From Streptococcus henryi DSM 19005 (GTDB lineage: Bacteria; Bacillota; Bacilli; Lactobacillales; Streptococcaceae), in the NCBI RefSeq assembly GCF_000376985.1, contig NZ_AQYA01000025.1, positions 1-64,000 of the forward strand: DNA of 64,000 bases. The letters run 5' to 3'. A program made the translations under genes and the position numbers. The notes below the pieces were generated by a model, which saw only the letters and a list, made by a program, of their open reading frames with translations, had not been told where the DNA came from and did no database searches. Shown here one piece after another: positions 1 to 64,000 of this stretch (within the stretch, counting starts at the first letter, position 1; the number at the start of each line of letters is the position of its first letter).

Positions 1-176
1 ATAGCCGGATGGAAGGCTGGTCGGCCAGTATGAGACTTTTCTTCCAGTAAAACATGATTAGGGATACTGTCCACGAAAAGACTGATGAGTCTAACTTCAT
101 GGTTCATGGGAATATCGTAAGCAAGATTTAGTTCCAAACTTAACTGATTTGTGTTATACTCTTTATACATAGTCAT
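1..176 (-). mobile_element. IS1182-family transposase, N-terminal part (cut by window edge)
   Basis: The minus strand opens with M-T-M-Y-K-E-Y-N at 176 (a second ATG lies at 170) and reads without a stop to the window edge, about 58 residues. It has the HTGRPAFHP segment typical of the N-terminal DUF772 domain of IS1182-type DDE transposases. Only the 5' end is visible, so integrity cannot be judged. No good Shine-Dalgarno is seen. The call rests on remembered family sequence and not on a search. Confidence 0.65.
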
Positions 177-229
177 GGCTTTCTAATTGTTTTGTCGTTA
201 TTATAATTATAAACCATGACATAGGAAAA

Positions 230-272
230 CGAGCATCTCCAACTGCGGAAATGCCCGTTTTTTTTGTGTTCT
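230..272 (+). terminator. Strong hairpin with T-tract upstream of the transposase
   Basis: AACGAGCATCTCC pairs with GGAAATGCCCGTT, with two G-U pairs, and is followed by eight T on the plus strand. It lies just upstream of the transposase start. It could be a terminator protecting the insertion sequence from outside transcription, or part of the element's end. Confidence 0.5.
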
Positions 273-309
273 GAAGCTAGTTTTTGTCCAGCCTCATTCA
301 AATGCCCTA

Positions 310-545
310 GGCTCTCGGGAAATAAGGAAAATCTCTGATTTTCCTCATTTGTGTCGGATACTCCAATAGAGGGTTGGAAATAAGGGCTTGCAATCGCAAG
401 CCCTTATTTTTGACTATAGAAGTCCTAGAGACTATTTTTTACCGACTGAATCTGAAACTCAAGGAGTTTCAGTCTTTAATCAGGAAAAGCGAAGCTTTTC
501 CCACCAAGACCGAGGTTGGAAATAAGGAAAATCAAAGATTTCCTA
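310..545. repeat. Cluster of five small hairpins with repeated GGTTGGAAATAAGG
   Basis: Perfect inverted repeats occur at 325-345 (AGGAAAATC, loop TCT), 378-409 (14-bp stem, loop AATC), 452-472 (CTGAAACTC, loop AAG) and 483-501 (GGAAAAGC, loop GAA). A slightly imperfect one is at 525-544. GGTTGGAAATAAGG-like words precede the 378 and 525 hairpins. An 80-codon frame across this zone is explained by the repeats and shows no protein features. The rest of 177-607 holds no gene. Confidence 0.7.
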
Positions 546-607
546 CAGTAATTCTGTCTACTGAAGTGGCGGACAAGGAAGATGGTTTCTTTTCTTCGTT
601 TATACCA

Positions 608-1807
608 TTATCTTGATTGTTTAAAGGAAATAAGGAGAAGGATGAATAGCAGTGCTACTAGGAAACCAACAACTCCAATGAGAATATAATGATGTTGATC
701 AATAAGTGCATCAACTTTATCTAAAAATGTTTCTTTTCTAGTCTCCTCAATTGTTGCTTCCTCCTTAGAACTGCTACTTGCAACTGTTTCAAGTTGTTCT
801 TGTTTTTCTGCATTTCTGAGTTCCTTGGCATCAGCAAAGCCCTTTTCCAAAAGAGCATTAACAAAAGGATGACGGTAGTATTCTCCATTTTGGTCAGACC
901 AATCGCCAACTCCCATGACAACAGTAATGAGTCGCGTATCATCACGTTTAGCAGTTACAATACTGTTGAAACCGGCGCTAGGACTTGACCCAGTTTTTAA
1001 ACCATCAACCCCTTCAAGTGCATAAACACCACCTGGAAGGGAATGATTGTAAGAGTGGAAGGTTTCCTCATAAGGAGTTCCCACCATTACACTAACATCA
1101 GTTTGATTAGCAAAATTCACAATTTCTGGATATTTCTGCATGAAGTTATAAATCAAAATACCAAGATCTCTAGCTGTCGTAATATTAGTAGCGGTTAATT
1201 CATAACGATCCGGCATATAATAACCCTGAAATGCAGAAGCTACGGCACCACTTGCGTTGCTAAAATAAGTATTAGTCATGCCTAACTGCTTTGCTGTTTC
1301 GTTAATCTTATCAACGAAAGCAGAGGCATCATTGTTTGATAAGTAGTTGGCAATCATGACAGTTGTAGCATTTGAAGAAGGTACAATAGTCATGGTAATC
1401 AGTTCACGGATGGGATAAGCTACACCGGCAACGATTTTATTATTAGAGATCTCATAAATATTACTGATGGCCTCATCTGTCTCTGTAGCAGTGATGGTAG
1501 TGTCCAAAGTGATTGCTCCTTTAGCCATCTCTTCAAAGAGTAGGTAGAGGGTAAACATCTTTGACATACTAGCTGGATCTCGGGGAGTATCAATATTATC
1601 ACCCCATAGAATGGTACCAGTAGTGCCATCAACAACAATAGAAGCCTTGGGGCGATTAATATCGTCCACTTCATATCCCGCTTCGCGCGTGATTTGCATA
1701 ATATCTTTTTGCTCTGCTGCTATGTTTTCTTCTGCTTTAACATAACTTGTCAGACAGATAGTCAAAAAGCAAAGTAATCCTAAAAAAAACTTTTTCACAG
1801 TTTTCAC
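608..1807 (-). CDS. dacA: Serine-type D-Ala-D-Ala carboxypeptidase (DacA/PBP3 type, S11)
   Basis: This 399-residue protein trims the terminal D-Ala from peptidoglycan pentapeptides outside the membrane. The sequence shows a signal peptide at residues 1-25 and all three S11 motifs: SMSK at 80-83, SSN at 144-146 and KTG at 271-273. It ends in a hydrophobic segment at about 372-393 followed by a short basic tail, so it is probably membrane-anchored. It is the last of three tandem S11 paralogs on this strand and the most diverged: unlike the other two it lacks an amphipathic C-terminus. Family assignment is firm; the gene symbol is by analogy. Confidence 0.88.
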   Translation of the reverse strand: MKTVKKFFLGLLCFLTICLTSYVKAEENIAAEQKDIMQITREAGYEVDDINRPKASIVVDGTTGTILWGDNIDTPRDPASMSKMFTLYLLFEEMAKGAITLDTTITATETDEAISNIYEISNNKIVAGVAYPIRELITMTIVPSSNATTVMIANYLSNNDASAFVDKINETAKQLGMTNTYFSNASGAVASAFQGYYMPDRYELTATNITTARDLGILIYNFMQKYPEIVNFANQTDVSVMVGTPYEETFHSYNHSLPGGVYALEGVDGLKTGSSPSAGFNSIVTAKRDDTRLITVVMGVGDWSDQNGEYYRHPFVNALLEKGFADAKELRNAEKQEQLETVASSSSKEEATIEETRKETFLDKVDALIDQHHYILIGVVGFLVALLFILLLISFKQSR

Positions 1808-1888
1808 TCCTAAATCTATAAAATAAAAAATAGAAATAATTGTATGATTATATCATAACAAAAAAATCAGTATCTGTCTGTACTGATT

Positions 1889-3136
1889 TTAAAATTGATT
1901 AAATGGTGATTTTAGTTTATTAACAAGGCTTTTAAATAGATTTGAAACCTTACTTTGCCAAGTTTCCTTAATAGATTTTTTAGCATAAAGGGACACTTGT
2001 GGTGAATCGAACAGATACCCATCGCCAATTAGATATTGATCATCATAAAGTAAGTTGGCGATTTCTTCTTGTTCACTTACAGGTGCAGTCAGTTTACCTG
2101 GGCTGATGGTGTATTGGTCATCAACTTTACTATCTTTTAGACTAACTACCTTCAATTCTTGAGAAGCATAAGGAGTAACCGATTTTTCAACTCCTCCAGT
2201 AACTGGCAAGTTTTGGTTGATTTTTTGATCTGCACTTACCAAAGTTTTCATTTCAAAAGTCTGGTAAAGATAGTCTAGTAATTTATTGGTTTCTTTAAAT
2301 CGTGCATTTTCTTCGACTTCAGCATTATCAGCATTAAGAAGAACTGCTATAACGCGCATGCCATTTTCTTGAGAAGTCACTACAAAGGTCTCGCCAGCCA
2401 GCTCTGTGGTCCCTGTTTTTAATCCATCAACTCCCTCATGATAAACTTCAGAAGATTTGGCTAACATTTTATTAGAAGATGTTAGTGTTTCGTTTCCGAG
2501 TTGAGTGCTCGTTAAACTACTGATAGAGAGAATTTCGGGGTAATCATTAATTAGATGCCAAGCTACCAATGCCACGCTCTTTGCACTCAGCATATTTTCA
2601 TCATCTTGACCTGACCCAGGGTAAATATTTCCATCGAGAACACTGTTGTTGAGTCCGGTAGAATTTACAATCTGATAATCAGTGATGCCAAATGATTCCA
2701 ACTTTTGACGCATACGATCAACAAAGGCTGGTTCACTTCCAGCGACTTTTTCTGCTAGGGCAATAGCTGCGCTGTTTGCACTATAGACCATACTAGCATT
2801 GACTAATTCTTGGACACTATAAGTCTTTTGAGACATGTCAGGATTACTGATTGCGTAGTTTTGAGTGAGGCCATAGGCATAGTCGGATAAGGTAACCTGA
2901 CTATCCCAATCAAGCTTTCCATTGTGGATGTCTTCCAGAACAAGATAAATGGTTAATATTTTACTAATTGAAGCAATATAGGTTTTTTCGTCAGCATTTT
3001 TTTCGTATAATATTTTACCTGTGCTTGCTTCGATGGCAAAAACATGCTGAGCTGCAATATCAGGTTCTTGAGCATTAACTACTGGACTCAGTAAGAGACC
3101 AATGAGTAAACTGAAGTAAATAATCCATTTTTTCAT
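1889..3136 (-). CDS. D-Ala-D-Ala carboxypeptidase paralog (S11)
   Basis: An S11 penicillin-binding protein of 415 residues. The start was set at 3136, where a signal peptide begins (MKKWIIYF, then a hydrophobic core and V-V-N-A). The longer frame to 3268 was not used because a terminator-like hairpin lies inside that extension. The motifs are intact: SISK at 56-59, SAN at 119-121, KTG at 240-242. A PBP5-type C-terminal domain and an amphipathic tail rich in K, L and F follow, which would bind the outer membrane face. The Shine-Dalgarno is weak. It lies directly downstream of a paralog with decayed motifs. Confidence 0.85.
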   Translation of the reverse strand: MKKWIIYFSLLIGLLLSPVVNAQEPDIAAQHVFAIEASTGKILYEKNADEKTYIASISKILTIYLVLEDIHNGKLDWDSQVTLSDYAYGLTQNYAISNPDMSQKTYSVQELVNASMVYSANSAAIALAEKVAGSEPAFVDRMRQKLESFGITDYQIVNSTGLNNSVLDGNIYPGSGQDDENMLSAKSVALVAWHLINDYPEILSISSLTSTQLGNETLTSSNKMLAKSSEVYHEGVDGLKTGTTELAGETFVVTSQENGMRVIAVLLNADNAEVEENARFKETNKLLDYLYQTFEMKTLVSADQKINQNLPVTGGVEKSVTPYASQELKVVSLKDSKVDDQYTISPGKLTAPVSEQEEIANLLYDDQYLIGDGYLFDSPQVSLYAKKSIKETWQSKVSNLFKSLVNKLKSPFNQF

Positions 3137-3233
3137 ACAAACAATTGTAACAAGTTGAGGAGCCTTGGTCAAAGATAAGTTGCTATTTTTTGTAAACAAT
3201 GACTTTAACGAATTGAAACTTCCGTTACAAAAG

Positions 3234-3262
3234 AAGAGATTAGACGGTGAGTCTAACCTCTT
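3234..3262 (-). terminator. Terminator between two S11 paralogs
   Basis: Read on the minus strand, a 12-bp stem with one mismatch and a 5-nt loop is followed by CTTCTTTT. It lies just after the stop of the upstream paralog (3271) and before the chosen start of the next (3136). This supports the shorter start of the downstream gene and at least partly separate transcription. Confidence 0.6.
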
Positions 3263-3270
3263 AATCATAT

Positions 3271-4512
3271 TTAAAGATTTTCATTAACATAGTTAACAAA
3301 GTGATTCCACCAGATTTTAAGGAAGAAGTCAGCTTGAATATCTGACTTAGTCACCATTTGAACGCTTGGTTCTTGAGCGAGGTAACCATTGCCAACTTTA
3401 TCCGGATCCTTGAAATTTGCCACTCCGACAGGCTGACCGGCTGTGACTGGCGCTGTCAATTTTTTGACAGTATCCACAGTTTCGATTGTCTCTTTTAGAT
3501 CTGTACTGACTTTGCTGACCACTTTTAAATCATCAGCAGCTACACTTGAGACTTTGTCGCTTTTGCCATCAGTAACCGGAATTGAGCTATCCTTATATGA
3601 TTGACCCTTTTTAAGAAGTGTCTTTTGCTTAAAGTTTGTTTGAACGTAGTCTAAGAGAGAGTTAGTAACCTCAAAAACAGCGTATGGATTTGAAGAGCTT
3701 TCTTTGGCACGAAGAGTGACGCTAATCACTGGAATTTTGTTCTCAGTACTTGTAGTGACAAAAGAATCTCCGCTGACCTTAGAAGTTCCTAATAAAAGAC
3801 CATCTACACCAGGGCGATAGTAGAACATATTTTCCAGCATATAGTTAGAGTTGTAGAGAGTATAGCCTTCGAAAGATAGAGACTGCGTGCTTGCAAGGCG
3901 AAGGACATCAGGAAAATCATTGACAAGGTGATAGGCGATAAGAGCTAAATCATAAGCGCTGAGCTTATTCTTATCATTTTCATCGGAATCAGGGTAGCGA
4001 TTCTCTCCAAGATAAGTGTTCGGTAGCCCACTAGCATTGACAATAGTTGCATCGGAAATACCCCAATCAGAAAGCTGTTTTCGCATCATATCGACAAATT
4101 TACTTTCACTTCCTCCGATATGTTCGGCTAGGGCAATAGCAGAGCTGTTAGCATTTTGCACTAAAGTCACTTCAACAAGTTCTTTTACAGTATAACGTCT
4201 CGCATCCAAAGGGACGTTATTGATACTATAATCTGTTGTTAAGGCATAAGCATAATCAGAGATATCTACCGGGGTTTCCCATGTCAATTTTCCAGAATCA
4301 ATTTGTTTATAAACCATATAAATCGTTAACAATTTTGTCAAAGATGACACTGGAACAGCTTTTTGAGCATTTTTTTCATAGAGGATTTTCCCAGAATTAG
4401 ACTCTACAACAATAGCGTGCTGAGCAGCAGGTTCAAATGTCTCAGCCAATGCATTTCCACCCATTAAAGCTAAAAAAATAACCAGAAAACTAAGAATTTT
4501 TTTCATTAACAT
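3271..4512 (-). CDS. S11 penicillin-binding-protein homolog with degraded catalytic motifs
   Basis: A 413-residue secreted protein that aligns along its whole length with the neighbouring 415-residue carboxypeptidase. It has a signal peptide at 1-23, a matching C-terminal domain and an aromatic amphipathic tail. The nucleophile motif SLTK is kept at 57-60. The SxN motif reads NAN (120-122) and the KTG motif reads LLG (240-242), so the Lys needed for substrate binding and the Ser of SxN are lost. The frame is intact, so it is under selection as a protein and not a pseudogene. It may be a non-enzymatic regulator or binder. An alternative start is the second Met at 4506. Confidence 0.8.
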   Translation of the reverse strand: MLMKKILSFLVIFLALMGGNALAETFEPAAQHAIVVESNSGKILYEKNAQKAVPVSSLTKLLTIYMVYKQIDSGKLTWETPVDISDYAYALTTDYSINNVPLDARRYTVKELVEVTLVQNANSSAIALAEHIGGSESKFVDMMRKQLSDWGISDATIVNASGLPNTYLGENRYPDSDENDKNKLSAYDLALIAYHLVNDFPDVLRLASTQSLSFEGYTLYNSNYMLENMFYYRPGVDGLLLGTSKVSGDSFVTTSTENKIPVISVTLRAKESSSNPYAVFEVTNSLLDYVQTNFKQKTLLKKGQSYKDSSIPVTDGKSDKVSSVAADDLKVVSKVSTDLKETIETVDTVKKLTAPVTAGQPVGVANFKDPDKVGNGYLAQEPSVQMVTKSDIQADFFLKIWWNHFVNYVNENL

Positions 4513-4535
4513 AATATCCCAACATTGTTTTTTCT

Positions 4536-4544
4536 ATTATAACA
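4536..4544 (-). promoter_or_regulatory. Extended -10 promoter for the S11 gene cluster
   Basis: On the minus strand TGTTATAAT lies about 24 nt upstream of the 4512 start. No good -35 is seen. Confidence 0.55.
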
Positions 4545-4816
4545 TAAAGCTATCTTAAAAATGAAATAGGTCGGATAACATCAGACTTTTAAGTAATAAT
4601 ACAAGTGATCATTTCATTCAAATGCAAATTTAGACTGTTAGTGATGAAGGAAAAGTCTAAATACAGAAATAAAAAGTCTAAAAAATATAAAAATTTAAAA
4701 TTTTTTTAAAAATAAAATATGTAAAAATCGTCAGAAAAATCCGATAGTTTCAAGCTTCAAAGCATCTTTCGGAAACTTACATCTGGTTTTCAGTTTATTT
4801 TCTTGTTTCAGGTACT

Positions 4817-4843
4817 TTTTTTAAGAAAATTTTATGGTATAAT
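4817..4843 (+). promoter_or_regulatory. ami promoter with CodY-like box
   Basis: TATAAT at 4838-4843 is preceded by TGG (extended -10). The -35 zone (4817-4831) matches 12 of 15 positions of the CodY box AATTTTCWGAAAATT, with GAAAATT intact. CodY control of peptide uptake is known in streptococci; binding here is inferred. The rest of the 400-nt gap 4513-4913 is AT-rich with no gene. Confidence 0.5.
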
Positions 4844-4913
4844 AACAACTACATAGTCGCTCAAACTAAATTGTGCGAAAAATGAAAAAATTAGTTTTTT
4901 AGAGGTAATTTTT

Positions 4914-6899
4914 ATGAAAAATAAAAGCAAATTGCTTTTAGCTGCAGGTGTTACTTTGGTATCTGCATCTGTCCTTGCTGCGTGCGGCAATGGTGGAAAC
5001 TCAAGCAGCTCTAGCGCTTCAACTACTTATAACTATGTTTATCAATCAGAACCAGTTACTCTTGACTACGTTAAGATGAACCAAGCTGGTACAAGTGATA
5101 TCACAGCTAATCTTATCGATGGACTTTTGGAAAATGACCAATATGGGAACTTGATTCCATCACTTGCTGAAGATTGGAAAGTTTCAGAAGATGGTTTGAC
5201 ATACACTTACACTCTTCGTGAAGATGCTAAATGGTATACAGCTGATGGTGAAGAATATGCTGATGTCACTGCAGAAGACTTTGTAACAGGTCTTAAGCAT
5301 GCTGCTGACTCTGAGTCAGAAGCTCTCTATGTTATCCAAGACTCTATCAAAGGTCTTCAAGATTACCTTGATGGCAAAACAACTGATTTCTCAACCGTAG
5401 GTGTTAAAGCGGTTGATGAACGTACAGTTCAATATACATTAAATGCTCCAGAAAGCTACTGGAATTCTAAATTGACATACAGTATCATGTTCCCAATCAA
5501 TGCAGAATTCTTGGAATCAAAAGGTGAAGATTTTGGTAAACAAACAGACCCAGAATCACTTCTTTACAACGGACCATACCTTTTGAAATCTATCACAGCT
5601 AAGTCATCAATGGAATTCGAAAAGAATGCTAACTATTGGGATGCTGATAATGTCTTCATCGACAATGTTAAGTTGACATACTACGATGGTTCAGACCAAG
5701 ACTCACTTTTCAACAACTTTGATGAAGGTGCCTACACAGCAGCAACATTGTTCCCAACTTCACCAAGCTATAAGACAGCTGAGAAGAAATATGGTGACAA
5801 CATTGTTTACGGTCAACAAGATGGTGCAACTTACATGATTTTCTTCAACTTGAACCGTACATTGCACAACTTGTCAGACAAGACTGATGAACAATTGTCA
5901 GATTCTAACAAAGCTATGAACAACAAAGACTTCCGTCAGGCTGTATCTTTCGCCTTTGATCGTGCGTCATGGAATGCCCAAGTAAATGGTGAAGAAGCTA
6001 AAGAAAAAGCTTTACGTAATACTTTGGTTCCACCTGCATTTGTTCAAATTGAGGGTAAAGAGTTCGGTGAGTCTGTAACAGCTGAGTTGGCTTCATATGG
6101 TGATGAATGGAAAGATATTGATCTTTCAGATGGTCAAGATGGACTTTACAACCCAGAAAAAGCTCAAACTGAATTTGCTAAAGCTAAAGAAGCTCTTGAA
6201 GCTGAAGGTGTAAGTTTCCCTATCCAGTTGGACTTCCCAGTTTCACAAACTGATAACGCTGCAGTTCAACGTGCACAATCAATGAAACAGTCAGTTGAAG
6301 CTAGCCTTGGTAAAGAAAACGTTGTTATCAACCTTAAACAAGTTACTGAAGACGAGTGGTTGGCAGCAACTTACCAAGCTGAAACTCCTGAGCAAAACGA
6401 TTATGATTTGGCCTTGTCAGGTTGGTCTCCAGACTATGCAGATCCATCATCATACCTTGATATCTTTGGAACAACTAAGGGTGCTGCAACTACTCCTCGT
6501 ATCGGTATCTCTTATGATAATGAAGCCCTAATCAAATCAGTTGGTTTGGATAAATACCAAGATTTGCTTAATGCAGCAAATGCTCTCAAAGATGCTGACG
6601 AAGTTGATGCTCGTTACGAAGCTTATGCTAAAGCTCAAGCGTGGTTGACAGACAGTGCTGTTGCAATTCCAACAATCTCTAAAGGTGCTCGTCCAACCGT
6701 TACTAAGGTTGTTCCATTCACTCGTGGTTACTCATATGTTGGTGTTAAAGGTGAGTCTACAACTTACAAATACATGAAACTTCAAGATGAGCCTGTAACA
6801 GTTGAGCAATATGACAAAGCTCTTGCTGAGTGGGAAGAAGCCAAAGAAAAATCTAACGCTGAAGCTGCAGAAGCACTTGCAGATCACATCGAAAAATAA
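4914..6899 (+). CDS. amiA: Oligopeptide ABC transporter substrate-binding lipoprotein
   Basis: A 661-residue family-5 solute-binding protein that captures oligopeptides at the outer membrane face for the AmiCDEF importer. It has a lipoprotein signal with L-A-A-C lipobox (Cys24), a Ser-rich linker, then a long SBP_bac_5 domain. It is first in a five-gene operon, separated from amiC by a hairpin that probably lets only part of transcription through, so that more binding protein than permease is made. In streptococci such proteins also import signalling peptides. Only one binding protein is encoded in this operon. Confidence 0.9.
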   Translation: MKNKSKLLLAAGVTLVSASVLAACGNGGNSSSSSASTTYNYVYQSEPVTLDYVKMNQAGTSDITANLIDGLLENDQYGNLIPSLAEDWKVSEDGLTYTYTLREDAKWYTADGEEYADVTAEDFVTGLKHAADSESEALYVIQDSIKGLQDYLDGKTTDFSTVGVKAVDERTVQYTLNAPESYWNSKLTYSIMFPINAEFLESKGEDFGKQTDPESLLYNGPYLLKSITAKSSMEFEKNANYWDADNVFIDNVKLTYYDGSDQDSLFNNFDEGAYTAATLFPTSPSYKTAEKKYGDNIVYGQQDGATYMIFFNLNRTLHNLSDKTDEQLSDSNKAMNNKDFRQAVSFAFDRASWNAQVNGEEAKEKALRNTLVPPAFVQIEGKEFGESVTAELASYGDEWKDIDLSDGQDGLYNPEKAQTEFAKAKEALEAEGVSFPIQLDFPVSQTDNAAVQRAQSMKQSVEASLGKENVVINLKQVTEDEWLAATYQAETPEQNDYDLALSGWSPDYADPSSYLDIFGTTKGAATTPRIGISYDNEALIKSVGLDKYQDLLNAANALKDADEVDARYEAYAKAQAWLTDSAVAIPTISKGARPTVTKVVPFTRGYSYVGVKGESTTYKYMKLQDEPVTVEQYDKALAEWEEAKEKSNAEAAEALADHIEK

Positions 6900-6912
6900 T
6901 ACATTGTTCATC

Positions 6913-6948
6913 AAGAACTTTCTCCTTTAATTGGGAAAGTTCTTTTGA
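6913..6948 (+). terminator. Partial terminator between amiA and amiC
   Basis: AAGAACTTTC (6913-6922) pairs perfectly with GAAAGTTCTT (6935-6944), followed by only a few T. It sits inside the operon, so it probably attenuates expression of the permease genes relative to amiA. Confidence 0.65.
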
Positions 6949-6964
6949 ACTGTTAAGGAAGAAT

Positions 6965-8464
6965 ATGAAAAAATACATTTTTAGCAGGATATTGAGATCT
7001 TTGGTCTCAATATTTTTAGTGACAACATTAACTTATGCTATTGTTTTCACTTTAGTACCAAGAAAATTAATTTTTAAACAAGATCCAAACTATACTAAGA
7101 TTGCCGTAACTCCTGATAAAAAGGCAGATTATGAAAATACAGTCTATGAAAGAATGGGTTATATTGAGTATCTTAACACCAAAGAATTAGTACAAGCTTC
7201 TGAAAAAATTGATGATACTGTGACTGACGAAGGAAAATCATCTGATAAAAAAATTTATCAAGAATATTTGAAGTCAGCTGGTGGAAAATGGGAACTTGAA
7301 CAATTTGAAAGTGGTAAATACTACGCTACACGTAATATTCCAATCTATGAACGTCTCTGGAAATTCTACTCAAACCTTATTGTTATTGACCATCCATGGA
7401 AAATCAAGGATTCTGAAAATCCGGATTTAGAACGATATGTGAAATTTGAGAATGATCCAGCTGTAGGGCCAGCTTTGGTAGGTTCGGGAACAAAACATAA
7501 ATATTTGATTTACTTCAATGGTAAATTCCCATTCATTCATCAAAATATAATAACCTTTAATTTAGGAACATCTTACCCAACCTTTGCTAATATCCCTGTC
7601 CTTCAGGTTATCACTCAAGGACAAGGTAAAACTCTTGCCCAAGAGACAACTTTCCCAACGGGTGTCACAAAATCATCATCCATCAACATCTACTCACGTA
7701 CTTATAAAACACCAAGTAAAGCAGATTCACGTGATATTGCTAACTTTGGTGAGGGTGATGCTTATACAGCAACTCAAAGTAACTATGCCGAACCATCGAT
7801 GATTGCCAACTCATTGAAAGCTGGTGTAATTGGTGTGCTCTTGGCTTATATCTTTGGTTTGCCAATTGGTCTATTGATGGCTCGTTATAAAGATGGTCTA
7901 TTTGATCGCTTCTCAACAGCGACTGTAACTTTCATGTTAGCAATGCCAAGTATTGCGACAATCTATGTTATTCGCTTTGTTGGATCGAAACTCTTTGCTT
8001 TACCAGATACTTTCCCACTTTTGGGAGCTGGAGACGCCCGTTCATATGTTCTTCCGGCATTTATCTTGGGAGTTTTGAATACACCAGGTATTGTGGTCTG
8101 GTTCCGTCGTTACTTGGTTGACTTGCAAGGTAGTGACTTTGTTCGTTTTGCTCGTGCCAAAGGTTTATCAGAAACTGAAATTTCACGACGTCACTTATTC
8201 AAACATGCCATGGTACCGATCGTAAATGGTATCCCAGGTGCGATTGTTGGAACAATTGCTGGTGCGACATTGACAGAAAAAATCTTCGCCTTCCCAGGTA
8301 TGGGTAAAATGTTAATTGATGCTATCGCTGCAGCAAACAATGCTATGGTCATTGGTTTAGTCTTCATCTTTGCAATTCTTGCAATTTTTGCCCTTCTTGT
8401 AGGTGATATCTTGATGACTGTCCTTGATCCACGTATTAAACTTGCTAATAAAGGAGGTAAATAA
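6965..8464 (+). CDS. amiC: Oligopeptide ABC transporter permease AmiC
   Basis: A 499-residue integral membrane subunit. The first membrane helix (about residues 10-30) is followed by an unusually long extracytoplasmic stretch to about residue 275, as is typical of streptococcal AmiC. The BPD_transp_1 domain with five further helices follows; the coupling loop is around 395-415 (G-x-x-x-x-x-F-x-R-x-A-x-A-K-G pattern). The start follows AAGGAAGAAT. Its stop overlaps the amiD start by one base, indicating translational coupling. Confidence 0.9.
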
Positions 8465-9390
8465 TGGCTACTATAGACAAAAGCAAATTCGAATTTGTCG
8501 AATTAGACACATATGCGTCTGAGGCCATTGATGCGCCTTCATATTCATATTGGAAATCTGTATTTAGACAATTCTTTTCAAAAAAATCAACTATCTTTAT
8601 GTTGATTCTATTGGTTGCTATTCTTTTGATGAGTTTCATCTATCCAATGTTTTCTAACTTTGATTTTAATGATGTTAGTGACATTAATGATTTTTCAAAA
8701 CGTTATATTTGGCCAAATTCACAATATTGGTTTGGTACAGATAAAAATGGTCAATCCCTATTTGATGGTGTTTGGTATGGTGCTCGTAACTCTATCTTGA
8801 TTTCTGTTATTGCGACAATCATTAATATGGTTATTGGTATTGTTATTGGTGCACTCTGGGGAGTTTCAAAAGCTGTTGATAAAGTTATGATAGAGGTTTA
8901 CAACGTTATCTCAAACCTTCCATTCATCTTGATCGTTATGATTTTGACTTACTCACTTGGTGCAGGTTTCTGGAATCTTATCTTTGCTTTCTGTATTACA
9001 GGTTGGATTGGTATTGCCTATTCTATTCGTGTTCAAGTTATGCGTTACCGTGATTTGGAATATAACCTTGCCAGCCGTACTCTAGGTACTTCAACTGTAA
9101 AGATTGCTGTAAAAAACCTCTTGCCACAATTGATTTCCGTTATTGTGACTATGGTATCGCAGATGCTACCGCAATATATTTCATATGAAGCTTTCTTGTC
9201 TGCCTTTGGTATTGGTTTGCCAGTAACTGAGCCAAGTCTTGGTCGTTTGATTTCAAATTACTCTGCTAACTTGACGACTAATGCTTACTTGTTCTGGATT
9301 CCGCTTACGACTTTGATTTTGGTTTCATTACCATTGTATATCGTCGGGCAAAATCTTGCGGACGCTAGTGACCCACGTACACATAGATAG
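8464..9390 (+). CDS. amiD: Oligopeptide ABC transporter permease AmiD
   Basis: A 308-residue second permease subunit. It has an N-terminal cytoplasmic segment, a first helix at about 40-60, a short external loop containing the W-F-G-T-D motif common in OppC-type proteins, and five more helices in the BPD_transp_1 domain. A strong AAAGGAGG lies before the ATG inside the amiC end. It pairs with AmiC to form the translocation path. Confidence 0.9.
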
Positions 9391-9398
9391 GAGTAATA

Positions 9399-10451
9399 AT
9401 GACTAACACTAAAAATGTAATCCTTAGTGCTCAAGATGTGGTCGTGGAATTTGACGTTCGTGATCGTGTCTTGACTGCTATTCGTAATATTTCAGTTGAT
9501 CTCTACGAAGGAGAAGTCCTTGCTGTCGTAGGAGAATCTGGGAGTGGAAAATCTGTTTTGACCAAAACCTTTACAGGAATGTTGGAGTCTAATGGTCGTA
9601 TTGCCAATGGCTCTATCAAGTATCGTGGTCAAGAATTAACAGAATTAAAAAGTCATAGCGACTGGGAAAAAATTCGCGGTGGAAAAATTGCGACGATTTT
9701 CCAGGATCCTATGACCAGTCTTGATCCCATTCAAACAATTGGTTTTCAAATCACTGAAGTTATTATAAAACACCAAGGTAAAACAAAAGCTGAAGCTAAA
9801 AAATTAGCTATCGACTACATGGAAAAAGTTGGTATCCCTGAAGCTGAAAAACGTTTTAATGAGTACCCATTCCAGTATTCTGGTGGTATGCGCCAACGTA
9901 TCGTAATCGCTATTGCCTTGGCATGTAAGCCTGATGTTTTAATCTGTGATGAACCAACAACAGCTCTTGATGTAACTATTCAAGCTCAAATCATTGATTT
10001 GCTTAAAAATTTGCAAAAAGAATACAACTTTACAACTATCTTCATTACTCATGATCTTGGTGTAGTAGCAAGTATTGCAGATAAAGTTGCAGTTATGTAT
10101 GCTGGTGATATTGTGGAGTATGGTACTGTTGAAGAAATTTTTTATGATCCAAAACATCCATACACATGGAGTTTGCTTTCAAGCCTGCCACAATTAGCTG
10201 ATGAAAAGGGTGTGCTCTTCTCAATTCCAGGAACACCTCCATCATTATATACACCTATTAAAGGCGATGCTTTTGCACCACGTTCACGTTATGCTATGAA
10301 GATTGACTTTGAGGAAGACGTTCCAAAATTTGCAGTATCTGAAACGCATTGGGCAAAAACTTGGTTGCTCCATCCAGATGCACCAAAAGTTGAAAAACCA
10401 GAGGTTATTCAGGATTTGCATCAAAAAATTTCTCAAAAAATGAGTAATTAG
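9399..10451 (+). CDS. amiE: Oligopeptide ABC transporter ATPase AmiE
   Basis: A 350-residue ATPase that powers peptide import together with AmiF. Walker A GESGSGKS is at residues 45-52, the signature S-G-G-M-R-Q-R and Walker B L-I-C-D-E-P are present, and the C-terminal OppD/F-type extension is retained. It follows amiD by 8 nt with a GGAG ribosome site. Confidence 0.92.
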
Positions 10452-10461
10452 GAGGAAGGAA

Positions 10462-11388
10462 ATGACTGAAAAGTTAGTCGAAATTAAAGATTTAGAAATT
10501 TCCTTCGGTGAAGGAAAGAAGAAATTTGTAGCTGTTAAAAATGCTAATTTCTTCATTAACAAAGGGGAGACATTCTCTCTTGTAGGTGAGTCAGGTTCAG
10601 GAAAAACAACTATTGGACGTGCTATCATTGGATTAAATGAAACAAGTGGTGGAGACATTCTTTACAACGGGAAACGTATTAATGGTAAGAAAACCAAAGC
10701 TGAGCACAACGAACTTATCTCAAAAATCCAAATGATTTTTCAAGATCCAGCAGCTAGCTTAAATGAGCGTGCAACTGTTGACTATATCATTTCTGAAGGT
10801 CTTTATAATTTTAATCTTTTCAAAGATGAAGAAGATCGTAAGAAGAAAGTTACAGACATGATGACAGAAGTTGGACTTCTTGCAGAACATTTGACACGTT
10901 ACCCACATGAGTTTTCAGGTGGACAACGACAACGTATTGGTATCGCGCGTGCACTCGTTATGGATCCAGAATTTGTCATCGCTGATGAGCCAATTTCAGC
11001 TTTGGATGTTTCAGTTCGTGCACAAGTTCTTAATCTTTTGAAAAAAATTCAAAAAGAAAAAGGCTTGACTTACCTCTTTGTTGCCCATGACCTATCAGTT
11101 GTACGTTTTATCTCAGATCGTATCGCTGTTATTCATAAGGGAGTTATTGTTGAAGTTGCTGAAACAGAGGAGCTCTTCCGCAATCCAATTCACCCTTATA
11201 CACGCTCCCTTCTTTCTGCTGTACCAATTCCAGATCCAATCTTGGAACGACAGAAAGAACTAATCGTTTACGATCCAAGTCAGCATGACTATTCTACAGA
11301 CGAACCTGAAATGGTTGAAATTACTCCAGGTCACTTTGTTTGGGGAAATAAAGCTGAAATGGCTGAATACCGTAAAAAATTGAACTAA
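10462..11388 (+). CDS. amiF: Oligopeptide ABC transporter ATPase AmiF
   Basis: A 308-residue ATPase partner of AmiE. Walker A GESGSGKT is at 42-49, the signature S-G-G-Q-R-Q-R and Walker B V-I-A-D-E-P are visible, and the OppF-type C-terminus ends the protein. It is the last gene of the ami operon and is followed by a good terminator. Confidence 0.92.
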
Positions 11389-11396
11389 CAAAGCGA

Positions 11397-11427
11397 AACA
11401 ACTTAGTGAATACTAGGTTGTTTTTTT
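11397..11427 (+). terminator. ami operon terminator
   Basis: AACAACTTAGT (11397-11407) pairs with ACTAGGTTGTT (11412-11422) with one G-U pair and a GAAT loop, followed by a T-tract. Confidence 0.85.
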
Positions 11428-11493
11428 ACGATCTAATAATGATTAAACAGAATAATATACAGTAAAACACTAATATTTGACAATAAATAAAAT

Positions 11494-11553
11494 AATTTTG
11501 AAAAAATATTCAAAAAGTGTTGACATACGACAATAAAGTGAGTATAATTATAC
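11494..11553 (+). promoter_or_regulatory. argG promoter with palindrome over the -10
   Basis: TTGACA (11520-11525), 17 nt, TATAAT (11543-11548): a consensus promoter. The perfect palindrome GTATAATTATAC (11542-11553) covers the -10 and resembles an ArgR/AhrC half-site pair. A 12/15 CodY-like box lies at 11494-11508. Regulator identities are inferred. Confidence 0.75.
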
Positions 11554-11593
11554 ACATAAGTTGATAAAAATAAGTTAAGAAAAGAGAAATCCT

Positions 11594-12784
11594 ATGTCAA
11601 AAGAAAAAGTTATCCTTGCTTACTCTGGTGGTCTTGATACCTCAGTTGCTATTACATGGCTTAAAAAAGATTATGATGTTATCGCTGTTTGTATGGATGT
11701 CGGCGAAGGTAAAGACCTTGATTTTATCCATGACAAAGCACTTACAGTCGGAGCAATCGAATCTTACGTGCTTGACGTAAAAGATGAGTTTGCTGAAGAG
11801 TATGTTCTACCAGCGCTTCAAGCTCATGCTTACTATGAACAAAAATACCCATTGGTGTCAGCACTTAGCCGTCCAATCATTTCTAAAAAATTGGTTGAAA
11901 TTGCCCATAAAACTGGTGCAACAACAATTGCTCACGGATGTACTGGTAAAGGTAATGACCAAGTTCGTTTCGAAGTTGCTATTGCAGCACTTGATCCAAG
12001 TTTGAAAGTAGTAGCTCCGGTTCGTGAATGGAAATGGTCACGTGAAGAAGAAATTGAGTACGCTAAAGCAAACGGTGTTCCAGTTCCAGCTAACCTTGAC
12101 AACCCATATTCAGTAGACCAAAACCTTTGGGGACGTGCTAATGAATGTGGTGTCCTTGAAAATCCATGGAACGAAGCTCCAGAAGAAGCATTTGGAATCA
12201 CAACTTCACCTGAACAAGCTCCTGACACACCTGAATATGTTGAAATTGAATTTAAAGCAGGTAAACCAGTTGCTATCAATGGTGAAGAAATGAAACTTGC
12301 TGATCTTATTCAAAAATTGAATGTTATTGCAGGTGCTCACGGTGTTGGACGTATCGACCACGTTGAAAACCGTTTGGTAGGTATTAAATCACGTGAAATC
12401 TACGAATGTCCAGGTGCTATTACACTCTTGACAGCTCACAAAGAAATCGAAGATTTGACTTTGGTACGTGAAGTATCACATTTCAAACCAATCCTTGAAA
12501 ATGAATTGTCAAACCTTATCTACAATGCTTTGTGGTTCAGCCCAGCAACAGAAGCTATCATTGCCTACATCAAAGAAACACAAAAAGTTGTTAATGGTAC
12601 TGCCAAAGTGAAACTTTACAAAGGTCATGCTCAAGTTGTTGCACGTAAATCACCAAACTCATTGTATGATGAAAACTTGGCTACTTACACATCAGCTGAC
12701 AGTTTTGATCAAGATGCAGCAGTAGGTTTCATCAAACTTTGGGGACTTCCAACTCAGGTTAACTCACAAGTGAACAACAAATAA
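11594..12784 (+). CDS. argG: Argininosuccinate synthase
   Basis: This 396-residue cytoplasmic enzyme joins citrulline and aspartate using ATP, the next-to-last step of arginine synthesis. The N-terminal ATP pyrophosphatase P-loop AYSGGLDTS is at residues 9-17, followed by the conserved [12 protein letters not shown] segment. Length matches the family. argH follows, but a gap of nearly 400 nt with its own transcript signals lies between, so the two genes are not a simple operon. Confidence 0.96.
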
Positions 12785-12803
12785 ATCAGAATATAATCCT
12801 AAT

Positions 12804-13098
12804 TAAATAAGGAAAGGCAGTTTCTAAGGTGATGATTTTGAGATAAATCTAGGAATTGAGCTGAAGATAATACTGAGGTATATCGAGGCGAAAATGACGA
12901 CGAGTTATGAAAAAATCAGCCCTTAGATATCAGATAAAAGGGGTCAGAGAGCCCCATCTGAGACTCTTTTCTTATAACTTACAACTCTCGTTAAGGTGTT
13001 CAGAGAGGCATCTCGAGCTTAAATAATGATATCCAGTGAGAATCATTTAAGAAATTGCCCTGTGAGGTGAAAAATAGCTAGAGAAATCTAGCTTTTTT
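12804..13098 (+). ncRNA. Probable structured non-coding RNA between argG and argH
   Basis: A TATAAT at 12792-12797, with a GTGAAC -35 inside the argG end, starts a stretch of about 290 nt with no gene. It ends in a perfect terminator (13076-13093, loop GAAA, then T6). Long-range pairs close it: 12816-12825 with 13050-13059 (10 bp, one G-U) and 12832-12837 with 13041-13046. Inside are 12903-12908 with 12974-12979, a CAGAT/ATCTG hairpin with a GGGG/CCCC inner stem at about 12931-12960, and CTCTC/GAGAG. I do not recognise it as a T-box, lysine riboswitch, RNase P RNA or tmRNA. The long-range closure and size leave a 6S-like RNA possible. Confidence 0.6.
13076..13098 (+). terminator. Terminator of the argG-argH intergenic RNA
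   Basis: AGCTAGA (13076-13082), loop GAAA, TCTAGCT (13087-13093), then T6. It lies upstream of the argH promoter, so the intergenic RNA is a separate transcript. Confidence 0.85.
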
Positions 13099-13111
13099 GA
13101 TTAGATGAATA

Positions 13112-13140
13112 TTCCGAAAAAATTTAAAATAAGTTATAAT
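13112..13140 (+). promoter_or_regulatory. argH promoter
   Basis: TATAAT at 13135-13140 with a weak TTCCGA at 13112-13117 (17-nt spacing), downstream of the preceding terminator and 37 nt before the ATG. Confidence 0.6.
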
Positions 13141-13176
13141 AAGAAAAACAAAATAAGATAAGAAAAGAGAGCTATT

Positions 13177-14565
13177 ATGGCTAATAATGAAAATCATAAA
13201 TTGTGGGGTGGACGTTTTGAAGCCAGTCTTGAGAAATGGGTAGAAGAATTTGGTGCTTCTATTACTTTCGACCAAAAAATGGCTGAGTTTGACCTCAAGG
13301 GATCAATTGCCCATGTAACCATGCTGGGCCAAACAGGAATTATTCCTAAGGAGGACGCTCAAGCGATCAAGGCTGGATTAGAAGAGTTGCTGGAAGAGTA
13401 TAAGGCTGGTCAATTGGAATTTGATGTTATCAATGAGGACATCCATATGAACATGGAATCACTTTTAACAGCTAAAATTGGTCCAGTTGCAGGTAAATTG
13501 CACACAGCGCGTTCACGTAATGACCAAGTGGCGACAGATATGCACCTTTACCTTAAGGCAAAATTAGCCGAAGTTATCGAAAAGCTAGCTAACTTGCGTT
13601 CTGTTTTGGTTAAATTGGCTGAGGAGCATACCTATACCATCATGCCAGGTTACACCCACTTGCAGCATGCGCAGCCAATTTCCTTCGGTCACCATCTCAT
13701 GGCTTATTACAACATGTTCACTCGTGACAGCGAACGTTTTGAATTCAACGTTAAGCATGCGGATATTTCACCCTTAGGTGCAGCTGCCTTGGCAGGAACA
13801 ACCTTCCCTATTGACCGAGAGTTGACAACGGAGCTTATGGGCTTTGCCAAACCTTACAGCAACTCTCTTGATGCTGTGTCTGACCGTGATTTTATCTTGG
13901 AATTCTTATCAAACAGTTCAATCCTTATGATGCACATGAGCCGTATCTGTGAGGAAATCATTAACTGGTGTTCTAATGAGTTCAAATTTGTTACTTTGTC
14001 AGACACCTTCTCAACAGGATCTTCTATCATGCCACAGAAGAAGAATCCAGATATGGCGGAGCTTATCCGTGGTAAGTCAGGACGTGTTTACGGTAATTTA
14101 ATCGGTCTTTTGACGGTTATGAAGTCTCTTCCTTTGGCTTACAACAAGGACCTTCAAGAGGATAAGGAAGGTATGTTTGATACTGCTGAGACTATCACTG
14201 TTGCCATTGATATTTTGGCAGGCATGCTTGAGACAATGACTGTTAATGATGCTCATATGGCTGAGTCAACAGAAAAAGACTTTTCAAATGCGACTGAGTT
14301 AGCGGATTATTTAGCAGCCAAAGGCCTTCCTTTCCGTGAAGCCCATGAAATTGTTGGGAAATTGGTCTTGGAATGTACTAAAGCTGGTTACTATCTTCAA
14401 GATGTACCATTTGAACGCTACCAGGAAATTTCAAACTTGATTGAAGAAGATATCTATGTGACTCTTCAATCTAAGACAGCAGTAGAGCGTCGTAATTCTC
14501 TTGGTGGAACAGGCTTCGATCAGGTCAAATGGCAGGTTGCACAGGCTAAACAAGATTTGACATAA
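13177..14565 (+). CDS. argH: Argininosuccinate lyase
   Basis: This 462-residue enzyme splits argininosuccinate into arginine and fumarate, the last step of arginine synthesis. It belongs to the fumarase/aspartase superfamily; the signature [11 protein letters not shown] is near residue 285 and the substrate-binding H-T-A-R-S-R-N-D-Q motif near 110. The start follows AAGAGAGCT. It has its own promoter and a terminator before rnpA. Confidence 0.96.
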
Positions 14566-14586
14566 AAATTGACATATAATTGTAAT

Positions 14587-14620
14587 AAAAGCCGAAATCT
14601 TAAGGGGTTGAGGCTTTTTT
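14587..14620 (+). terminator. argH terminator
   Basis: AAAAGCC pairs with GGCTTTT across an 18-nt loop, and a T-run follows. Confidence 0.6.
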
Positions 14621-14630
14621 CAATTTTGTG

Positions 14631-14639
14631 GTATAATAG
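14631..14639 (+). promoter_or_regulatory. rnpA-yidC-khpB promoter (extended -10)
   Basis: TGGTATAAT lies about 30 nt upstream of the rnpA GTG, immediately after the argH terminator. Confidence 0.65.
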
Positions 14640-14664
14640 GAGTAATTTAGAATGGAGTCGTGCG

Positions 14665-15024
14665 GTGAAGAAAAGCTTTCGTGTCAAAAGTGACAAGGAT
14701 TTTCAAGCAATTTTTGATAAGGGAACGAGTGTTGCCAATCGAAAGTTTGTTGTTTATCAGTTAAAAAAGGATCAGAAGCATTATCGTGTCGGGCTTTCTG
14801 TTAGTAAGAAACTTGGTAACGCTGTCACTCGTAATGCGATTAAGCGTAAAATACGACATGTGATTATGGAATTCTCCCCTTATCTAACAAATCATGATTT
14901 TGTTATTATTGCACGTAAGGGTGTAGAAGAGCTAGATTATCATGAAATGAAGAAGAATTTGAAACATGTCTTAAAACTAGCAAAACTCTATCAGAAAGGT
15001 TCAGATTGTGAAAAAGAAAATTAA
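14665..15024 (+). CDS. rnpA: Ribonuclease P protein component
   Basis: A basic protein of 120 residues that binds RNase P RNA and helps 5' maturation of tRNA. The start was set at the GTG of 14665 (V-K-K-S-F-R-V), with GGAG seven bases before, because family members begin K-K-x-x-R-V-K. The frame extends further upstream but that part crosses the promoter and terminator. The RNA-binding R-N-A-I-K-R-K-I-R motif is present. Its end overlaps yidC by 17 nt, so the two are probably translationally coupled. Confidence 0.93.
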
Positions 15025-15823
15025 ATTAGCCGGTTTAGTAAGCTTTGCATTGGTTTTTCTAGCAGCTTGCGGCCGTGGTGAAGTTACTAGCTCCTCTAGC
15101 AATGGTTGGGAGCAGTTGGTCTACCTTTTTGCTGAGGCAATTCGCTTCTTATCTTTTGGTGGCTCAACTGGGATCGGTATTATTTTATTTACCCTTATCG
15201 TTCGAGCTATCTTGATGCCACTCTTTAATATTCAAATTAAGTCTGGTCAGAAAATGCAGGATTTACAGCCTGAATTGCGTGCTCTTCAGGCTAAGTATCC
15301 TGGAAAAGATATGGATAGTCGAGCAAAATTAGCTGAAGAGAGTCAGGCACTCTATAAGAAATATGGCGTCAATCCTTTTTCAAGCATGTTGCCGCTACTT
15401 ATTCAGTTGCCGGTCATGTTTGCGCTCTTTCAAGCACTGAGTCGTGTAGCATTTTTGAAAACTGGACATTTCCTCTGGTTGGATTTGTCACTTCGAGATC
15501 CCTATTTGATTCTTCCTGTTTTAGCTGCCATTTTCACTTTCTTATCTTCTTGGTTATCGAATAAGGCTGCTAAAGAACAAAATACTGTTATGATCATTAT
15601 GACAGTAGTAATGCCGATAATGATTTTCTTTATGGGATTTGGTTTGGCTTCGGGGGTAGTTCTTTATTGGACTGTTTCAAATGCCTTTCAAGTTTTCCAA
15701 ATTCTCTTGTTGAACAATCCATTTAAGATTATCGCTCAGCGATTGGAAGCCGAAAAAGCCGAAAAAGATCGTGCCGCTAAAATCCGTCGTGCCAAGAAAA
15801 AAGCGCAAAAGCAAAGGAAATAA
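15008..15823 (+). CDS. yidC: Membrane protein insertase YidC (Oxa1 family, lipoprotein form)
   Basis: A 271-residue lipoprotein insertase that helps Sec-dependent and independent insertion of membrane proteins. It has a GTG start inside rnpA, a lipobox L-A-A-C at about residues 18-21, then five hydrophobic segments and a basic C-terminus (K-K-A-Q-K-Q-R-K) of the kind that contacts ribosomes. The order rnpA-yidC-khpB is conserved in streptococci. Streptococci have two YidC paralogs; which one this is was not resolved. Confidence 0.93.
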
Positions 15824-15835
15824 GGAGTTAGGATT

Positions 15836-16831
15836 ATGGTTATATTCACAGGACGTACTGTCGAAGAAGCTATTGAAAAAGGATTATCAGAGTTACAACT
15901 TTCTCGTTTGAAAGCCCATATTAAAGTCGTTTCTCGTGAGAAGAAAGGTTTTCTTGGTTTTGGAAAACAACCTGCTCAAGTAGATATCGAAGGAATCAGT
16001 GAGACTACTGTTCATAAGGCTGATCAAAAAGCTGTAAAGGGTGTACCAGATGCTATCAATGATCTTAACGCACCTGTTTCATCAAAATTAGAAGATACTA
16101 TCGAGTTGAGTAAAGTAACAGATGCTATCAAGAAATTTGAAGAGACAGGTCAAGTTATTGATGATTCTGTCAAGGAAGCTATCCTTGAGAATAAGAAACA
16201 GCCTCAAACAATTCTAGAAGAAACAAATATTTCGGATATTATTGAAACAGCTGAAGAGCCAGAGGTTCAAGAGCTTGTTGCTGAAGTTGCAGTAGAGTCA
16301 CAGAGTGGAGAAGAGCAATCCTTTGAAGCTTTTGTTGCCAGCGAGTTTGCAAATGAGAAGGAAACTTTGAGCACTGATATTGAAAAAGCTGCGCAGGAAG
16401 TTTCTGATTATGTGAAGAAGATTATTTATGAAATGGATGTTGAGGCTAGTATTGAAACAAGCCACAATCGTCGTCAGATTAATCTTCAAATCGAAACTCC
16501 AGAGGCTGGTCGTGTTATTGGCTACCACGGAAAGGTATTAAAATCTCTCCAATTATTAGCACAGAATTTCTTGCATGACCGTTATTCTAAGAATTTCTCT
16601 GTTATTCTCAATGTTCACGATTATGTGGAACATCGTACGGAAACTTTGATTGAATTTACCAAAAAAGCTGCTAGTCGTGTGCTGGAAACTGGTAAAGATT
16701 ATGTCATGGATCCAATGAGCAATAATGAACGCAAAATTGTCCACAAGACTGTAACAGGAATTGATGGTGTTGAGAGTTACTCTGAAGGTAACGATCCTAA
16801 TCGTTATGTTGTTGTTAGTTTGCTTAAATAA
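15836..16831 (+). CDS. khpB: RNA-binding protein KhpB (Jag/EloR)
   Basis: A 331-residue RNA-binding regulator of cell elongation in streptococci, partner of KhpA. It has a Jag_N domain at about 1-50 with the K-K-G-F-L-G-F-G motif, a long acidic variable linker to about 190, then KH (about 190-260, with the G-R-V-I-G-Y-H-G-K loop) and R3H (about 265-331). It is the last gene of the rnpA operon and is followed by a strong terminator. Confidence 0.93.
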   Translation: MVIFTGRTVEEAIEKGLSELQLSRLKAHIKVVSREKKGFLGFGKQPAQVDIEGISETTVHKADQKAVKGVPDAINDLNAPVSSKLEDTIELSKVTDAIKKFEETGQVIDDSVKEAILENKKQPQTILEETNISDIIETAEEPEVQELVAEVAVESQSGEEQSFEAFVASEFANEKETLSTDIEKAAQEVSDYVKKIIYEMDVEASIETSHNRRQINLQIETPEAGRVIGYHGKVLKSLQLLAQNFLHDRYSKNFSVILNVHDYVEHRTETLIEFTKKAASRVLETGKDYVMDPMSNNERKIVHKTVTGIDGVESYSEGNDPNRYVVVSLLK

Positions 16832-16841
16832 GATGAAGAAG

Positions 16842-16867
16842 CTCTGCCCTTTGGGTGGAGTTTTTTT
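16842..16867 (+). terminator. khpB terminator
   Basis: CTCTGCCC (16842-16849), loop TTT, GGGTGGAG (16853-16860), then T7. Confidence 0.85.
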
Positions 16868-16900
16868 GACCTCTTGGGCTCAATTTTTGACCACTTAGCT
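16863..16900 (+). promoter_or_regulatory. Two direct repeats 21 bp apart, candidate LytTR-regulator binding site
   Basis: TTTTTGACCTCTTGGGCT (16863-16880) and TTTTTGACCACTTAGCT (16884-16900) are near-identical, with the GACC cores 21 bp apart (two helical turns). LytTR-domain regulators bind such paired direct repeats. They lie directly upstream of the promoter of the operon that encodes a LytTR regulator, so autoregulation is likely. Confidence 0.6.
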
Positions 16901-16908
16901 AGAATCAG

Positions 16909-16937
16909 GTCACAGCTCTGCTATTTTTTGATAAGAT
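16909..16937 (+). promoter_or_regulatory. Promoter of the ABC-LytTR-DUF3021 operon
   Basis: GTCACA, 17 nt, TAAGAT (16932-16937) preceded by TGA. The spacer carries GCTCTGCTATTT, a word also found in the rpmH and rpsO promoters. The weak -35 suits an activated promoter. Confidence 0.5.
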
Positions 16938-16959
16938 ACAGGTGTGGAGGTGAGATAGG

Positions 16960-17817
16960 ATGCTAATTCAAACAAAAAATTTAAGCAAGAAATATGGTGA
17001 TAAGCTTGTTGTTGATAATCTCAATCTGGAAGTTCCTAAGGGCAGTTTGGTAGCCTACATTGGGACTAATGGAGCGGGAAAATCAACCACTATCAAGATG
17101 ATAACAGGTCTGCTTGCACCGACTTCAGGTCAGGTAGTGGTCAAGAAAGATTTGAGGATTGGGATTGTCTTCCAAGACAGTGTCCTAGATTCAGGGCTGA
17201 CGGTTAAGGCTAATCTCAGGCATCGTGCTAAGCTCTATCACCGTTTTGATAAGGCCTGGTTCGATCACTTGCTTGAGTTAACAGAAGTGACTAGTCTTCT
17301 TAATCAAAAATACGGCACCTTGTCTGGTGGTCAACGTAGACGGGTTGATATTGCGCGTGCTCTACTCAACAAACCCGATTTGCTCTTCTTGGATGAGCCG
17401 ACAACTGGTCTGGATGTTCAAACGCGTCAGATGATCTGGCAGCTTCTTAATCGTTTGAAGAAGGAGCAGGGCATGACCATTTTTCTGACAACCCATTATC
17501 TGGAGGAAGCTGAAAATGCAGATATGACCTATGTGATTGATAGGGGGCGACTTTTGGCAAAAGGCAGAGCTTTTGACTTAATCAAGGAATATGCAAAGAG
17601 TCAATTAGTCTTAAAACTTAAAGATACTCAAGCAATAGATTATCTGAATTATTCAGTAAGTGAGGAAGAATCAGGCTATGTCATTGAAGGATTATCTTCT
17701 CAAGAAGCCATTGACTTGCTCTACCAACACAGGGCTATTATTCAAGATTTTGAGTTTAAAGAAGGTAGTATTAATGAGGCCTTTATTGCCATTACAGGAA
17801 GGGAGATTCAATCATGA
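16960..17817 (+). CDS. ABC transporter ATP-binding protein
   Basis: A 285-residue ATPase of the drug/antibiotic exporter type (DrrA-like). Walker A G-T-N-G-A-G-K-S-T is at about 37-45, the signature L-S-G-G-Q-R-R-R and Walker B L-L-F-L-D-E-P are present. A strong GGAGGTGAGATAGG leads to the ATG. It overlaps the permease gene by 4 nt. The substrate is unknown. Confidence 0.88.
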   Translation: MLIQTKNLSKKYGDKLVVDNLNLEVPKGSLVAYIGTNGAGKSTTIKMITGLLAPTSGQVVVKKDLRIGIVFQDSVLDSGLTVKANLRHRAKLYHRFDKAWFDHLLELTEVTSLLNQKYGTLSGGQRRRVDIARALLNKPDLLFLDEPTTGLDVQTRQMIWQLLNRLKKEQGMTIFLTTHYLEEAENADMTYVIDRGRLLAKGRAFDLIKEYAKSQLVLKLKDTQAIDYLNYSVSEEESGYVIEGLSSQEAIDLLYQHRAIIQDFEFKEGSINEAFIAITGREIQS

Positions 17818-18674
17818 TTGCAACTATTAGACGGCAATTAGCTCTTTATTTTAGCAACAGAGCCAGCGTCTTTTTCTCTCTCATGGGAGCCTGGATTGCC
17901 TTTGCTCTTTACATCATCTTTCTTCAAAAAAATATGTTAGATGCCTGGTCAGCAGCTAGTCATCCTGAGGAAATGCTTGATATGTGGGTTATGGGTGGGA
18001 CTTTAGCTGTTACTAGCGTAACGACAACCTGGACGGGAGTTTCTCGTTTGATTAAGGACAAGGAAAATCACCAATTTGACGATTTCTTACTAACAGGTAG
18101 ATCAAGCTTTGAGCTCCATCTTGGTTATCTTATTAGTTCTAGCCTGATTGGTTTTGTTATGCAAGTTATCATGTTTGGTATTATGGCGGGTTACTTTTAT
18201 TGGCAGGACGGTCTGCTTATTGGCCTTGACAAATACCCTGCTCTTTTTGGGACCATGGTCTTAGCTTCTCTTTTGGGAGCCAGTCTAGGCCTGATTATTG
18301 GGCAATTCTTTAAAACAGTTGAAGCTAGTGAACGCTTTGCAGTCATTATTGGGACAGCCTCTGGTTTTCTAGTGGGTGTTTACATGCCAATCGGTGGCCT
18401 TCCCGATTTTGCTCAAACCGTCATCAAATTTACACCGGCAGCCTATGTCGCAGCAGCCTTTCGTCAAATTCTTATCGAAGATTCTTTGGTGGAATGGAGT
18501 CATTCAGGAATGGACGTTAAAGAGTTTTTGGGAATTGGATTAAAATGGAAGGAATTGACTAATCTTAATCAAAATATCAGCATCTTACTGGTTTTACTTG
18601 TGATCAGCTTATTTATTCTATTTATCTTGCTCTTGCAGAAAGATTTTAAAAAGGTTAAGATGGTAATGATGTGA
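17814..18674 (+). CDS. ABC-2 type transporter permease
   Basis: A 286-residue membrane protein with about six hydrophobic segments and ABC2_membrane character, forming an exporter with the ATPase encoded just upstream (ATGA overlap). Context with a LytTR regulator suggests export of a peptide, a toxic compound or a membrane-stress response. No substrate can be read from the sequence. Confidence 0.83.
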   Translation: MIATIRRQLALYFSNRASVFFSLMGAWIAFALYIIFLQKNMLDAWSAASHPEEMLDMWVMGGTLAVTSVTTTWTGVSRLIKDKENHQFDDFLLTGRSSFELHLGYLISSSLIGFVMQVIMFGIMAGYFYWQDGLLIGLDKYPALFGTMVLASLLGASLGLIIGQFFKTVEASERFAVIIGTASGFLVGVYMPIGGLPDFAQTVIKFTPAAYVAAAFRQILIEDSLVEWSHSGMDVKEFLGIGLKWKELTNLNQNISILLVLLVISLFILFILLLQKDFKKVKMVMM

Positions 18675-18689
18675 GTAAAGGAAGAGGAG

Positions 18690-19151
18690 ATGCCTGTGGA
18701 TATTCGTTTTGAAGAGGATAAAAGTTTAAAGGCTGATGCTATCGATGTTCTGGTCACTAGTCAGCTCTTAAGCCCTACTGTGCAGCAATTAATGGACTAT
18801 ATTGGACATTATCAGCTTGAAGCGCCAGCTATTCTCCCTATAAAAACTTCTGATAGAATTGAGATGCTTAAGGTTGATGACTTAGTATCAATTGATGTTG
18901 AGGGAACTAGCCTGATTTTAGATACCCTCAAGGGGCGTCACATTATTACTGAGCGACTTTATAAGTTTCAAGAGAGACTCAACAATCCTGATTTTGTTCA
19001 GGTCTCAAGGCATGGCATCATCAATATTCAGCATTTGGAAGCTCTAGAAGCTAGTTTTTCAGGCAATATGCTAGCCATCTTGACTGGGAAACGTAAGGTG
19101 GATGTGAGCAGACGCTACCTGAAAAATTTGGAAAAGCGTCTTGGATTGTGA
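18690..19151 (+). CDS. LytTR-family DNA-binding regulator
   Basis: A 153-residue stand-alone LytTR protein. Residues 1-45 have no receiver domain; the LytTR domain covers about 50-150, with F-V-Q-V-S-R-H-G-I-I-N-I and V-S-R-R-Y as typical core segments. Such proteins paired with a small membrane inhibitor form the LytTR regulatory systems (for example HdrRM and BrsRM of S. mutans). The next gene encodes a membrane protein, starting 9 nt after this stop. Direct repeats suitable for binding lie before the operon. Confidence 0.88.
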   Translation: MPVDIRFEEDKSLKADAIDVLVTSQLLSPTVQQLMDYIGHYQLEAPAILPIKTSDRIEMLKVDDLVSIDVEGTSLILDTLKGRHIITERLYKFQERLNNPDFVQVSRHGIINIQHLEALEASFSGNMLAILTGKRKVDVSRRYLKNLEKRLGL

Positions 19152-19159
19152 GGGAAGTC

Positions 19160-19564
19160 ATGAAGATAAATTTAAAAACAGCCATTCTTTATTTTCTGAT
19201 TGGGATTGGTTTTGGAGGTATTATCAATAGCTTGACTCTGATGTTAAATGGTGCAGAGGGTCAGACAACTAGTCAGATTGGAACAGTAGTCATCGTTAGT
19301 GGCTACATGGGATTGGTTAGTTTGATTTTCGAATTGGATAAGCCAGCTTTTGCTTGGCGCCTAGGAGCTCATTTTTTGGCAGTCTTTTCTTTAGTTATCT
19401 TATTAAACCGATTACTTGGTATTACTGGCAACCTATTTAGACTGGATGTTTTGGGTCAATTTTTACTTATTTATCTGCTGGTTTGGGCGGTTGTTATTTA
19501 CATGACGCAGCAGAGAGTCGCAAAAATCAACGAAAAATTGAGACAAAAGAGAAATTTATCTTGA
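19160..19564 (+). CDS. DUF3021 membrane protein, probable inhibitor of the LytTR regulator
   Basis: A protein of 134 residues with four hydrophobic segments and a basic tail, matching the DUF3021 type found next to LytTR genes. The ATG at 19160 was chosen because GAGGGA lies just before it; a GTG at 19148 overlapping the previous stop is the alternative. By analogy with HdrM/BrsM it probably holds its LytTR partner inactive at the membrane. That role is inferred. Confidence 0.75.
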   Translation: MKINLKTAILYFLIGIGFGGIINSLTLMLNGAEGQTTSQIGTVVIVSGYMGLVSLIFELDKPAFAWRLGAHFLAVFSLVILLNRLLGITGNLFRLDVLGQFLLIYLLVWAVVIYMTQQRVAKINEKLRQKRNLS

Positions 19565-19589
19565 CAAGCTCTGCCATTTCTTATAAAAT
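19561..19589 (+). promoter_or_regulatory. rpmH promoter
   Basis: TTGACA (19561-19566), 17 nt, TAAAAT (19584-19589). The spacer holds GCTCTGCCATTT, shared with the rpsO promoter. Confidence 0.85.
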
Positions 19590-19664
19590 AGTATGGTATG
19601 TTTAGTAACTGATATCACACTAGCCGGCTAAACGAATACGAAAATCTATGAGGAGGTATTCATC

Positions 19665-19799
19665 GTGAAACGTACTTATCAACCAAGTAAAATCCGTCGT
19701 CAACGTAAACACGGATTCCGTCACCGTATGTCAACTAAAAACGGACGTCGCGTGCTTGCAGCTCGTCGTCGTAAAGGACGTAAAGTATTGTCAGCTTAA
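19665..19799 (+). CDS. rpmH: Ribosomal protein L34
   Basis: A 44-residue, very basic protein of the large ribosomal subunit, reading K-R-T-Y-Q-P-S-K and ending K-V-L-S-A. The start is GTG with a strong AGGAGGT eight bases before. It has its own consensus promoter and a strong terminator, so it is monocistronic here, apart from rnpA. Confidence 0.97.
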
Positions 19800-19823
19800 T
19801 TTGCTTTGATAATAAACAATGAT

Positions 19824-19855
19824 AACCAGTGGTGCTCGAGACTGCTGGTTTTTTT
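19824..19855 (+). terminator. rpmH terminator
   Basis: AACCAGTGGT pairs with ACTGCTGGTT (with G-U pairs), and T7 follows. Confidence 0.85.
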
Positions 19856-19937
19856 GTGCCCTTTTGAATTAATATCAAGAAAAAGCGTGTAAGGAATCCA
19901 TTCTTTTCATGTAATACTGGTAAAATTTAGAAAATTG

Positions 19938-19946
19938 TGATAGAAT
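19938..19946 (+). promoter_or_regulatory. fba promoter (extended -10)
   Basis: TGATAGAAT lies 47 nt upstream of the fba ATG. No clear -35 is seen. Confidence 0.55.
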
Positions 19947-19993
19947 GTTCATGTAAATGGGTTTTACCCAAAAAATAAATAGGAGGCCTTAAA

Positions 19994-20875
19994 ATGGCAA
20001 TCGTTTCAGCAGAAAAATTTGTCCAAGCAGCTCGTGACAATGGTTATGCAGTTGGTGGATTTAACACAAACAACCTTGAATGGACTCAAGCTATTTTGCG
20101 TGCAGCAGAAGCTAAACAAGCTCCAGTGCTTATCCAAACTTCTATGGGTGCAGCAAAATACATGGGTGGTTACAAAGTATGTAAAAACATGATCGAAAAC
20201 TTGGTTGAATCAATGGGTATCACTGTACCAGTTGCTATTCACCTTGACCACGGTCACTACGAAGACGTACTTGAGTGTATCGAAGTTGGTTACTCTTCAG
20301 TAATGTTCGACGGTTCACACCTTCCAGTTGAAGAAAACCTTGAAAAAGCTAAAGAAGTTGTTGCTTTGGCACATGCTAAAGGTATTTCAGTTGAAGCTGA
20401 AGTTGGTACTATCGGTGGTGAAGAAGACGGTATCATCGGTAAAGGTGAATTGGCACCAATCGAAGATGCAGTTGCAATGGTTGCTACAGGAATCGACTTC
20501 TTGGCAGCAGGTATTGGTAACATCCACGGACCATACCCAGCAAACTGGGAAGGTCTTGCACTTGATCACCTTGAAAAATTGGCAGCAGCTGTTCCAGGTT
20601 TCCCAATCGTTCTTCACGGTGGTTCAGGTATCCCTGATGATCAAATCGTTGCAGCTATCAAACTTGGTGTAGCTAAAATCAACGTTAACACTGAAAGCCA
20701 AATCGCATTCTCAAACGCTACTCGTGAATTTGCACGTGCTTACGATGCAAACGAAGCTGAATACGATAAGAAAAAACTCTTCGACCCACGTAAATTCTTG
20801 GCACCAGGTTTCAAAGCTGTTCAAGGTGCTGTTGAAGAACGTATCGACGTTTTCGGATCAGCGAATAAAGCTTAA
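19994..20875 (+). CDS. fba: Class II fructose-1,6-bisphosphate aldolase
   Basis: This 293-residue zinc-dependent glycolytic enzyme splits fructose-1,6-bisphosphate into two triose phosphates. Zinc-binding H-L-D-H-G-H is at about 81-86 and L-H-G-G-S-G-I-P near 208. Codon use is strongly biased, as expected for a highly expressed gene. GGAGG lies 8 nt before the ATG. The 3' end of this gene is the known integration site of ICESt1/ICESt3-type elements; here a normal terminator follows and no integrase is present. Confidence 0.96.
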   Translation: MAIVSAEKFVQAARDNGYAVGGFNTNNLEWTQAILRAAEAKQAPVLIQTSMGAAKYMGGYKVCKNMIENLVESMGITVPVAIHLDHGHYEDVLECIEVGYSSVMFDGSHLPVEENLEKAKEVVALAHAKGISVEAEVGTIGGEEDGIIGKGELAPIEDAVAMVATGIDFLAAGIGNIHGPYPANWEGLALDHLEKLAAAVPGFPIVLHGGSGIPDDQIVAAIKLGVAKINVNTESQIAFSNATREFARAYDANEAEYDKKKLFDPRKFLAPGFKAVQGAVEERIDVFGSANKA

Positions 20876-20891
20876 GGAACTAAACCTACTA

Positions 20892-20919
20892 AACTCTTCG
20901 GCAACGAAGAGTTTTTTTG
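20892..20919 (+). terminator. fba terminator
   Basis: AACTCTTCG, loop GCAA, CGAAGAGTT, then T-run: a perfect hairpin. Confidence 0.92.
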
Positions 20920-21107
20920 CTGGCTCATCGTGTAAACTTTTACTTTATTCTAGAGTTTTTGCCTAGCTTCTTTTTTAATATTTTGAACTCAATTTTGACT
21001 GGGAATTTGATGATTGATTTTTGTGTTTGCAATATCAAGTAACATAGAAGGTGGCAGATTTTTAAATTTCCTGAAAATCCCTCTAGCCCATATAACTTGT
21101 CTTTCTA

Positions 21108-21116
21108 TGGTATAAT
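21108..21116 (+). promoter_or_regulatory. polA extended -10, ending 6 nt before the start codon
   Basis: TGGTATAAT ends at 21116 and the polA ATG is at 21123, so transcription should start at or next to the A of ATG. The mRNA from this promoter would be leaderless or nearly so. Confidence 0.7.
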
Positions 21117-21122
21117 AAGAGC

Positions 21123-23759
21123 ATGGAAAACAAGAAGAAATTATTATTGATTGACGGGTCATCTGTTGCTTTTAGGGCTTTCTTTGCGCTTTATAATCAG
21201 ATTGACCGTTTTAAAAATCGTGCGGGTCTGCACACTAATGCTATTTATGGTTTTCATCTTATGCTCAACCATCTCATGGAGCGGGTTCAGCCGACTCATG
21301 TTTTGGTTGCTTTTGATGCTGGAAAGACAACCTTCCGTACAGAGATGTTTGCCGACTATAAGGCTGGTCGTGCCAAGACGCCTGATGAGTTCCGCGAGCA
21401 GTTGCCTTATATTCGTGACATGCTGACGGCACTTGGTATTGCCTTTTATGATTTGGACAATTATGAGGCCGATGACATTATCGGAACCCTTGATAAGATG
21501 GCTGAAAATGGTGACCAGTGTGAGGTGACTATTGTCAGTGGGGATAAGGACTTAATCCAATTGACCGATAACAACACCATTGTGGAGATTTCCAAAAAAG
21601 GTGTGGCAGAGTTTGAAGAGTTCACCCCTGCCTACCTTATGGAAAAAATGGGGATTACCCCGACCCAGTTTATCGACCTCAAAGCCCTCATGGGAGATAA
21701 GTCGGATAATATTCCTGGGGTTACCAAGATTGGTGAGAAAACAGGTCTTAAATTGCTCTTGGAGCACGGCAGTCTTGAGGGGATCTATGCCAATATTGAC
21801 AGCATGAAGCAGTCCAAGATGAAGGAAAACCTCATCAATGACAAGGACCAGGCTTTCTTGTCTAAGACTTTGGCTACCATTAACACTGAGGCGCCGATTA
21901 CCATTGGTCTGGATGACATTATCTACGATGGTCCAGATGTGCCTAAGCTGTCTTCCTTCTACGACGAGATGGACTTCAAGCAGTTCAAGGCTAGTCTTGA
22001 AGGGCAGGAAACTGTTGAGACCTTTGATGTGGCCTACACTCAAGTTGAGGCCCTCAGTCCTGATATGTTTACCGAAGACCAATTCTTCTACTTTGAACTT
22101 TTAGGTGACAATTACCATGTAGAAGATATGATTGGTTTTACTTGGGGCAATAGCAAAGCTGTCTATGCTTCAACGGATGTCAACTTACTCAAGGAAGACT
22201 TGTTCAAGCAGGCTCTAGCTAAGCCGATCAAGACCTATGACTTCAAGCGCAGTAAGGTCTTGCTTAGTCATTTAGGCGTTGATTTGCCAGCGGCAGCCTT
22301 TGACGCTCGTCTGGCCAAATACTTGCTGTCTACTGTAGAAGACAATGACATGTCAACCATTGCTCGCCTTTACACTTCTCTGCCTTTGGAGACAGACGAG
22401 GCAGTCTATGGTAAGGGAGCTAAACGTGCCATTCCTGAATCAGATGTTCTGCTGGGCCATTTAGCCAAAAAAATAGCAGTGCTGCAAGCTTCAGAGACAG
22501 TTATGTTGGACATGCTGAAAGAAAATGAACAAGAGGCTCTGCTCTTTGATATGGAGCTGCCGCTGGCCAATGTGCTAGCCAAGATGGAAATCGCCGGTAT
22601 CAAGGTCAAGGGGGCAGCCCTTAATGAGATGGCCGTGGAAAATCAGGCCGTCATCGAGCGCTTGACTCAGGAAATCTATGAGATGGCGGGCACAGAGTTC
22701 AACATCAACTCGCCAAAACAGTTGGGTGAAATCCTCTTTGACAAGATGCAGCTGCCAGTCGAGTACACCAAGAAAACCAAGACGGGCTACTCAACAGCAG
22801 TTGACGTGTTGGAGCGCTTAGCGCCCATTTCACCAGTCGTGTCCAAAATTTTGGAATACCGCCAAATTGCTAAGATTCAGTCGACCTATGTTTGGGGGCT
22901 TCAGGATTACATTCTTGAAGATGGCAAGATCCACACCCGCTATGTTCAGGATTTGACTCAGACAGGCCGTCTGTCTTCGGTTGACCCTAACCTGCAAAAT
23001 ATCCCTATCCGTTTGGAGCAGGGGCGTCTCATCCGCAAGGCCTTTGTGCCCTCTGAGGAAGATGCGGTGCTGCTCAGTTCCGACTATTCTCAGATTGAGT
23101 TGCGCGTGTTGGCCCACATCTCGGGTGATGAACACTTAATCAAGGCCTTCCGCGAAGGAGCTGACATCCACAGCTCAACTGCCATGCGTGTCTTCGGCAT
23201 TGAAAAGGCAGAGGACGTGACGCCAAATGACCGTCGTAATGCCAAGGCTGTTAACTTTGGAATTGTCTATGGGATTTCTGACTTCGGTTTGGCCAATAAC
23301 CTTGGCATTCCGCGTAAGGTCGCTAAGCAATACATCGAAACCTACTTTGAACGCTACCCAGGCATCAAGAATTACATGGAAAGAGTGGTCCGCGAAGCCA
23401 AAGACAAGGGTTATGTGGAAACCCTCTTTAAACGCAGACGTAGTTTGCCGGATATCAATTCTCGTAATTTCAATATCCGCAATTTTGCCGAGCGTACAGC
23501 CATTAACTCGCCAATTCAGGGCAGCGCAGCTGATATTCTAAAAATTGCCATGATCAATCTGGACAAGGCTCTGACAGAAGGAAACTACAAGACTAAGATG
23601 CTGCTCCAAGTGCACGATGAAATCGTTCTTGAAGTCCCAAATGCTGAGCTAGAAGCTGTCCAAGCTCTGGTTAAGGAGACCATGGAATCTGCCATTGAAC
23701 TCTCTGTACCATTGGTAGCTGATGAAAGCACAGGCCAAACTTGGTATGAGGCCAAGTAA
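21123..23759 (+). CDS. polA: DNA polymerase I
   Basis: An 878-residue repair and Okazaki-fragment polymerase. It has an N-terminal 5'-3' exonuclease domain (about 1-290; G-D-K-S-D-N-I-P-G-V motif), a middle domain (about 300-470) where the first exonuclease motif D-x-E is replaced by Y-F-E-L, so proofreading is probably absent, and a family A polymerase domain with motif A D-Y-S-Q-I-E-L-R, motif B R-R-N-A-K-A-V-N-F-G and motif C V-H-D-E. Its last 235 bp recur in broken form at 28205-28437. Confidence 0.95.
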   Translation: MENKKKLLLIDGSSVAFRAFFALYNQIDRFKNRAGLHTNAIYGFHLMLNHLMERVQPTHVLVAFDAGKTTFRTEMFADYKAGRAKTPDEFREQLPYIRDMLTALGIAFYDLDNYEADDIIGTLDKMAENGDQCEVTIVSGDKDLIQLTDNNTIVEISKKGVAEFEEFTPAYLMEKMGITPTQFIDLKALMGDKSDNIPGVTKIGEKTGLKLLLEHGSLEGIYANIDSMKQSKMKENLINDKDQAFLSKTLATINTEAPITIGLDDIIYDGPDVPKLSSFYDEMDFKQFKASLEGQETVETFDVAYTQVEALSPDMFTEDQFFYFELLGDNYHVEDMIGFTWGNSKAVYASTDVNLLKEDLFKQALAKPIKTYDFKRSKVLLSHLGVDLPAAAFDARLAKYLLSTVEDNDMSTIARLYTSLPLETDEAVYGKGAKRAIPESDVLLGHLAKKIAVLQASETVMLDMLKENEQEALLFDMELPLANVLAKMEIAGIKVKGAALNEMAVENQAVIERLTQEIYEMAGTEFNINSPKQLGEILFDKMQLPVEYTKKTKTGYSTAVDVLERLAPISPVVSKILEYRQIAKIQSTYVWGLQDYILEDGKIHTRYVQDLTQTGRLSSVDPNLQNIPIRLEQGRLIRKAFVPSEEDAVLLSSDYSQIELRVLAHISGDEHLIKAFREGADIHSSTAMRVFGIEKAEDVTPNDRRNAKAVNFGIVYGISDFGLANNLGIPRKVAKQYIETYFERYPGIKNYMERVVREAKDKGYVETLFKRRRSLPDINSRNFNIRNFAERTAINSPIQGSAADILKIAMINLDKALTEGNYKTKMLLQVHDEIVLEVPNAELEAVQALVKETMESAIELSVPLVADESTGQTWYEAK

Positions 23760-23768
23760 GAGATAAGA

Positions 23769-23812
23769 AAAGACTGACAAAGAAGCAATATTGCTTCAGT
23801 CGGTCTTTTTTG
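23769..23812 (+). terminator. polA terminator
   Basis: Outer stem AAGACTGAC with GTCGGTCTT, inner perfect palindrome GAAGCAATATTGCTTC, then T6. Confidence 0.85.
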
Positions 23813-23865
23813 AATCTCGGTATAAATAGGTTTTACGCAAGTTTTATAACATTTTTTCAAAAAAA

Positions 23866-23896
23866 TGTTGACGCTTACAAAAATGTGTGTTACAAT
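23866..23896 (+). promoter_or_regulatory. bgl promoter with cre site over the -35
   Basis: TTGACG (23868-23873), 17 nt, TACAAT (23891-23896). The reverse complement of 23866-23879, TGTAAGCGTCAACA, matches the cre consensus with one mismatch. CcpA bound here would cover the -35, giving glucose repression. Confidence 0.75.
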
Positions 23897-23916
23897 CATC
23901 TTGTAATTAAATAAGT

Positions 23917-23997
23917 GGCATGTAACTGGTCAAGCAGGCATAACCGAATTAAACCGAGAGTATCAATGGGTATTTTGGGTTTAGTTCGGTTTTTTCT
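23917..23997 (+). promoter_or_regulatory. LicT/BglG ribonucleic antiterminator (RAT) and overlapping terminator
   Basis: The 30-nt segment 23917-23946 has the RAT pattern (TGTAACTGGTCAAGCAGGCA core). Its 3' end AACCG is also the first bases of a terminator stem, 23942-23955 with 23977-23991, followed by a T-run. Binding of the antiterminator RNA hairpin would block terminator formation. LicT is encoded at the end of the same operon. Confidence 0.9.
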
Positions 23998-24032
23998 TTT
24001 CCAGAAAGCAGTCAAATTTAGGAGGATGTACT

Positions 24033-27341
<3,309 letters not shown>

Positions 27342-27342
<1 letters not shown>

Positions 27343-28193
27343 TGAAAATAAAGAAACCTTTAAATGCTAATGCCATTCTAGTTGTTGATGAAGATAAGAG
27401 TGAGTTTATTCTTTTTGGCAAAGGAATTGGTTTTGGAAAAAAGGTTGGCGATGCTGTTGATAGCGATAATGTTAATCAAACCTTTATCCCTTTGAAAAAT
27501 TCTGATTTAAAAGAGTATCTTACGATTTTGGAATCCATTCCAGCAGAGCTCTTAGAATTGTCTAGACTGGTTATTATTGAGGCAGAAGAACGATTAAACT
27601 GTAACTTAAATCCAAGCATCTATTTCATGTTAAGTGATCACTTGAACTTTGCTATTGAACGTTTTAAGAGTAATATCAATGTGACCAATCGTGTTTTTTG
27701 GGAAATTAAAAATTTTTATCCACAAGAATTTAACATTGGTCTTTATGCTTTAAAATTAATCAAGAAAGAGTTTGGTTTAGTTTTACCAGAAGAAGAGGCT
27801 GCAAATGTTGCCTTTCACATCATCAATGCCCAAAGTTCTGCGGAGATGAAAGCAGATGGGATGAACTATGCTAAGCTCATCGCCTCTGTTAATAGCATTA
27901 TCAGATATAGCATCAATACAGATTTTGATAATTCTAGTGTTCATTATCAACGCTTTATTACGCATTTGAAATTTTTTGCTGAGCGCTTTTTCAATGATAA
28001 GATGCTAGATGATTCTAATCAATTATTTGAGCAAATCGTGCAACTCTATCCAAGGGCAACGGAAATATCATTTTTGATTAAAGACCACTTAGAGTTAGTT
28101 TATGCTAAAAAAATCAGCAAAGAAGAGATTGCCTATTTGGCTATTCATATCAATCGATTATTAAGTTCAGAGGAGATTTCAAAGAATTCTTAA
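27342..28193 (+). CDS. licT: BglG-family transcriptional antiterminator LicT
   Basis: A 283-residue RNA-binding antiterminator. N-terminal CAT RNA-binding domain (about 1-55, with N-A-N-A-I-L-V and F-G-K-G-I-G-F-G-K-K), then PRD1 and PRD2 with conserved His residues that respond to PTS phosphorylation. GTG start overlapping the bglA stop by one base. It should act on the RAT element before bglP. Confidence 0.93.
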
Positions 28194-28204
28194 TTGCCTT
28201 TGAT

Positions 28205-28437
28205 GCAGCTGATATTCTCAAGATTGCCATGATCAATCTGGACAAGGCTCTGACAGAAGGAAACTACAAGACTAAGATGATTCCAAGTGCACGATAAAAT
28301 CGTCCTTGAGGTGCCAAATGACGAACTGAAAGCAATACAAGACTTAGTTAAAGAAACCATGGAATCTGCCATTGAACTCTCTGTACCATTGGTAGCTGAT
28401 GAAAGCACAAGCCAGACTTGGTATGAGGCTAAATAAT
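28205..28437 (+). pseudogene. Duplicated, frameshifted 3' end of polA
   Basis: The segment matches polA 23525-23759 closely, from GCAGCTGATATTCT through the final W-Y-E-A-K codons, with a 2-nt loss near 28280 that destroys the frame and scattered substitutions. It lies directly after licT. polA plus the bgl operon plus this tail looks like the trace of an insertion by recombination at the polA 3' end. Confidence 0.92.
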
Positions 28438-28478
28438 AAGAAGCTTTATATTGATTTCTGGTGAGATAAGTAACATAC

Positions 28479-28509
28479 AAAAGCGCTTCTGACAAAGAAG
28501 CGCTTTTAA
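28479..28509 (+). terminator. Terminator after the bgl operon / polA remnant
   Basis: AAAAGCGCTTCT, loop GACAA, AGAAGCGCTTTT: a perfect 12-bp stem able to work in both directions. Confidence 0.85.
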
Positions 28510-28523
28510 TGTGGGTTGGAAAT

Positions 28524-28590
28524 AAAAAAGCAAGAACGTTGATAAATCAGCGCTCTTGCTTGGAGATTTGAAAAAGAAAAGTTTTAGGAT
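28524..28590 (-). ncRNA. CiaR-type small RNA (csRNA-like), copy A
   Basis: On the minus strand a CiaR-type promoter leads to a transcript of about 67 nt. It starts with an unpaired pyrimidine-rich stretch containing CAAATCTCC, complementary to a Shine-Dalgarno region, and ends in a hairpin (28528-28538 with 28551-28561) and a U-tract. The 5' half shares the 22-nt word centred on AACTTTTCTTTTTCA with copy B at 62.3 kb. Streptococcal CiaRH controls several such csRNAs. It is shorter than pneumococcal ones. Confidence 0.75.
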
Positions 28591-28596
28591 GGTTAT

Positions 28597-28629
28597 AGTA
28601 TACAAAGGAAAGCTTAAAGAAACCTTATA
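28597..28629 (-). promoter_or_regulatory. CiaR box and -10 for sRNA copy A
   Basis: Minus strand: TATAAG (28624-28629), 5 nt, TTTAAG (28613-28618), 10 nt, TATACT (28597-28602). This is the NTTAAG-N5-WTTAAG direct repeat placed 10 nt from the -10 as in CiaR-activated promoters; one mismatch in the first half. Confidence 0.75.
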
Positions 28630-28725
28630 CTTGATTTTTTTCTTAATAAAAAGCAAAATCTGATTTTATTACTATAATTGGATAATTAAAGCTCTTGTTC
28701 AACCTCTGCTTTAGTTTTGCATTTA

Positions 28726-28734
28726 TGATATACT
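28726..28734 (+). promoter_or_regulatory. Promoter of the CoA-binding protein gene
   Basis: Extended -10 TGATATACT, 26 nt before the ATG. Confidence 0.6.
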
Positions 28735-28760
28735 AGAGAAAATGTTTAGAGGAGGTTTAT

Positions 28761-29201
28761 ATGACCTATTCATTCCAGAATCCAAGTAAAGATGTCATTT
28801 ATGATTATATTCAAAATGCAAAGACAATCGCAGTAGTGGGACTCTCAAATCGTGAAGAAACTGCTGCTTACCGTGTTTCTAAACTCATGCAAGAGGCTGG
28901 TTATACAATTATTCCGGTGAATCCAAAGCTTGCGGGGACCCTTGTTTTAGGGGAAATGGCTTACGCTTCACTTCAAGAAATTCCTCTACACATTGATATT
29001 GTTGATGTATTTAGACGTAGTGAATTTTTAGCTGACGTAGCTCAAGATTTCATCCAAACAGATGCTGATGTTTTCTGGGCACAATTAGGTTTGGAAAGTC
29101 AAGAAGCAGAAGAAATCTTACGTGCAGCCAATCGTCATAAGATTGTGATGAATCGTTGTTTGAAGATTGATTATCTTGATATGATTGAAAACCATGCTTA
29201 A
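28761..29201 (+). CDS. CoA-binding protein (YccU/YneT type)
   Basis: A 146-residue Rossmann-fold protein of the CoA_binding_2 type. N-terminal A-V-V-G-L-S-N-R glycine motif at about 26-33 and a C-terminal N-R-C-L-K segment are typical. Function is unknown in the family. A strong GGAGG precedes the ATG. It lies upstream of perR with a separate promoter between them. Confidence 0.87.
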   Translation: MTYSFQNPSKDVIYDYIQNAKTIAVVGLSNREETAAYRVSKLMQEAGYTIIPVNPKLAGTLVLGEMAYASLQEIPLHIDIVDVFRRSEFLADVAQDFIQTDADVFWAQLGLESQEAEEILRAANRHKIVMNRCLKIDYLDMIENHA

Positions 29202-29233
29202 TTATTTTCTTTGGTTTGAAAATCACCAAAATG

Positions 29234-29242
29234 TGGTATAAT
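29234..29242 (+). promoter_or_regulatory. perR promoter (extended -10)
   Basis: TGGTATAAT upstream of perR, leaving a leader of roughly 80 nt. No convincing PerR box overlaps it. Confidence 0.6.
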
Positions 29243-29330
29243 TGGATTAATTGAACACTTTGAATAGTAGTTTCAGGTCTCGCAATAGGTTTGTTTTGTA
29301 TTTAAAGTGAAAAAATAAAGAGGGTAGAAC

Positions 29331-29795
29331 ATGGACGCTCATACACATCACCATCAAGCTTTAGATGCCTATGAAAATGTTCTAGAGCACCTCAGAGAAA
29401 AACATATTCGGATTACGGAAACCAGAAAGGCTATTATTGCCTATATGGTGAATAGCCGAGAACACCCAAGCGCTGAAAAAATTTATAATGACCTTCTGCC
29501 AGAATATCCTAATATGAGTCTAGCAACGGTTTATAATAATCTCAAGGTTCTTGTTGATGAGGGCTTTGTAACGGAATTAAAGCTTTGCAATTATAGCACA
29601 ACTTATTACGACTTTATGGGGCACCAACATGTCAACATCGTCTGTGAATCTTGTGGTAAAATTGCAGATTTTATGGACGCAGATGTGATTGATGTCTCTA
29701 AGGAAGCTCACGAGCAAACAGGTTATAAAGTAACCAAGATACAATTAACAGCATATGGCCTCTGTCCTGAGTGTCAAGCTAAACAAGGGAAATAA
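29331..29795 (+). CDS. perR: Peroxide-responsive repressor PerR (Fur family)
   Basis: A 154-residue metal-dependent repressor. His-rich N-terminus (H-T-H-H-H), winged helix at about 20-85, metal-binding H-Q-H-V region and two Cys pairs (C-E-S-C and C-P-E-C) for structural zinc. It senses peroxide and iron/manganese. A near-perfect PerR box lies at 35204-35218 before the iron exporter in this same window. Confidence 0.92.
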   Translation: MDAHTHHHQALDAYENVLEHLREKHIRITETRKAIIAYMVNSREHPSAEKIYNDLLPEYPNMSLATVYNNLKVLVDEGFVTELKLCNYSTTYYDFMGHQHVNIVCESCGKIADFMDADVIDVSKEAHEQTGYKVTKIQLTAYGLCPECQAKQGK

Positions 29796-29825
29796 TCCTT
29801 CTTCCTGGAAGGGTTATTTTTTTGC
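29791..29825 (+). terminator. perR terminator
   Basis: AATCCTTC pairs with GAAGGGTT (one G-U), then T8. Confidence 0.8.
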
Positions 29826-29895
29826 ACAGCAATTTTTGAGGGAAGAAAATTATTAGAAAAATTAAGGCAGAAAGCAGGAAAGAGAAGGATATTGG

Positions 29896-29924
29896 TTGAC
29901 GTTGCTCTGCCATTTTGCTAAAAT
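29896..29924 (+). promoter_or_regulatory. rpsO promoter
   Basis: TTGACG (29896-29901), 17 nt, TAAAAT (29919-29924). Spacer contains GCTCTGCCATTT as in the rpmH promoter. Confidence 0.85.
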
Positions 29925-29930
29925 ATAAGG

Positions 29931-30013
29931 AGCCTAAGGGCTAATAACTTTTTCTTGGTTTTAGGATATGCCAAAGCCTAGAACTCGGTTAAAGCAGAAA
30001 AAAGGAGAAAAAC
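29931..30013 (+). promoter_or_regulatory. rpsO untranslated leader, possible S15 autoregulation
   Basis: An 83-nt leader with complementary segments (AGCCTAAGGGCT hairpin, and TTTTAGGA able to pair with upstream CCTAA). S15 leaders often bind S15 for feedback control; whether this one does cannot be told from sequence alone. Confidence 0.35.
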
Positions 30014-30283
30014 ATGGCAATCTCAAAAGAGAAAAAAAATGAAATCATCGCACAATACGCACGTCACGAAGGTGACACTGGTTCAGTAGAAGTACAAGTT
30101 GCTGTCCTTACTTGGGAAATCAACCACTTGAACGACCACATCAAACAACACAAAAAAGACCACGCAACTTACCGTGGATTGATGAAAAAAATCGGTCACC
30201 GTCGTAACTTGTTGGCATACCTTCGCCGTACAGACGTTAACCGTTACCGCGAATTGATCGCTTCACTTGGTCTTCGTCGTTAA
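30014..30283 (+). CDS. rpsO: Ribosomal protein S15
   Basis: An 89-residue small-subunit protein that binds 16S rRNA. Conserved H-x-x-D-x-G-S-x-E-V-Q and R-R-x-L-L-x-Y-L-R motifs are present, and codon use is highly biased. AAAAGGAG precedes the start. Monocistronic with its own promoter and terminator. Confidence 0.97.
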
Positions 30284-30332
30284 GACAGGATTCAGAGCCG
30301 TTAGCAACACAAAGTGTTATAGACGAGTTCAA

Positions 30333-30367
30333 CTTAGCCCCCTGCATTGCAGAGGGCTTTTTTTAGC
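30333..30367 (+). terminator. rpsO terminator
   Basis: AGCCCCCTGC, loop ATT, GCAGAGGGCT, then T7. Confidence 0.88.
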
Positions 30368-30482
30368 CTTTTATCACGAAAAATTTGGAGCTCTTTGTAG
30401 TTGTGGAGAGTTTTCAGATAGAAAGTCGAGTTGGATACTGGTCGAATCAGAAGGATAGGTGCCTTTTAACGAGTCTTCCTTG

Positions 30483-31451
30483 CTACTTATTAAAGCCAAA
30501 TTGTTGAGTGTCAACCCAGTCCATGGAAAGGATTGACCAAAAATCTTCTGCCAAACCGTCTAGTACGTAGGCATAAGGAATCCAACCGTAGCCTTCCTCA
30601 CCCCATTCTTTTCCCCAAGAGTTTCGGATAAGTAAAGCGCCGGTCGTTGCTTCTTGGTTACGAGTATTAGTAATGAGTTTGTGGTCATCATAGCCAACTG
30701 CCATAACGGCATGTCCCCATTCAGCTTGTTCATTTTTACAAGGATAGGGAATGGAACCGGGTGAGTCTGAATCTTCAAAGGATGGGAAACCGAAGAAGCC
30801 AAACATAGAAGGTATGCCTGCAGCCAGATAGGTCTTTACTGTTTTTAAGACGTCTTCTTTGCCAATTTTCTTGCCCAAGGGATCGTGGCAAAAATAGTTG
30901 ACGGCAGAGTAGTGGTTAGCTAGAGAATAGAGAAAACTATCAGGTTCACTATCCCAGTCCGGATTGACAGTTTCACCATCAAGAGTATAGGGAAAATATT
31001 TTTCGTCTGGTACACCAAATAGGACCAAGGCTCCCATTGCGGAGCGTAGCCATGCACCAGAATCACCAGAGGATTGCATCAGTTTGCGCGTGGCTTTATA
31101 GACAAATAGTCTAGATCCATCGATATAGTCTCCGTAAGCTCTTTTTTGAAAATATTCAGCCATTCCAACAGCAGCATTTGCTGTACAAGAGCCCAAAGTT
31201 AACTGATCTTCCACAGGTGAGCACCATTCTCTTAAATCCACAAAATTAGGTAAATCAATGTGAGCTTGTCCTCCATCAATACCTAATTTCATTGTCAATT
31301 CGGTGATAAGGGGATGATCATCATCATAATCTCTCATATCAGGAAAAGGAGGTAGCCAGCCCGTGGAAAGTGGTTCGCCTTCTTTACCTCCTTTTAAAAA
31401 TCTTTTGACATTATAGGTATTATAGACCTTACTTGAGGGAGTTGCAGCCAT
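30483..31451 (-). CDS. Papain-like cysteine protease (C1), cytoplasmic
   Basis: A 322-residue protein of the C1A peptidase fold. The active-site set is complete: Gln83 and Cys89 in Q-L-T-L-G-S-C-T-A, His247 in W-G-H-A-V, Asn277 in R-N-S-W-G. There is no signal peptide and no visible inhibitory propeptide, so it should act inside the cell or be released by lysis. It lies 12 nt downstream of a trypsin-nuclease fusion gene in one operon. Protease pairs of this kind occur in bacterial conflict and programmed-death systems; this role is inferred. Confidence 0.88.
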   Translation of the reverse strand: MAATPSSKVYNTYNVKRFLKGGKEGEPLSTGWLPPFPDMRDYDDDHPLITELTMKLGIDGGQAHIDLPNFVDLREWCSPVEDQLTLGSCTANAAVGMAEYFQKRAYGDYIDGSRLFVYKATRKLMQSSGDSGAWLRSAMGALVLFGVPDEKYFPYTLDGETVNPDWDSEPDSFLYSLANHYSAVNYFCHDPLGKKIGKEDVLKTVKTYLAAGIPSMFGFFGFPSFEDSDSPGSIPYPCKNEQAEWGHAVMAVGYDDHKLITNTRNQEATTGALLIRNSWGKEWGEEGYGWIPYAYVLDGLAEDFWSILSMDWVDTQQFGFNK

Positions 31452-31463
31452 AATTGTACCTCC

Positions 31464-33215
31464 TTATAGTTTGATATGTTCTGGTGCCTCAATGACATGA
31501 CCAACAGTTTCTCTGTCTTTAATTGGGTCATGCAAATAGAGGTTACCAAAGTCTAAGCCAGTAATGTCTTCAATTGATGTAACTGGAACCTGATAGGTCT
31601 TGTATTCACCATAGGCAAATTCTAGATTATCAATCATATTTTTCTGAGTTTGGAGATAGGCGGTTGCTGATATTTTTCCATCATCTCTAACCATGACAGC
31701 AACCTTCCAAAATTCAGCAGGTATCCTGAATTTTCCACGGTAAACCATGTCATCGCTTCGAAAGACGGGTCCAGTAAAAACAGTAACCTTAAGGTTATGG
31801 TTAATGGCATTTTGCATGATGTAGTTCTCCAAATCAAGCCAAATCTTTTGATTGAGGTTCTTGTGCTGAGGGGAGCTATTTGTGAAAACGAAAGTGTCAT
31901 CATTAGCTTGCTGAGCCTTGTCACCCCAAACAGGATCTAAGCGTCTTACAAGGTGTCCGCGGTCCAAGTCATTTTTAGCATAGAGATCATTACCATATTG
32001 GACGCTTTCAGGGATTCTAGGGTCAAATTTCCAAGAATCTCCACTTCTCTTGATGTTAACGGCTTGATTACCGTCAATATTAACAGCTGTAAAATAGGCT
32101 AGGCAACGTGAACGACACATGACAATTGAAAAGTGAGTATAGTCTAGAACGTAGTTATTATCTTCCATGCGGGAGACATCGTTCTCCATTTCTTCAGAAA
32201 GTTTAGGAAGTTCTACAATATAATTCGAACCTAAGAATGATTTATCGTATCCGTCTGCTTGGCTTGAAGAAGATGGGCCAGGTTTTAGATTTGGGAAAAC
32301 TTTGGTTAGAATTCTCTGTTCAGTGGCGGAGTAAGAAACATAATTCTCTGAAATATAGGTTGAAATAGCACTGATTCGAATACCTTCATTGCCTACCCAT
32401 GCATTTTTCTTATTAGGGTCTGGAACACCAGAATGGTGAAGAGCTACAACCACCCACTGGTCATTAAAAACAGGCGAGCCTGAAGAACCTGGTTCGGTGT
32501 CGGTCAAGTAATGGATAAAGTCATCAAAGATAGAACTGACCTTATTTTCTCGAACAGTGACCGATTTAGGTCCCCCTTTTGGATGTTGGATAATGGATAC
32601 ATACTCACCTTCAAGAATTTTTCCTGCAGTAGGAATGAGTTGGAGATGCCCGAAGTCTGTAGGTTGTTTTTCACTGGAAGGATTATCTTTGACAGCTACT
32701 AGTGTAAAGTCTAAGTCTTTATCTGTGATGAAAAATTGCTCAGGATCCAAGCGAAATGTGTGAGTAGGGCAGGGCATAAAGTTTTCGTCATCTTGATAGT
32801 TGAACTCAGCAATAGAATCTAGAGCTGTTTCTAAAGAATCAAGGACATGATTATTGGTCATTAGGATGTTATCTGCCACCAAAAATCCTGTTCCATAGCC
32901 AAGTGATCTCCCTCTAGCATCTCGAATTTGAATTCGGCAGATTGATTGACCAGCATTAAGCCCAATTTGTAAATAGGAGATAGGGAAAAGGTCGCTTGTC
33001 CCCAAAATACGCTCTAAAGCAATAGAGTCGTAATCATCCAGAACCCGTCTTCTTGATTTGAGAGCTGGGCTCTTCAAAGTCATGGTTTCAAGAGAAGAAG
33101 CCTTCTGCGAAGCGCTTTCAAAAAATCGTTTAGAAGCCTCTTCTTGAATTTGAGCCTGTCTGGCTTCCAATTTTTCTTTGGAAATACCCTCTTGTTCAAC
33201 AATACCTCTTAACAT
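31464..33215 (-). CDS. Trypsin-like protease fused to DNA/RNA non-specific endonuclease (NUC1)
   Basis: A 583-residue fusion. The N-terminal 60 residues are charged and helical and could be an adaptor. Residues about 80-300 form a chymotrypsin-fold protease with His123 (N-N-H-V), Asp169 (D-L-D-F) and Ser245 (G-S-S-G-S-P). Residues about 330-580 form a NUC1 nuclease with D-R-G-H at 418-421 and the downstream N-S-S-P-Q-H and N-L-N-Q metal-site segments. No signal peptide. Strong AAGGAGGGA ribosome site. The promoter and a hairpin leader lie upstream, and the papain-like gene follows. Confidence 0.88.
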   Translation of the reverse strand: MLRGIVEQEGISKEKLEARQAQIQEEASKRFFESASQKASSLETMTLKSPALKSRRRVLDDYDSIALERILGTSDLFPISYLQIGLNAGQSICRIQIRDARGRSLGYGTGFLVADNILMTNNHVLDSLETALDSIAEFNYQDDENFMPCPTHTFRLDPEQFFITDKDLDFTLVAVKDNPSSEKQPTDFGHLQLIPTAGKILEGEYVSIIQHPKGGPKSVTVRENKVSSIFDDFIHYLTDTEPGSSGSPVFNDQWVVVALHHSGVPDPNKKNAWVGNEGIRISAISTYISENYVSYSATEQRILTKVFPNLKPGPSSSSQADGYDKSFLGSNYIVELPKLSEEMENDVSRMEDNNYVLDYTHFSIVMCRSRCLAYFTAVNIDGNQAVNIKRSGDSWKFDPRIPESVQYGNDLYAKNDLDRGHLVRRLDPVWGDKAQQANDDTFVFTNSSPQHKNLNQKIWLDLENYIMQNAINHNLKVTVFTGPVFRSDDMVYRGKFRIPAEFWKVAVMVRDDGKISATAYLQTQKNMIDNLEFAYGEYKTYQVPVTSIEDITGLDFGNLYLHDPIKDRETVGHVIEAPEHIKL

Positions 33216-33384
33216 AAAAATCCCTCCTTACACAAGATACAAAGGCCATTTACCTGATGAATGGTGACGGTTACCTTGCTCCTCGTCACCAAATGAAACT
33301 GTTTTTGGGCACTTTCTTGGTGTGACCAATAGGTTTGAGTTGATTGGTTACTTTTATTATATTAATATCGTGTGAAAATTACAA
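33216..33384 (-). promoter_or_regulatory. Promoter and structured leader of the protease-nuclease operon
   Basis: Minus strand: TTGTAA (33379-33384), 17 nt, TATAAT (33356-33361). The predicted leader of about 135 nt begins with a hairpin (33343-33351 with 33322-33330) and has a second one (33284-33290 with 33263-33269). Such folding close to the start could control stability or translation. Confidence 0.6.
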
Positions 33385-33594
33385 ATTTTATGAGAAGAAT
33401 AATAGAATTTTATTGCAATTCTGATGTATGATACTTTATTGGGGTTTTTGTTGCTTCTTTCAAGAGTGGGAGTTGTAGCTCTTAAGCGTTTAGAAAAGCA
33501 GGCAAATCTTTAATATGTACGATTAAAGACCATTTTGACTCACAATGTCAACTGATGAGATAGCGTCTTTAATGCCATCAAAGGTATGTTATTA

Positions 33595-33623
33595 TTGCTA
33601 TGTTACTTAAAATTAGGTATACT
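33595..33623 (+). promoter_or_regulatory. Promoter of the MFS transporter gene
   Basis: TTGCTA, 17 nt, TATACT (33618-33623). The stretch 33385-33594 between this and the divergent promoter shows no gene. Confidence 0.6.
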
Positions 33624-33648
33624 GGGAAGAAAAAAATGAAAGAGAATT

Positions 33649-34830
33649 ATGAAACATACCCTTGAAAAAATGAGTCTTTTGGGGCTATCCTTTATGTTGG
33701 TGTCTACATTTGCCATCTCGCCACTTTTGCCTCAAATGATTGCTGATTACACTGCGCGTGGCATCTCTAACAGTCAGATTAATATGTTGGTTTCTATACC
33801 ATCTTTTATTATAATGGCTGTTGTTTTAGCAGGTCCTCTTTTGGGCAAACTGATATCTGAAAAAACGGTCTTTATTATGGGCCTCATTGGCATTTCTTTA
33901 GGTGGAAGTCTTCCAGTGCTGACACAAGCATATTCTTGGGTTCTTTTATCAAGAATTATCTTGGGTTTGGGTATTGGTTTGATTAATGAAAGAGCCATTA
34001 CAATTGTAAGTCAGCATTTCTTTGGTGCTGAACGTACAAAAATGTTAGGATTTAGAGGATCTATGGAGGTTCTAGGTTCAGCCACACTAACTTTTTTAGC
34101 AGGTCAGCTTCTAAAAATATCTTGGTCTGCTGGATTTTTAATTTATAGTATTGGTTTGCCAATTCTTATTTTTTATCTTGTTTTTGGCAGTAAAAATGAG
34201 GTAAAAGAAAGCAAAATAAGTGATTTTCCACTAAAGAAGCGAGAAAAACTCACAAGAAGTCAACTGTCTCGTCTCCTTTTTCTGGCAATCTATGCTGGCT
34301 CTGTTATTGTCATTAACACCGGAATTACTGTTCGTCTACCTCTTCTCGTTGAGGAACTCGGACTTGGAACAGCAGTTGATTCTAGTCTAGTGCTAAGTCT
34401 CATGATGCTTATGGGAATCCTTGCTGGTACCCTTTTTGCCGCACTAACCAACTATTTTGGGAAATACCTTCAAGCTGTAGTTCTTTTCTTATTAGCTTTC
34501 GGTCTTATTTTCATTTGGCTAGCACCTAATTTGATTATTTTGGCAATAGGTACCCTGACAACAGGATTGGTTTATAGTATAGGAGTGACTTCTGTCTTCC
34601 ATAAATTAACAGACTTTCTGTCAACTCAGCAACTAGCATTAGGGACTACCCTTGTCTTGCTTGGTTGTAATTTAGGAGGAGGTCTTGCAGCATCTGTCAT
34701 GTCTTTCCTAGTTGATATGACGGGTGGGGGAGCAAATGCCTTTTTGATTTTGGCAATACTTTGTGTGATTGCGGGTATTATTTTGCTTAGCTCTCTTACT
34801 TATAATAAAAATTCTAATAATCAAGTCTAA
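33649..34830 (+). CDS. MFS transporter
   Basis: A 393-residue integral membrane protein with about 12 hydrophobic segments and the loop 2-3 pattern G-x-L-x-x-K (G-P-L-L-G-K-L-I-S-E-K). It resembles major-facilitator drug or metabolite exporters; the substrate cannot be read. Single gene with its own promoter and terminator, divergent from the protease-nuclease operon. Confidence 0.82.
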   Translation: MKHTLEKMSLLGLSFMLVSTFAISPLLPQMIADYTARGISNSQINMLVSIPSFIIMAVVLAGPLLGKLISEKTVFIMGLIGISLGGSLPVLTQAYSWVLLSRIILGLGIGLINERAITIVSQHFFGAERTKMLGFRGSMEVLGSATLTFLAGQLLKISWSAGFLIYSIGLPILIFYLVFGSKNEVKESKISDFPLKKREKLTRSQLSRLLFLAIYAGSVIVINTGITVRLPLLVEELGLGTAVDSSLVLSLMMLMGILAGTLFAALTNYFGKYLQAVVLFLLAFGLIFIWLAPNLIILAIGTLTTGLVYSIGVTSVFHKLTDFLSTQQLALGTTLVLLGCNLGGGLAASVMSFLVDMTGGGANAFLILAILCVIAGIILLSSLTYNKNSNNQV

Positions 34831-34861
34831 AATTACTTCTTAGAAAAACAGATAAAATACG

Positions 34862-34892
34862 GCAGTAACTCTATTAGTTGCTGTTTTTTTAT
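34862..34892 (+). terminator. MFS gene terminator
   Basis: CAGTAACT pairs with AGTTGCTG (one G-U), then T7. Confidence 0.8.
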
Positions 34893-35011
34893 AATCTTTT
34901 AAATCTATTAATACTCAAAAATATCAAATTCAAGCAAGGTAAGCTGACAAAGGATAGCTGGAGATGGGGAAAGAGGCTTAACGATGTATCATTTTAATTT
35001 TCAAAGTGGAT

Positions 35012-35135
35012 AGTCTTTTGAATTAGCTTTGATGCCTCGACACTACCGGCTTGTCTTACTCTAGTTGAGAGAAAGAAATTTCAACGTCTAGGAGTCTATA
35101 CCTCTATTCCTTGTCTGAAAGCTCTTTATCGGACT
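35012..35135. repeat. MITE-like repeat, copy 1 (decayed)
   Basis: Outer bases AGTC...GACT with TTTGAATTAGCTTTGA on the left and TCTGAAAGCT on the right. The interior aligns with the 100-bp element at 37794 apart from a replaced central part. Confidence 0.6.
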
Positions 35136-35203
35136 ATATAAATGTGACTAGTAGTTGATTGTGGTAATCTCTAGTCATTTGTTTTATGTTTTAGGGTTCT
35201 TAA

Positions 35204-35218
35204 TTATAATGATTCTAA
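35204..35218 (+). promoter_or_regulatory. PerR box
   Basis: TTATAATGATTCTAA matches the 7-1-7 PerR consensus TTATAATnATTATAA at all but one position. It sits just upstream of the -35 zone of the exporter promoter (-10 at 35246). Confidence 0.75.
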
Positions 35219-35242
35219 TTTCTTTGTTTTAAATATCCGACA

Positions 35243-35251
35243 TGTTATAAT
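35243..35251 (+). promoter_or_regulatory. Extended -10 of the fetAB-like operon, 6 nt before the ATG
   Basis: TGTTATAAT ends at 35251; ATG is at 35258 with no Shine-Dalgarno before it. A leaderless mRNA is predicted. Confidence 0.7.
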
Positions 35252-35257
35252 ATTCTC

Positions 35258-35899
35258 ATGATAGAATTTGAATTAAAAAATCTGGGATTGTCTAACTCAG
35301 AGAAGGTTATTTTAGATGATATAAATTTAACTATTGAGAAGGGGAGCCACTTGACTATAACGGGTCCTTCGGGTAGTGGTAAAAGCAGCTTACTGCGAAT
35401 TTTAGCAGGCTTAGTTTCCTACAATAAAGGTAGCTTGCTTTTCCAAGGTCAGGATTTAAAAGATATGGATCCTGTACTTTATCGCAGACAGGTTTCTTAT
35501 TGTTTCCAACAACCTGTTTTATTTGGTCAAACAGTTCGAGATAATATGATATTTCCATTTGAAATTAGAAATATCTCTTTTGATCAAGAAAAGGTTTTAT
35601 CTGCCCTTAGCCGCTTGAATTTAGGACATGAATTTTTAGATAAACCTATCAAAGAACTATCAGGAGGCGAGAAGCAGAGGGTTGCTCTAGTGCGTAATCT
35701 TCTTTTTGAACCACAAGTTCTCCTTTTAGATGAAGTTAGTTCAGGTTTGGATGAAAAGACTAAAAAATTAGTTCGTACTTTTCTGAAAGAATTGAATAGT
35801 AATGGAGTAACTCTCATCGAGGTAACACACGACCAGGCTGAGCTGGAACAAGCTGAGCAACTGTTGAAAATTGTTGGTGGGAGGTTAGCACATGACTAA
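35258..35899 (+). CDS. fetA: ABC transporter ATPase (FetA/YbbL type, iron export)
   Basis: A 213-residue ATPase. Walker A G-P-S-G-S-G-K-S at about 39-46, signature L-S-G-G-E-K-Q-R, Walker B L-L-L-D-E-V (Val in place of Pro). Its partner is a FetB-type membrane protein overlapping by 8 nt. FetAB exports iron and supports peroxide resistance in E. coli. The PerR box upstream fits this. No ribosome site is visible, consistent with leaderless translation. Confidence 0.8.
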   Translation: MIEFELKNLGLSNSEKVILDDINLTIEKGSHLTITGPSGSGKSSLLRILAGLVSYNKGSLLFQGQDLKDMDPVLYRRQVSYCFQQPVLFGQTVRDNMIFPFEIRNISFDQEKVLSALSRLNLGHEFLDKPIKELSGGEKQRVALVRNLLFEPQVLLLDEVSSGLDEKTKKLVRTFLKELNSNGVTLIEVTHDQAELEQAEQLLKIVGGRLAHD

Positions 35900-36668
35900 C
35901 GTTGACGTTTCCTATGTGTCACTTTTATTGGCACTTAGTTTAGTTATGGTAGCTGTAGTCATCAGCAGCAAGGAAAAATTAGGCTTAACTAAAGACATTG
36001 TAGCCAGCGTTATTCGAACGGTTATACAATTAACAGTTGTCGGTTATCTTCTTTATTATATTTTCGATCTAGATAATGTTTTGATGACTTTAACTATGGT
36101 CTTGATTATTATTTATAATGCTAGTCGTCAGGCTGATAAACGTAATCCCAATAGTAAGAAGAAGTTTTTCCAATCCTTTTTAGCTATTTTTTTAGCAACG
36201 AGTTTGACTTTATTAGTCCTCGTTTTATCGGGAGCTATTAAATTTATTCCATCTCAGCTTATCCCTATAACTGGTATGATTGCAAGTAATAGCATGGTAG
36301 CTATTGGTCTTTCTTATCGTGAAATGAACAGTCTTTTTAGGGATCAGCGTCAGCAGGTTATGGAAAAACTAGCTCTTGGTGCCCCTGTTAAACTTGCTAG
36401 CGCTAGCATTGTCCGCCAATCAATACGAACAGCAATGCAACCGACTATCGATTCAGCTAAAACAGTTGGTTTGGTTAGTCTGCCTGGGATGATGTCAGGT
36501 CTTATCTTTGCGGGAGTTAACCCGATATTTGCAATTAAGTATCAGATAATGGTTATGTTTATGCTTCTGTCAGCTACTAGCTTAGGTGCGGTTATTGCAG
36601 TTTACTTGTCTTATACTAATTATTTTAATGACAGAGCTCAATTGGATTTTGAAGAGGAGAAAGAGTAG
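35892..36668 (+). CDS. fetB: Iron export ABC transporter permease (FetB/UPF0014)
   Basis: A 258-residue membrane protein with about seven hydrophobic segments and the UPF0014 core pattern around G-M-I-A-S-N-S-M and L-P-G-M-M-S-G. It overlaps the ATPase gene (GAGGTTAGCACATGAC), so the two are co-translated. Acts with FetA. Confidence 0.85.
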   Translation: MTNVDVSYVSLLLALSLVMVAVVISSKEKLGLTKDIVASVIRTVIQLTVVGYLLYYIFDLDNVLMTLTMVLIIIYNASRQADKRNPNSKKKFFQSFLAIFLATSLTLLVLVLSGAIKFIPSQLIPITGMIASNSMVAIGLSYREMNSLFRDQRQQVMEKLALGAPVKLASASIVRQSIRTAMQPTIDSAKTVGLVSLPGMMSGLIFAGVNPIFAIKYQIMVMFMLLSATSLGAVIAVYLSYTNYFNDRAQLDFEEEKE

Positions 36669-36732
36669 TTAGAGCTCATTTCTCACAAAAAACTCGATTT
36701 ATGCTACACTATGTAAAAAGGAGGTAAGAGTT

Positions 36733-36972
36733 ATGATTTGGTCAATGTTAATTGGAATTTTAATTGGAGCAATTGCAGGTTCAATCACAAATCGTGGTGA
36801 GTCAATGGGATGTTTCACGAAAATGTTTGCTGGATGGGTTGGATCTTCAGTCGGGCAGGCGCTTTTTGGATATTGGGGACCAAGTTTGGCAGGAATGGCC
36901 TTGCTTCCATCTATCTTAGGAGCAGTTATTGTTATCGCTGTTGTTGATTTCTTCTTTGGAGGAAGACGTTGA
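36733..36972 (+). CDS. GlsB/YeaQ/YmgE family stress-associated membrane protein
   Basis: A 79-residue protein with three hydrophobic, Gly-rich segments (I-G-A-I-A-G, then two more) typical of Transgly_assoc proteins. Function in the family is unclear; some members are stress-induced. AAAGGAGGTAAGAGTT precedes the ATG. Confidence 0.85.
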   Translation: MIWSMLIGILIGAIAGSITNRGESMGCFTKMFAGWVGSSVGQALFGYWGPSLAGMALLPSILGAVIVIAVVDFFFGGRR

Positions 36973-37030
36973 ATCTAATTCAGATAAGAGTCATTTACGA
37001 GTTTAGAAGTCTTTAAAAATGACTATATAA

Positions 37031-37089
37031 AAAACGAATGATTAATGGTTAAGACATTGCTTTTTAACCTAATCATTCGTTTTTTTTTA
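37031..37089. terminator. Bidirectional terminator between GlsB-like gene and xpt
   Basis: AAAACGAATGATTA pairs perfectly with TAATCATTCGTTTT, with an inner GGTTAA/TTAACC stem and T-runs on both strands. Convergent genes flank it. Confidence 0.9.
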
Positions 37090-37168
37090 CTTGTCTGAAC
37101 TGATGAAAGAATCTGATTCCAGAAGTCTATCAGGAGAAATTTTAGTGATATTTTTTGATACCAGTGTT

Positions 37169-37750
37169 TTAGGCGTCAGCTTGGGTAAAGACGACTTGTC
37201 CATTTTCAAATTTTTCGATACGAGCAAGAGAAGTGACCTCAACGCCAGAATCGATGAGCAGCTGACGGCCGTCCTGAAATGATTTTTCAATGATGATGCC
37301 TACACCAACAACTTGGGCACCAGCTTGTTTGATAATGTCAATCAAGCCTTTAGCAGCTTGGCCATTTGCCAAAAAATCATCGACGATGAGGACCTTGTCC
37401 TCAGCAGAAAGGAATTTGCTGGCGATAGAGACGGTGCTAGTCACCTGCTTGGTAAAGGAATAGACCTCAGCAGTCAAAATGCCTTCTGTCATAGTGATGT
37501 TTTTGTGTTTCTTAGCAAAAATCATTGGCACATCTAAGCATTCAGCCACATAAGCAGCAGGGGCGATACCAGATGCTTCGATAGTAACCACTTTAGTGAT
37601 ACCTTGGGAACGGTATTTGTCGGCTAGAACCTTAGCCATTTCTTTCATGAGTTTGTAGTCAACCTGGTGTGTGAGGAAAGAATCGACCTTGAGGATATTT
37701 TCGCCCAATACATTGCCGTCTTTTAAGATACGTTCTTCTAAAAGTTTCAT
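37169..37750 (-). CDS. xpt: Xanthine phosphoribosyltransferase
   Basis: A 193-residue salvage enzyme that makes XMP from xanthine and PRPP. PRPP-binding motif [11 protein letters not shown] is at about 124-134. Start ATG with GGAG ten bases before. It is divergent from pbuX and not in one operon with it, unlike in many streptococci and bacilli. A 100-bp inverted-repeat element lies in its leader. Confidence 0.92.
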
Positions 37751-37793
37751 GTGGTCTCCTTGAATTTTAAATTGAAAATAGTTTTAAGGTATC

Positions 37794-37893
37794 AGTCATT
37801 TGAATTAGCTTTGATACATCGTCACTATTGGCTTGCCGTACTCCAGTACTGTCTGCGCCTCTGTTCCTCGTCTGAAAGCTAATTCATTTGACT
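37794..37893. repeat. MITE-like repeat, copy 2 (100 bp, in the xpt leader)
   Basis: Ends AGTCATTTGAATTAGCTTT and its near-complement; TGAATTAGCTTT (37801-37812) pairs perfectly with AAAGCTAATTCA (37875-37886). The core CTTGCCGTACTCCAGTACTG is shared with copies at 40.5 and 46.8 kb. Confidence 0.75.
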
Positions 37894-37895
37894 AT

Positions 37896-37904
37896 ATTAT
37901 AGCA
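37896..37904 (-). promoter_or_regulatory. xpt promoter (extended -10)
   Basis: Minus strand TGCTATAAT directly abuts the 100-bp repeat. Transcription should start inside the repeat, which then forms the xpt 5' leader. Confidence 0.6.
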
Positions 37905-37979
37905 TGTACGCCTAAACAAGAAAATAGTTTCAGGAACAAAAGTAATTAAAAGCATTGTTTTTGATGAGTTGATTTATTC

Positions 37980-38012
37980 AAAAGCGAACAATAAACATAT
38001 TTTTTCGAAAAA
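37980..38012 (+). promoter_or_regulatory. Paired PurBoxes before pbuX
   Basis: AAAAGCGAACAAT matches 12 of 13 positions of the PurR box AWWWCCGAACWWT. A second core TTTTCGAAAAA follows 21 bp later. The same spacing occurs before the nuclease gene at 55 kb. Confidence 0.65.
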
Positions 38013-38045
38013 TAAACGGATTTTATTGCTTTTTCTTTTTCGGTC

Positions 38046-38054
38046 TGATAGAAT
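38046..38054 (+). promoter_or_regulatory. pbuX promoter (extended -10)
   Basis: TGATAGAAT, 41 nt before the ATG. Confidence 0.6.
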
Positions 38055-38095
38055 TGAAGTCTATTAAATGACTAATATGAATTAAAGAGGTTTTT

Positions 38096-39406
38096 ATGTC
38101 AAAAGAAAAGATTGTCGAAAATGACGACAAAATGCTTTATGAGATTGATGACAAGCCGCCAGTTGGTGTGACCATCCTTCTTGCCTTGCAACATATTCTG
38201 GCTGCCTTCGCTGGAATCATTGCAGTGCCCCTTGTAGTTGCTTCAGCCATTGGTCTCAGTGTGGAAGACACATCAATCATGGTGTCAGCTACTATTTTTG
38301 TCGCTGGGATTACCACCGTTATCCAGTCCAAAGGGATTGGCCCTATCGGTTCGCGCGTGTCAGGAATGATGGGGACTGACTTTACCTTTGCTAATCCAGC
38401 CATCAGCGTTGGTAGCAAGTTTGGAATCGCAGGGATTGTCGGTGCTACCATTGCAGGGGCTCTTGTTGAAATTATCCTTAGCCGTTTCGTCAAACCGCTC
38501 ATGAAATTCTTCCCGCCCCTCATCACAGGGACAGTTGTTGCCCTTATCGGTATTACCCTTATGCCTGTCAGCATGAACTGGGCTGCCGGTGGGTCTGGTG
38601 CAGAAGATTTTGGGTCTCTGGAAAACATCTCCATTGCCTTTGTTGTCATGGTCTTTACTCTTTTGCTTAGTCACTATGGCAAGGGCATGTGGCGTACTGC
38701 ATCGGTTTTCATTGGTATGATTTTTGGTTACATCCTTTGTATTTTCCTCGGTAAAGTGGACTTGGCAGAAGTTGCTAATGCCTCTTGGTTTGCTCTTCCT
38801 AATATTTTCCGTTACGGTGTGACTTTTGATTTGTCATCTATCCTTTCCTTCATCCCAGCCTACGTGGTTTCACTCATTGGTACAGTTGGTATCATGATGG
38901 CCATCGGCGAAGCATCAAATGTTAAGGTTGATAGCCAACGTGCCGCTAACGGTGTCTTGGCAGATGGTGTCGGTTCCCTTATCGCCGGTGTTTTCGGTGC
39001 TGGACCTAACACAGCCTTTTCACAAAACGTTGGTCTCATTACTCTGACCAAGGTTGCCAGTTGTCACGTCATGATTGTCGCGGGATTGATTCTTGCCGTC
39101 TTGGGTGTCTTACCTAAATTATCAGCCCTCATTTCAATCATGCCTCAGCCAGTGCTTGGTGGTGTCGGTGTCATCATGTTTGGACTGGTAGCTGCTCAAG
39201 GGATTAAAACACTGTCTCAAGTTAAGATGGGTGACCGCGAACTCCTCATTATCTCAGTTGCCTTTGCCCTCGGTATCGGCGTAACCGTCTTGCCAGAACT
39301 CTTGTCAGAACTTCCAGAAGCCATTCAAATGGTCTTGTCTTCAGGTATTTCTACCGGAACATTGGCTGCGCTTATCTTGAACATTGTGCTAAAAGAGAAA
39401 AAATAA
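38096..39406 (+). CDS. pbuX: Xanthine/purine permease
   Basis: A 436-residue nucleobase:cation symporter-2 protein with about 12-14 membrane segments. The NCS2 segment Q-N-V-G-L-I-T-L-T is near residue 305. It imports xanthine for use by Xpt. Single gene followed by a hairpin terminator; paired PurBoxes lie upstream. Confidence 0.92.
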   Translation: MSKEKIVENDDKMLYEIDDKPPVGVTILLALQHILAAFAGIIAVPLVVASAIGLSVEDTSIMVSATIFVAGITTVIQSKGIGPIGSRVSGMMGTDFTFANPAISVGSKFGIAGIVGATIAGALVEIILSRFVKPLMKFFPPLITGTVVALIGITLMPVSMNWAAGGSGAEDFGSLENISIAFVVMVFTLLLSHYGKGMWRTASVFIGMIFGYILCIFLGKVDLAEVANASWFALPNIFRYGVTFDLSSILSFIPAYVVSLIGTVGIMMAIGEASNVKVDSQRAANGVLADGVGSLIAGVFGAGPNTAFSQNVGLITLTKVASCHVMIVAGLILAVLGVLPKLSALISIMPQPVLGGVGVIMFGLVAAQGIKTLSQVKMGDRELLIISVAFALGIGVTVLPELLSELPEAIQMVLSSGISTGTLAALILNIVLKEKK

Positions 39407-39414
39407 AGTATAAG

Positions 39415-39442
39415 GCATCAGCTACAGAGCTGGTGCTTTTGA
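39415..39442 (+). terminator. pbuX terminator
   Basis: GCATCAGCT, loop ACAG, AGCTGGTGC, then TTTT. Confidence 0.75.
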
Positions 39443-39563
39443 ATGAGAAAGGTAAGATTTTGGATATCCGCGAACTAGGTTTTCATTTGATATGTAATTG
39501 AATAGCCGAATTCTTTTTATAGTCAAAATTCTTAAAAAATATGCTCATTTTTTTATAAAAGTA

Positions 39564-39572
39564 TGTTATAAT
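39564..39572 (+). promoter_or_regulatory. Promoter of the FNT channel gene
   Basis: Extended -10 TGTTATAAT, 32 nt before the ATG. Confidence 0.65.
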
Positions 39573-39604
39573 ACCTTGGATTATAATTTCTAGGAGTTTT
39601 GAAA

Positions 39605-40405
39605 ATGAAGGATTCAAACAGTGCTTTGATTGAAAGCCTGGCTACGTCTATTGAAAAAAAGGATAACCTTTCACGTTACAATTATACTAAGTATGCTGTT
39701 CGTGCTATGCTGGCAACGATGTTCTTAACATTGGGAACAGGGATTGCATTTTTTATTTCTGCATACGCAGACAGTATCGTTCCTCACTCAGGTAAATTTT
39801 TCTTTGCCTTCATGTTTAGCTGGTCACTTGTTATGATCGTTTACATGAATGCTGAGCTTGGGACATCTAACATGATGTATATGACAAGTGCCGTTTACCA
39901 TAAAAAGCTTCGCTTTTTGACAGCTGCTAAAATCTTGGCCATTTGTATTGCTTTTAACTTTATTGGTGCAGTCATTTTCGCTTGGCTTATGTCTCAGACA
40001 AACGCCTTTAATAACATGGCTCCAGATAGCTTCCTTTTTGAAGCTGTTACGGCTAAACTAGCCAAAACTCCTTGGGTACAGTTTACAGAAGGTATCTTTG
40101 CTAATATCGTTGTTAATACAGCTGTATTCGTCACCCTCCGTATGAAAGATGACGCAGGAAAAGTCTTCTCAATGATTTTTATCATCTTCATCTTTGCCTT
40201 TCTCGGATTTGAGCACGTTATCGCTAACTTTGTATCCTTCTCACTTGCTTTTTTTGCAAATGGTGGACCAGTTGAAGGTATGAATATCGGGTCAGTTCTC
40301 TCTAACTTCCTCTTTTCAGGACTTGGAAACTACGTTGGGGGTGGACTTATCATCGGTCTTCTTTACAGCTGGCTCAACAAAGACAGCGAAATCTATGTTG
40401 ACTAA
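39605..40405 (+). CDS. Formate/nitrite transporter family channel
   Basis: A 266-residue FNT-family membrane protein with six membrane segments. The start at 39605 was chosen because AGGAG lies eight bases before; a TTG at 39599 is too close. FocA-type proteins carry formate from pyruvate formate-lyase, and streptococci make formate this way. The substrate is inferred from family only. Confidence 0.83.
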   Translation: MKDSNSALIESLATSIEKKDNLSRYNYTKYAVRAMLATMFLTLGTGIAFFISAYADSIVPHSGKFFFAFMFSWSLVMIVYMNAELGTSNMMYMTSAVYHKKLRFLTAAKILAICIAFNFIGAVIFAWLMSQTNAFNNMAPDSFLFEAVTAKLAKTPWVQFTEGIFANIVVNTAVFVTLRMKDDAGKVFSMIFIIFIFAFLGFEHVIANFVSFSLAFFANGGPVEGMNIGSVLSNFLFSGLGNYVGGGLIIGLLYSWLNKDSEIYVD

Positions 40406-40468
40406 AATAGTAAAAGCACTTCTGGCGAAGTGCTTTTATCTTTCTACAAAATAGACTAGATTGTTTTT

Positions 40469-40567
40469 ACTCCTTCAAAATCAATATGATAGATGTCGGT
40501 TTCGACTTGCCCTACTCAAGCACTGTCTTGGTCTCATTTCCTCATCTGATTTTGATTTTATTTGAGT
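40469..40567. repeat. MITE-like repeat, copy 3
   Basis: Ends ACTC...GAGT with AAAATCAA on the left and TTGATTTT on the right. Core CTTGCCCTACTCAAGCACTG and CATTTCCTCATCTGA align with copies 2 and 4. Confidence 0.65.
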
Positions 40568-40568
40568 A

Positions 40569-41003
40569 TTATTCAATCTCAATGCGGTTTGGATTTTCCA
40601 GTTTTGGTCTATCCTCTTCTTTAGGAATGGTCAAGGCTAGAACGCCGTCTTGGAATTTTCCGCTAATATCTTCAGCTTTAAGGTCGTTTCCGACATAGAA
40701 GCGTCTAGACATGGTACCATAATATCTTTCCTGTCGAATAATTTTGTCTTGGTCATCTTTTTCTTCTTGCTGATGATCTTTTTTGGCAGTGATATTCAAA
40801 TAACCATTATCCAATTCAATGTGGATATTTTCCTTTTTAAAACCAGGTAAATCAATTTCCACATCGTAATGGTCGTCCATATCTTTGACATCCATTAGCA
40901 TGGCTCTAGTGGCACCTGGGTCAAAAAGTTCTTGATTGATATTTCTAAAACCATCAAAGTAATGATCAAAGAAATCATCTGAAAATAACTTAGGGACTAA
41001 CAT
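40569..41003 (-). CDS. Small heat-shock protein (Hsp20)
   Basis: A 144-residue alpha-crystallin domain chaperone holding unfolded proteins. ACD at about 35-130 with V-E-I-D-L-P-G-F-K-K-E-N-I and the C-terminal I-x-I tail (N-R-I-E-I-E). AAGGAGG precedes the start. The upstream gap shows a promoter but no CtsR heptads or CIRCE palindrome. Confidence 0.92.
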   Translation of the reverse strand: MLVPKLFSDDFFDHYFDGFRNINQELFDPGATRAMLMDVKDMDDHYDVEIDLPGFKKENIHIELDNGYLNITAKKDHQQEEKDDQDKIIRQERYYGTMSRRFYVGNDLKAEDISGKFQDGVLALTIPKEEDRPKLENPNRIEIE

Positions 41004-41118
41004 GGCAGATTACCTCCTTATATGAATTTCATTCTTTTCTGATGAGAAAAGAACTGCCTATTTCTAGTGAGAAGAAGATTCATCAACTATAATCTTCTTT
41101 TATTCACCTTATACCTTC

Positions 41119-41146
41119 ATTATATGCCTTTTAGAATTTCTTTCAA
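41119..41146 (-). promoter_or_regulatory. hsp20 promoter
   Basis: Minus strand TTGAAA (41141-41146), 16 nt, TATAAT (41119-41124). The gap 41004-41452 also holds the divergent pnp promoter and leader. Confidence 0.65.
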
Positions 41147-41344
41147 GGAAATAGCTGTTTTTGAAACAGATTTATTAGATGAATTTTGAGAGTCAGGAAT
41201 CTTTTAAGAAAAATTTTTTTGGGAGAATTCATGTCCCTGATTTTAGAAAAAATTCTTAATATCCATAAACCGAACAGTTGACAAAAAGTTGGCTGTTTTT
41301 CTTGTAAAATCATGTCAGAAGCTCAGCTATTTCCCTAAAAATAT

Positions 41345-41452
41345 GATAAAATAATAAAGATACTGAGTTTTATGCAAAGACGGGTTCATGACCTATCACG
41401 AGTCAGTCTTTGTAGAAAACAGAGTATCAAAATCAATCATTAGGAGTTTTTC
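41345..41452 (+). promoter_or_regulatory. pnp promoter and long leader hairpin
   Basis: TGATAAAAT (-10) is followed by a stem built of GATACT/AGTATC, TTTT/AAAA and CAAAGAC/GTCTTTG (41359-41381 with 41406-41428), separated by two symmetric 3x3 internal loops. The predicted transcript starts at the base of this stem. In E. coli an RNase III-cut leader hairpin mediates PNPase autoregulation. Confidence 0.65.
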
Positions 41453-43660
41453 ATGTCTAAACAAGTTTTTGAAACAGTTTTTGCTGGCAAGAAATTGGTC
41501 GTAGAAGTCGGCCAAGTGGCAAAACAAGCAAATGGCGCTACAATTGTGCGCTACGGTGATTCAACCGTCCTTACAGCAGCGGTTATGTCTAAGAAGATGT
41601 CAACAGGTGATTTCTTCCCCCTTCAAGTTAACTATGAAGAGAAGATGTATGCGGCTGGTAAATTCCCAGGTGGCTTCATGAAACGTGAAGGTCGTCCATC
41701 GACAGATGCAACCTTGACTGCCCGCCTCATCGACCGCCCAATCCGTCCAATGTTTGCTGAAGGTTTTCGCAACGAAGTGCAAGTTATCAACACTGTTCTT
41801 TCTTATGATGAAAATGCTAGCGCTCCTATGGCAGCAATGTTTGGTAGCTCATTGGCGCTTTCTATCTCAGATATTCCTTTCAACGGCCCAATCGCAGGGG
41901 TGCAAGTGGCCTATATTGATGGTCAATTCATCATCAACCCAGATGCTGCCCAGAAAGAAGCTTCGCTATTAGAATTGACCGTGGCAGGTACCAAAGAAGC
42001 CATCAACATGGTTGAGTCTGGTGCAAAAGAATTGTCAGAAGACATCATGTTGGAAGCTTTGCTTAAAGGACATGAAGCTGTCCGTGAATTGATTGCCTTC
42101 CAAGAAGAGATTGTTGCAGCTGTCGGTAAAGAAAAAGCTGAAGTGGAATTGCTTCAAGTAGATGTCGACCTTCAAGCTGAAATCGTCGCTAAATACAATG
42201 TTGATCTTCAAAAAGCCGTTCAAGTGGAAGAGAAGAAAGCGCGTGAAGCAGCGACTGAAGAAGTTAAGGAAGCTGTTAAGGCTGAATATACAGAGCGCTA
42301 TGCAGAAGATGAAAACTTCGACACTATCATGCGTGATGTAGCCGAAATCCTTGAACAAATGGAGCACGCTGAAGTGCGTCGCCTGATTACTGAAGATAAA
42401 GTTCGTCCTGACGGTCGTAAGGTAGATGAAATCCGCCCTCTTGATGCTGAAATTGACTTCTTGCCACAAGTACACGGCTCAGGTCTCTTTACACGTGGAC
42501 AAACCCAAGCCCTCTCTGTATTGACCCTTGCTCCAATGGGTGAAACACAAATCATCGATGGTTTGGATCCTGAGTACAAGAAACGCTTCATGCACCACTA
42601 CAATTTCCCACAATATTCAGTTGGTGAAACAGGACGTTACGGTGCAGCTGGTCGTCGTGAAATCGGACACGGTGCCCTTGGTGAACGTGCTCTTGAGCAA
42701 GTTCTTCCAAGTTTGGAAGAATTCCCATACGCTATCCGTTTGGTAGCAGAGGTTCTTGAATCAAATGGTTCTTCATCACAGGCTTCAATCTGTGCAGGTA
42801 CTCTTGCTCTTATGGCTGGTGGTGTGCCAATCAAGGCTCCAGTAGCAGGTATTGCCATGGGTCTTATCTCAGATGGTACTAACTACACAGTCCTAACTGA
42901 CATCCAAGGTTTGGAAGACCACTTTGGCGACATGGACTTTAAGGTGGCTGGTACACGTGAAGGTATCACAGCCCTTCAAATGGATATCAAGATTGAAGGG
43001 ATAACACCGCAAATTCTTGAAGAAGCGTTAGCGCAGGCTAAGAAAGCACGCTTTGAAATCCTTGATTTGATTGAAGCAACTATCCCAGCACCGCGTGCTC
43101 AACTTGCTCCAACAGCTCCGAAAATTGACACCATCAAAATTGATGTGGATAAAATCAAGATTGTCATCGGTAAAGGTGGGGAAACTATCGATAAGATTAT
43201 CGCAGAGACTGGTGTTAAAATTGATATCGACGAAGAAGGAAATGTATCTATTTACTCTTCAGACCAAGCTGCTATCGACCGCACTAAAGAAATCATCACT
43301 GAACTTGTCCGCGTAGCCAAAGAAGGCGATGTTTACCACGCTAAAGTTGTTCGTATCGAAAAATTCGGTGCCTTCGTTAACCTCTTTAACTCAACAGATG
43401 CCCTTGTTCATATCTCAGAAATTGCTTGGACACGTACAACTAATGTTGAAGATGTTCTCTCTGTTGGGGATGAAGTTGATGTCAAAGTTATCAAGATTGA
43501 TGACAAAGGCCGTGTCGATGCCTCAATGAAAGCTCTTCTTCCACGTCCGCCAAAATCTGAAAAGCAAGAAGGCGGTCACAAGGAAGGAAAACATCACCAT
43601 CATAAAGACAAGAAGGGTCCATTCGGAGGGCACCTTCGTGAACCAAAAGAAATGAAATAA
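41453..43660 (+). CDS. pnp: Polynucleotide phosphorylase
   Basis: A 735-residue 3'-5' exoribonuclease of the RNA degradosome. Two RNase PH domains with a linking helical domain (core G-R-R-E-I-G-H-G at about 400), then KH (about 560-620, G-K-G-G-E-T-I) and S1 (about 625-695). The tail is His/Lys/Gly rich. AGGAG precedes the ATG. sseB follows by 2 nt. Confidence 0.96.
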
Positions 43661-43662
43661 AA

Positions 43663-44418
43663 ATGACAACAAAAGAACTAGATATTCGTCTCCGTGCCTT
43701 CATCAATGCCCCAGATAATTTTTTGGACAGTATAGCTCTTGTTAATGCTTTGCATAATAACCCAGTCTGGGCTAGTGATCAGCCTTATGCTCTTGAAATA
43801 GATGGTCAGCGTGTTACGCCAGTCTTTACGAGCAAGAGTGACCTTGAAATTTTCAAAGTCACTCAACTGAGTGCAAAAAGCCAACGTTGGGTAGAACGCT
43901 CAGCTTTGGAGGTGCTAGAAGAAGTGATTGTTAAAGGTTTGACGGGACTTGTTTTCAACCTTAAAAAGACAGGTGATTTTGGGAATTCAACAATTTTCAA
44001 AAGCAGCGAGTTTGTTCAATTTTTGAACAGTTACACAGGTATTCTTAATGCTTTGATGGGTGAAAAGAACCTAGCAGCAGACACAATGGATAAATATTAT
44101 CTAGTCCCTGCTTTTGTTCATCCACGCGAGGACAAGGGGTATGATCGTATGTTCCCAACTATGTCCACACCTGAAGGTCACAGTTATGTCCCAGTCTTTT
44201 CAAATCTCCAAAGTTTTGCAAAATGGTATAACCACAAAGATTTTGGTCAACCATTTAGAAATGCCAATGGGACAGTTCTGACTTGGACGGTTATGGATAT
44301 CTACCAACCAGGTCATGGTGAAAATGATATTGATGAAACCGTAGGTGTTGTTGTCAATCCGTTTGATGACCAACAGATTCTTATTGATTGGTCAGAAGTC
44401 GAAGTGGATGACGAATAG
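43663..44418 (+). CDS. SseB family protein
   Basis: A 251-residue protein with the SseB N-terminal domain (N-N-P-V-W, then F-T-S-K-S-D-L) and a second related part. Function is unknown. It starts 2 nt after pnp and was probably co-transcribed with it, with a terminator after it. Confidence 0.75.
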   Translation: MTTKELDIRLRAFINAPDNFLDSIALVNALHNNPVWASDQPYALEIDGQRVTPVFTSKSDLEIFKVTQLSAKSQRWVERSALEVLEEVIVKGLTGLVFNLKKTGDFGNSTIFKSSEFVQFLNSYTGILNALMGEKNLAADTMDKYYLVPAFVHPREDKGYDRMFPTMSTPEGHSYVPVFSNLQSFAKWYNHKDFGQPFRNANGTVLTWTVMDIYQPGHGENDIDETVGVVVNPFDDQQILIDWSEVEVDDE

Positions 44419-44478
44419 AATTAAAGATGTATAATTTCCTAAGGAAGAGTTAGGCTCTTTTCCTTGGCCGAAAGACTT

Positions 44479-44532
44479 TATCAAAAAGAAACAAGGCCTC
44501 AGCTAGTCTAAATCACTGAGACCTTGTTTTTG
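44479..44532 (+). terminator. Terminator after the pnp-sseB unit
   Basis: AAACAAGGCCTCAG pairs with CTGAGACCTTGTTT (one mismatch), then T-rich bases. Confidence 0.8.
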
Positions 44533-44635
44533 TAATTGATAAGTTCATTCTTGGTTAATAAGATAGACTTATTGCTGATAAAGAAAAAAGATAACGTAGT
44601 ATTCATTTATAATTAGATGAATGAGAGGAGAATCT

Positions 44636-45259
44636 ATGGGTTGGTGGAGTGAAAGTATTGATATTGTGAAGGAGTTGGATCCTGCGGCACGTTCGAGCTT
44701 AGAGGTTATCCTGACTTATCCAGGATTAAAAGCCTTGGCTGCCCATCGCCTCTCACATTTTCTTTGGAAACATGATTTTAAATTACTGGCGCGGATGCAC
44801 AGTCAATTATGGCGCTTTTTGACTCAGATTGAGATTCATCCAGGTGCTGAGATTGCCAGCGGTGTCTTTATTGACCATGGTTCTGGTCTAGTCATTGGTG
44901 AGACTGCTGTGGTTGAAAAGGGTGTGATGCTCTATCATGGCGTGACATTGGGTGGAACGGGTAAGGATGTTGGTAAAAGACACCCTACTGTCCGTGAAGG
45001 AGCTCTAGTTTCAGCTCATGCTCAGGTTATTGGACCTATTGAGATTGGGAAAAATGCCAAGGTTGGTGCTGCAGCGGTTGTCGTTTCGGACGTTCCAGCT
45101 GATGTGACTGTTGTTGGTATTCCAGCCAAAGTAGTTCGAGTTCATGGTAAAAAGGATGATTTGGTTATTCATCAAATTGAAGAGGAGCGCGAGTCACATT
45201 ACTATACAAATAAATTAGAAGAACTTCGTGATAAAAGCCATCACTCTTCAAATTTGTAG
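44636..45259 (+). CDS. cysE: Serine O-acetyltransferase
   Basis: A 207-residue enzyme that acetylates serine with acetyl-CoA, first step of cysteine synthesis. The ATG at 44636 is preceded by GAGGAG; an upstream ATG at 44621 lacks a site. Left-handed beta-helix hexapeptide repeats run from about residue 60 to 165, with the active segment F-I-D-H-G and H-G-V-T-L-G-G-T-G. Confidence 0.93.
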   Translation: MGWWSESIDIVKELDPAARSSLEVILTYPGLKALAAHRLSHFLWKHDFKLLARMHSQLWRFLTQIEIHPGAEIASGVFIDHGSGLVIGETAVVEKGVMLYHGVTLGGTGKDVGKRHPTVREGALVSAHAQVIGPIEIGKNAKVGAAAVVVSDVPADVTVVGIPAKVVRVHGKKDDLVIHQIEEERESHYYTNKLEELRDKSHHSSNL

Positions 45260-45268
45260 AGGTATTAG

Positions 45269-46027
45269 ATGCTCTTAGATGAATTTGAAAATAGCAGAGC
45301 GGTTATCGAACCAACGGATGAAGGTATTCGTGGTATCGGTGAGATTTGTGATACCATAATTTTCACTTTCAATGGCGAGATTGTTAATCGTCTTAGCCAA
45401 ATGGAAAAGGTCTATGAAGGCGGCTATCTGCAAAATCTTAATGGTAAATTGCCTTGGTATATTTATCAAGAAGGGAACTACAAAGTTGCAGTAACGATGG
45501 CAATTATTGGTGCTCCCATGGCGGTTGGTCAGCTAGAGGAATTGAAGGCCAAAGGTTTCAAAAACTTTATTATCCTAGGTTCCTGTGGTGTATTGGATAA
45601 GTCACTACAAGCGGATAAGATCATCTTACCTTGCTCTGCCTTGCGTGATGAAGGAACTAGCTATCACTATGCAGCTGCTAGCGATGAGATTGCTTATGAC
45701 CATGCTCTGCTATTAACCATGGAAAAAGCCTTAGATAAGGCAGGAATTGAACATGTTGGCACAAAAACCTGGACCACGGATGCTTTTTACCGAGATACCC
45801 CGGAAAAGGTTAGGCGACGACTGGCAGCAGGAGCTCAAGTGGTAGAAATGGAGGCGTCGGCCATCATGGCGTGGGCGCAGTTTAGACAGGCCAATGTCTA
45901 TCAGTTCTTCTATACAGCAGACTATGTTGACCACCACAATCAGGAGTGGGACACCCGTTTGGAGTTCAGAACCACGGATGTTATGACTTTCTTTAAGGTA
46001 GCGCTGGCTATAGCCAAGGAGCTTTAA
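45269..46027 (+). CDS. Nucleoside phosphorylase family protein
   Basis: A 252-residue PNP/UDP phosphorylase-fold protein. G-S-C-G-V-L at about 110 and V-E-M-E-A-S-A at about 192 mark the phosphate and nucleoside sites. Probably cleaves uridine or purine nucleosides with phosphate; exact substrate unknown. It starts 9 nt after cysE and is followed at once by a small membrane protein gene. Confidence 0.78.
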   Translation: MLLDEFENSRAVIEPTDEGIRGIGEICDTIIFTFNGEIVNRLSQMEKVYEGGYLQNLNGKLPWYIYQEGNYKVAVTMAIIGAPMAVGQLEELKAKGFKNFIILGSCGVLDKSLQADKIILPCSALRDEGTSYHYAAASDEIAYDHALLLTMEKALDKAGIEHVGTKTWTTDAFYRDTPEKVRRRLAAGAQVVEMEASAIMAWAQFRQANVYQFFYTADYVDHHNQEWDTRLEFRTTDVMTFFKVALAIAKEL

Positions 46028-46028
46028 A

Positions 46029-46193
46029 ATGAAGAATTTCTTTAAAAATAACAAGTATTTCGCCCTCTATTTGGTAGGAACTCTAGCCTATGTTTCATCC
46101 CAGTTTCGCTATGGAAATGGCAGAGCTGCTATAACGGTTTTACTATTTGCTATTGTGCTATTTTTCTACCTTTATTGGATAAATCGCAGATAA
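46029..46193 (+). CDS. Small membrane protein (54 residues)
   Basis: An ATG one base after the preceding stop opens 54 codons: basic start (M-K-N-F-F-K-N-N-K), one hydrophobic segment at about 11-25 and a second at about 33-50, ending N-R-R. The tight spacing after the phosphorylase gene and the clear membrane pattern support a real gene. Function is unknown. Confidence 0.7.
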   Translation: MKNFFKNNKYFALYLVGTLAYVSSQFRYGNGRAAITVLLFAIVLFFYLYWINRR

Positions 46194-46225
46194 GTATTCG
46201 ACTGAATACAGAAAAGGAGTTCAAA

Positions 46226-46762
46226 ATGGCAATATATTTTTATGGTTGTGTGACCATGGATGGTTATTTGGCAGATAGTCAGCATAGGATTGACTGGTTA
46301 CACCAAGTAGGGTCTGTTGAGGATACTGGCTATGACGATTTCTACAAGAAAATGAATGTCACCATTATGGGCAAGCGGACCTTTGAAGAAATCCAAAATT
46401 TGCCAGATGTGGAAAAATTCTATCAAGCTACTGAAAATTATGTTTTTACACATGAAAAAGAACTAAAGGTGAAAAATTACCAAGCTGTGGAAGAAAATGT
46501 CCTTGATTTTATTTCTAAGATTGATAAGGATAAAAATGTCTTTGTCATCGGAGGAAATTCATTGATTGCTCCCCTTTTAGATGCGGATCTATTTGACCAT
46601 TTGATTATTCAGATAGCTCCAGTAATTCTGGGAAAGGGTATTCCACTTTTTACGCAAAGTGAATTTCGACGGTTTTACCATCTTGACCAAGTCAGACAGT
46701 TTGGTCAATTTGCAGAGCTGGTTTTCAGCAGAAAAGTACCATTAGATTTGCCTATTTCTTAA
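46226..46762 (+). CDS. RibD C-terminal / dihydrofolate-reductase-like protein
   Basis: A 178-residue Rossmann-type reductase. The start at 46226 follows AAAGGAG. Family features: S/T-M-D-G-Y-L-A at the N-terminus, G-K-R-T-F-E near 50, F-V-I-G-G-N at about 111 and A-P-V-I-L-G-K-G-I-P-L-F near 145. Role and substrate are unknown. Followed by a terminator. Confidence 0.8.
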   Translation: MAIYFYGCVTMDGYLADSQHRIDWLHQVGSVEDTGYDDFYKKMNVTIMGKRTFEEIQNLPDVEKFYQATENYVFTHEKELKVKNYQAVEENVLDFISKIDKDKNVFVIGGNSLIAPLLDADLFDHLIIQIAPVILGKGIPLFTQSEFRRFYHLDQVRQFGQFAELVFSRKVPLDLPIS

Positions 46763-46767
46763 CCACA

Positions 46768-46816
46768 AGTCTCTGAATATCTTTGTCAGCTTACAAGGAT
46801 GTTCGGAGATTTTTTA
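46768..46816 (+). terminator. Terminator of the cysE operon
   Basis: TCTCTGAATATC pairs with GATGTTCGGAGA through G-U pairs, then T6. Confidence 0.65.
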
Positions 46817-46833
46817 TTTGATGGTCTTTTAAC

Positions 46834-46914
46834 ATCAAAATGATAGATGTCAGCTTCGCCTTGCAGTACTTCAGTACTGCCTTGGTCTCGCTTCCTCATA
46901 TGATTTTATTTGAT
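46834..46914. repeat. MITE-like repeat, copy 4
   Basis: ATCAAAAT at the left and ATTTTATTTGAT at the right. Core CTTGCAGTACTTCAGTACTG, then CTTGGTCTC and CTTCCTCAT as in copy 3. Confidence 0.65.
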
Positions 46915-46982
46915 AATAAAAATGGCATCAAAATTAGAATTTTGAAAACAAATGACAAGTTTTGATAAGTTCGGGAAATATA

Positions 46983-47011
46983 TTGACAGCGCTTTCTTTT
47001 GGTGTTATTAT
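46983..47011 (+). promoter_or_regulatory. oad operon promoter with cre over the -35
   Basis: TTGACA (46983-46988), 17 nt, TATTAT (47006-47011). TGACAGCGCTTTCT (46984-46997) matches the cre consensus with one mismatch and overlaps the -35, predicting CcpA repression. Confidence 0.75.
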
Positions 47012-47327
47012 AATAGTGTAGAACGAAAGAACATGTGAATTAGAGATTAGCTAAATGTTTTTAAGATATTTAGCAGCTGATAATTGGAGTAGGGTTTCTT
47101 TACTTAAGTACTGAAAACCAGACTCCTAAATGAAAGTTTCTGCATGATTTTAGTTGTCATGACAGAAATGATTTAATTGTGTTATAAAAAGAGGAATGTC
47201 TCTTGAGAATGTGAGTTTCTCAACAGTCATTTCTATAAAAGAAAGATCATTCATAACGGTTTATAGGATTTTTATTTTAGAAATCGCAAACCTTATGAGT
47301 GGTTTTTATTTTTGTCGGAGGCACTTA
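47012..47327 (+). promoter_or_regulatory. Long structured leader of the oad operon
   Basis: About 300 nt between promoter and oadA without a convincing gene. Hairpins: GCTAAAT/ATTTAGC at about 47050-47074, and TTTCTG/CAGAAA with inner ATGA/TCAT at about 47135-47170. No T-box or known riboswitch core was seen. A frame extension of oadA into this part lacks protein character. Confidence 0.45.
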
Positions 47328-48722
47328 ATGGAAAAAAAACGGAAAATAGGTATCACTGATACAGTTCTAAGAGACGCCCATCAATCTCTGATGGCCACTC
47401 GGTTAACTTTTGAAGATATGGAAGCTATCATTCCTACCTTAGACAAGGTTGGTTATGCTTCTTTAGAGTGCTGGGGCGGGGCAACATTTGACGCGTGTGT
47501 TCGCTTTTTAAATGAAGATCCATGGGAACGCTTGCGTAAAATAAAAGAATTAGCTCCGAACACACCTCTTCAAATGCTTCTTAGGGGTCAAAATTTGCTG
47601 GGTTATCGTCATTATGCGGACGATATAGTTGAAAAATTTGTAGAACTTTCCGCTAAGAATGGTGTTGATATCTTCAGAATTTTTGATGCTCTCAACGATT
47701 TGCGAAACCTTGAAACAATTGTTCAGGCAGTTAAAAAAACAGGTAAAGAAGCACAGTTGACCATCTGTTATACCATCAGTGATGTCCACACTCTCGATTA
47801 CTATATCCACTTGGCCAAAGAAATGGCTAAGATGGGAGCAGATACGCTATGTATTAAAGATATGGCCGGCATTTTAACTCCTGGAAAAGGGGCAGAGCTG
47901 GTCAGAGCACTCAAAACAGTCATTGACATACCAATTATCGTTCATACACATTGTACTAGTGGTATTGCGGACATGACCTATCAAGCGGTGATTGAAGCTG
48001 GCGCAGACAGAATTGACACAGCCATCTCACCATTTAGTGAAGGGACAAGTCAACCAGCTACAGAATCTATGGCTATCGTTTTAGAAGAATTAGGTTATGA
48101 TACAGGACTTGACATGGTTCTTCTAGAAGAAGTGGCAGACTATTTCAGACCGATTAAAGATCGCTATCTGGAAAATGGAACTTTGGATCCCAAAATGCTG
48201 ACACCTGATCCTCGCTCACTACTTTACCAAGTACCCGGTGGCATGTTATCAAATATGTATTCTCAATTGAAACAAGCCAATGCAACTAGTAAGTATGAAG
48301 AAGTTTTAAAAGAGGTACCAAAAGTTCGAGCTGACCTAGGTTTCCCACCACTTGTAACACCTCTTAGTCAGATGGTTGGTACTCAAGCAACTATGAATGT
48401 TATTGCTGGACAACGCTATAAGATTGTTCCTAGTGAAATAAAATCCTATCTTAAGGGACAATACGGTCATTCACCTGTTGACATTGACCCAGAATTTAGA
48501 CGCAGTATTATCGGTGACGAAAAAGTGATTACAGAACGACCAGCTGATTTTATTGCACCTGAATTTGAAAAATTGAAGAAAGAATTAACAGGTTTAGCTA
48601 AGACAGATGAGGATGTCCTTACTTATGCTCTCTTCCCTCAAGTCGCACTAGACTTCTTGAAGGCTAAGTATGCAGAACCAGTCCCAGAAGATGAGATTGT
48701 AAGAATTAGAGGATATTTTTAA
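47328..48722 (+). CDS. oadA: Oxaloacetate decarboxylase alpha subunit (carboxyltransferase)
   Basis: A 464-residue subunit that moves the carboxyl group of oxaloacetate to biotin. The start at 47328 has CGGAGG before it. HMGL-like TIM barrel at about 1-280 with T-D-T-V-L-R-D-A-H-Q-S and the K-D-M-A-G metal/lysine segment, then the conserved carboxylase domain. It has no biotin domain; this is supplied by the separate protein two genes downstream. No citrate lyase genes are in the window. Confidence 0.9.
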   Translation: MEKKRKIGITDTVLRDAHQSLMATRLTFEDMEAIIPTLDKVGYASLECWGGATFDACVRFLNEDPWERLRKIKELAPNTPLQMLLRGQNLLGYRHYADDIVEKFVELSAKNGVDIFRIFDALNDLRNLETIVQAVKKTGKEAQLTICYTISDVHTLDYYIHLAKEMAKMGADTLCIKDMAGILTPGKGAELVRALKTVIDIPIIVHTHCTSGIADMTYQAVIEAGADRIDTAISPFSEGTSQPATESMAIVLEELGYDTGLDMVLLEEVADYFRPIKDRYLENGTLDPKMLTPDPRSLLYQVPGGMLSNMYSQLKQANATSKYEEVLKEVPKVRADLGFPPLVTPLSQMVGTQATMNVIAGQRYKIVPSEIKSYLKGQYGHSPVDIDPEFRRSIIGDEKVITERPADFIAPEFEKLKKELTGLAKTDEDVLTYALFPQVALDFLKAKYAEPVPEDEIVRIRGYF

Positions 48723-48732
48723 GGAGTAAGAT

Positions 48733-49041
48733 ATGCAACTTTCTTTATTTGATGTGTTAATCATCACGCTGGTCTCAATGGGTGTGGTCTTTGTCATCTT
48801 ACTCGGTATCATGTTTTTGATGATGCTGACTTCCAAGATTGTCGGTATTTTGGAAAAAGCCCAGCCTCAAAAAGAGGTTGGCCAGATGTCAGAAAAGACC
48901 CAAGAAACTGTTAAACTTAGTGGACAAGACCTCTTTATGCAAGACCCATCCGCTAAGGTGGCTGTTCTAACAGCTCTAGCCCATGCCAGTCAATCAGAAA
49001 ATAAAAATTATAAAATCGAAAGCGTTGAAAAAGTGAGGTAA
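48733..49041 (+). CDS. Oxaloacetate decarboxylase gamma-type subunit
   Basis: A 102-residue protein with one N-terminal membrane helix (about residues 8-34) and a hydrophilic tail, as in OAD gamma chains that tie alpha to beta. Position between alpha and the biotin carrier supports the call; sequence conservation in this family is low. Confidence 0.72.
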   Translation: MQLSLFDVLIITLVSMGVVFVILLGIMFLMMLTSKIVGILEKAQPQKEVGQMSEKTQETVKLSGQDLFMQDPSAKVAVLTALAHASQSENKNYKIESVEKVR

Positions 49042-49045
49042 TCAG

Positions 49046-49390
49046 ATGAAAACTTATGAAGTTGAAGTAAATGGCGAAGTTTATATTGTTAAATTACGTG
49101 AAGTGGACGCAGGAAGTGTTCCAACTCAAGCATCTGCTCCTCAAGTTGCTGCACCAGCACCAGCACCAGTACAGACAGCTGGTACTGAGGTTACAGCACC
49201 CATGTCTGGGAAAATTCTCAACGTTGCTAAGCAAGTAGGAGACAGTGTTAAAAAAGGTGAAGATCTTTTCATCCTAGAAGCTATGAAGATGGAAACTGCC
49301 ATTCAAGCACCAGCGGATGGAAAAGTTCAAGCAATTAACGTATCAGCCAATCAAACTGTAGAAACTGACGATGTTTTGATGATTATCTAG
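49046..49390 (+). CDS. Biotin carboxyl carrier protein of the decarboxylase
   Basis: A 114-residue biotinyl protein. An Ala/Pro-rich flexible linker (about 28-48) leads to a lipoyl/biotinyl domain with the biotinylation motif E-A-M-K-M-E at about 78-83. It carries CO2 from the alpha subunit to the membrane beta subunit. Confidence 0.92.
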   Translation: MKTYEVEVNGEVYIVKLREVDAGSVPTQASAPQVAAPAPAPVQTAGTEVTAPMSGKILNVAKQVGDSVKKGEDLFILEAMKMETAIQAPADGKVQAINVSANQTVETDDVLMII

Positions 49391-49403
49391 GAAGGGGTAG
49401 CTA

Positions 49404-50531
49404 ATGGAAAACCTTCAACAATTAGTGGAAACTTCAGGATTCTATAATCTTACTTATCAAAATGTCATCATGATTATCATAGCCTGTGTTTTCCTTTATC
49501 TAGGAATCAAGAAAGAGTATGAACCTTATCTTATGATTCCCATTGCCTTTGGAATGTTGCTGGTCAATCTTCCTTTGGCTGGCTTAATGGATGCTCCTAA
49601 AGACGGTGCATCTGGTGGACTACTTTATTATCTCTATCAAGGAACAAATCTGGGGATATATCCGCCATTAATTTTCCTCTGTCTGGGAGCCTCAACCGAC
49701 TTTGAACCACTCTTGGCCAATCCTAAGACCATACTTTTGGGTGGTGCAGCTCAATTTGGTATCTTCATTGCCTTCTTCCTCTCAGTTGTTTTAGGCATGA
49801 GCCCGGGTGAAGCAGCATCAGTCGGTATTATAGGTGGAGCAGATGGACCAACGGCCCTCTTTTTGACCAGTAAATTGGCACCGCATCTTTTGCCAGCCAT
49901 TGCCCTAGCTGCCTATTCTTATATGGCTTTGATTCCTATTATTCAACCGCCTATTATCCGTCTTTTGACAACTGAAAAAGAACGTAAGGTTGTCATGAAA
50001 GTTGGTCGTAAAGTCAGCCCTGCTGAAAAGATTATCTTCCCTATCGTGGTTGCTATCTTTGTTAGCCTCTTGGTTCCAAGTGCAGCGACTTTGATTGGTT
50101 GCTTGATGTTGGGGAATTTAATTAAGGAATCAAAAATTGTTCCCAACTTGACTACTGTTCTCCAAAATGCTCTCATGTATGGAGTTACTATCTTCTTAGG
50201 TTTGACTGTAGGAGCAAAAGCTACTGGAGAGCTCTTCTTATCAGTGACTACTCTTAAGATTATTTTACTCGGTCTCATCGCCTTTGCGGCTGGGACAGCA
50301 GCCGGTGTTCTCATGGGTAAACTGATGTATCGCCTAACTGGTGGTAAGGTTAATCCAATGATTGGTGCAGCTGGTGTTTCGGCGGTGCCAATGGCTGCGC
50401 GTGTTGTTCAAAAAGAAGGACAGCGTGAAGATCCAAGTAACTTCCTTCTCATGCATGCCATGGGACCAAATGTAGCCGGTGTTATTGGCTCTGCCATTGC
50501 GGCCGGTGTCTTACTCGCCTTCTTCTCTTAA
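49404..50531 (+). CDS. oadB: Sodium-pumping oxaloacetate decarboxylase beta subunit
   Basis: A 375-residue membrane protein with about nine to eleven helices that decarboxylates carboxybiotin and exports Na+. The conserved G-G-A-D-G-P-T segment near residue 145 contains the key Asp. Last gene of the operon; terminator follows. Confidence 0.92.
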   Translation: MENLQQLVETSGFYNLTYQNVIMIIIACVFLYLGIKKEYEPYLMIPIAFGMLLVNLPLAGLMDAPKDGASGGLLYYLYQGTNLGIYPPLIFLCLGASTDFEPLLANPKTILLGGAAQFGIFIAFFLSVVLGMSPGEAASVGIIGGADGPTALFLTSKLAPHLLPAIALAAYSYMALIPIIQPPIIRLLTTEKERKVVMKVGRKVSPAEKIIFPIVVAIFVSLLVPSAATLIGCLMLGNLIKESKIVPNLTTVLQNALMYGVTIFLGLTVGAKATGELFLSVTTLKIILLGLIAFAAGTAAGVLMGKLMYRLTGGKVNPMIGAAGVSAVPMAARVVQKEGQREDPSNFLLMHAMGPNVAGVIGSAIAAGVLLAFFS

Positions 50532-50594
50532 TCTAGTATAGAAGCAACTCGGTTCTTTAGAATCAATTTATATTGATTTCCAGAATCAGAATTA

Positions 50595-50623
50595 GCCTCC
50601 GCTGGTTGGTGGAGGCTTTTCTT
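50595..50623 (+). terminator. oad operon terminator
   Basis: GCCTCC (50595-50600) with GGAGGC (50611-50616), then TTTTCTTT. Confidence 0.75.
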
Positions 50624-50625
50624 TA

Positions 50626-50634
50626 TGGTATAAT
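50626..50634 (+). promoter_or_regulatory. cysS promoter (extended -10)
   Basis: TGGTATAAT directly after the oad terminator, 37 nt before the ATG. Confidence 0.65.
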
Positions 50635-50671
50635 AAGGGATAATTGATATTGGCAAGAGAGAGTATAAACT

Positions 50672-52018
50672 ATGACAATTAAAATTTACGATACCATGAC
50701 CAGAAGTTTGCGTGATTTTGTACCCATTAATGAAAATACCGTTAATATGTACGTCTGCGGACCAACGGTTTATAACTATATTCATATTGGGAATGCCCGC
50801 AGTGTTGTGGCCTTTGATACCATCCGTCGCTACTTTGAGTACCGTGGTTACAAGGTGAACTACATTTCAAATTTCACTGACGTTGATGACAAGATTATCA
50901 ATGGTGCGCGTGAAGCAGGCATGGATACCAAGGCTTTTTCTGACAAGTTCATCGCAGCATTCATGGAAGATGTGCAAAAACTAGGTGTCAAACCAGCAAC
51001 AAAACACCCACGTGTTATTGACTATATGGATCAAATCATCGATTTCGTCCAAGTTTTAGTAGACAAAGGCTTCGCTTATGAAGCAGATGGTGATGTCTAT
51101 TTCCGTGTCGCTAAATCCGAAAACTATGCTAAGTTAGCTAACAAAACGCTAGCTGATTTAGAAATTGGTGCCAGCGGCCGTGTGGATGATCAAGGTGACA
51201 TCAAGGAAAACCCTCTTGATTTTGCCCTTTGGAAATCAGCCAAGGCTGGTGAAGTCTCTTGGGACAGTCCGTGGGGTCCAGGTCGCCCAGGTTGGCATAT
51301 TGAGTGTTCAGTTATGGCTACTGAAATCTTAGGTGATACCATTGATATTCACGGTGGCGGTGCTGACCTTGAATTCCCTCACCACACCAATGAAATTGCT
51401 CAATCAGAAGCTAAAACAGGTCATACCTTTGCCAACTACTGGATGCACAATGGCTTTGTTAATGTAGACAATGAAAAAATGTCCAAATCACTTGGTAACT
51501 TCGTGACGGTTCACGACATGTTACAAACGGTAGATGGTCAAGTTCTGCGCTTCTTCCTTGCTACTCAGCAATACCGTAAACCTGTTAATTTTACAGAAAA
51601 AGCGGTGCATGATGCGGAAGTTAACCTCAAATACCTTAAAAATACTTATACCTTGCCAGTGACTGGCCAAGCTGACGCAGCCCGATTAGCTCAGTTTGTA
51701 GCGGACTTTGAAGCAGCTATGGATGATGATTTTAATAGCGCAAATGGGATTACGGTTATCTTTGATATGGCCAAATGGATTAATTCGGGTAATTACGACG
51801 CGACTGTCAAAGAAACTTTTGCTAAACTCCTTTCAGTCTTCGGCATCGTCTTCCAAGAAGAAGTTTTGGATGCGGATATTGAAGCCTTGATTGAAGAACG
51901 TCAAACGGCTCGTGCTAACCGCGATTTTGCTAAAGCTGATGCTATCCGTGACCAATTGGCTGCGCAAGGTATCAAACTTCTTGATACTAAGGATGGTGTG
52001 AGGTGGACACGTGACTAA
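50672..52018 (+). CDS. cysS: Cysteinyl-tRNA synthetase
   Basis: A 448-residue class I enzyme charging tRNA-Cys. Zinc Cys in V-C-G-P-T-V-Y, HIGH motif as H-I-G-N near 37, W-H-I-E-C-S and K-M-S-K-S near 270. Length is normal. No T-box is seen in the short leader. Its end overlaps mrnC by 8 nt. Confidence 0.95.
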   Translation: MTIKIYDTMTRSLRDFVPINENTVNMYVCGPTVYNYIHIGNARSVVAFDTIRRYFEYRGYKVNYISNFTDVDDKIINGAREAGMDTKAFSDKFIAAFMEDVQKLGVKPATKHPRVIDYMDQIIDFVQVLVDKGFAYEADGDVYFRVAKSENYAKLANKTLADLEIGASGRVDDQGDIKENPLDFALWKSAKAGEVSWDSPWGPGRPGWHIECSVMATEILGDTIDIHGGGADLEFPHHTNEIAQSEAKTGHTFANYWMHNGFVNVDNEKMSKSLGNFVTVHDMLQTVDGQVLRFFLATQQYRKPVNFTEKAVHDAEVNLKYLKNTYTLPVTGQADAARLAQFVADFEAAMDDDFNSANGITVIFDMAKWINSGNYDATVKETFAKLLSVFGIVFQEEVLDADIEALIEERQTARANRDFAKADAIRDQLAAQGIKLLDTKDGVRWTRD

Positions 52019-52415
52019 GGCTGTTGACGTCAATCTGATTAATGGGATTGCTCTCGCTTTTGAAGGGGATGCGGTTTATTCCATGTATATTCGCAAACAC
52101 CTTATTTTTCAGGGGCTGACCAAACCCAATCAACTGCACCGCCAAGCGACACAATACGTGTCTGCCAAGGCTCAGGCTATGCTGATTCAAAAAATGTTAG
52201 AAGCTCAGCTATTGACCGAAAAAGAAGAAGACATGTACCGACGCGGGCGCAATACCAACAGTCACACTAAGGCTAAAAATGCGGACGTGGTGACTTACCG
52301 CATGTCAACTGGTTTCGAGGCTGTCATGGGCTATCTGCACATGACCGACCAAATCCAACGTTTGGAAGAGCTGATTGACTGGTGCATTCAGACAGTTGAG
52401 GAACATCAAAAATAA
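52011..52415 (+). CDS. mrnC: Mini-ribonuclease III
   Basis: A 134-residue RNase III-type catalytic domain without a dsRNA-binding domain; matures 23S rRNA in Firmicutes. GTG start inside cysS with GAGGTG before it. Signature-like A-F-x-G-D-A-V-Y and R-G-R-N segments are seen. The order cysS-mrnC-rlmB-rae1 is conserved in Firmicutes. Confidence 0.92.
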   Translation: MTKAVDVNLINGIALAFEGDAVYSMYIRKHLIFQGLTKPNQLHRQATQYVSAKAQAMLIQKMLEAQLLTEKEEDMYRRGRNTNSHTKAKNADVVTYRMSTGFEAVMGYLHMTDQIQRLEELIDWCIQTVEEHQK

Positions 52416-52418
52416 AAG

Positions 52419-52560
52419 AGGGAGTGGGACAGAACTCGATAAGCTTAAAGAGAGTTCGTAGTCCCACCCCCGCAAGGCCTAGTAGGATAATTCGAGCTTT
52501 GAAAAAGCGAAGTACTGTCCACTAGGCTACTGCGTCTTGGTCATATTTCGAACTTTATTA
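52419..52560. repeat. Intergenic streptococcal repeat with two large hairpins
   Basis: GTGGGAC/GTCCCAC with inner GAACTC/GAGTTC (52428-52470), then GCCTAGT...ACTAGGC (about 52477-52527). The GAGTGGGACAGAA...GTAGTCCCACCCC type of hairpin is common between streptococcal genes. It lies between mrnC and the rlmB promoter. Confidence 0.65.
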
Positions 52561-52593
52561 CAGAGGCTTGGACTTTTTGCCCAGCCTCTTTCG

Positions 52594-52602
52594 TGTTATA
52601 AT
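52594..52602 (+). promoter_or_regulatory. rlmB extended -10, 6 nt before the start codon
   Basis: TGTTATAAT ends at 52602; ATG at 52609, with no Shine-Dalgarno. Predicted leaderless mRNA. Confidence 0.7.
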
Positions 52603-52608
52603 AAACTT

Positions 52609-53367
52609 ATGAAAAAACAAAAGCAATTTAAAGAAGAAACAGAAAATACCGATATCGTCTATGGCGTCCACGCTGTAACAGAGAGCCTACAAGCCAATAC
52701 CGGAAACAAACTTTACATTCAGGATGACCTTCGCGGAAAGAATGTTGATAAGATCAAAGCTTTGGCGGCTGACAAGAAGGTTTCGATTTCTTGGACCCCT
52801 AAAAAGACCCTTTCAGACATGACCAATGGTGCAGTTCATCAGGGCTTTGTCTTGCGAGTGTCCGAATTCGCCTATGCTGAACTAGATTTTATTTTGAAAA
52901 AAGCAGAGCAGGAAGATAATCCTCTTATCCTTATCTTGGACGGCCTGACTGATCCACATAACTTCGGTTCTATCTTGCGAACAGCTGACGCGACCAAGGT
53001 TTGTGGCGTCATTATTCCTAAACACCGTGCTGTTGGTGTAACTCCGGTTGTTGCCAAAACCTCAACAGGTGCAGTAGAGCATGTGCCAATCGCGCGCGTG
53101 ACTAATCTCAGTCAAACTTTGGACAAGCTCAAGGAACAAGGTTTCTGGATTTTTGGGACAGATATGAATGGGACACCGTCTCATAAATGGAATACAGCAG
53201 GAAAGCTTGCCCTTATTATTGGTAACGAAGGCAAGGGCATTTCACAAAACATCAAGAAACAAGTGGATGAAATGATTACCATTCCTATGGATGGACATGT
53301 GCAGAGTCTCAATGCCAGCGTGGCAGCTGCAGTCCTTATGTACGAAGTTTTCCGCAACAAGCTCTAA
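52609..53367 (+). CDS. rlmB: 23S rRNA 2'-O-methyltransferase RlmB (TrmH family)
   Basis: A 252-residue SPOUT methyltransferase. The start at 52609 begins M-K-K-Q-K; the frame upstream crosses the promoter and was not used. N-terminal substrate-binding domain (V-Y-G-V-H-A-V) and C-terminal SpoU domain with D-P-H-N-F-G-S-I-L-R-T, I-G-N-E-G-K-G and S-L-N-A-S-V-A knot motifs. Confidence 0.93.
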   Translation: MKKQKQFKEETENTDIVYGVHAVTESLQANTGNKLYIQDDLRGKNVDKIKALAADKKVSISWTPKKTLSDMTNGAVHQGFVLRVSEFAYAELDFILKKAEQEDNPLILILDGLTDPHNFGSILRTADATKVCGVIIPKHRAVGVTPVVAKTSTGAVEHVPIARVTNLSQTLDKLKEQGFWIFGTDMNGTPSHKWNTAGKLALIIGNEGKGISQNIKKQVDEMITIPMDGHVQSLNASVAAAVLMYEVFRNKL

Positions 53368-53399
53368 ACCTTTCTGTGCTGTCAACAAGGAGAATGAAA

Positions 53400-53912
53400 A
53401 TGAAAAAGAAAATCATGCTAGTTGACGGCTATAACATGATTGCCTTCTGGCAGGAAACCCGTCAACTCTTTAAAGCCAATCGCTTGGATGAAGCACGCGA
53501 ACTACTCCTGAGAAAGTTACATAACTACGCTAATTTTGAAAACATCAATATCATCTGTGTCTTTGATGCCCAATACGTGCCTGGTGTGCGCCAGCGCTAT
53601 GACCACTACAAAGTGCAGGTTATCTTTACAGAAGAAGATGAAACTGCTGACGCTTATATTGAACGCACAGCTGCTGAACTCAATACGGCCATCAACCTTG
53701 TCGAAGTTGCTACCAGCGACCTAAACGAACAGTGGACCATTTTTTCACAGGGAGCTCTTCGGGTACCTGCTCGTGAGCTGGAACAAAGGGTTAATACTGT
53801 TAAAGCAGACCTAGATAAGATGTCGAAGAAGATTGACTTAAGTAAACCGCCACTTCGTCCGTGGGATGATGATCAACTCTCACAATTAAAAAATCTTCTA
53901 AATGATTTATAA
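53400..53912 (+). CDS. rae1: Ribosome-associated endoribonuclease Rae1 (YacP, NYN domain)
   Basis: A 170-residue NYN-domain nuclease that cuts mRNA in the ribosome A site. ATG at 53400 with AAGGAG seven bases before. The Asp of V-D-G-Y-N-M-I, F-D-A-Q-Y and E-D-E-T-A-D-A-Y-I-E form the acidic site. Followed by a terminator. Confidence 0.9.
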   Translation: MKKKIMLVDGYNMIAFWQETRQLFKANRLDEARELLLRKLHNYANFENINIICVFDAQYVPGVRQRYDHYKVQVIFTEEDETADAYIERTAAELNTAINLVEVATSDLNEQWTIFSQGALRVPARELEQRVNTVKADLDKMSKKIDLSKPPLRPWDDDQLSQLKNLLNDL

Positions 53913-53917
53913 TTTAA

Positions 53918-53948
53918 TGAAAAAATTCGCTAGGTGCGGATTTTTTTG
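53918..53948 (+). terminator. rae1 terminator
   Basis: AAATTCGC pairs with GCGGATTT (G-U), then T5. Confidence 0.65.
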
Positions 53949-54000
53949 TTATAATGAATCAAATACTTTGATAGTCAAATTACTTTTAACTATCAAAGTA
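53947..54000 (+). promoter_or_regulatory. degV promoter with FabT box and 12-bp inverted repeat
   Basis: Extended -10 TGTTATAAT (53947-53955). Ten bases on, ACTTTGATAGTCAAATT (53965-53981) matches the FabT box ANTTTGATTATCAAATT at all but two positions. It is also the left half of a perfect repeat, TACTTTGATAGT (53964-53975) with ACTATCAAAGTA (53989-54000). Binding here would block transcription. Confidence 0.7.
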
Positions 54001-54025
54001 AATCAAGGACGATGGAGAGAGAAGG

Positions 54026-54886
54026 ATGACATTTAAGATTATAACAGATTCAACAGCGGATTTAGATGAAAACTGGGCCAAAGAAAATGATGTAGAACTT
54101 CTGGGCTTAACAATCACATTGGATGGAAAAACTTATGAAACAGTTGGTGAGAACCGCTTAACCAGTGATGTCCTTTTGGACAGCATGCAAAATGGCAGTA
54201 AACCGACTACTAGCCAAATCAATGTTGGACAATTTGAAGAAGTCTTTCGTGCTCATGCTCAAGAGGGACATGAAGTTCTTTATCTTGCTTTCTCTTCAGT
54301 ACTATCTGGGACTTACCAAAGTTCGATTATGGCGCGTGATATGGTATTAGAAGATTATCCAGAGGCCAAGATTGTTATTATTGACACGTTAGCAGCAGCT
54401 GGTGGTGAGGGCTACCTCTCGATTTTAGCAGCTGAAGCTAGAAATCAGGGTAAAACTTTAGAAGAAACTCAGTCTATGATTGAAGGTATTCTTCCTCGTT
54501 TGCGTACCTACTTTTTGGTTAACGATCTCTACCACCTTATGCGTGGTGGTCGTCTGTCAAAAGGCTCTGCTATTATCGGTAGCTTAGTCAATATCAAGCC
54601 CCTCTTGTGGCTTGATGCTTCTGGGAAATTGGTGCCCTTGGCCAAAGTTCGTGGCCGCAAAAAGGGGATGAAAGAGATGGTGGCTCAGGCGACGCAAGAC
54701 CTATCGCACAGCACAGCTATTGTTGCCTATGCCAACGATGCAGAGGCAGCTCAAAGTCTCAAGGAAGATTTGCTGGCGCGGGACGGCATTGACAACGTTT
54801 TGATTATGCCATTGGGCCCAGTTATTTCGACTCACGTAGGACCAGAGACCTTAGCTGTCTTTACTATTGGAGAAAATCCAAGATAG
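54026..54886 (+). CDS. DegV family fatty-acid-binding protein (FakB type)
   Basis: A 286-residue DegV protein that presents fatty acids to the kinase FakA. N-terminal T-D-S-T-A-D-L at 7-13, T-S-Q-I-N/T near 63, [10 protein letters not shown] near 90, and R-G-G-R-L-S-K near 175. A FabT-type operator in its leader links it to lipid control. FakB specificity class cannot be told. Confidence 0.9.
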
Positions 54887-55019
54887 GTCATTTTGTAAAG
54901 AAGTCACTTAGGAAGCTTGATGATAATTGAGCTTCTTTTTTATATCTTACATGGAGGTTGCTGTTTGTATTTCCTTACGTTTTCCGAAAATAGGAAAACA
55001 AAAGCGTAGATAACATTGT

Positions 55020-55083
55020 TTATCCGAACAAATGAAATATATTTTCGAAAAAGGTTCAATTATTAAGGCTTTTTGGTTATAAT
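55020..55083 (+). promoter_or_regulatory. Paired PurBoxes and promoter of the nuclease gene
   Basis: TTATCCGAACAAA (about 11 of 13 of the PurR box, CCGAAC at 55024-55029) and TTTTCGAAAAA, cores 21 bp apart exactly as before pbuX. TATAAT at 55078-55083. A third CCGAAAA word lies at about 54985. Confidence 0.6.
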
Positions 55084-55155
55084 GAGGATAGTCGCTTTAT
55101 GAAGTGATTTCAAGTCTCTTTGATATCACAAAAATGAAAAAGATTGGAGTTTTTT

Positions 55156-58100
55156 ATGAAAGTACATTTTCCTGTTTCGCTGACTAAGCGTCTCACAAAA
55201 AGTGCTCTAGTCCTCATGCTTATGCTGTCTAGCGGTCTCTCCCTACCGACTAGTTATGCTGACAACCTTACTGTTCCAAGCTATGCTTTGCAAGAGGCGA
55301 GTCTGTCTGAAGTAGTAGTCGAAGGCTATATTACAGGTGCTTTAAATTCTGCTGGCTCTGCCTATGACAATAATGCTAAAACTAATTTAGCTCTCGGGAC
55401 AAGTCCGGATGCTCAAGCTTCAGAAACCATCCCTCTCCAATTGCCAACTGGTGCTGTGCGTGACAATTTTAACATTGTTGATCACCCAGAACTCATTGGT
55501 CAATATGTCCGAGTAACAGGTAGCAGCCAGCGCTATATGGGACGTACAGGCGTCAAATCTGTTACAGATATTTCGCTTCTGGAGGATGAAGTTCCAGAAT
55601 CAAGTCTACCAGATTCATCACAAGAAACTGGTAATACTGAAACTGCTCCGCTTAAAGAATCGACTCCTATTTCCCAAGTTCGCACAAGCTCACTTGGACA
55701 GGTTTATACCATTTCTGGAAAAATCATCAGTCTCGTTAACGGTTGGGGAGGTAATGGCTTCTACCTTCAAGATGATTCAGGCGCTGGGCTCTACATCTAT
55801 CCAAAAACAAGCCTGGGTTATAAAATTGGAGATTCTGTCCAGCTTACAGGTAGCCTTGGAACCTACAATAATGAACTGCAACTAACAGAGATTACTGAAC
55901 ACCAAAAACTGACAAGTGATTTTACAACGCCAGTCACAGAAACAACAATTTCAGACCTTGCTACTGCGCCTGCTGCTACCTTGGTTAAAATCAAGAATGT
56001 AGTGGTTGGTGACATTTCAAGTGATAACTACGATAATTCTACTTTTACTGTCACAGATGCTTCTGGAAATAGCACAGCTGTTAAACTTGACAGTCGTACA
56101 GGCCTTAAAACGGCAGATCTTCTAGAAATTATCAGTAAGGGAGACACTATTAATCTTACTGGTATTCTAGGACAAAGTTCCGGACAAGCTCAAATCCGAC
56201 CATTTGCGGCTAGTCATTTTGAAGTTGTTGAAAAAGGACCAGAAGATACAAGTACTGCAGCAGAAGTTACTGTTGGTGAGATTCAAGGAGAAAGCCATGA
56301 TTCTCCATATGACAATCGTAAGGTAAAAGTCAAAGAGGTTGTGGTGACCTCAATCACAGCAAACAATAATTTCTATGTCCAAGACATCAATCCTGATGAT
56401 AACCCTGCAACATCAGATGGTATCAATGTCTACACAGGAAAACTCAATACAAGTGTTGCTGTCGGTGACGTCCTTGAGTTGGAAGGCTCTGTTACTGAAT
56501 ATCTGGGTCGCGGATATGATGACCGCAAGGAAACAGATTTAACCATCACACAAATTGTTGCTAGCAAGGTAACAAAGACAGGGACAGCAGAAGTTCCTGC
56601 TCCGATTGTCATTGGTAAAGACCGCATGATTCCAGCTGATATCATTGATAACGATTCTTTTGCTGATTTTGATCCAGAAGAAGATGCCATTGATTTTTGG
56701 GAATCTTTAGAAGGTATGTTAGTTGCAGTTGATGATGCCAAGGTCTTGGGGCCAATGAAGAACAAGGAAATCTACGTTCTTTCTGGCAATAGTACAACTC
56801 CAACCAACAAGGTCGGCGGTGTCAGTCTTCGCCCAGACACTAACAATACTGACATTATTCCAATTCTTTTGAAATCTGGCAGTCGAAACTACAAATCTGG
56901 TGATTACTTCACAGGTCGCATCATGGGTCCTGTAACATATAGCTATACTAATTACAAGGTTTATGTAGATGATGAAACCCTACCTCTCTTCAATGATGGC
57001 GGAATTGTTCCTGAAGTTTCCAATCTCATCCCAGATGCTGATAAACTTAGCATTGCATCTTACAATATTGAGAACTTCTCAGCAGATACAAGCTCTACAA
57101 AACAAGCCAAGGTAGAACGTATCGCCAAATCCTTCGTATCTGACCTCAATTCGCCGGATATCATCGGTTTGATTGAAGTTCAAGATAATAATGGTGCAAA
57201 AAATGATGGGACAACAGATGCTAGCTTGAGTGCTAATCGCTTAATTCAAGCCATTGTTGCTCAAGGTGGACCAACTTATACTTATGTTGATATTGCTCCA
57301 GAAAACAACCAAGATGGTGGTGCAGAAGGAGCTAACATCCGCGTAGGATTCCTCTATAATTCTGACCGCGTCAGCCTCTCAGACAAGCCGGTTGGAACTG
57401 CAACAGATGCTGTTGCTTGGGAAAATGGCGAACTTAACCTTAGTCTTGGACGCATTGATCCAACCAATCCTGCTTGGTCTGGTGTTCGTAAAACACTGGC
57501 AGCAGAGTTTGTTTTCCAAGGTGAGAAAGTTGTGGTCATGGCTAACCACCTTAACTCAAAACGTGGTGACACAGGTGCCTATGGTCGCATCCAACCTGTG
57601 ACTCTAGCCTCGGAAGCTAAACGCCATGAATTGGCTAACTTGATTGCTGACTTTACCCAGACTGGTCTTTCGCAAAATCCAAATGCCAACATCGTTATGC
57701 TTGGAGACTTCAATGACTACGAATTTACCAAAACCATTCAGTTGATTGAAACAGGTGGGGTGACTAACCTTGTCAGTCTCCACGATGAAGAAGATCGCTT
57801 CTCTTACTATTATAACGGTAACAACCAGTCCCTTGATAACATGCTCATCTCCAACCATCTTTTGGTCAGCTATGAATTTGATATGATTCATGTCAATTCA
57901 GCCTTTATGGAGGAACATGGCAGAGCTTCTGACCATGATCCCCTCCTTGTCCAACTTAGCCTGAAAAAAGCACAACCAGAAACACCAGAAGAACCAGAGT
58001 CAGGAAAAAGCAAGAAAGAACAAAAGCAGGCTCAAAAAGAAGAAAAGAAAGCTCAAAAACAAAAAGAGAAAGAACAAAAAAATCTCGAAAAAGAGCAGAA

Positions 58101-58164
58101 AAAAGAACAAAAGAACTTAGAGAAAGAGCAAAAGAGAGCTAAAAATAGATATGTCAAGAAATAA
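55156..58164 (+). CDS. Large secreted nuclease (SpnA/SsnA/NucH-like)
   Basis: A protein of 1002 residues. The start at 55156 has GGAG before it. Signal peptide at about 1-36. Three OB-fold-like domains run from about 45 to 500, then an endonuclease/exonuclease/phosphatase domain at about 625-940 with N-I-E-N-F, G-D-F-N-D and S-D-H-D-P-L. Related streptococcal DNases end in LPXTG; this one lacks it and ends in about 60 residues of Lys/Glu/Gln repeats, which may bind the wall or DNA by charge. Paired PurBoxes upstream suggest DNA is used as a purine source. Confidence 0.88.
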   Translation: MKVHFPVSLTKRLTKSALVLMLMLSSGLSLPTSYADNLTVPSYALQEASLSEVVVEGYITGALNSAGSAYDNNAKTNLALGTSPDAQASETIPLQLPTGAVRDNFNIVDHPELIGQYVRVTGSSQRYMGRTGVKSVTDISLLEDEVPESSLPDSSQETGNTETAPLKESTPISQVRTSSLGQVYTISGKIISLVNGWGGNGFYLQDDSGAGLYIYPKTSLGYKIGDSVQLTGSLGTYNNELQLTEITEHQKLTSDFTTPVTETTISDLATAPAATLVKIKNVVVGDISSDNYDNSTFTVTDASGNSTAVKLDSRTGLKTADLLEIISKGDTINLTGILGQSSGQAQIRPFAASHFEVVEKGPEDTSTAAEVTVGEIQGESHDSPYDNRKVKVKEVVVTSITANNNFYVQDINPDDNPATSDGINVYTGKLNTSVAVGDVLELEGSVTEYLGRGYDDRKETDLTITQIVASKVTKTGTAEVPAPIVIGKDRMIPADIIDNDSFADFDPEEDAIDFWESLEGMLVAVDDAKVLGPMKNKEIYVLSGNSTTPTNKVGGVSLRPDTNNTDIIPILLKSGSRNYKSGDYFTGRIMGPVTYSYTNYKVYVDDETLPLFNDGGIVPEVSNLIPDADKLSIASYNIENFSADTSSTKQAKVERIAKSFVSDLNSPDIIGLIEVQDNNGAKNDGTTDASLSANRLIQAIVAQGGPTYTYVDIAPENNQDGGAEGANIRVGFLYNSDRVSLSDKPVGTATDAVAWENGELNLSLGRIDPTNPAWSGVRKTLAAEFVFQGEKVVVMANHLNSKRGDTGAYGRIQPVTLASEAKRHELANLIADFTQTGLSQNPNANIVMLGDFNDYEFTKTIQLIETGGVTNLVSLHDEEDRFSYYYNGNNQSLDNMLISNHLLVSYEFDMIHVNSAFMEEHGRASDHDPLLVQLSLKKAQPETPEEPESGKSKKEQKQAQKEEKKAQKQKEKEQKNLEKEQKKEQKNLEKEQKRAKNRYVKK

Positions 58165-58526
58165 AGCCCCTGAGCTTGTGGGTCGAGCAGTATTGTCCAG
58201 TAACACGCTTTGAGTCGTTTTGATTTCATAAAACCTAACGTTGGTAACTAATGCTTTAGACTGTAATTCAGCAATAGCTATTGATTGTCGTCCACGACAT
58301 CTCTAAGCAGTACACTTTTCAGCTACTAACTCAGCCACCCTAATTTCAAGATTGCACTGCTTCATTTTTTAAACTTCTTTATAGCTCAAGTTATCAAGCC
58401 GTAGATATCTACTCTGAAAAAATAGAAGTAGCAAGATAACGACAAGCAAGTTAAATAAAATGATAGCAAACTGTCAAATCAACTAAACGATTTTTGCCAT
58501 TGTTTCTCTCTTGTTTTTGGATACAA
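58165..58526. other. Gene-free intergenic stretch
   Basis: No coding frame, promoter with good spacing or clear repeat was recognised in this stretch apart from the terminator at its right end. Confidence 0.5.
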
Positions 58527-58556
58527 AAAAGCACTTAGATTTTTTCTAGGTGCTTA
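58527..58556 (-). terminator. Terminator of the 86-residue protein gene
   Basis: Minus strand AAGCACCTAG, loop, CTAAGTGCTT, then T6, directly after the stop codon. Confidence 0.85.
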
Positions 58557-58557
58557 G

Positions 58558-58818
58558 TCATTTAGCTAATTTCTTAGCCTCGTTGTAAAATTTCGTAAAT
58601 AATTGGCGATTAGTTTCGATTTCATAATCGGGTAATAATTCCATTTCTTCTAGAACATTCTCATTTAAATAATCGAATAAGGTTTCGTTTTCAGTAATAA
58701 GCTTATTTCCATTATCTCCGGTTAGCCAATCGCCGAGATCAAAAGAGAAGTCCCAAACGCTGATTTCTCCATCAAGAACATCTGAAAACATATTTAATAT
58801 TTCATTAGTTGCAGTCAT
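58558..58818 (-). CDS. Small acidic hypothetical protein, possible immunity or antitoxin
   Basis: An 86-residue, strongly acidic cytoplasmic protein (many D and E; F-D-L-G-D-W-L-T-G-D-N-G-N segment). Not recognised. Its ATG overlaps by 14 nt the end of a decayed upstream frame, an arrangement common for a toxin followed by its immunity gene. It has its own terminator. The immunity role is a guess from context and composition. Confidence 0.6.
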   Translation of the reverse strand: MTATNEILNMFSDVLDGEISVWDFSFDLGDWLTGDNGNKLITENETLFDYLNENVLEEMELLPDYEIETNRQLFTKFYNEAKKLAK

Positions 58819-59137
58819 TGTCTATCACCGTCCGATCTTTCTGGGGAATATTTTTTCCTTTTTCTTGCTGCTTCTTAATGTCATCTAAACAGCATATTTT
58901 TCTCTGATTTCGTAAAAATAATAACCTTGTCGTTTGTCCCTGACATCTCTGATTTTCCCGTCTTTAGTTGAATGATGAGTGGTTCAAAATGGTATCGTAA
59001 TTATGTTAAAAAGTTCCGTTTTTATGCCACGTTCGATTAATATATCTAGCAATGCCGTGATTGTCGAAGAGAATACCGTCTTTTCTAAAGTTAAAGTATG
59101 CCTCTACTGCCTGCTTTTTCCGCGTTTTGCTCAATGG
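58805..59137 (-). pseudogene. Decayed coding remnant upstream of the 86-residue gene
   Basis: Protein-like segments appear in successive frames, broken by stops: one at 59006-59137 containing D-G-I-L-F-D-N-H-G-I-A-R-Y and ending W-H-K-N-G-T-F; one at about 58890-58970 (R-D-K-R-Q-G-Y-Y-F-Y-E-I-R-E-K-Y-A); and one ending K-D-R-T-V-I-D-N-D-C-N at 58805. Together they look like the C-terminal part of one frameshifted gene. The family is not recognised. Confidence 0.4.
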
Positions 59138-59288
59138 CTATTTGGTATCACCATTATAATAATTTACTACTCGGGGTCAGGTTGTAAAAGCTTAAATTCT
59201 TCACTGTTATTGTACTTTAAATTAACGAAATTAGCTAATTTTTAGGCATTTTTTCAGACCTTAAAATAGATTTAAAATCGTCATACTA

Positions 59289-59489
59289 ATGGCTAAGAAT
59301 CTCAAATTAAAAGCAGCGCGTGCTGGAAAAGATTTGTCTCAGCAGGCATTGGCTGATTTGGTGGGAGTATCTAGGCAAACAATTGCTGCTGTGGAAAAGG
59401 GAGACTATAATCCGACAATCAATCTTTGTATTGCCATTTGTCGAGCTCTAGATAAGACACTTGACCAACTTTTTTGGGATGAAAACTAG
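59289..59489 (+). CDS. XRE-family HTH regulator
   Basis: A 66-residue DNA-binding protein that is almost wholly one Cro/CI-type helix-turn-helix (L-S-Q-Q-A-L-A-D-L-V-G-V-S-R-Q-T-I), ending L-D-Q-L-F-W. No Shine-Dalgarno is visible; a TAAAAT lies 10 nt before the ATG, so the leader may be very short. Such small regulators often pair with a membrane protein, not seen here. Confidence 0.85.
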   Translation: MAKNLKLKAARAGKDLSQQALADLVGVSRQTIAAVEKGDYNPTINLCIAICRALDKTLDQLFWDEN

Positions 59490-59556
59490 GTTTAAAATGG
59501 TGCAAATCAAGCATATTTATAGGAAAACGGTTTACTCTTAAAACCTTTAAAAAGCC

Positions 59557-59640
59557 TAGACTGCTCTGCTATTTTTTCAAAAAATAATTCAAAAAAATCT
59601 GTTCAAATAACTTGCTTTGGTCCTGTTTTTTTGGTATTAT
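59557..59640 (+). promoter_or_regulatory. rplM promoter region
   Basis: TTGCTT (59612-59617), 17 nt, TATTAT (59635-59640) with TGG before it. Upstream at 59563 lies another GCTCTGCTATTTT word with TAGACT before it, resembling the rpmH and rpsO promoter spacers. Confidence 0.65.
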
Positions 59641-59649
59641 GATAGACGG

Positions 59650-59730
59650 TATTGTTTACCCCATTTGAAAGGCCCCGGAACCTTCCAAATAACTTTTGGT
59701 GGGACGGAACACCCGCCACCCGTAAACAAA
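59650..59730 (+). promoter_or_regulatory. L13 ribosomal protein leader
   Basis: GTTTAC (59654-59659) closes with GTAAAC (59722-59727) around a GC-rich folded core including GGTGGGACGGAACACCCGCC. This matches the Firmicutes L13 leader, an autoregulatory mRNA structure before rplM-rpsI. Confidence 0.8.
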
Positions 59731-59756
59731 TAATCGAACTATATATAGGAGAACTC

Positions 59757-60203
59757 ATGAACAAAACAACATTTATGGCTAAACCAGGCCAAGTTGAACG
59801 TAAATGGTACGTAGTAGACGCTACTGATGTGCCACTTGGACGTCTTTCTGCAGTAGTTGCTAGCGTACTTCGCGGAAAAAACAAACCAACTTTCACACCA
59901 CACACTGATACAGGTGACTTCGTGATCGTTATCAATGCTGAAAAAGTTAAATTGACTGGTAAAAAAGCAACTGATAAAATCTACTACACTCACTCAATGT
60001 ATCCAGGTGGTTTGAAACAAATCTCTGCTGGTGAACTTCGTTCTAAAAACGCTGTACGTTTGATCGAAAAATCAGTTAAAGGTATGCTTCCACATAACAC
60101 TCTTGGACGCGCACAAGGCATGAAATTGAAAGTATTTGTTGGCGCTGAGCACACACACGCTGCACAACAACCAGAAGTACTTGATATCTCAGGACTTATC
60201 TAA
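59757..60203 (+). CDS. rplM: Ribosomal protein L13
   Basis: A 148-residue large-subunit protein. The ATG at 59757 has AGGAGA before it; the longer frame crosses the L13 leader and is not used. [11 protein letters not shown] and the [10 protein letters not shown] motif are conserved. Operon with rpsI. Confidence 0.96.
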
Positions 60204-60223
60204 GAGAAAGGAGCATTTAAATA

Positions 60224-60616
60224 ATGGCACAAGCACAATATGCAGGTACTGGCCGTCGTAAAAACGCTGTTGCACGCGTTCGTTTGGTTCCAGGTACTGG
60301 TAAAATTACTGTTAACAAAAAAGATGTAGAAGAGTACATCCCACACGCTGACCTTCGTTTGGTTATCAACCAACCTTTTGCAGTTACTTCAACTCAAGGT
60401 TCATACGACGTTTTCGTTAACGTTGTAGGTGGTGGTTACGCCGGTCAATCAGGAGCTATCCGTCACGGTATCGCTCGCGCACTTCTTCAAGTTGACCCAG
60501 ATTTCCGCGATTCATTGAAACGCGCTGGTCTTCTTACACGTGACGCACGTATGGTTGAACGTAAAAAACCAGGTCTTAAGAAAGCTCGTAAGGCTTCACA
60601 ATTCTCAAAACGTTAA
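60224..60616 (+). CDS. rpsI: Ribosomal protein S9
   Basis: A 130-residue small-subunit protein. Conserved [12 protein letters not shown] start and K-K-A-R-K-A-x-Q-F-S-K-R end that reaches the decoding site. AAAGGAG precedes the ATG. Its 3' end is a known target for streptococcal integrative elements, and an integrase gene lies directly downstream in the opposite direction; the reading frame is intact. Confidence 0.96.
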
Positions 60617-60640
60617 TATATACCGTTATATCAACGTTTG
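60590..60640. other. Probable attachment site (attL) at the rpsI 3' end
   Basis: An inward-facing tyrosine integrase begins 110 bp beyond the rpsI stop, the usual layout for elements that insert at the end of rpsI. The second copy of the core (around CTCAAAACGTTAA) was not found in the rest of the window, so the right end is lost or lies outside. Confidence 0.45.
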
Positions 60641-60642
60641 TG

Positions 60643-60677
60643 GACATTCAAGATTTTTATCTTGGATGTCTTTTTTT
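60643..60677 (+). terminator. rpsI terminator
   Basis: GACATTCAAGAT, loop TTTT, ATCTTGGATGTC (one G-U), then T7. Confidence 0.9.
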
Positions 60678-60693
60678 GTCCAAAAATCAAAAG

Positions 60694-60725
60694 TTAACAC
60701 CAAAATTAACACCAAATTAACACCA
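60694..60725. repeat. Three direct repeats TTAACACCA, probable integrase arm sites
   Basis: TTAACACCA occurs at 60694, 60706 and 60717, with steps of 12 and 11 bp (one helical turn), between the rpsI end and the integrase stop. Tyrosine integrases with an arm-binding domain bind such repeats. Confidence 0.7.
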
Positions 60726-61943
60726 TTAGTTTTTGAGACTCCTAAAGGCAGTTACACCAGCTGGTTGTCTGACAGTAGTTTTGGTGTTGATATAGGTCTT
60801 AGTAATAGACTGGTCACTATGGGTAAGAGCCTCTGAAATTTCAGCTAATGATAGTCCTGCTTTTTTCGCCAACGTAGCTCCAGTATGTCTGAGTTTATGA
60901 GGAGAAGCAGGAGCCAAATCTGGGTGACGTCTTCTGATAGAATTCATTCTGTAGTTTAGATAGTCAATATGAAGGACAACATTGATGTTATTTTTGCGGT
61001 CATTGTAGGTGAAAACAAATTGATTATTAGTTTGTCTGATACCAAATTGTTTAAGTTCTGCTTTTTGAAGTTCCTTCCACTTTTTAAGTAAATCCATCAG
61101 TTCAATTGGTGCATGGAAAAGGGTCTTCTTTCCACCTTTGGTAGATTTTACAGTACCAAATTGATCCAGTGCATTCTCAATCAAGATTTCATTAGTCTTG
61201 AAATTGATGTGTTTCCACTGTAAAGCGTAAGATTCAGACTTCCTATCGGAAAGAAAGAAGGTTGTATAGAAGAGAACATAGTCTTTGAATTCAATCAATC
61301 CCTTTTCTAAGTCCTCATCAAAGGCTAATAGCCAGTAGCGGAGCTCATCTTCATCAAGCGATAAATCTTCTTCTCGCTTACTATCTTTAAGCATTTGCTT
61401 TTTGGTTGCTTTAATCCGACTGATTGTTTTGTGCAATCTATTGATTGGGATATAGTCTAATTCTTCAGCCCAATCAAAGACTGAATTGATATATCCTCGA
61501 ATAGCTTTAAAATTCGCAAAGCTATTAGCTTTAGGAGTGAGAAGGTTCAAGACAAGTTGCTTATTATCGTTTAGATAACTGAGGGAATACTTTCCAAGTA
61601 GCGGGATAATGTGTAACCTAAACAAGTTTTCCGTCTGAAAAATCGTAGCACGTGTAGGAGGTTTGTTAGTAGATGTTGTTTGCCCTGCTTTATACGGTTC
61701 TAACCAAACGTCCTTATAGAAGTCATCAAAAAGGATATCTTCCTTCTTGATTGGTTTTTGATAATGTTTGTTGTGCCGTGCTTTTTCAATATCCACTGAT
61801 AATTTTAACTCAGCTTCCTTGGCCTCCCTTCTTGTCTTAAAGCGCTTTTGGTAGAGTTTACTAAGTCCAAGTTTAGATTGAACATCGTCAGGAATATAGA
61901 CACGGAGTTGATAGGTTCCATTTTTTGTTCTCTTAATTGACAT
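60726..61943 (-). CDS. int: Tyrosine site-specific integrase
   Basis: A 405-residue recombinase of the ICE/phage type. N-terminal arm-binding domain (about 1-65), SAM-like core-binding domain (about 70-185), catalytic domain (about 190-395) with Arg234, His349-x-x-Arg352-His353, His375 and Tyr384, so all catalytic residues are present. Together with the excisionase gene just upstream it marks an element at rpsI. No conjugation or mobilisation genes are visible. Confidence 0.93.
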   Translation of the reverse strand: MSIKRTKNGTYQLRVYIPDDVQSKLGLSKLYQKRFKTRREAKEAELKLSVDIEKARHNKHYQKPIKKEDILFDDFYKDVWLEPYKAGQTTSTNKPPTRATIFQTENLFRLHIIPLLGKYSLSYLNDNKQLVLNLLTPKANSFANFKAIRGYINSVFDWAEELDYIPINRLHKTISRIKATKKQMLKDSKREEDLSLDEDELRYWLLAFDEDLEKGLIEFKDYVLFYTTFFLSDRKSESYALQWKHINFKTNEILIENALDQFGTVKSTKGGKKTLFHAPIELMDLLKKWKELQKAELKQFGIRQTNNQFVFTYNDRKNNINVVLHIDYLNYRMNSIRRRHPDLAPASPHKLRHTGATLAKKAGLSLAEISEALTHSDQSITKTYINTKTTVRQPAGVTAFRSLKN

Positions 61944-61958
61944 TAATTGTAATCCTTT

Positions 61959-62231
61959 CTATGCTGAAATTTCAAGACGGGTCATCCATTGGTTAACACT
62001 TTCTTTATTGAAACGAATTGATTTACCGATTTTAATGTAGGGTAATCCCATGGAAATCCATAGGTCTAGGGTGTTGTTTGAAATACCGAGATAGTCACAA
62101 GTTTGTCGTTTATTCAAAAAAGGAGAATCTGCACCAACAGACTCTCTAGCATTTTTGATTTCGGATTTAATAAGTTCTCCAATCATTTGTTGGATTTCTA
62201 ATGTTTGTTCTTCTGCTAACATAACTTGCAT
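61959..62231 (-). CDS. Excisionase-like helix-turn-helix protein
   Basis: A protein of 90 residues with a MerR-type winged helix (HTH_17) at about 40-88: Y-L-G-I-S-N-N-T-L-D-L-W-I and Y-I-K-I-G-K-S-I-R-F. The ATG at 62231 was chosen with GGAG ten bases before; the longer frame has only a TTG start. Directs excision with the integrase 15 bp downstream. Confidence 0.83.
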   Translation of the reverse strand: MQVMLAEEQTLEIQQMIGELIKSEIKNARESVGADSPFLNKRQTCDYLGISNNTLDLWISMGLPYIKIGKSIRFNKESVNQWMTRLEISA

Positions 62232-62260
62232 AGCTTGTATGCTCCTTTCTTTTAAAAGCA

Positions 62261-62320
62261 AAAAAACAAGTCAGTAGCGACTTGTTTTAGGAGATTATGA
62301 AAAAGAAAAGTTTTAGGATT
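62261..62320 (-). ncRNA. CiaR-type small RNA (csRNA-like), copy B
   Basis: A minus-strand transcript of about 60 nt. An unpaired 5' part contains CATAATCTCCT, the exact complement of a Shine-Dalgarno plus start codon (AGGAGATTATG). It ends in a perfect hairpin AAAACAAGTC/GACTTGTTTT (62263-62272 with 62279-62288) and a U-run. Shares its 5' half with copy A at 28.5 kb. It lies between the excisionase and CHAP genes. Confidence 0.8.
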
Positions 62321-62326
62321 GATAGT

Positions 62327-62359
62327 AGTATAGCTTTATGAACTTAAACAATCCTTAAC
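62327..62359 (-). promoter_or_regulatory. CiaR box and -10 for sRNA copy B
   Basis: Minus strand GTTAAG (62354-62359), 5 nt, TTTAAG (62343-62348), 10 nt, TATACT (62327-62332). Matches the NTTAAG-N5-WTTAAG CiaR site fully. It begins at the last base of the CHAP stop codon. Confidence 0.8.
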
Positions 62360-62946
62360 TACTTCCCAATGACATAAGTAAATTGTTTGGCGGTTTCTGC
62401 ATCAAATACACGGTATGAAATGACACCCAAACCTAGTGCATTTGATTCTGACACCAAAATAGAGCCATCTGATTTTACTTGTTCGACAAAGACAACGTGT
62501 CCGTATGTTGGATCAGAGTTTGCTTGACCAGGCGCAAATGAAATGGCTGAGTGCTCGGTAGGCGTATGTGTGGTTTGATAACCTGCTTTGTTTCTCCAAT
62601 CGCCACCATTACCCATGTACATATCATAAGAGATACCAAATTCTTTTGCTCGGTTATAGACAAACCATGTACATTGTCCCCAAGGGTAACTCGTTGCAGT
62701 GTATCCTGAAGTATCAATCGTCTTAACGAGACTATAGCCATCAGGAACACCACTTGCCGTCACGCCTCCTCCATCACGGGATTGACCAGCAGTGATACCA
62801 TACCTATGGACAAGAAGATTATGACTATAGGCTTCCCCATCTGACCAATGCTCTACATAGGTTTGACCTTCAATGACTGAAGCAGAACTGGTTGATGTTA
62901 TACTACTTGCTCCCACAAAAAGAAAAAGCACCGCAAATAAGGGTGC
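62359..62946 (-). pseudogene. CHAP-domain secreted peptidoglycan hydrolase, 5' end lost
   Basis: About 195 codons on the minus strand. The frame starts inside a signal peptide (A-V-L-F-L-F-V-G-A-S-S) with no Met; the first possible start is a GTG at 62931 without a ribosome site, and a stop lies at 62947. The rest has a linker and a CHAP domain with Cys in W-G-Q-C-T-W-F-V-Y and His in Y-G-H-V-V-F-V. The upstream DNA belongs to another gene, so a deletion removed its start. Confidence 0.75.
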
Positions 62947-62949
62947 TCA

Positions 62950-63371
62950 GTTCAGTTTGGTTTCCAGAAGGAACTTGGTATGATTTCTTTTTAGACATTT
63001 CGTATTCAGGAAATACAAGATTATCTGTTTATAGAGAAAAGGAACTTATTCCAGCATTTGCGAAAGAAGGAGCGATTATCCCGCTAAATAGTAAGGTAGA
63101 TCCGTTGGGGGCAGAGTTGCCAGAACTACTTGAGTGGCACTTGTTCCCAGAAAAATCAAATGTATTTCATTTAATAGAAGATAATGAAGATGGTCAAAGA
63201 AGCGTAACCTCGTTAGAATATGATTGGATACATGGTAAGGTAAAACTCTCAATTGATGATCCGAAAAATGTAATTCCAAAAAATCGTCAGCACAAACTAA
63301 TCTTCCATTACACAAATCAAACATCACTACTATTGGAAAATAAAGACCGAAGTGTTGATTTTAATGCTTAA
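62950..63371 (+). pseudogene. C-terminal fragment of a GH31 alpha-glycosidase
   Basis: About 140 codons beginning S-V-W-F-P-E-G-T-W-Y-D-F-F, the well-known segment after the catalytic domain of family 31 glycosidases, and running to a normal stop. The catalytic barrel is missing. It faces the truncated CHAP gene, with the junction at about 62946-62955. Confidence 0.75.
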
Positions 63372-63566
63372 AAATATCACCCTCGCAGAGAAGACTTTAC
63401 AAAGCGAATTACTTCTTGTCTGCAAATGGCAGAAATAGCCTATGATATCAAGCACAAAGTCATTGCACAAATGAAAGAATGTGTAGAAATTCAAAAATTC
63501 TTTAGTGTACTAAATAGATATGACGATACTTTACGTGGAATACTAACCGAAATTATCTATACTAGT
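63372..63566 (+). other. Open stretch after the GH31 stop, possible remnant
   Basis: The same frame stays open for 64 codons after the GH31 stop (contains M-A-E-I-A-Y-D-I-K-H-K-V-I-A-Q-M). There is no ribosome site. A one-base shift near 63540 would extend it. Not recognised; perhaps another gene fragment. Confidence 0.3.
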
Positions 63567-63590
63567 CAAATTTAAACTCACCTCCTAGGG

Positions 63591-63618
63591 CAGCTCCTTC
63601 ATCACAAAGGAGCTGAAT
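63591..63618. terminator. Hairpin after the gene remnants
   Basis: CAGCTCCTT, loop CATCAC, AAAGGAGCTG; little T-tract on either side. Confidence 0.5.
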
Positions 63619-63799
63619 TATAAATTAAAAAATATATCAATACATAAATAAAGTGAGTTAAAACAAAAGAAAAAAATGAAATTCGAAAAATTTTTATTTT
63701 ATTTATTCTGTAATTCGAAAATGAAAAATATAAAAAGGGTAGCTACTTGAAAACAACCGAAAAAGAAATTGAAAACTTTCAAAAAATATTTCAAATCTG

Positions 63800-64000
63800 T
63801 TGACATGAAACTCTGACTTTGGTATACTAAGTAAGTTGTCAAAAGCCAGACGGTTAAGAGAGTTGAGCAAAAAAAATCTCACAAAGTTCTTGACAGAGCG
63901 TTTAGGATTTGATAGAATAATAAAGCTGTCAAACGAGAGCGGTAAAGCATTTGTCAAAACTTTTTTTAAAAAAAGAGTTGACAAACTTGCTAGAGTTTGA
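63800..64000 (+). promoter_or_regulatory. Three tandem strong promoters, probably of an rRNA operon
   Basis: TTGACA at 63800, 63890 and 63978. The first two are followed after exactly 17 nt by TATACT (63823) and TAGAAT (63913). The third has its 17-nt spacer ending on the last base of the window. Starts are 90 and 88 bp apart, and the segments between resemble each other (G-T/C-TGTCAAA ... GACGGTTAAG / GAGCGGTAAAG). Upstream is very AT-rich. This is the layout of rrn promoters in streptococci; the rRNA genes themselves are outside. Confidence 0.7.

Follow-up and report, generated by a model that had tools for sequence, protein, structure and literature searches.

A trypsin-NucA fusion and a xylellain-type protease encoded as a pair in Streptococcus henryi

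Two proteases and a nuclease in one operon

What would a bacterium do with two proteases and a nuclease that all seem to remain in its cytoplasm? The question is raised by an operon of Streptococcus henryi DSM 19005, located in the stretch of 64,000 nucleotides analysed here (the window). On the minus strand, the gene of a trypsin-NucA fusion (31464-33215, 583 aa; identified by ORF, Pfam and homologs) comes first and is followed after 12 nt by the gene of a xylellain-type papain-like (C1) protease (30483-31451, 322 aa; identified by ORF, Pfam and fold search). A preliminary description had read the two genes as a trypsin fused to a DRGH-type nuclease and a papain-like protease, and the ORFs and Pfam matches agree. 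The ribosome-binding site of the C1 gene (CTATAAGGAGGTACAATTATG) falls, by sequence, mostly within the 12-nt spacer (31452-31463; all features of the operon are on the minus strand) and overlaps the stop codon of the fusion gene, so that translation of both genes is probably coupled.

The fusion carries a Trypsin_2 domain (residues 108-259, 32439-32894; Pfam E 1e-22) that, judged by its residues, is a V8-like trypsin, with the triad H123/D169/S245 placed by V8 alignment. T240 and H260, the latter one residue beyond the Pfam match, align with further V8 protease residues, which we take to be its S1 pocket. An Endonuclease_NS (NucA/NUC1) domain follows (residues 342-558, 31542-32192; Pfam E 2e-55) with DRGH at 418-421 and N455. 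His123/Asp169/Ser245 and DRGH were invariant in all six paired fusions described below, and the catalytic residues were so as well in a wider alignment of five rows (the window and four others). The charged N-terminal segment (residues 1-66, 33018-33215), delimited in alignment A3 and without a Pfam domain, was variable except for a short I...A...F stretch (I23, A27, F31). The inter-domain linker, placed by alignment at residues 285-321 (32253-32363), differed widely in length among the paired homologs, and no column between residues 284 and 322 was invariant in the six paired fusions, which speaks against the earlier suggestion that the C1 enzyme cuts between the domains. Alignment was also used to look for a conserved linker site for cleavage by C1, and none was found. 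The AlphaFold model of the fusion (pLDDT 45) was unusable. With PADLOC, the peptidase domain matched RT-Protease (E 6e-10) and, more weakly, LmuA models.

The C1 protein consists of an N-terminal segment recognised by alignment (residues 1-66, 31254-31451) and a Peptidase_C1 domain (residues 67-291, 30579-31253; Pfam E 7.5e-14) with Q83/C89/H247/N277. Among 42 C1 proteins including that of the window, Gln83, Cys89 and His247 were invariant and Asn277 was at least 90% conserved; the catalytic residues named in the preliminary description are thus present and conserved in both proteins. Xylellain (PDB 3OIS) was the best match by sequence (E 5e-27) as well as by Foldseek (E 1e-20), and the papain domain with its Q/C/H/N residues, the short N-terminal segment and the lack of a signal-peptide-like stretch are those of a xylellain-type C1A protease. 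Xylellain and the C1 protein share an N-terminal segment ahead of the papain domain, whereas the paired C1 proteins have an additional basic motif there, [KR].F..G.K.G at residue 16, followed by a TGWLPP.PD.RD(Y/F)-type motif. The latter is common across the C1 family. The basic motif is specific to the paired clade and was found only in the window and in 5 of the 79 tabulated C1 loci (from the best 80 of 517 relatives), precisely the five paired ones. A Glu-rich processing site, as a V8-type target, was considered for the C1 N-terminus and rejected because the Glu counts did not distinguish paired from unpaired C1 proteins. We know of no report of xylellain acting with a nuclease. Phages are reported to carry xylellain-type proteases singly, in the accessible part of one study (PMC10380794).

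In a heuristic scan, none of 17 fusions (hydrophobicity maxima at most 1.54) and none of 42 C1 proteins (at most 1.47) had a signal-peptide-like stretch, while the maxima were 2.1-3.35 in all five proteins taken as exported controls. The homologs therefore look cytoplasmic, as had been stated for the two proteins themselves. The earlier view of the operon as one unit, made of two apparently active proteases inside the cell and a non-specific nuclease, is supported.

Upstream, the leader (33216-33330) belongs to a repeat dispersed through the genome and ends at the ribosome-binding site; there are five copies including the leader, and the other four lie upstream of other genes. Its folding z-score was -1.0, with 33 of 200 shuffles at least as stable, and an Rfam search of the region returned only an S15 leader near rpsO, scoring below the gathering threshold. 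On these grounds a riboswitch was rejected, and the post-transcriptional control once read into a folded leader is not borne out. A promoter-like site, TTGTAA-17-TATAAT (33356-33384), is a consensus match only; such sites numbered 9 in the region as compared with 7.3 in shuffles.

Conservation and distribution of the pair

A genome scan with the C1 protein, of which the best 80 of 517 relatives were kept, placed the C1 gene directly after the fusion in six genomes: that of the window, four Bacillota MAGs and one Chloroflexota MAG. Among these 80 loci, a full fusion directly adjoined C1 in five, which are the five C1 genes nearest to that of the window, and in 75 it did not. In the paired loci the gene order was kept, the spacers were 12-19 nt, and the fusions were 48-74% identical to that of the window (tblastn). 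The paired copies formed one clade both in the C1 tree (100/100), made from 42 of 81 C1 proteins, and in the fusion tree (99/99). The latter was based on 17 sequences hand-picked from the loci inspected, with the Nonomuraea start set by hand, and contained three long branches that were flagged, two of them joining. Co-occurring homologs, which the preliminary description had proposed to look for, were found. The dN values of fusion and C1 were correlated (r 0.74; 4 of 720 permutations as high). Both genes are under purifying selection: between the window and Filifactor, dN was 0.14 for the fusion and 0.12 for C1 while synonymous sites were saturated, and values so low despite this saturation argue that the observation is not due to chance.

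The neighbour table covered 79 of the 80 C1 loci, one (L081) being left out because no ORF matched. A genome-wide check for the fusion covered 50 of the 80 C1 genomes; of the 45 unpaired genomes searched, 3 had a full fusion elsewhere than at the C1 locus. Four inspected genomes carried the fusion without an adjacent C1 gene, and the single other Bacillota carrier of the fusion in a sample of 398 genomes also had C1. Since C1 mostly occurs without a fusion beside it, and several fusions without an adjoining C1, the C1 partner is not obligatory. The C1 relatives lacking an adjacent fusion stood in mixed contexts beside ordinary genes in many phyla (best 80 of 517).

Within the Streptococcaceae, the full-length fusion was present in 1 of 335 genomes searched, that of the window, and absent from the other 334; a C1 match spanning more than one third of the protein occurred in 1 of the 335. 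This family survey identifies the module as accessory and not as the fixed housekeeping gene that the preliminary description had allowed for. Among Bacillota, 2 of 398 genomes had the fusion at E 1e-40. The overall distribution was patchy and often plasmid-borne. The operon lies within a variable rpsO-pnp interval, which spans 11.2 kb here; of 20 relatives found, 8 were inspected, and in 4 of these it measured some 0.2-0.4 kb. Its GC content (40.1% and 42.7% for the two genes, 39.4% for the window) gave no signature of recent transfer in composition.

The direct neighbours of the operon are rpsO and an MFS transporter, an integrase is found 27 kb away, and no recognisable defence gene or sensor NTPase was seen beside the operon. 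When PADLOC was applied to ten proteins encoded around the operon at 25867-40405, with a cut-off of E 1e-5, it matched two, an ABC-transporter ATPase at 35258-35899 (mad3 9e-29, mad8, AriA, AbiLi) and a phosphoribosyltransferase-like protein at 37169-37750 (ShosT 6e-6). Both matches are read as shared generic domains and apparently not as defence systems, and the defence island that the preliminary description had proposed to look for did not emerge. A search of viral_contigs with P0001, P0002 and alignment A2 gave no relative. In phage records the fusion had partial matches in 9 of 50,697, none reaching 80% coverage, and C1 had matches in 2, one at 80% coverage; these searches gave no sign of phages carrying the pair. 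The upstream neighbour in Paenibacillus had no Pfam match and, viewed by eye, may resemble a deiminase fold.

Described systems and competing explanations

The fusion layout has precedents in print. The accessible text on the NucA-trypsin conflict system (System 3; Kaur 2020, PMC7159879) predicts that it fires via a proteolytic cascade; its core is a trypsin-like peptidase and a NucA (Endonuclease_NS) nuclease, sometimes fused, and its described members, which bring together trypsin, subtilisin, EAD1 and STAND parts, are chiefly alphaproteobacterial. The window fusion has this core of trypsin-like peptidase and NucA-type endonuclease. Above the cut-off, Pfam found no further domain in the fusion or C1, and a NACHT search of the genome was empty at E 0.001; EAD1 and STAND-bDLD2 parts occur only in a subset of System 3. 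The papain-like domain of System 3 is described as an EAD1-associated peptidoglycan peptidase, whereas here it is a stand-alone xylellain-type protease. LypC, of the CARD-NLR-like lysis system LypABC of Caulobacter crescentus (Nat Microbiol 2026, PMC13236601), has the same order of N-terminal trypsin-like peptidase, flexible linker and C-terminal NucA-type endonuclease as the fusion. Taking the published LypC numbers without alignment, Ser to His is 176 residues in the fusion and 175 in LypC, and His to Asn 34 in both. According to the portions available, LypABC is toxic on overproduction, the peptidase serine of LypC is essential for lysis, its nuclease residues H471 and N505 are dispensable, and the nuclease domain is absent in one Caulobacter species. 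By eye, no gene for LypA (CARD-trypsin-ATPase) or LypB (an NLR-like ATPase of Orc1-like AAA+ type) adjoins the operon, C1 taking their place, and Trypsin_2 occurs in just one further gene of this genome, a 409-aa frame on a different contig. In Hachiman, AVAST and Canu, proteolysis is reported to switch on DNA destruction, protease and nuclease being co-inherited (Tuck et al. 2025, PMC12799240). There the nuclease, of MBL fold with gating insertions, is encoded on its own, and the fusion partners of the trypsin-like protease are other defence proteins; the nuclease studied here is Endonuclease_NS and fused to the protease. The architecture of the fusion is therefore already described, and of the 'undescribed system' of the preliminary description what stands is the xylellain-type C1 partner, which was not found in the parts of the published literature available.

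These precedents make it conceivable, though unlikely, that the fusion is an executioner of the LypC type: the peptidase domain would cause lysis or death, NucA would be structural or accessory, and C1 a regulator replacing the CARD-NLR parts, perhaps for control of lysis in phage or gene-transfer-agent release. The behaviour of LypC in Caulobacter and the residue spacing favour it, but the NucA residues, invariant in the six paired fusions and the five-row alignment, would be needless in a dispensable nuclease, and by eye there is neither a LypA- or LypB-like gene beside the operon nor a phage-like gene among the direct neighbours. Slightly less probable is a module for turnover or stress inside the cell, with no defence role, in which protease and nuclease would degrade macromolecules without specificity when cells starve or are damaged. 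The lack of defence neighbours would suit it, as would the four fusions without adjoining C1 and the many-phyla contexts of the C1 relatives (best 80 of 517), but a module so patchy, so often plasmid-borne and so rare is a poor fit.

We consider it very improbable that a mobile trypsin-NucA gene landed before a C1 gene by chance, with no functional link. The 75 of 80 C1 loci (best 80 of 517) without an adjoining full fusion would allow this, but the pair recurs in six genomes spanning two phyla, with fusions 48-74% identical to that of the window, the same order and 12-19 nt spacers, its copies are one clade in both trees, and the fusion is found elsewhere in 3 of 45 unpaired C1 genomes and beyond them in a Bacillota carrier that again has C1. 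NucA-type domains also occur in secreted toxins, and the fusion might be a contact-dependent or otherwise exported antibacterial toxin; with none of the 17 fusions showing a signal-peptide-like stretch in the heuristic scan, and no immunity-like or secretion gene beside the operon by eye, this is the least credible of the readings.

A possible protease cascade

The best reading, to which we give an even chance, is a regulated cytoplasmic protease cascade of the NucA-trypsin (LypC-like) kind with a dedicated C1 partner and a suicide or anti-phage role. We infer its zymogen state, order, trigger and defence role as follows. At rest, the fusion would be held inactive by its N-terminal segment, the linker or a lack of oligomerisation, and the C1 enzyme by its pro-like N-terminal segment. 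A signal of infection or damage may free one protease, which would then cut its partner or itself. Once activated, the V8-like peptidase and the NucA domain would break down proteins and nucleic acids of host or phage, and the cell would be stopped by abortive infection or another regulated suicide. As far as the sources describe them, the protease-activated nucleases of Hachiman, AVAST and Canu establish that the principle exists, and because the LypC nuclease is dispensable for lysis and its peptidase serine essential, the freeing of a nuclease by a protease is just one of several possible directions. In favour of the cascade count the domains with their intact residues, the adjacency and shared clade of the pair, the correlated dN and purifying selection, the lack of export signals, the motif confined to paired C1 proteins, the accessory distribution, the variable rpsO-pnp interval, the architecture known from System 3 and LypC, the residue spacing of LypC and the PADLOC matches of the peptidase domain. 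Counted against it are the lack of defence neighbours, of NACHT and of a conserved inter-domain cleavage motif, the dispensability of the LypC nuclease, and a C1 partner that is not obligatory.

More tentatively, and on balance doubtful, the pair could be a minimal immune cascade of caspase-like type, made of two proteins and lacking an NTPase sensor, in which the N-terminally held C1 would sense infection directly and initiate, and C1 and the Glu-specific V8-like trypsin-NucA zymogen would activate each other.

If the pair is a cascade, the NucA-trypsin prediction, so far mostly alphaproteobacterial, would extend to Gram-positive bacteria and down to two proteins. It would also be a further case of the coupling of proteases to nucleases that recent work has found time and again among unrelated immune systems. 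If the two-protein immune cascade is true, a widespread bacterial and archaeal papain family would have a role in cell suicide.

The trypsin-nuclease fusion and its papain-like neighbour

Two minus-strand ORFs, one for a fusion of a V8-like trypsin domain with a NucA-type nuclease (583 aa, 31464-33215) and one for a papain-fold C1 protease (322 aa, 30483-31451), are separated by 12 nt, as given in the preliminary description. The junction reads CTATAAGGAGGTACAATTATG, so that the stop codon of the fusion gene overlaps the C1 ribosome-binding site, and the two genes are probably co-translated. In Pfam the fusion matched Trypsin_2 at 108-259 (E 1e-22) and Endonuclease_NS at 342-558 (E 2e-55), and the C1 protein matched Peptidase_C1 at 67-291 (E 7.5e-14). 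NCBIfam gave a single weak match far under its cut-off for the fusion and none for the C1 protein. The catalytic residues named in the preliminary description were all present and were conserved in the alignments. H123, D169, S245 and D418-H421 of the fusion, as well as N455, were invariant across the six fusions paired with C1 and in a wider 5-row alignment (the window and four others). Among 42 C1 proteins, Q83, C89 and H247 were invariant and N277 was at least 90% conserved.

The closest solved relatives of the trypsin domain were staphylococcal SplE and V8/glutamyl endopeptidases. T240 and H260, invariant in both fusion alignments, align with two V8 protease residues which are presumably those setting Glu specificity, and cleavage after Glu (or Asp) is therefore a concrete prediction for this domain. 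The nuclease domain was closest to endonuclease G and to structures 2o3b/1zm8, labelled 'Nuclease', which we take to be Anabaena NucA. The C1 protein was closest to xylellain (3OIS; E 5e-27 by sequence and 3e-45 by profile), and its predicted-structure model (pLDDT 82.5) matched 3OIS in Foldseek with E 1e-20, a TM of 0.75 on target and an rmsd of 5.5. The stretch shared in the profile match takes in the segment preceding the papain domain, which in xylellain covers the active site.

In a heuristic export scan (12-residue hydrophobicity window over the first 45 residues, not a trained predictor), none of the 17 fusions rose above 1.54 and none of the 42 C1 proteins above 1.47. The controls, five proteins presumed to be exported, scored 2.1-3.35; four of them are encoded in the window and the fifth is the lipoprotein-like nuclease of the Spirochaetes locus L055. 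The low N-terminal hydrophobicity argues against export, in line with the earlier view of both proteins as cytoplasmic and against homologs acting outside the cell. The sequence itself shows one nuclease and two protease folds with their catalytic residues intact, and no export signals.

Conservation and distribution of the pair

Genome contigs were scanned for C1 relatives and the best 80 of 517 were taken. By tblastn the fusion matched at 7 of these 80 loci, and 5 of the 7 were full-length fusions directly upstream of C1 on the same strand. These five further pairs, recovered in the search for co-occurring homologs, were exactly the five loci closest in C1. They belong to a Filifactor alocis MAG (82% identity to the window in C1 and 74% in the fusion), two Peptostreptococcaceae, one Tissierellia and one Anaerolineaceae MAG, that is four Bacillota MAGs and one Chloroflexota MAG, of which single cases may be MAG binning errors. 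The sixth match was a lipoprotein-like NucA alone, and in this Spirochaetes MAG (L055, 7044-8909) the nuclease gene, without a trypsin domain, lies directly upstream of the C1 gene. The seventh (L057) was weak, covered the trypsin part only and was on the opposite strand. The remaining neighbours across the C1 family were mixed (79 of the best 80 loci tabulated).

In the fusion tree (17 sequences) the six paired copies formed one side of a 99/99 branch, and in the C1 tree (42 sequences) one side of a 100/100 branch; the window and Filifactor were sisters in both. Over 15 genome pairs the dN of the fusion and of C1 correlated (r 0.74; equalled or exceeded in 4 of 720 permutations), which is what linked, co-inherited genes should show. 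Among the six paired genomes dN was 0.10-0.43 with dS saturated, or 3.1 in one pair, so selection keeps both proteins. A basic motif, [KR].F..G.K.G, lies at residues 13-16 directly before the TGW motif in all six paired C1 proteins; among the 79 tabulated loci (best 80 of 517) only the five paired ones had it, and it may serve for contact or processing.

Among 335 Streptococcaceae genomes the fusion matched in 24 at E 0.001 or better, but only the genome of the window had it in full; the other 23 matches were confined to residues 12-306 on the trypsin side (21-34% identity). C1 matched in three of these genomes at E 1e-8, the two besides the genome of the window over just 53 and 93 residues. 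Among 398 sampled Bacillota genomes the fusion was found in 2 (E 1e-40) and C1 in 6 (E 1e-10), both fusion carriers also having a C1. This co-occurrence is weak: with the genome of the window set aside, one of 397 genomes carries the fusion, and it is among the five that carry C1 (p about 0.013). Of 72,556 plasmid records, 239 matched the fusion and just 16 matched C1. In 34 of the 239, among them records from Paenibacillus, Nonomuraea, rhizobia and Nostoc, the match spanned at least 80% of the fusion.

The two proteins also occur apart. A whole-genome search of 50 of the 80 C1 genomes (E 1e-30) gave matches to the fusion in 10. Five of these are the paired genomes, Pelosinus propionicus and two Methanosarcina have a full fusion at another place, and the last two have just a trypsin-like gene. 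One further genome, G688, has both on different contigs. An adjacent C1 gene is thus not needed by the fusion. In two Paenibacillus polymyxa plasmids (L021, 6629-7945; L197, 4623-5945) a gene of 438-440 aa lies 16-25 nt upstream of a trypsin-NucA fusion; it is a possible other partner in the place of C1, and its L021 copy had no Pfam match. At eight loci from Bacteroidota MAGs (L061, L064, L068, L073, L080, L088, L089 and L091) a conserved gene encoding about 161-176 aa stands upstream of C1 and often overlaps its start. The L061 copy has, by eye, a lipoprotein-like start, and the L068 copy had no Pfam match.

Genomic site and leader

The operon is flanked by rpsO and an MFS gene, within an rpsO-pnp interval of 11.2 kb (30283-41453). 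In the 8 of 20 relatives opened, this gap was about 0.2-0.4 kb in four and 7.1 kb in one, and in three pnp lay outside the stretch fetched beside rpsO. The interval looks like a variable insertion spot. No defence island was recognised by PADLOC among 10 neighbouring proteins, since its two matches were read as due to generic domains: mad3 (9e-29) and three further models matched an ABC-transporter ATPase, and ShosT (6e-6) matched a phosphoribosyltransferase-like protein.

The folded leader, earlier taken as a sign of post-transcriptional control, did not hold up. The 115 nt (33216-33330, minus strand) fold barely better than shuffles (z -1.0) and are a dispersed repeat, and so give no evidence for operon-specific control. 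Four other copies are present in the genome (contigs C8, C36 and C37). By our reading of the genes, two of these precede a membrane-protein gene and the other two a DedA-like and an scpB-like gene, respectively. The copies stand shortly upstream of the starts of several unrelated genes, and that of the window holds a hairpin, GGTGACG...CGTCACC.

Elsewhere in the window, a phage-type tyrosine integrase (60726-61943, minus strand; domain match) directly follows a gene read as rpsI and probably marks one end of an integrated element. A 1006-aa protein with DUF6359 and endonuclease/exonuclease/phosphatase domain matches (55144-58164, plus strand) has, by eye, an export-like start and is probably a nuclease that is secreted or surface-bound. 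At 608-4512 (minus strand), three D-alanyl-D-alanine carboxypeptidase-like genes in a row appear by eye to be tandem paralogues. By domain matches, a CHAP-domain gene and, on the opposite strand, a short C-terminal fragment of a glycosyl hydrolase 31 overlap (62359-63371), which suggests gene remnants.

A putative cascade and its described relatives

The most likely reading of the operon is a suicide-type cascade: both proteins would be made as zymogens, one would activate the other, and phage would be the trigger. That C1 cuts the inter-domain linker of the fusion, as first proposed, is without sequence support, because no invariant column, and so no conserved cut site, was found between residues 284 and 322 across the six paired fusions. 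Papain-like enzymes have loose specificity, and the missing motif therefore does not refute such cutting. Activation may also run in the reverse direction, with the V8-like domain trimming the C1 N-terminus.

Execution may, by analogy, lie with the peptidase of the fusion as in LypC (PMC13236601, Nat Microbiol 2026). In the excerpts of that paper the peptidase serine was essential for lysis, the nuclease residues were dispensable and overproduction of LypABC was toxic. LypC has the same layout as the fusion, with 175 versus 176 residues from Ser to His and 34 in both from His to Asn. The protease-activated pro-nucleases of Tuck et al. 2025 (PMC12799240, in excerpt) have an MBL fold, whereas the nuclease here is an Endonuclease_NS. 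As excerpted, Kaur et al. 2020 (PMC7159879) defined a NucA-trypsin system, sometimes fused, and predicted its firing by a proteolytic cascade; a follow-up in eLife (PMC8195603) counted it among proteolysis-activated systems.

Of the earlier claim of an undescribed system, the fusion layout is therefore already on record in Kaur et al. and LypC, but the pairing with a C1 or papain-like protease was not recognised as described in the open-licence literature, mostly titles and abstracts. The operon belongs, as a variant, to the already predicted NucA-trypsin kind and not to a new kind. The pair is real, conserved and accessory, and a conflict module is a plausible role for it.
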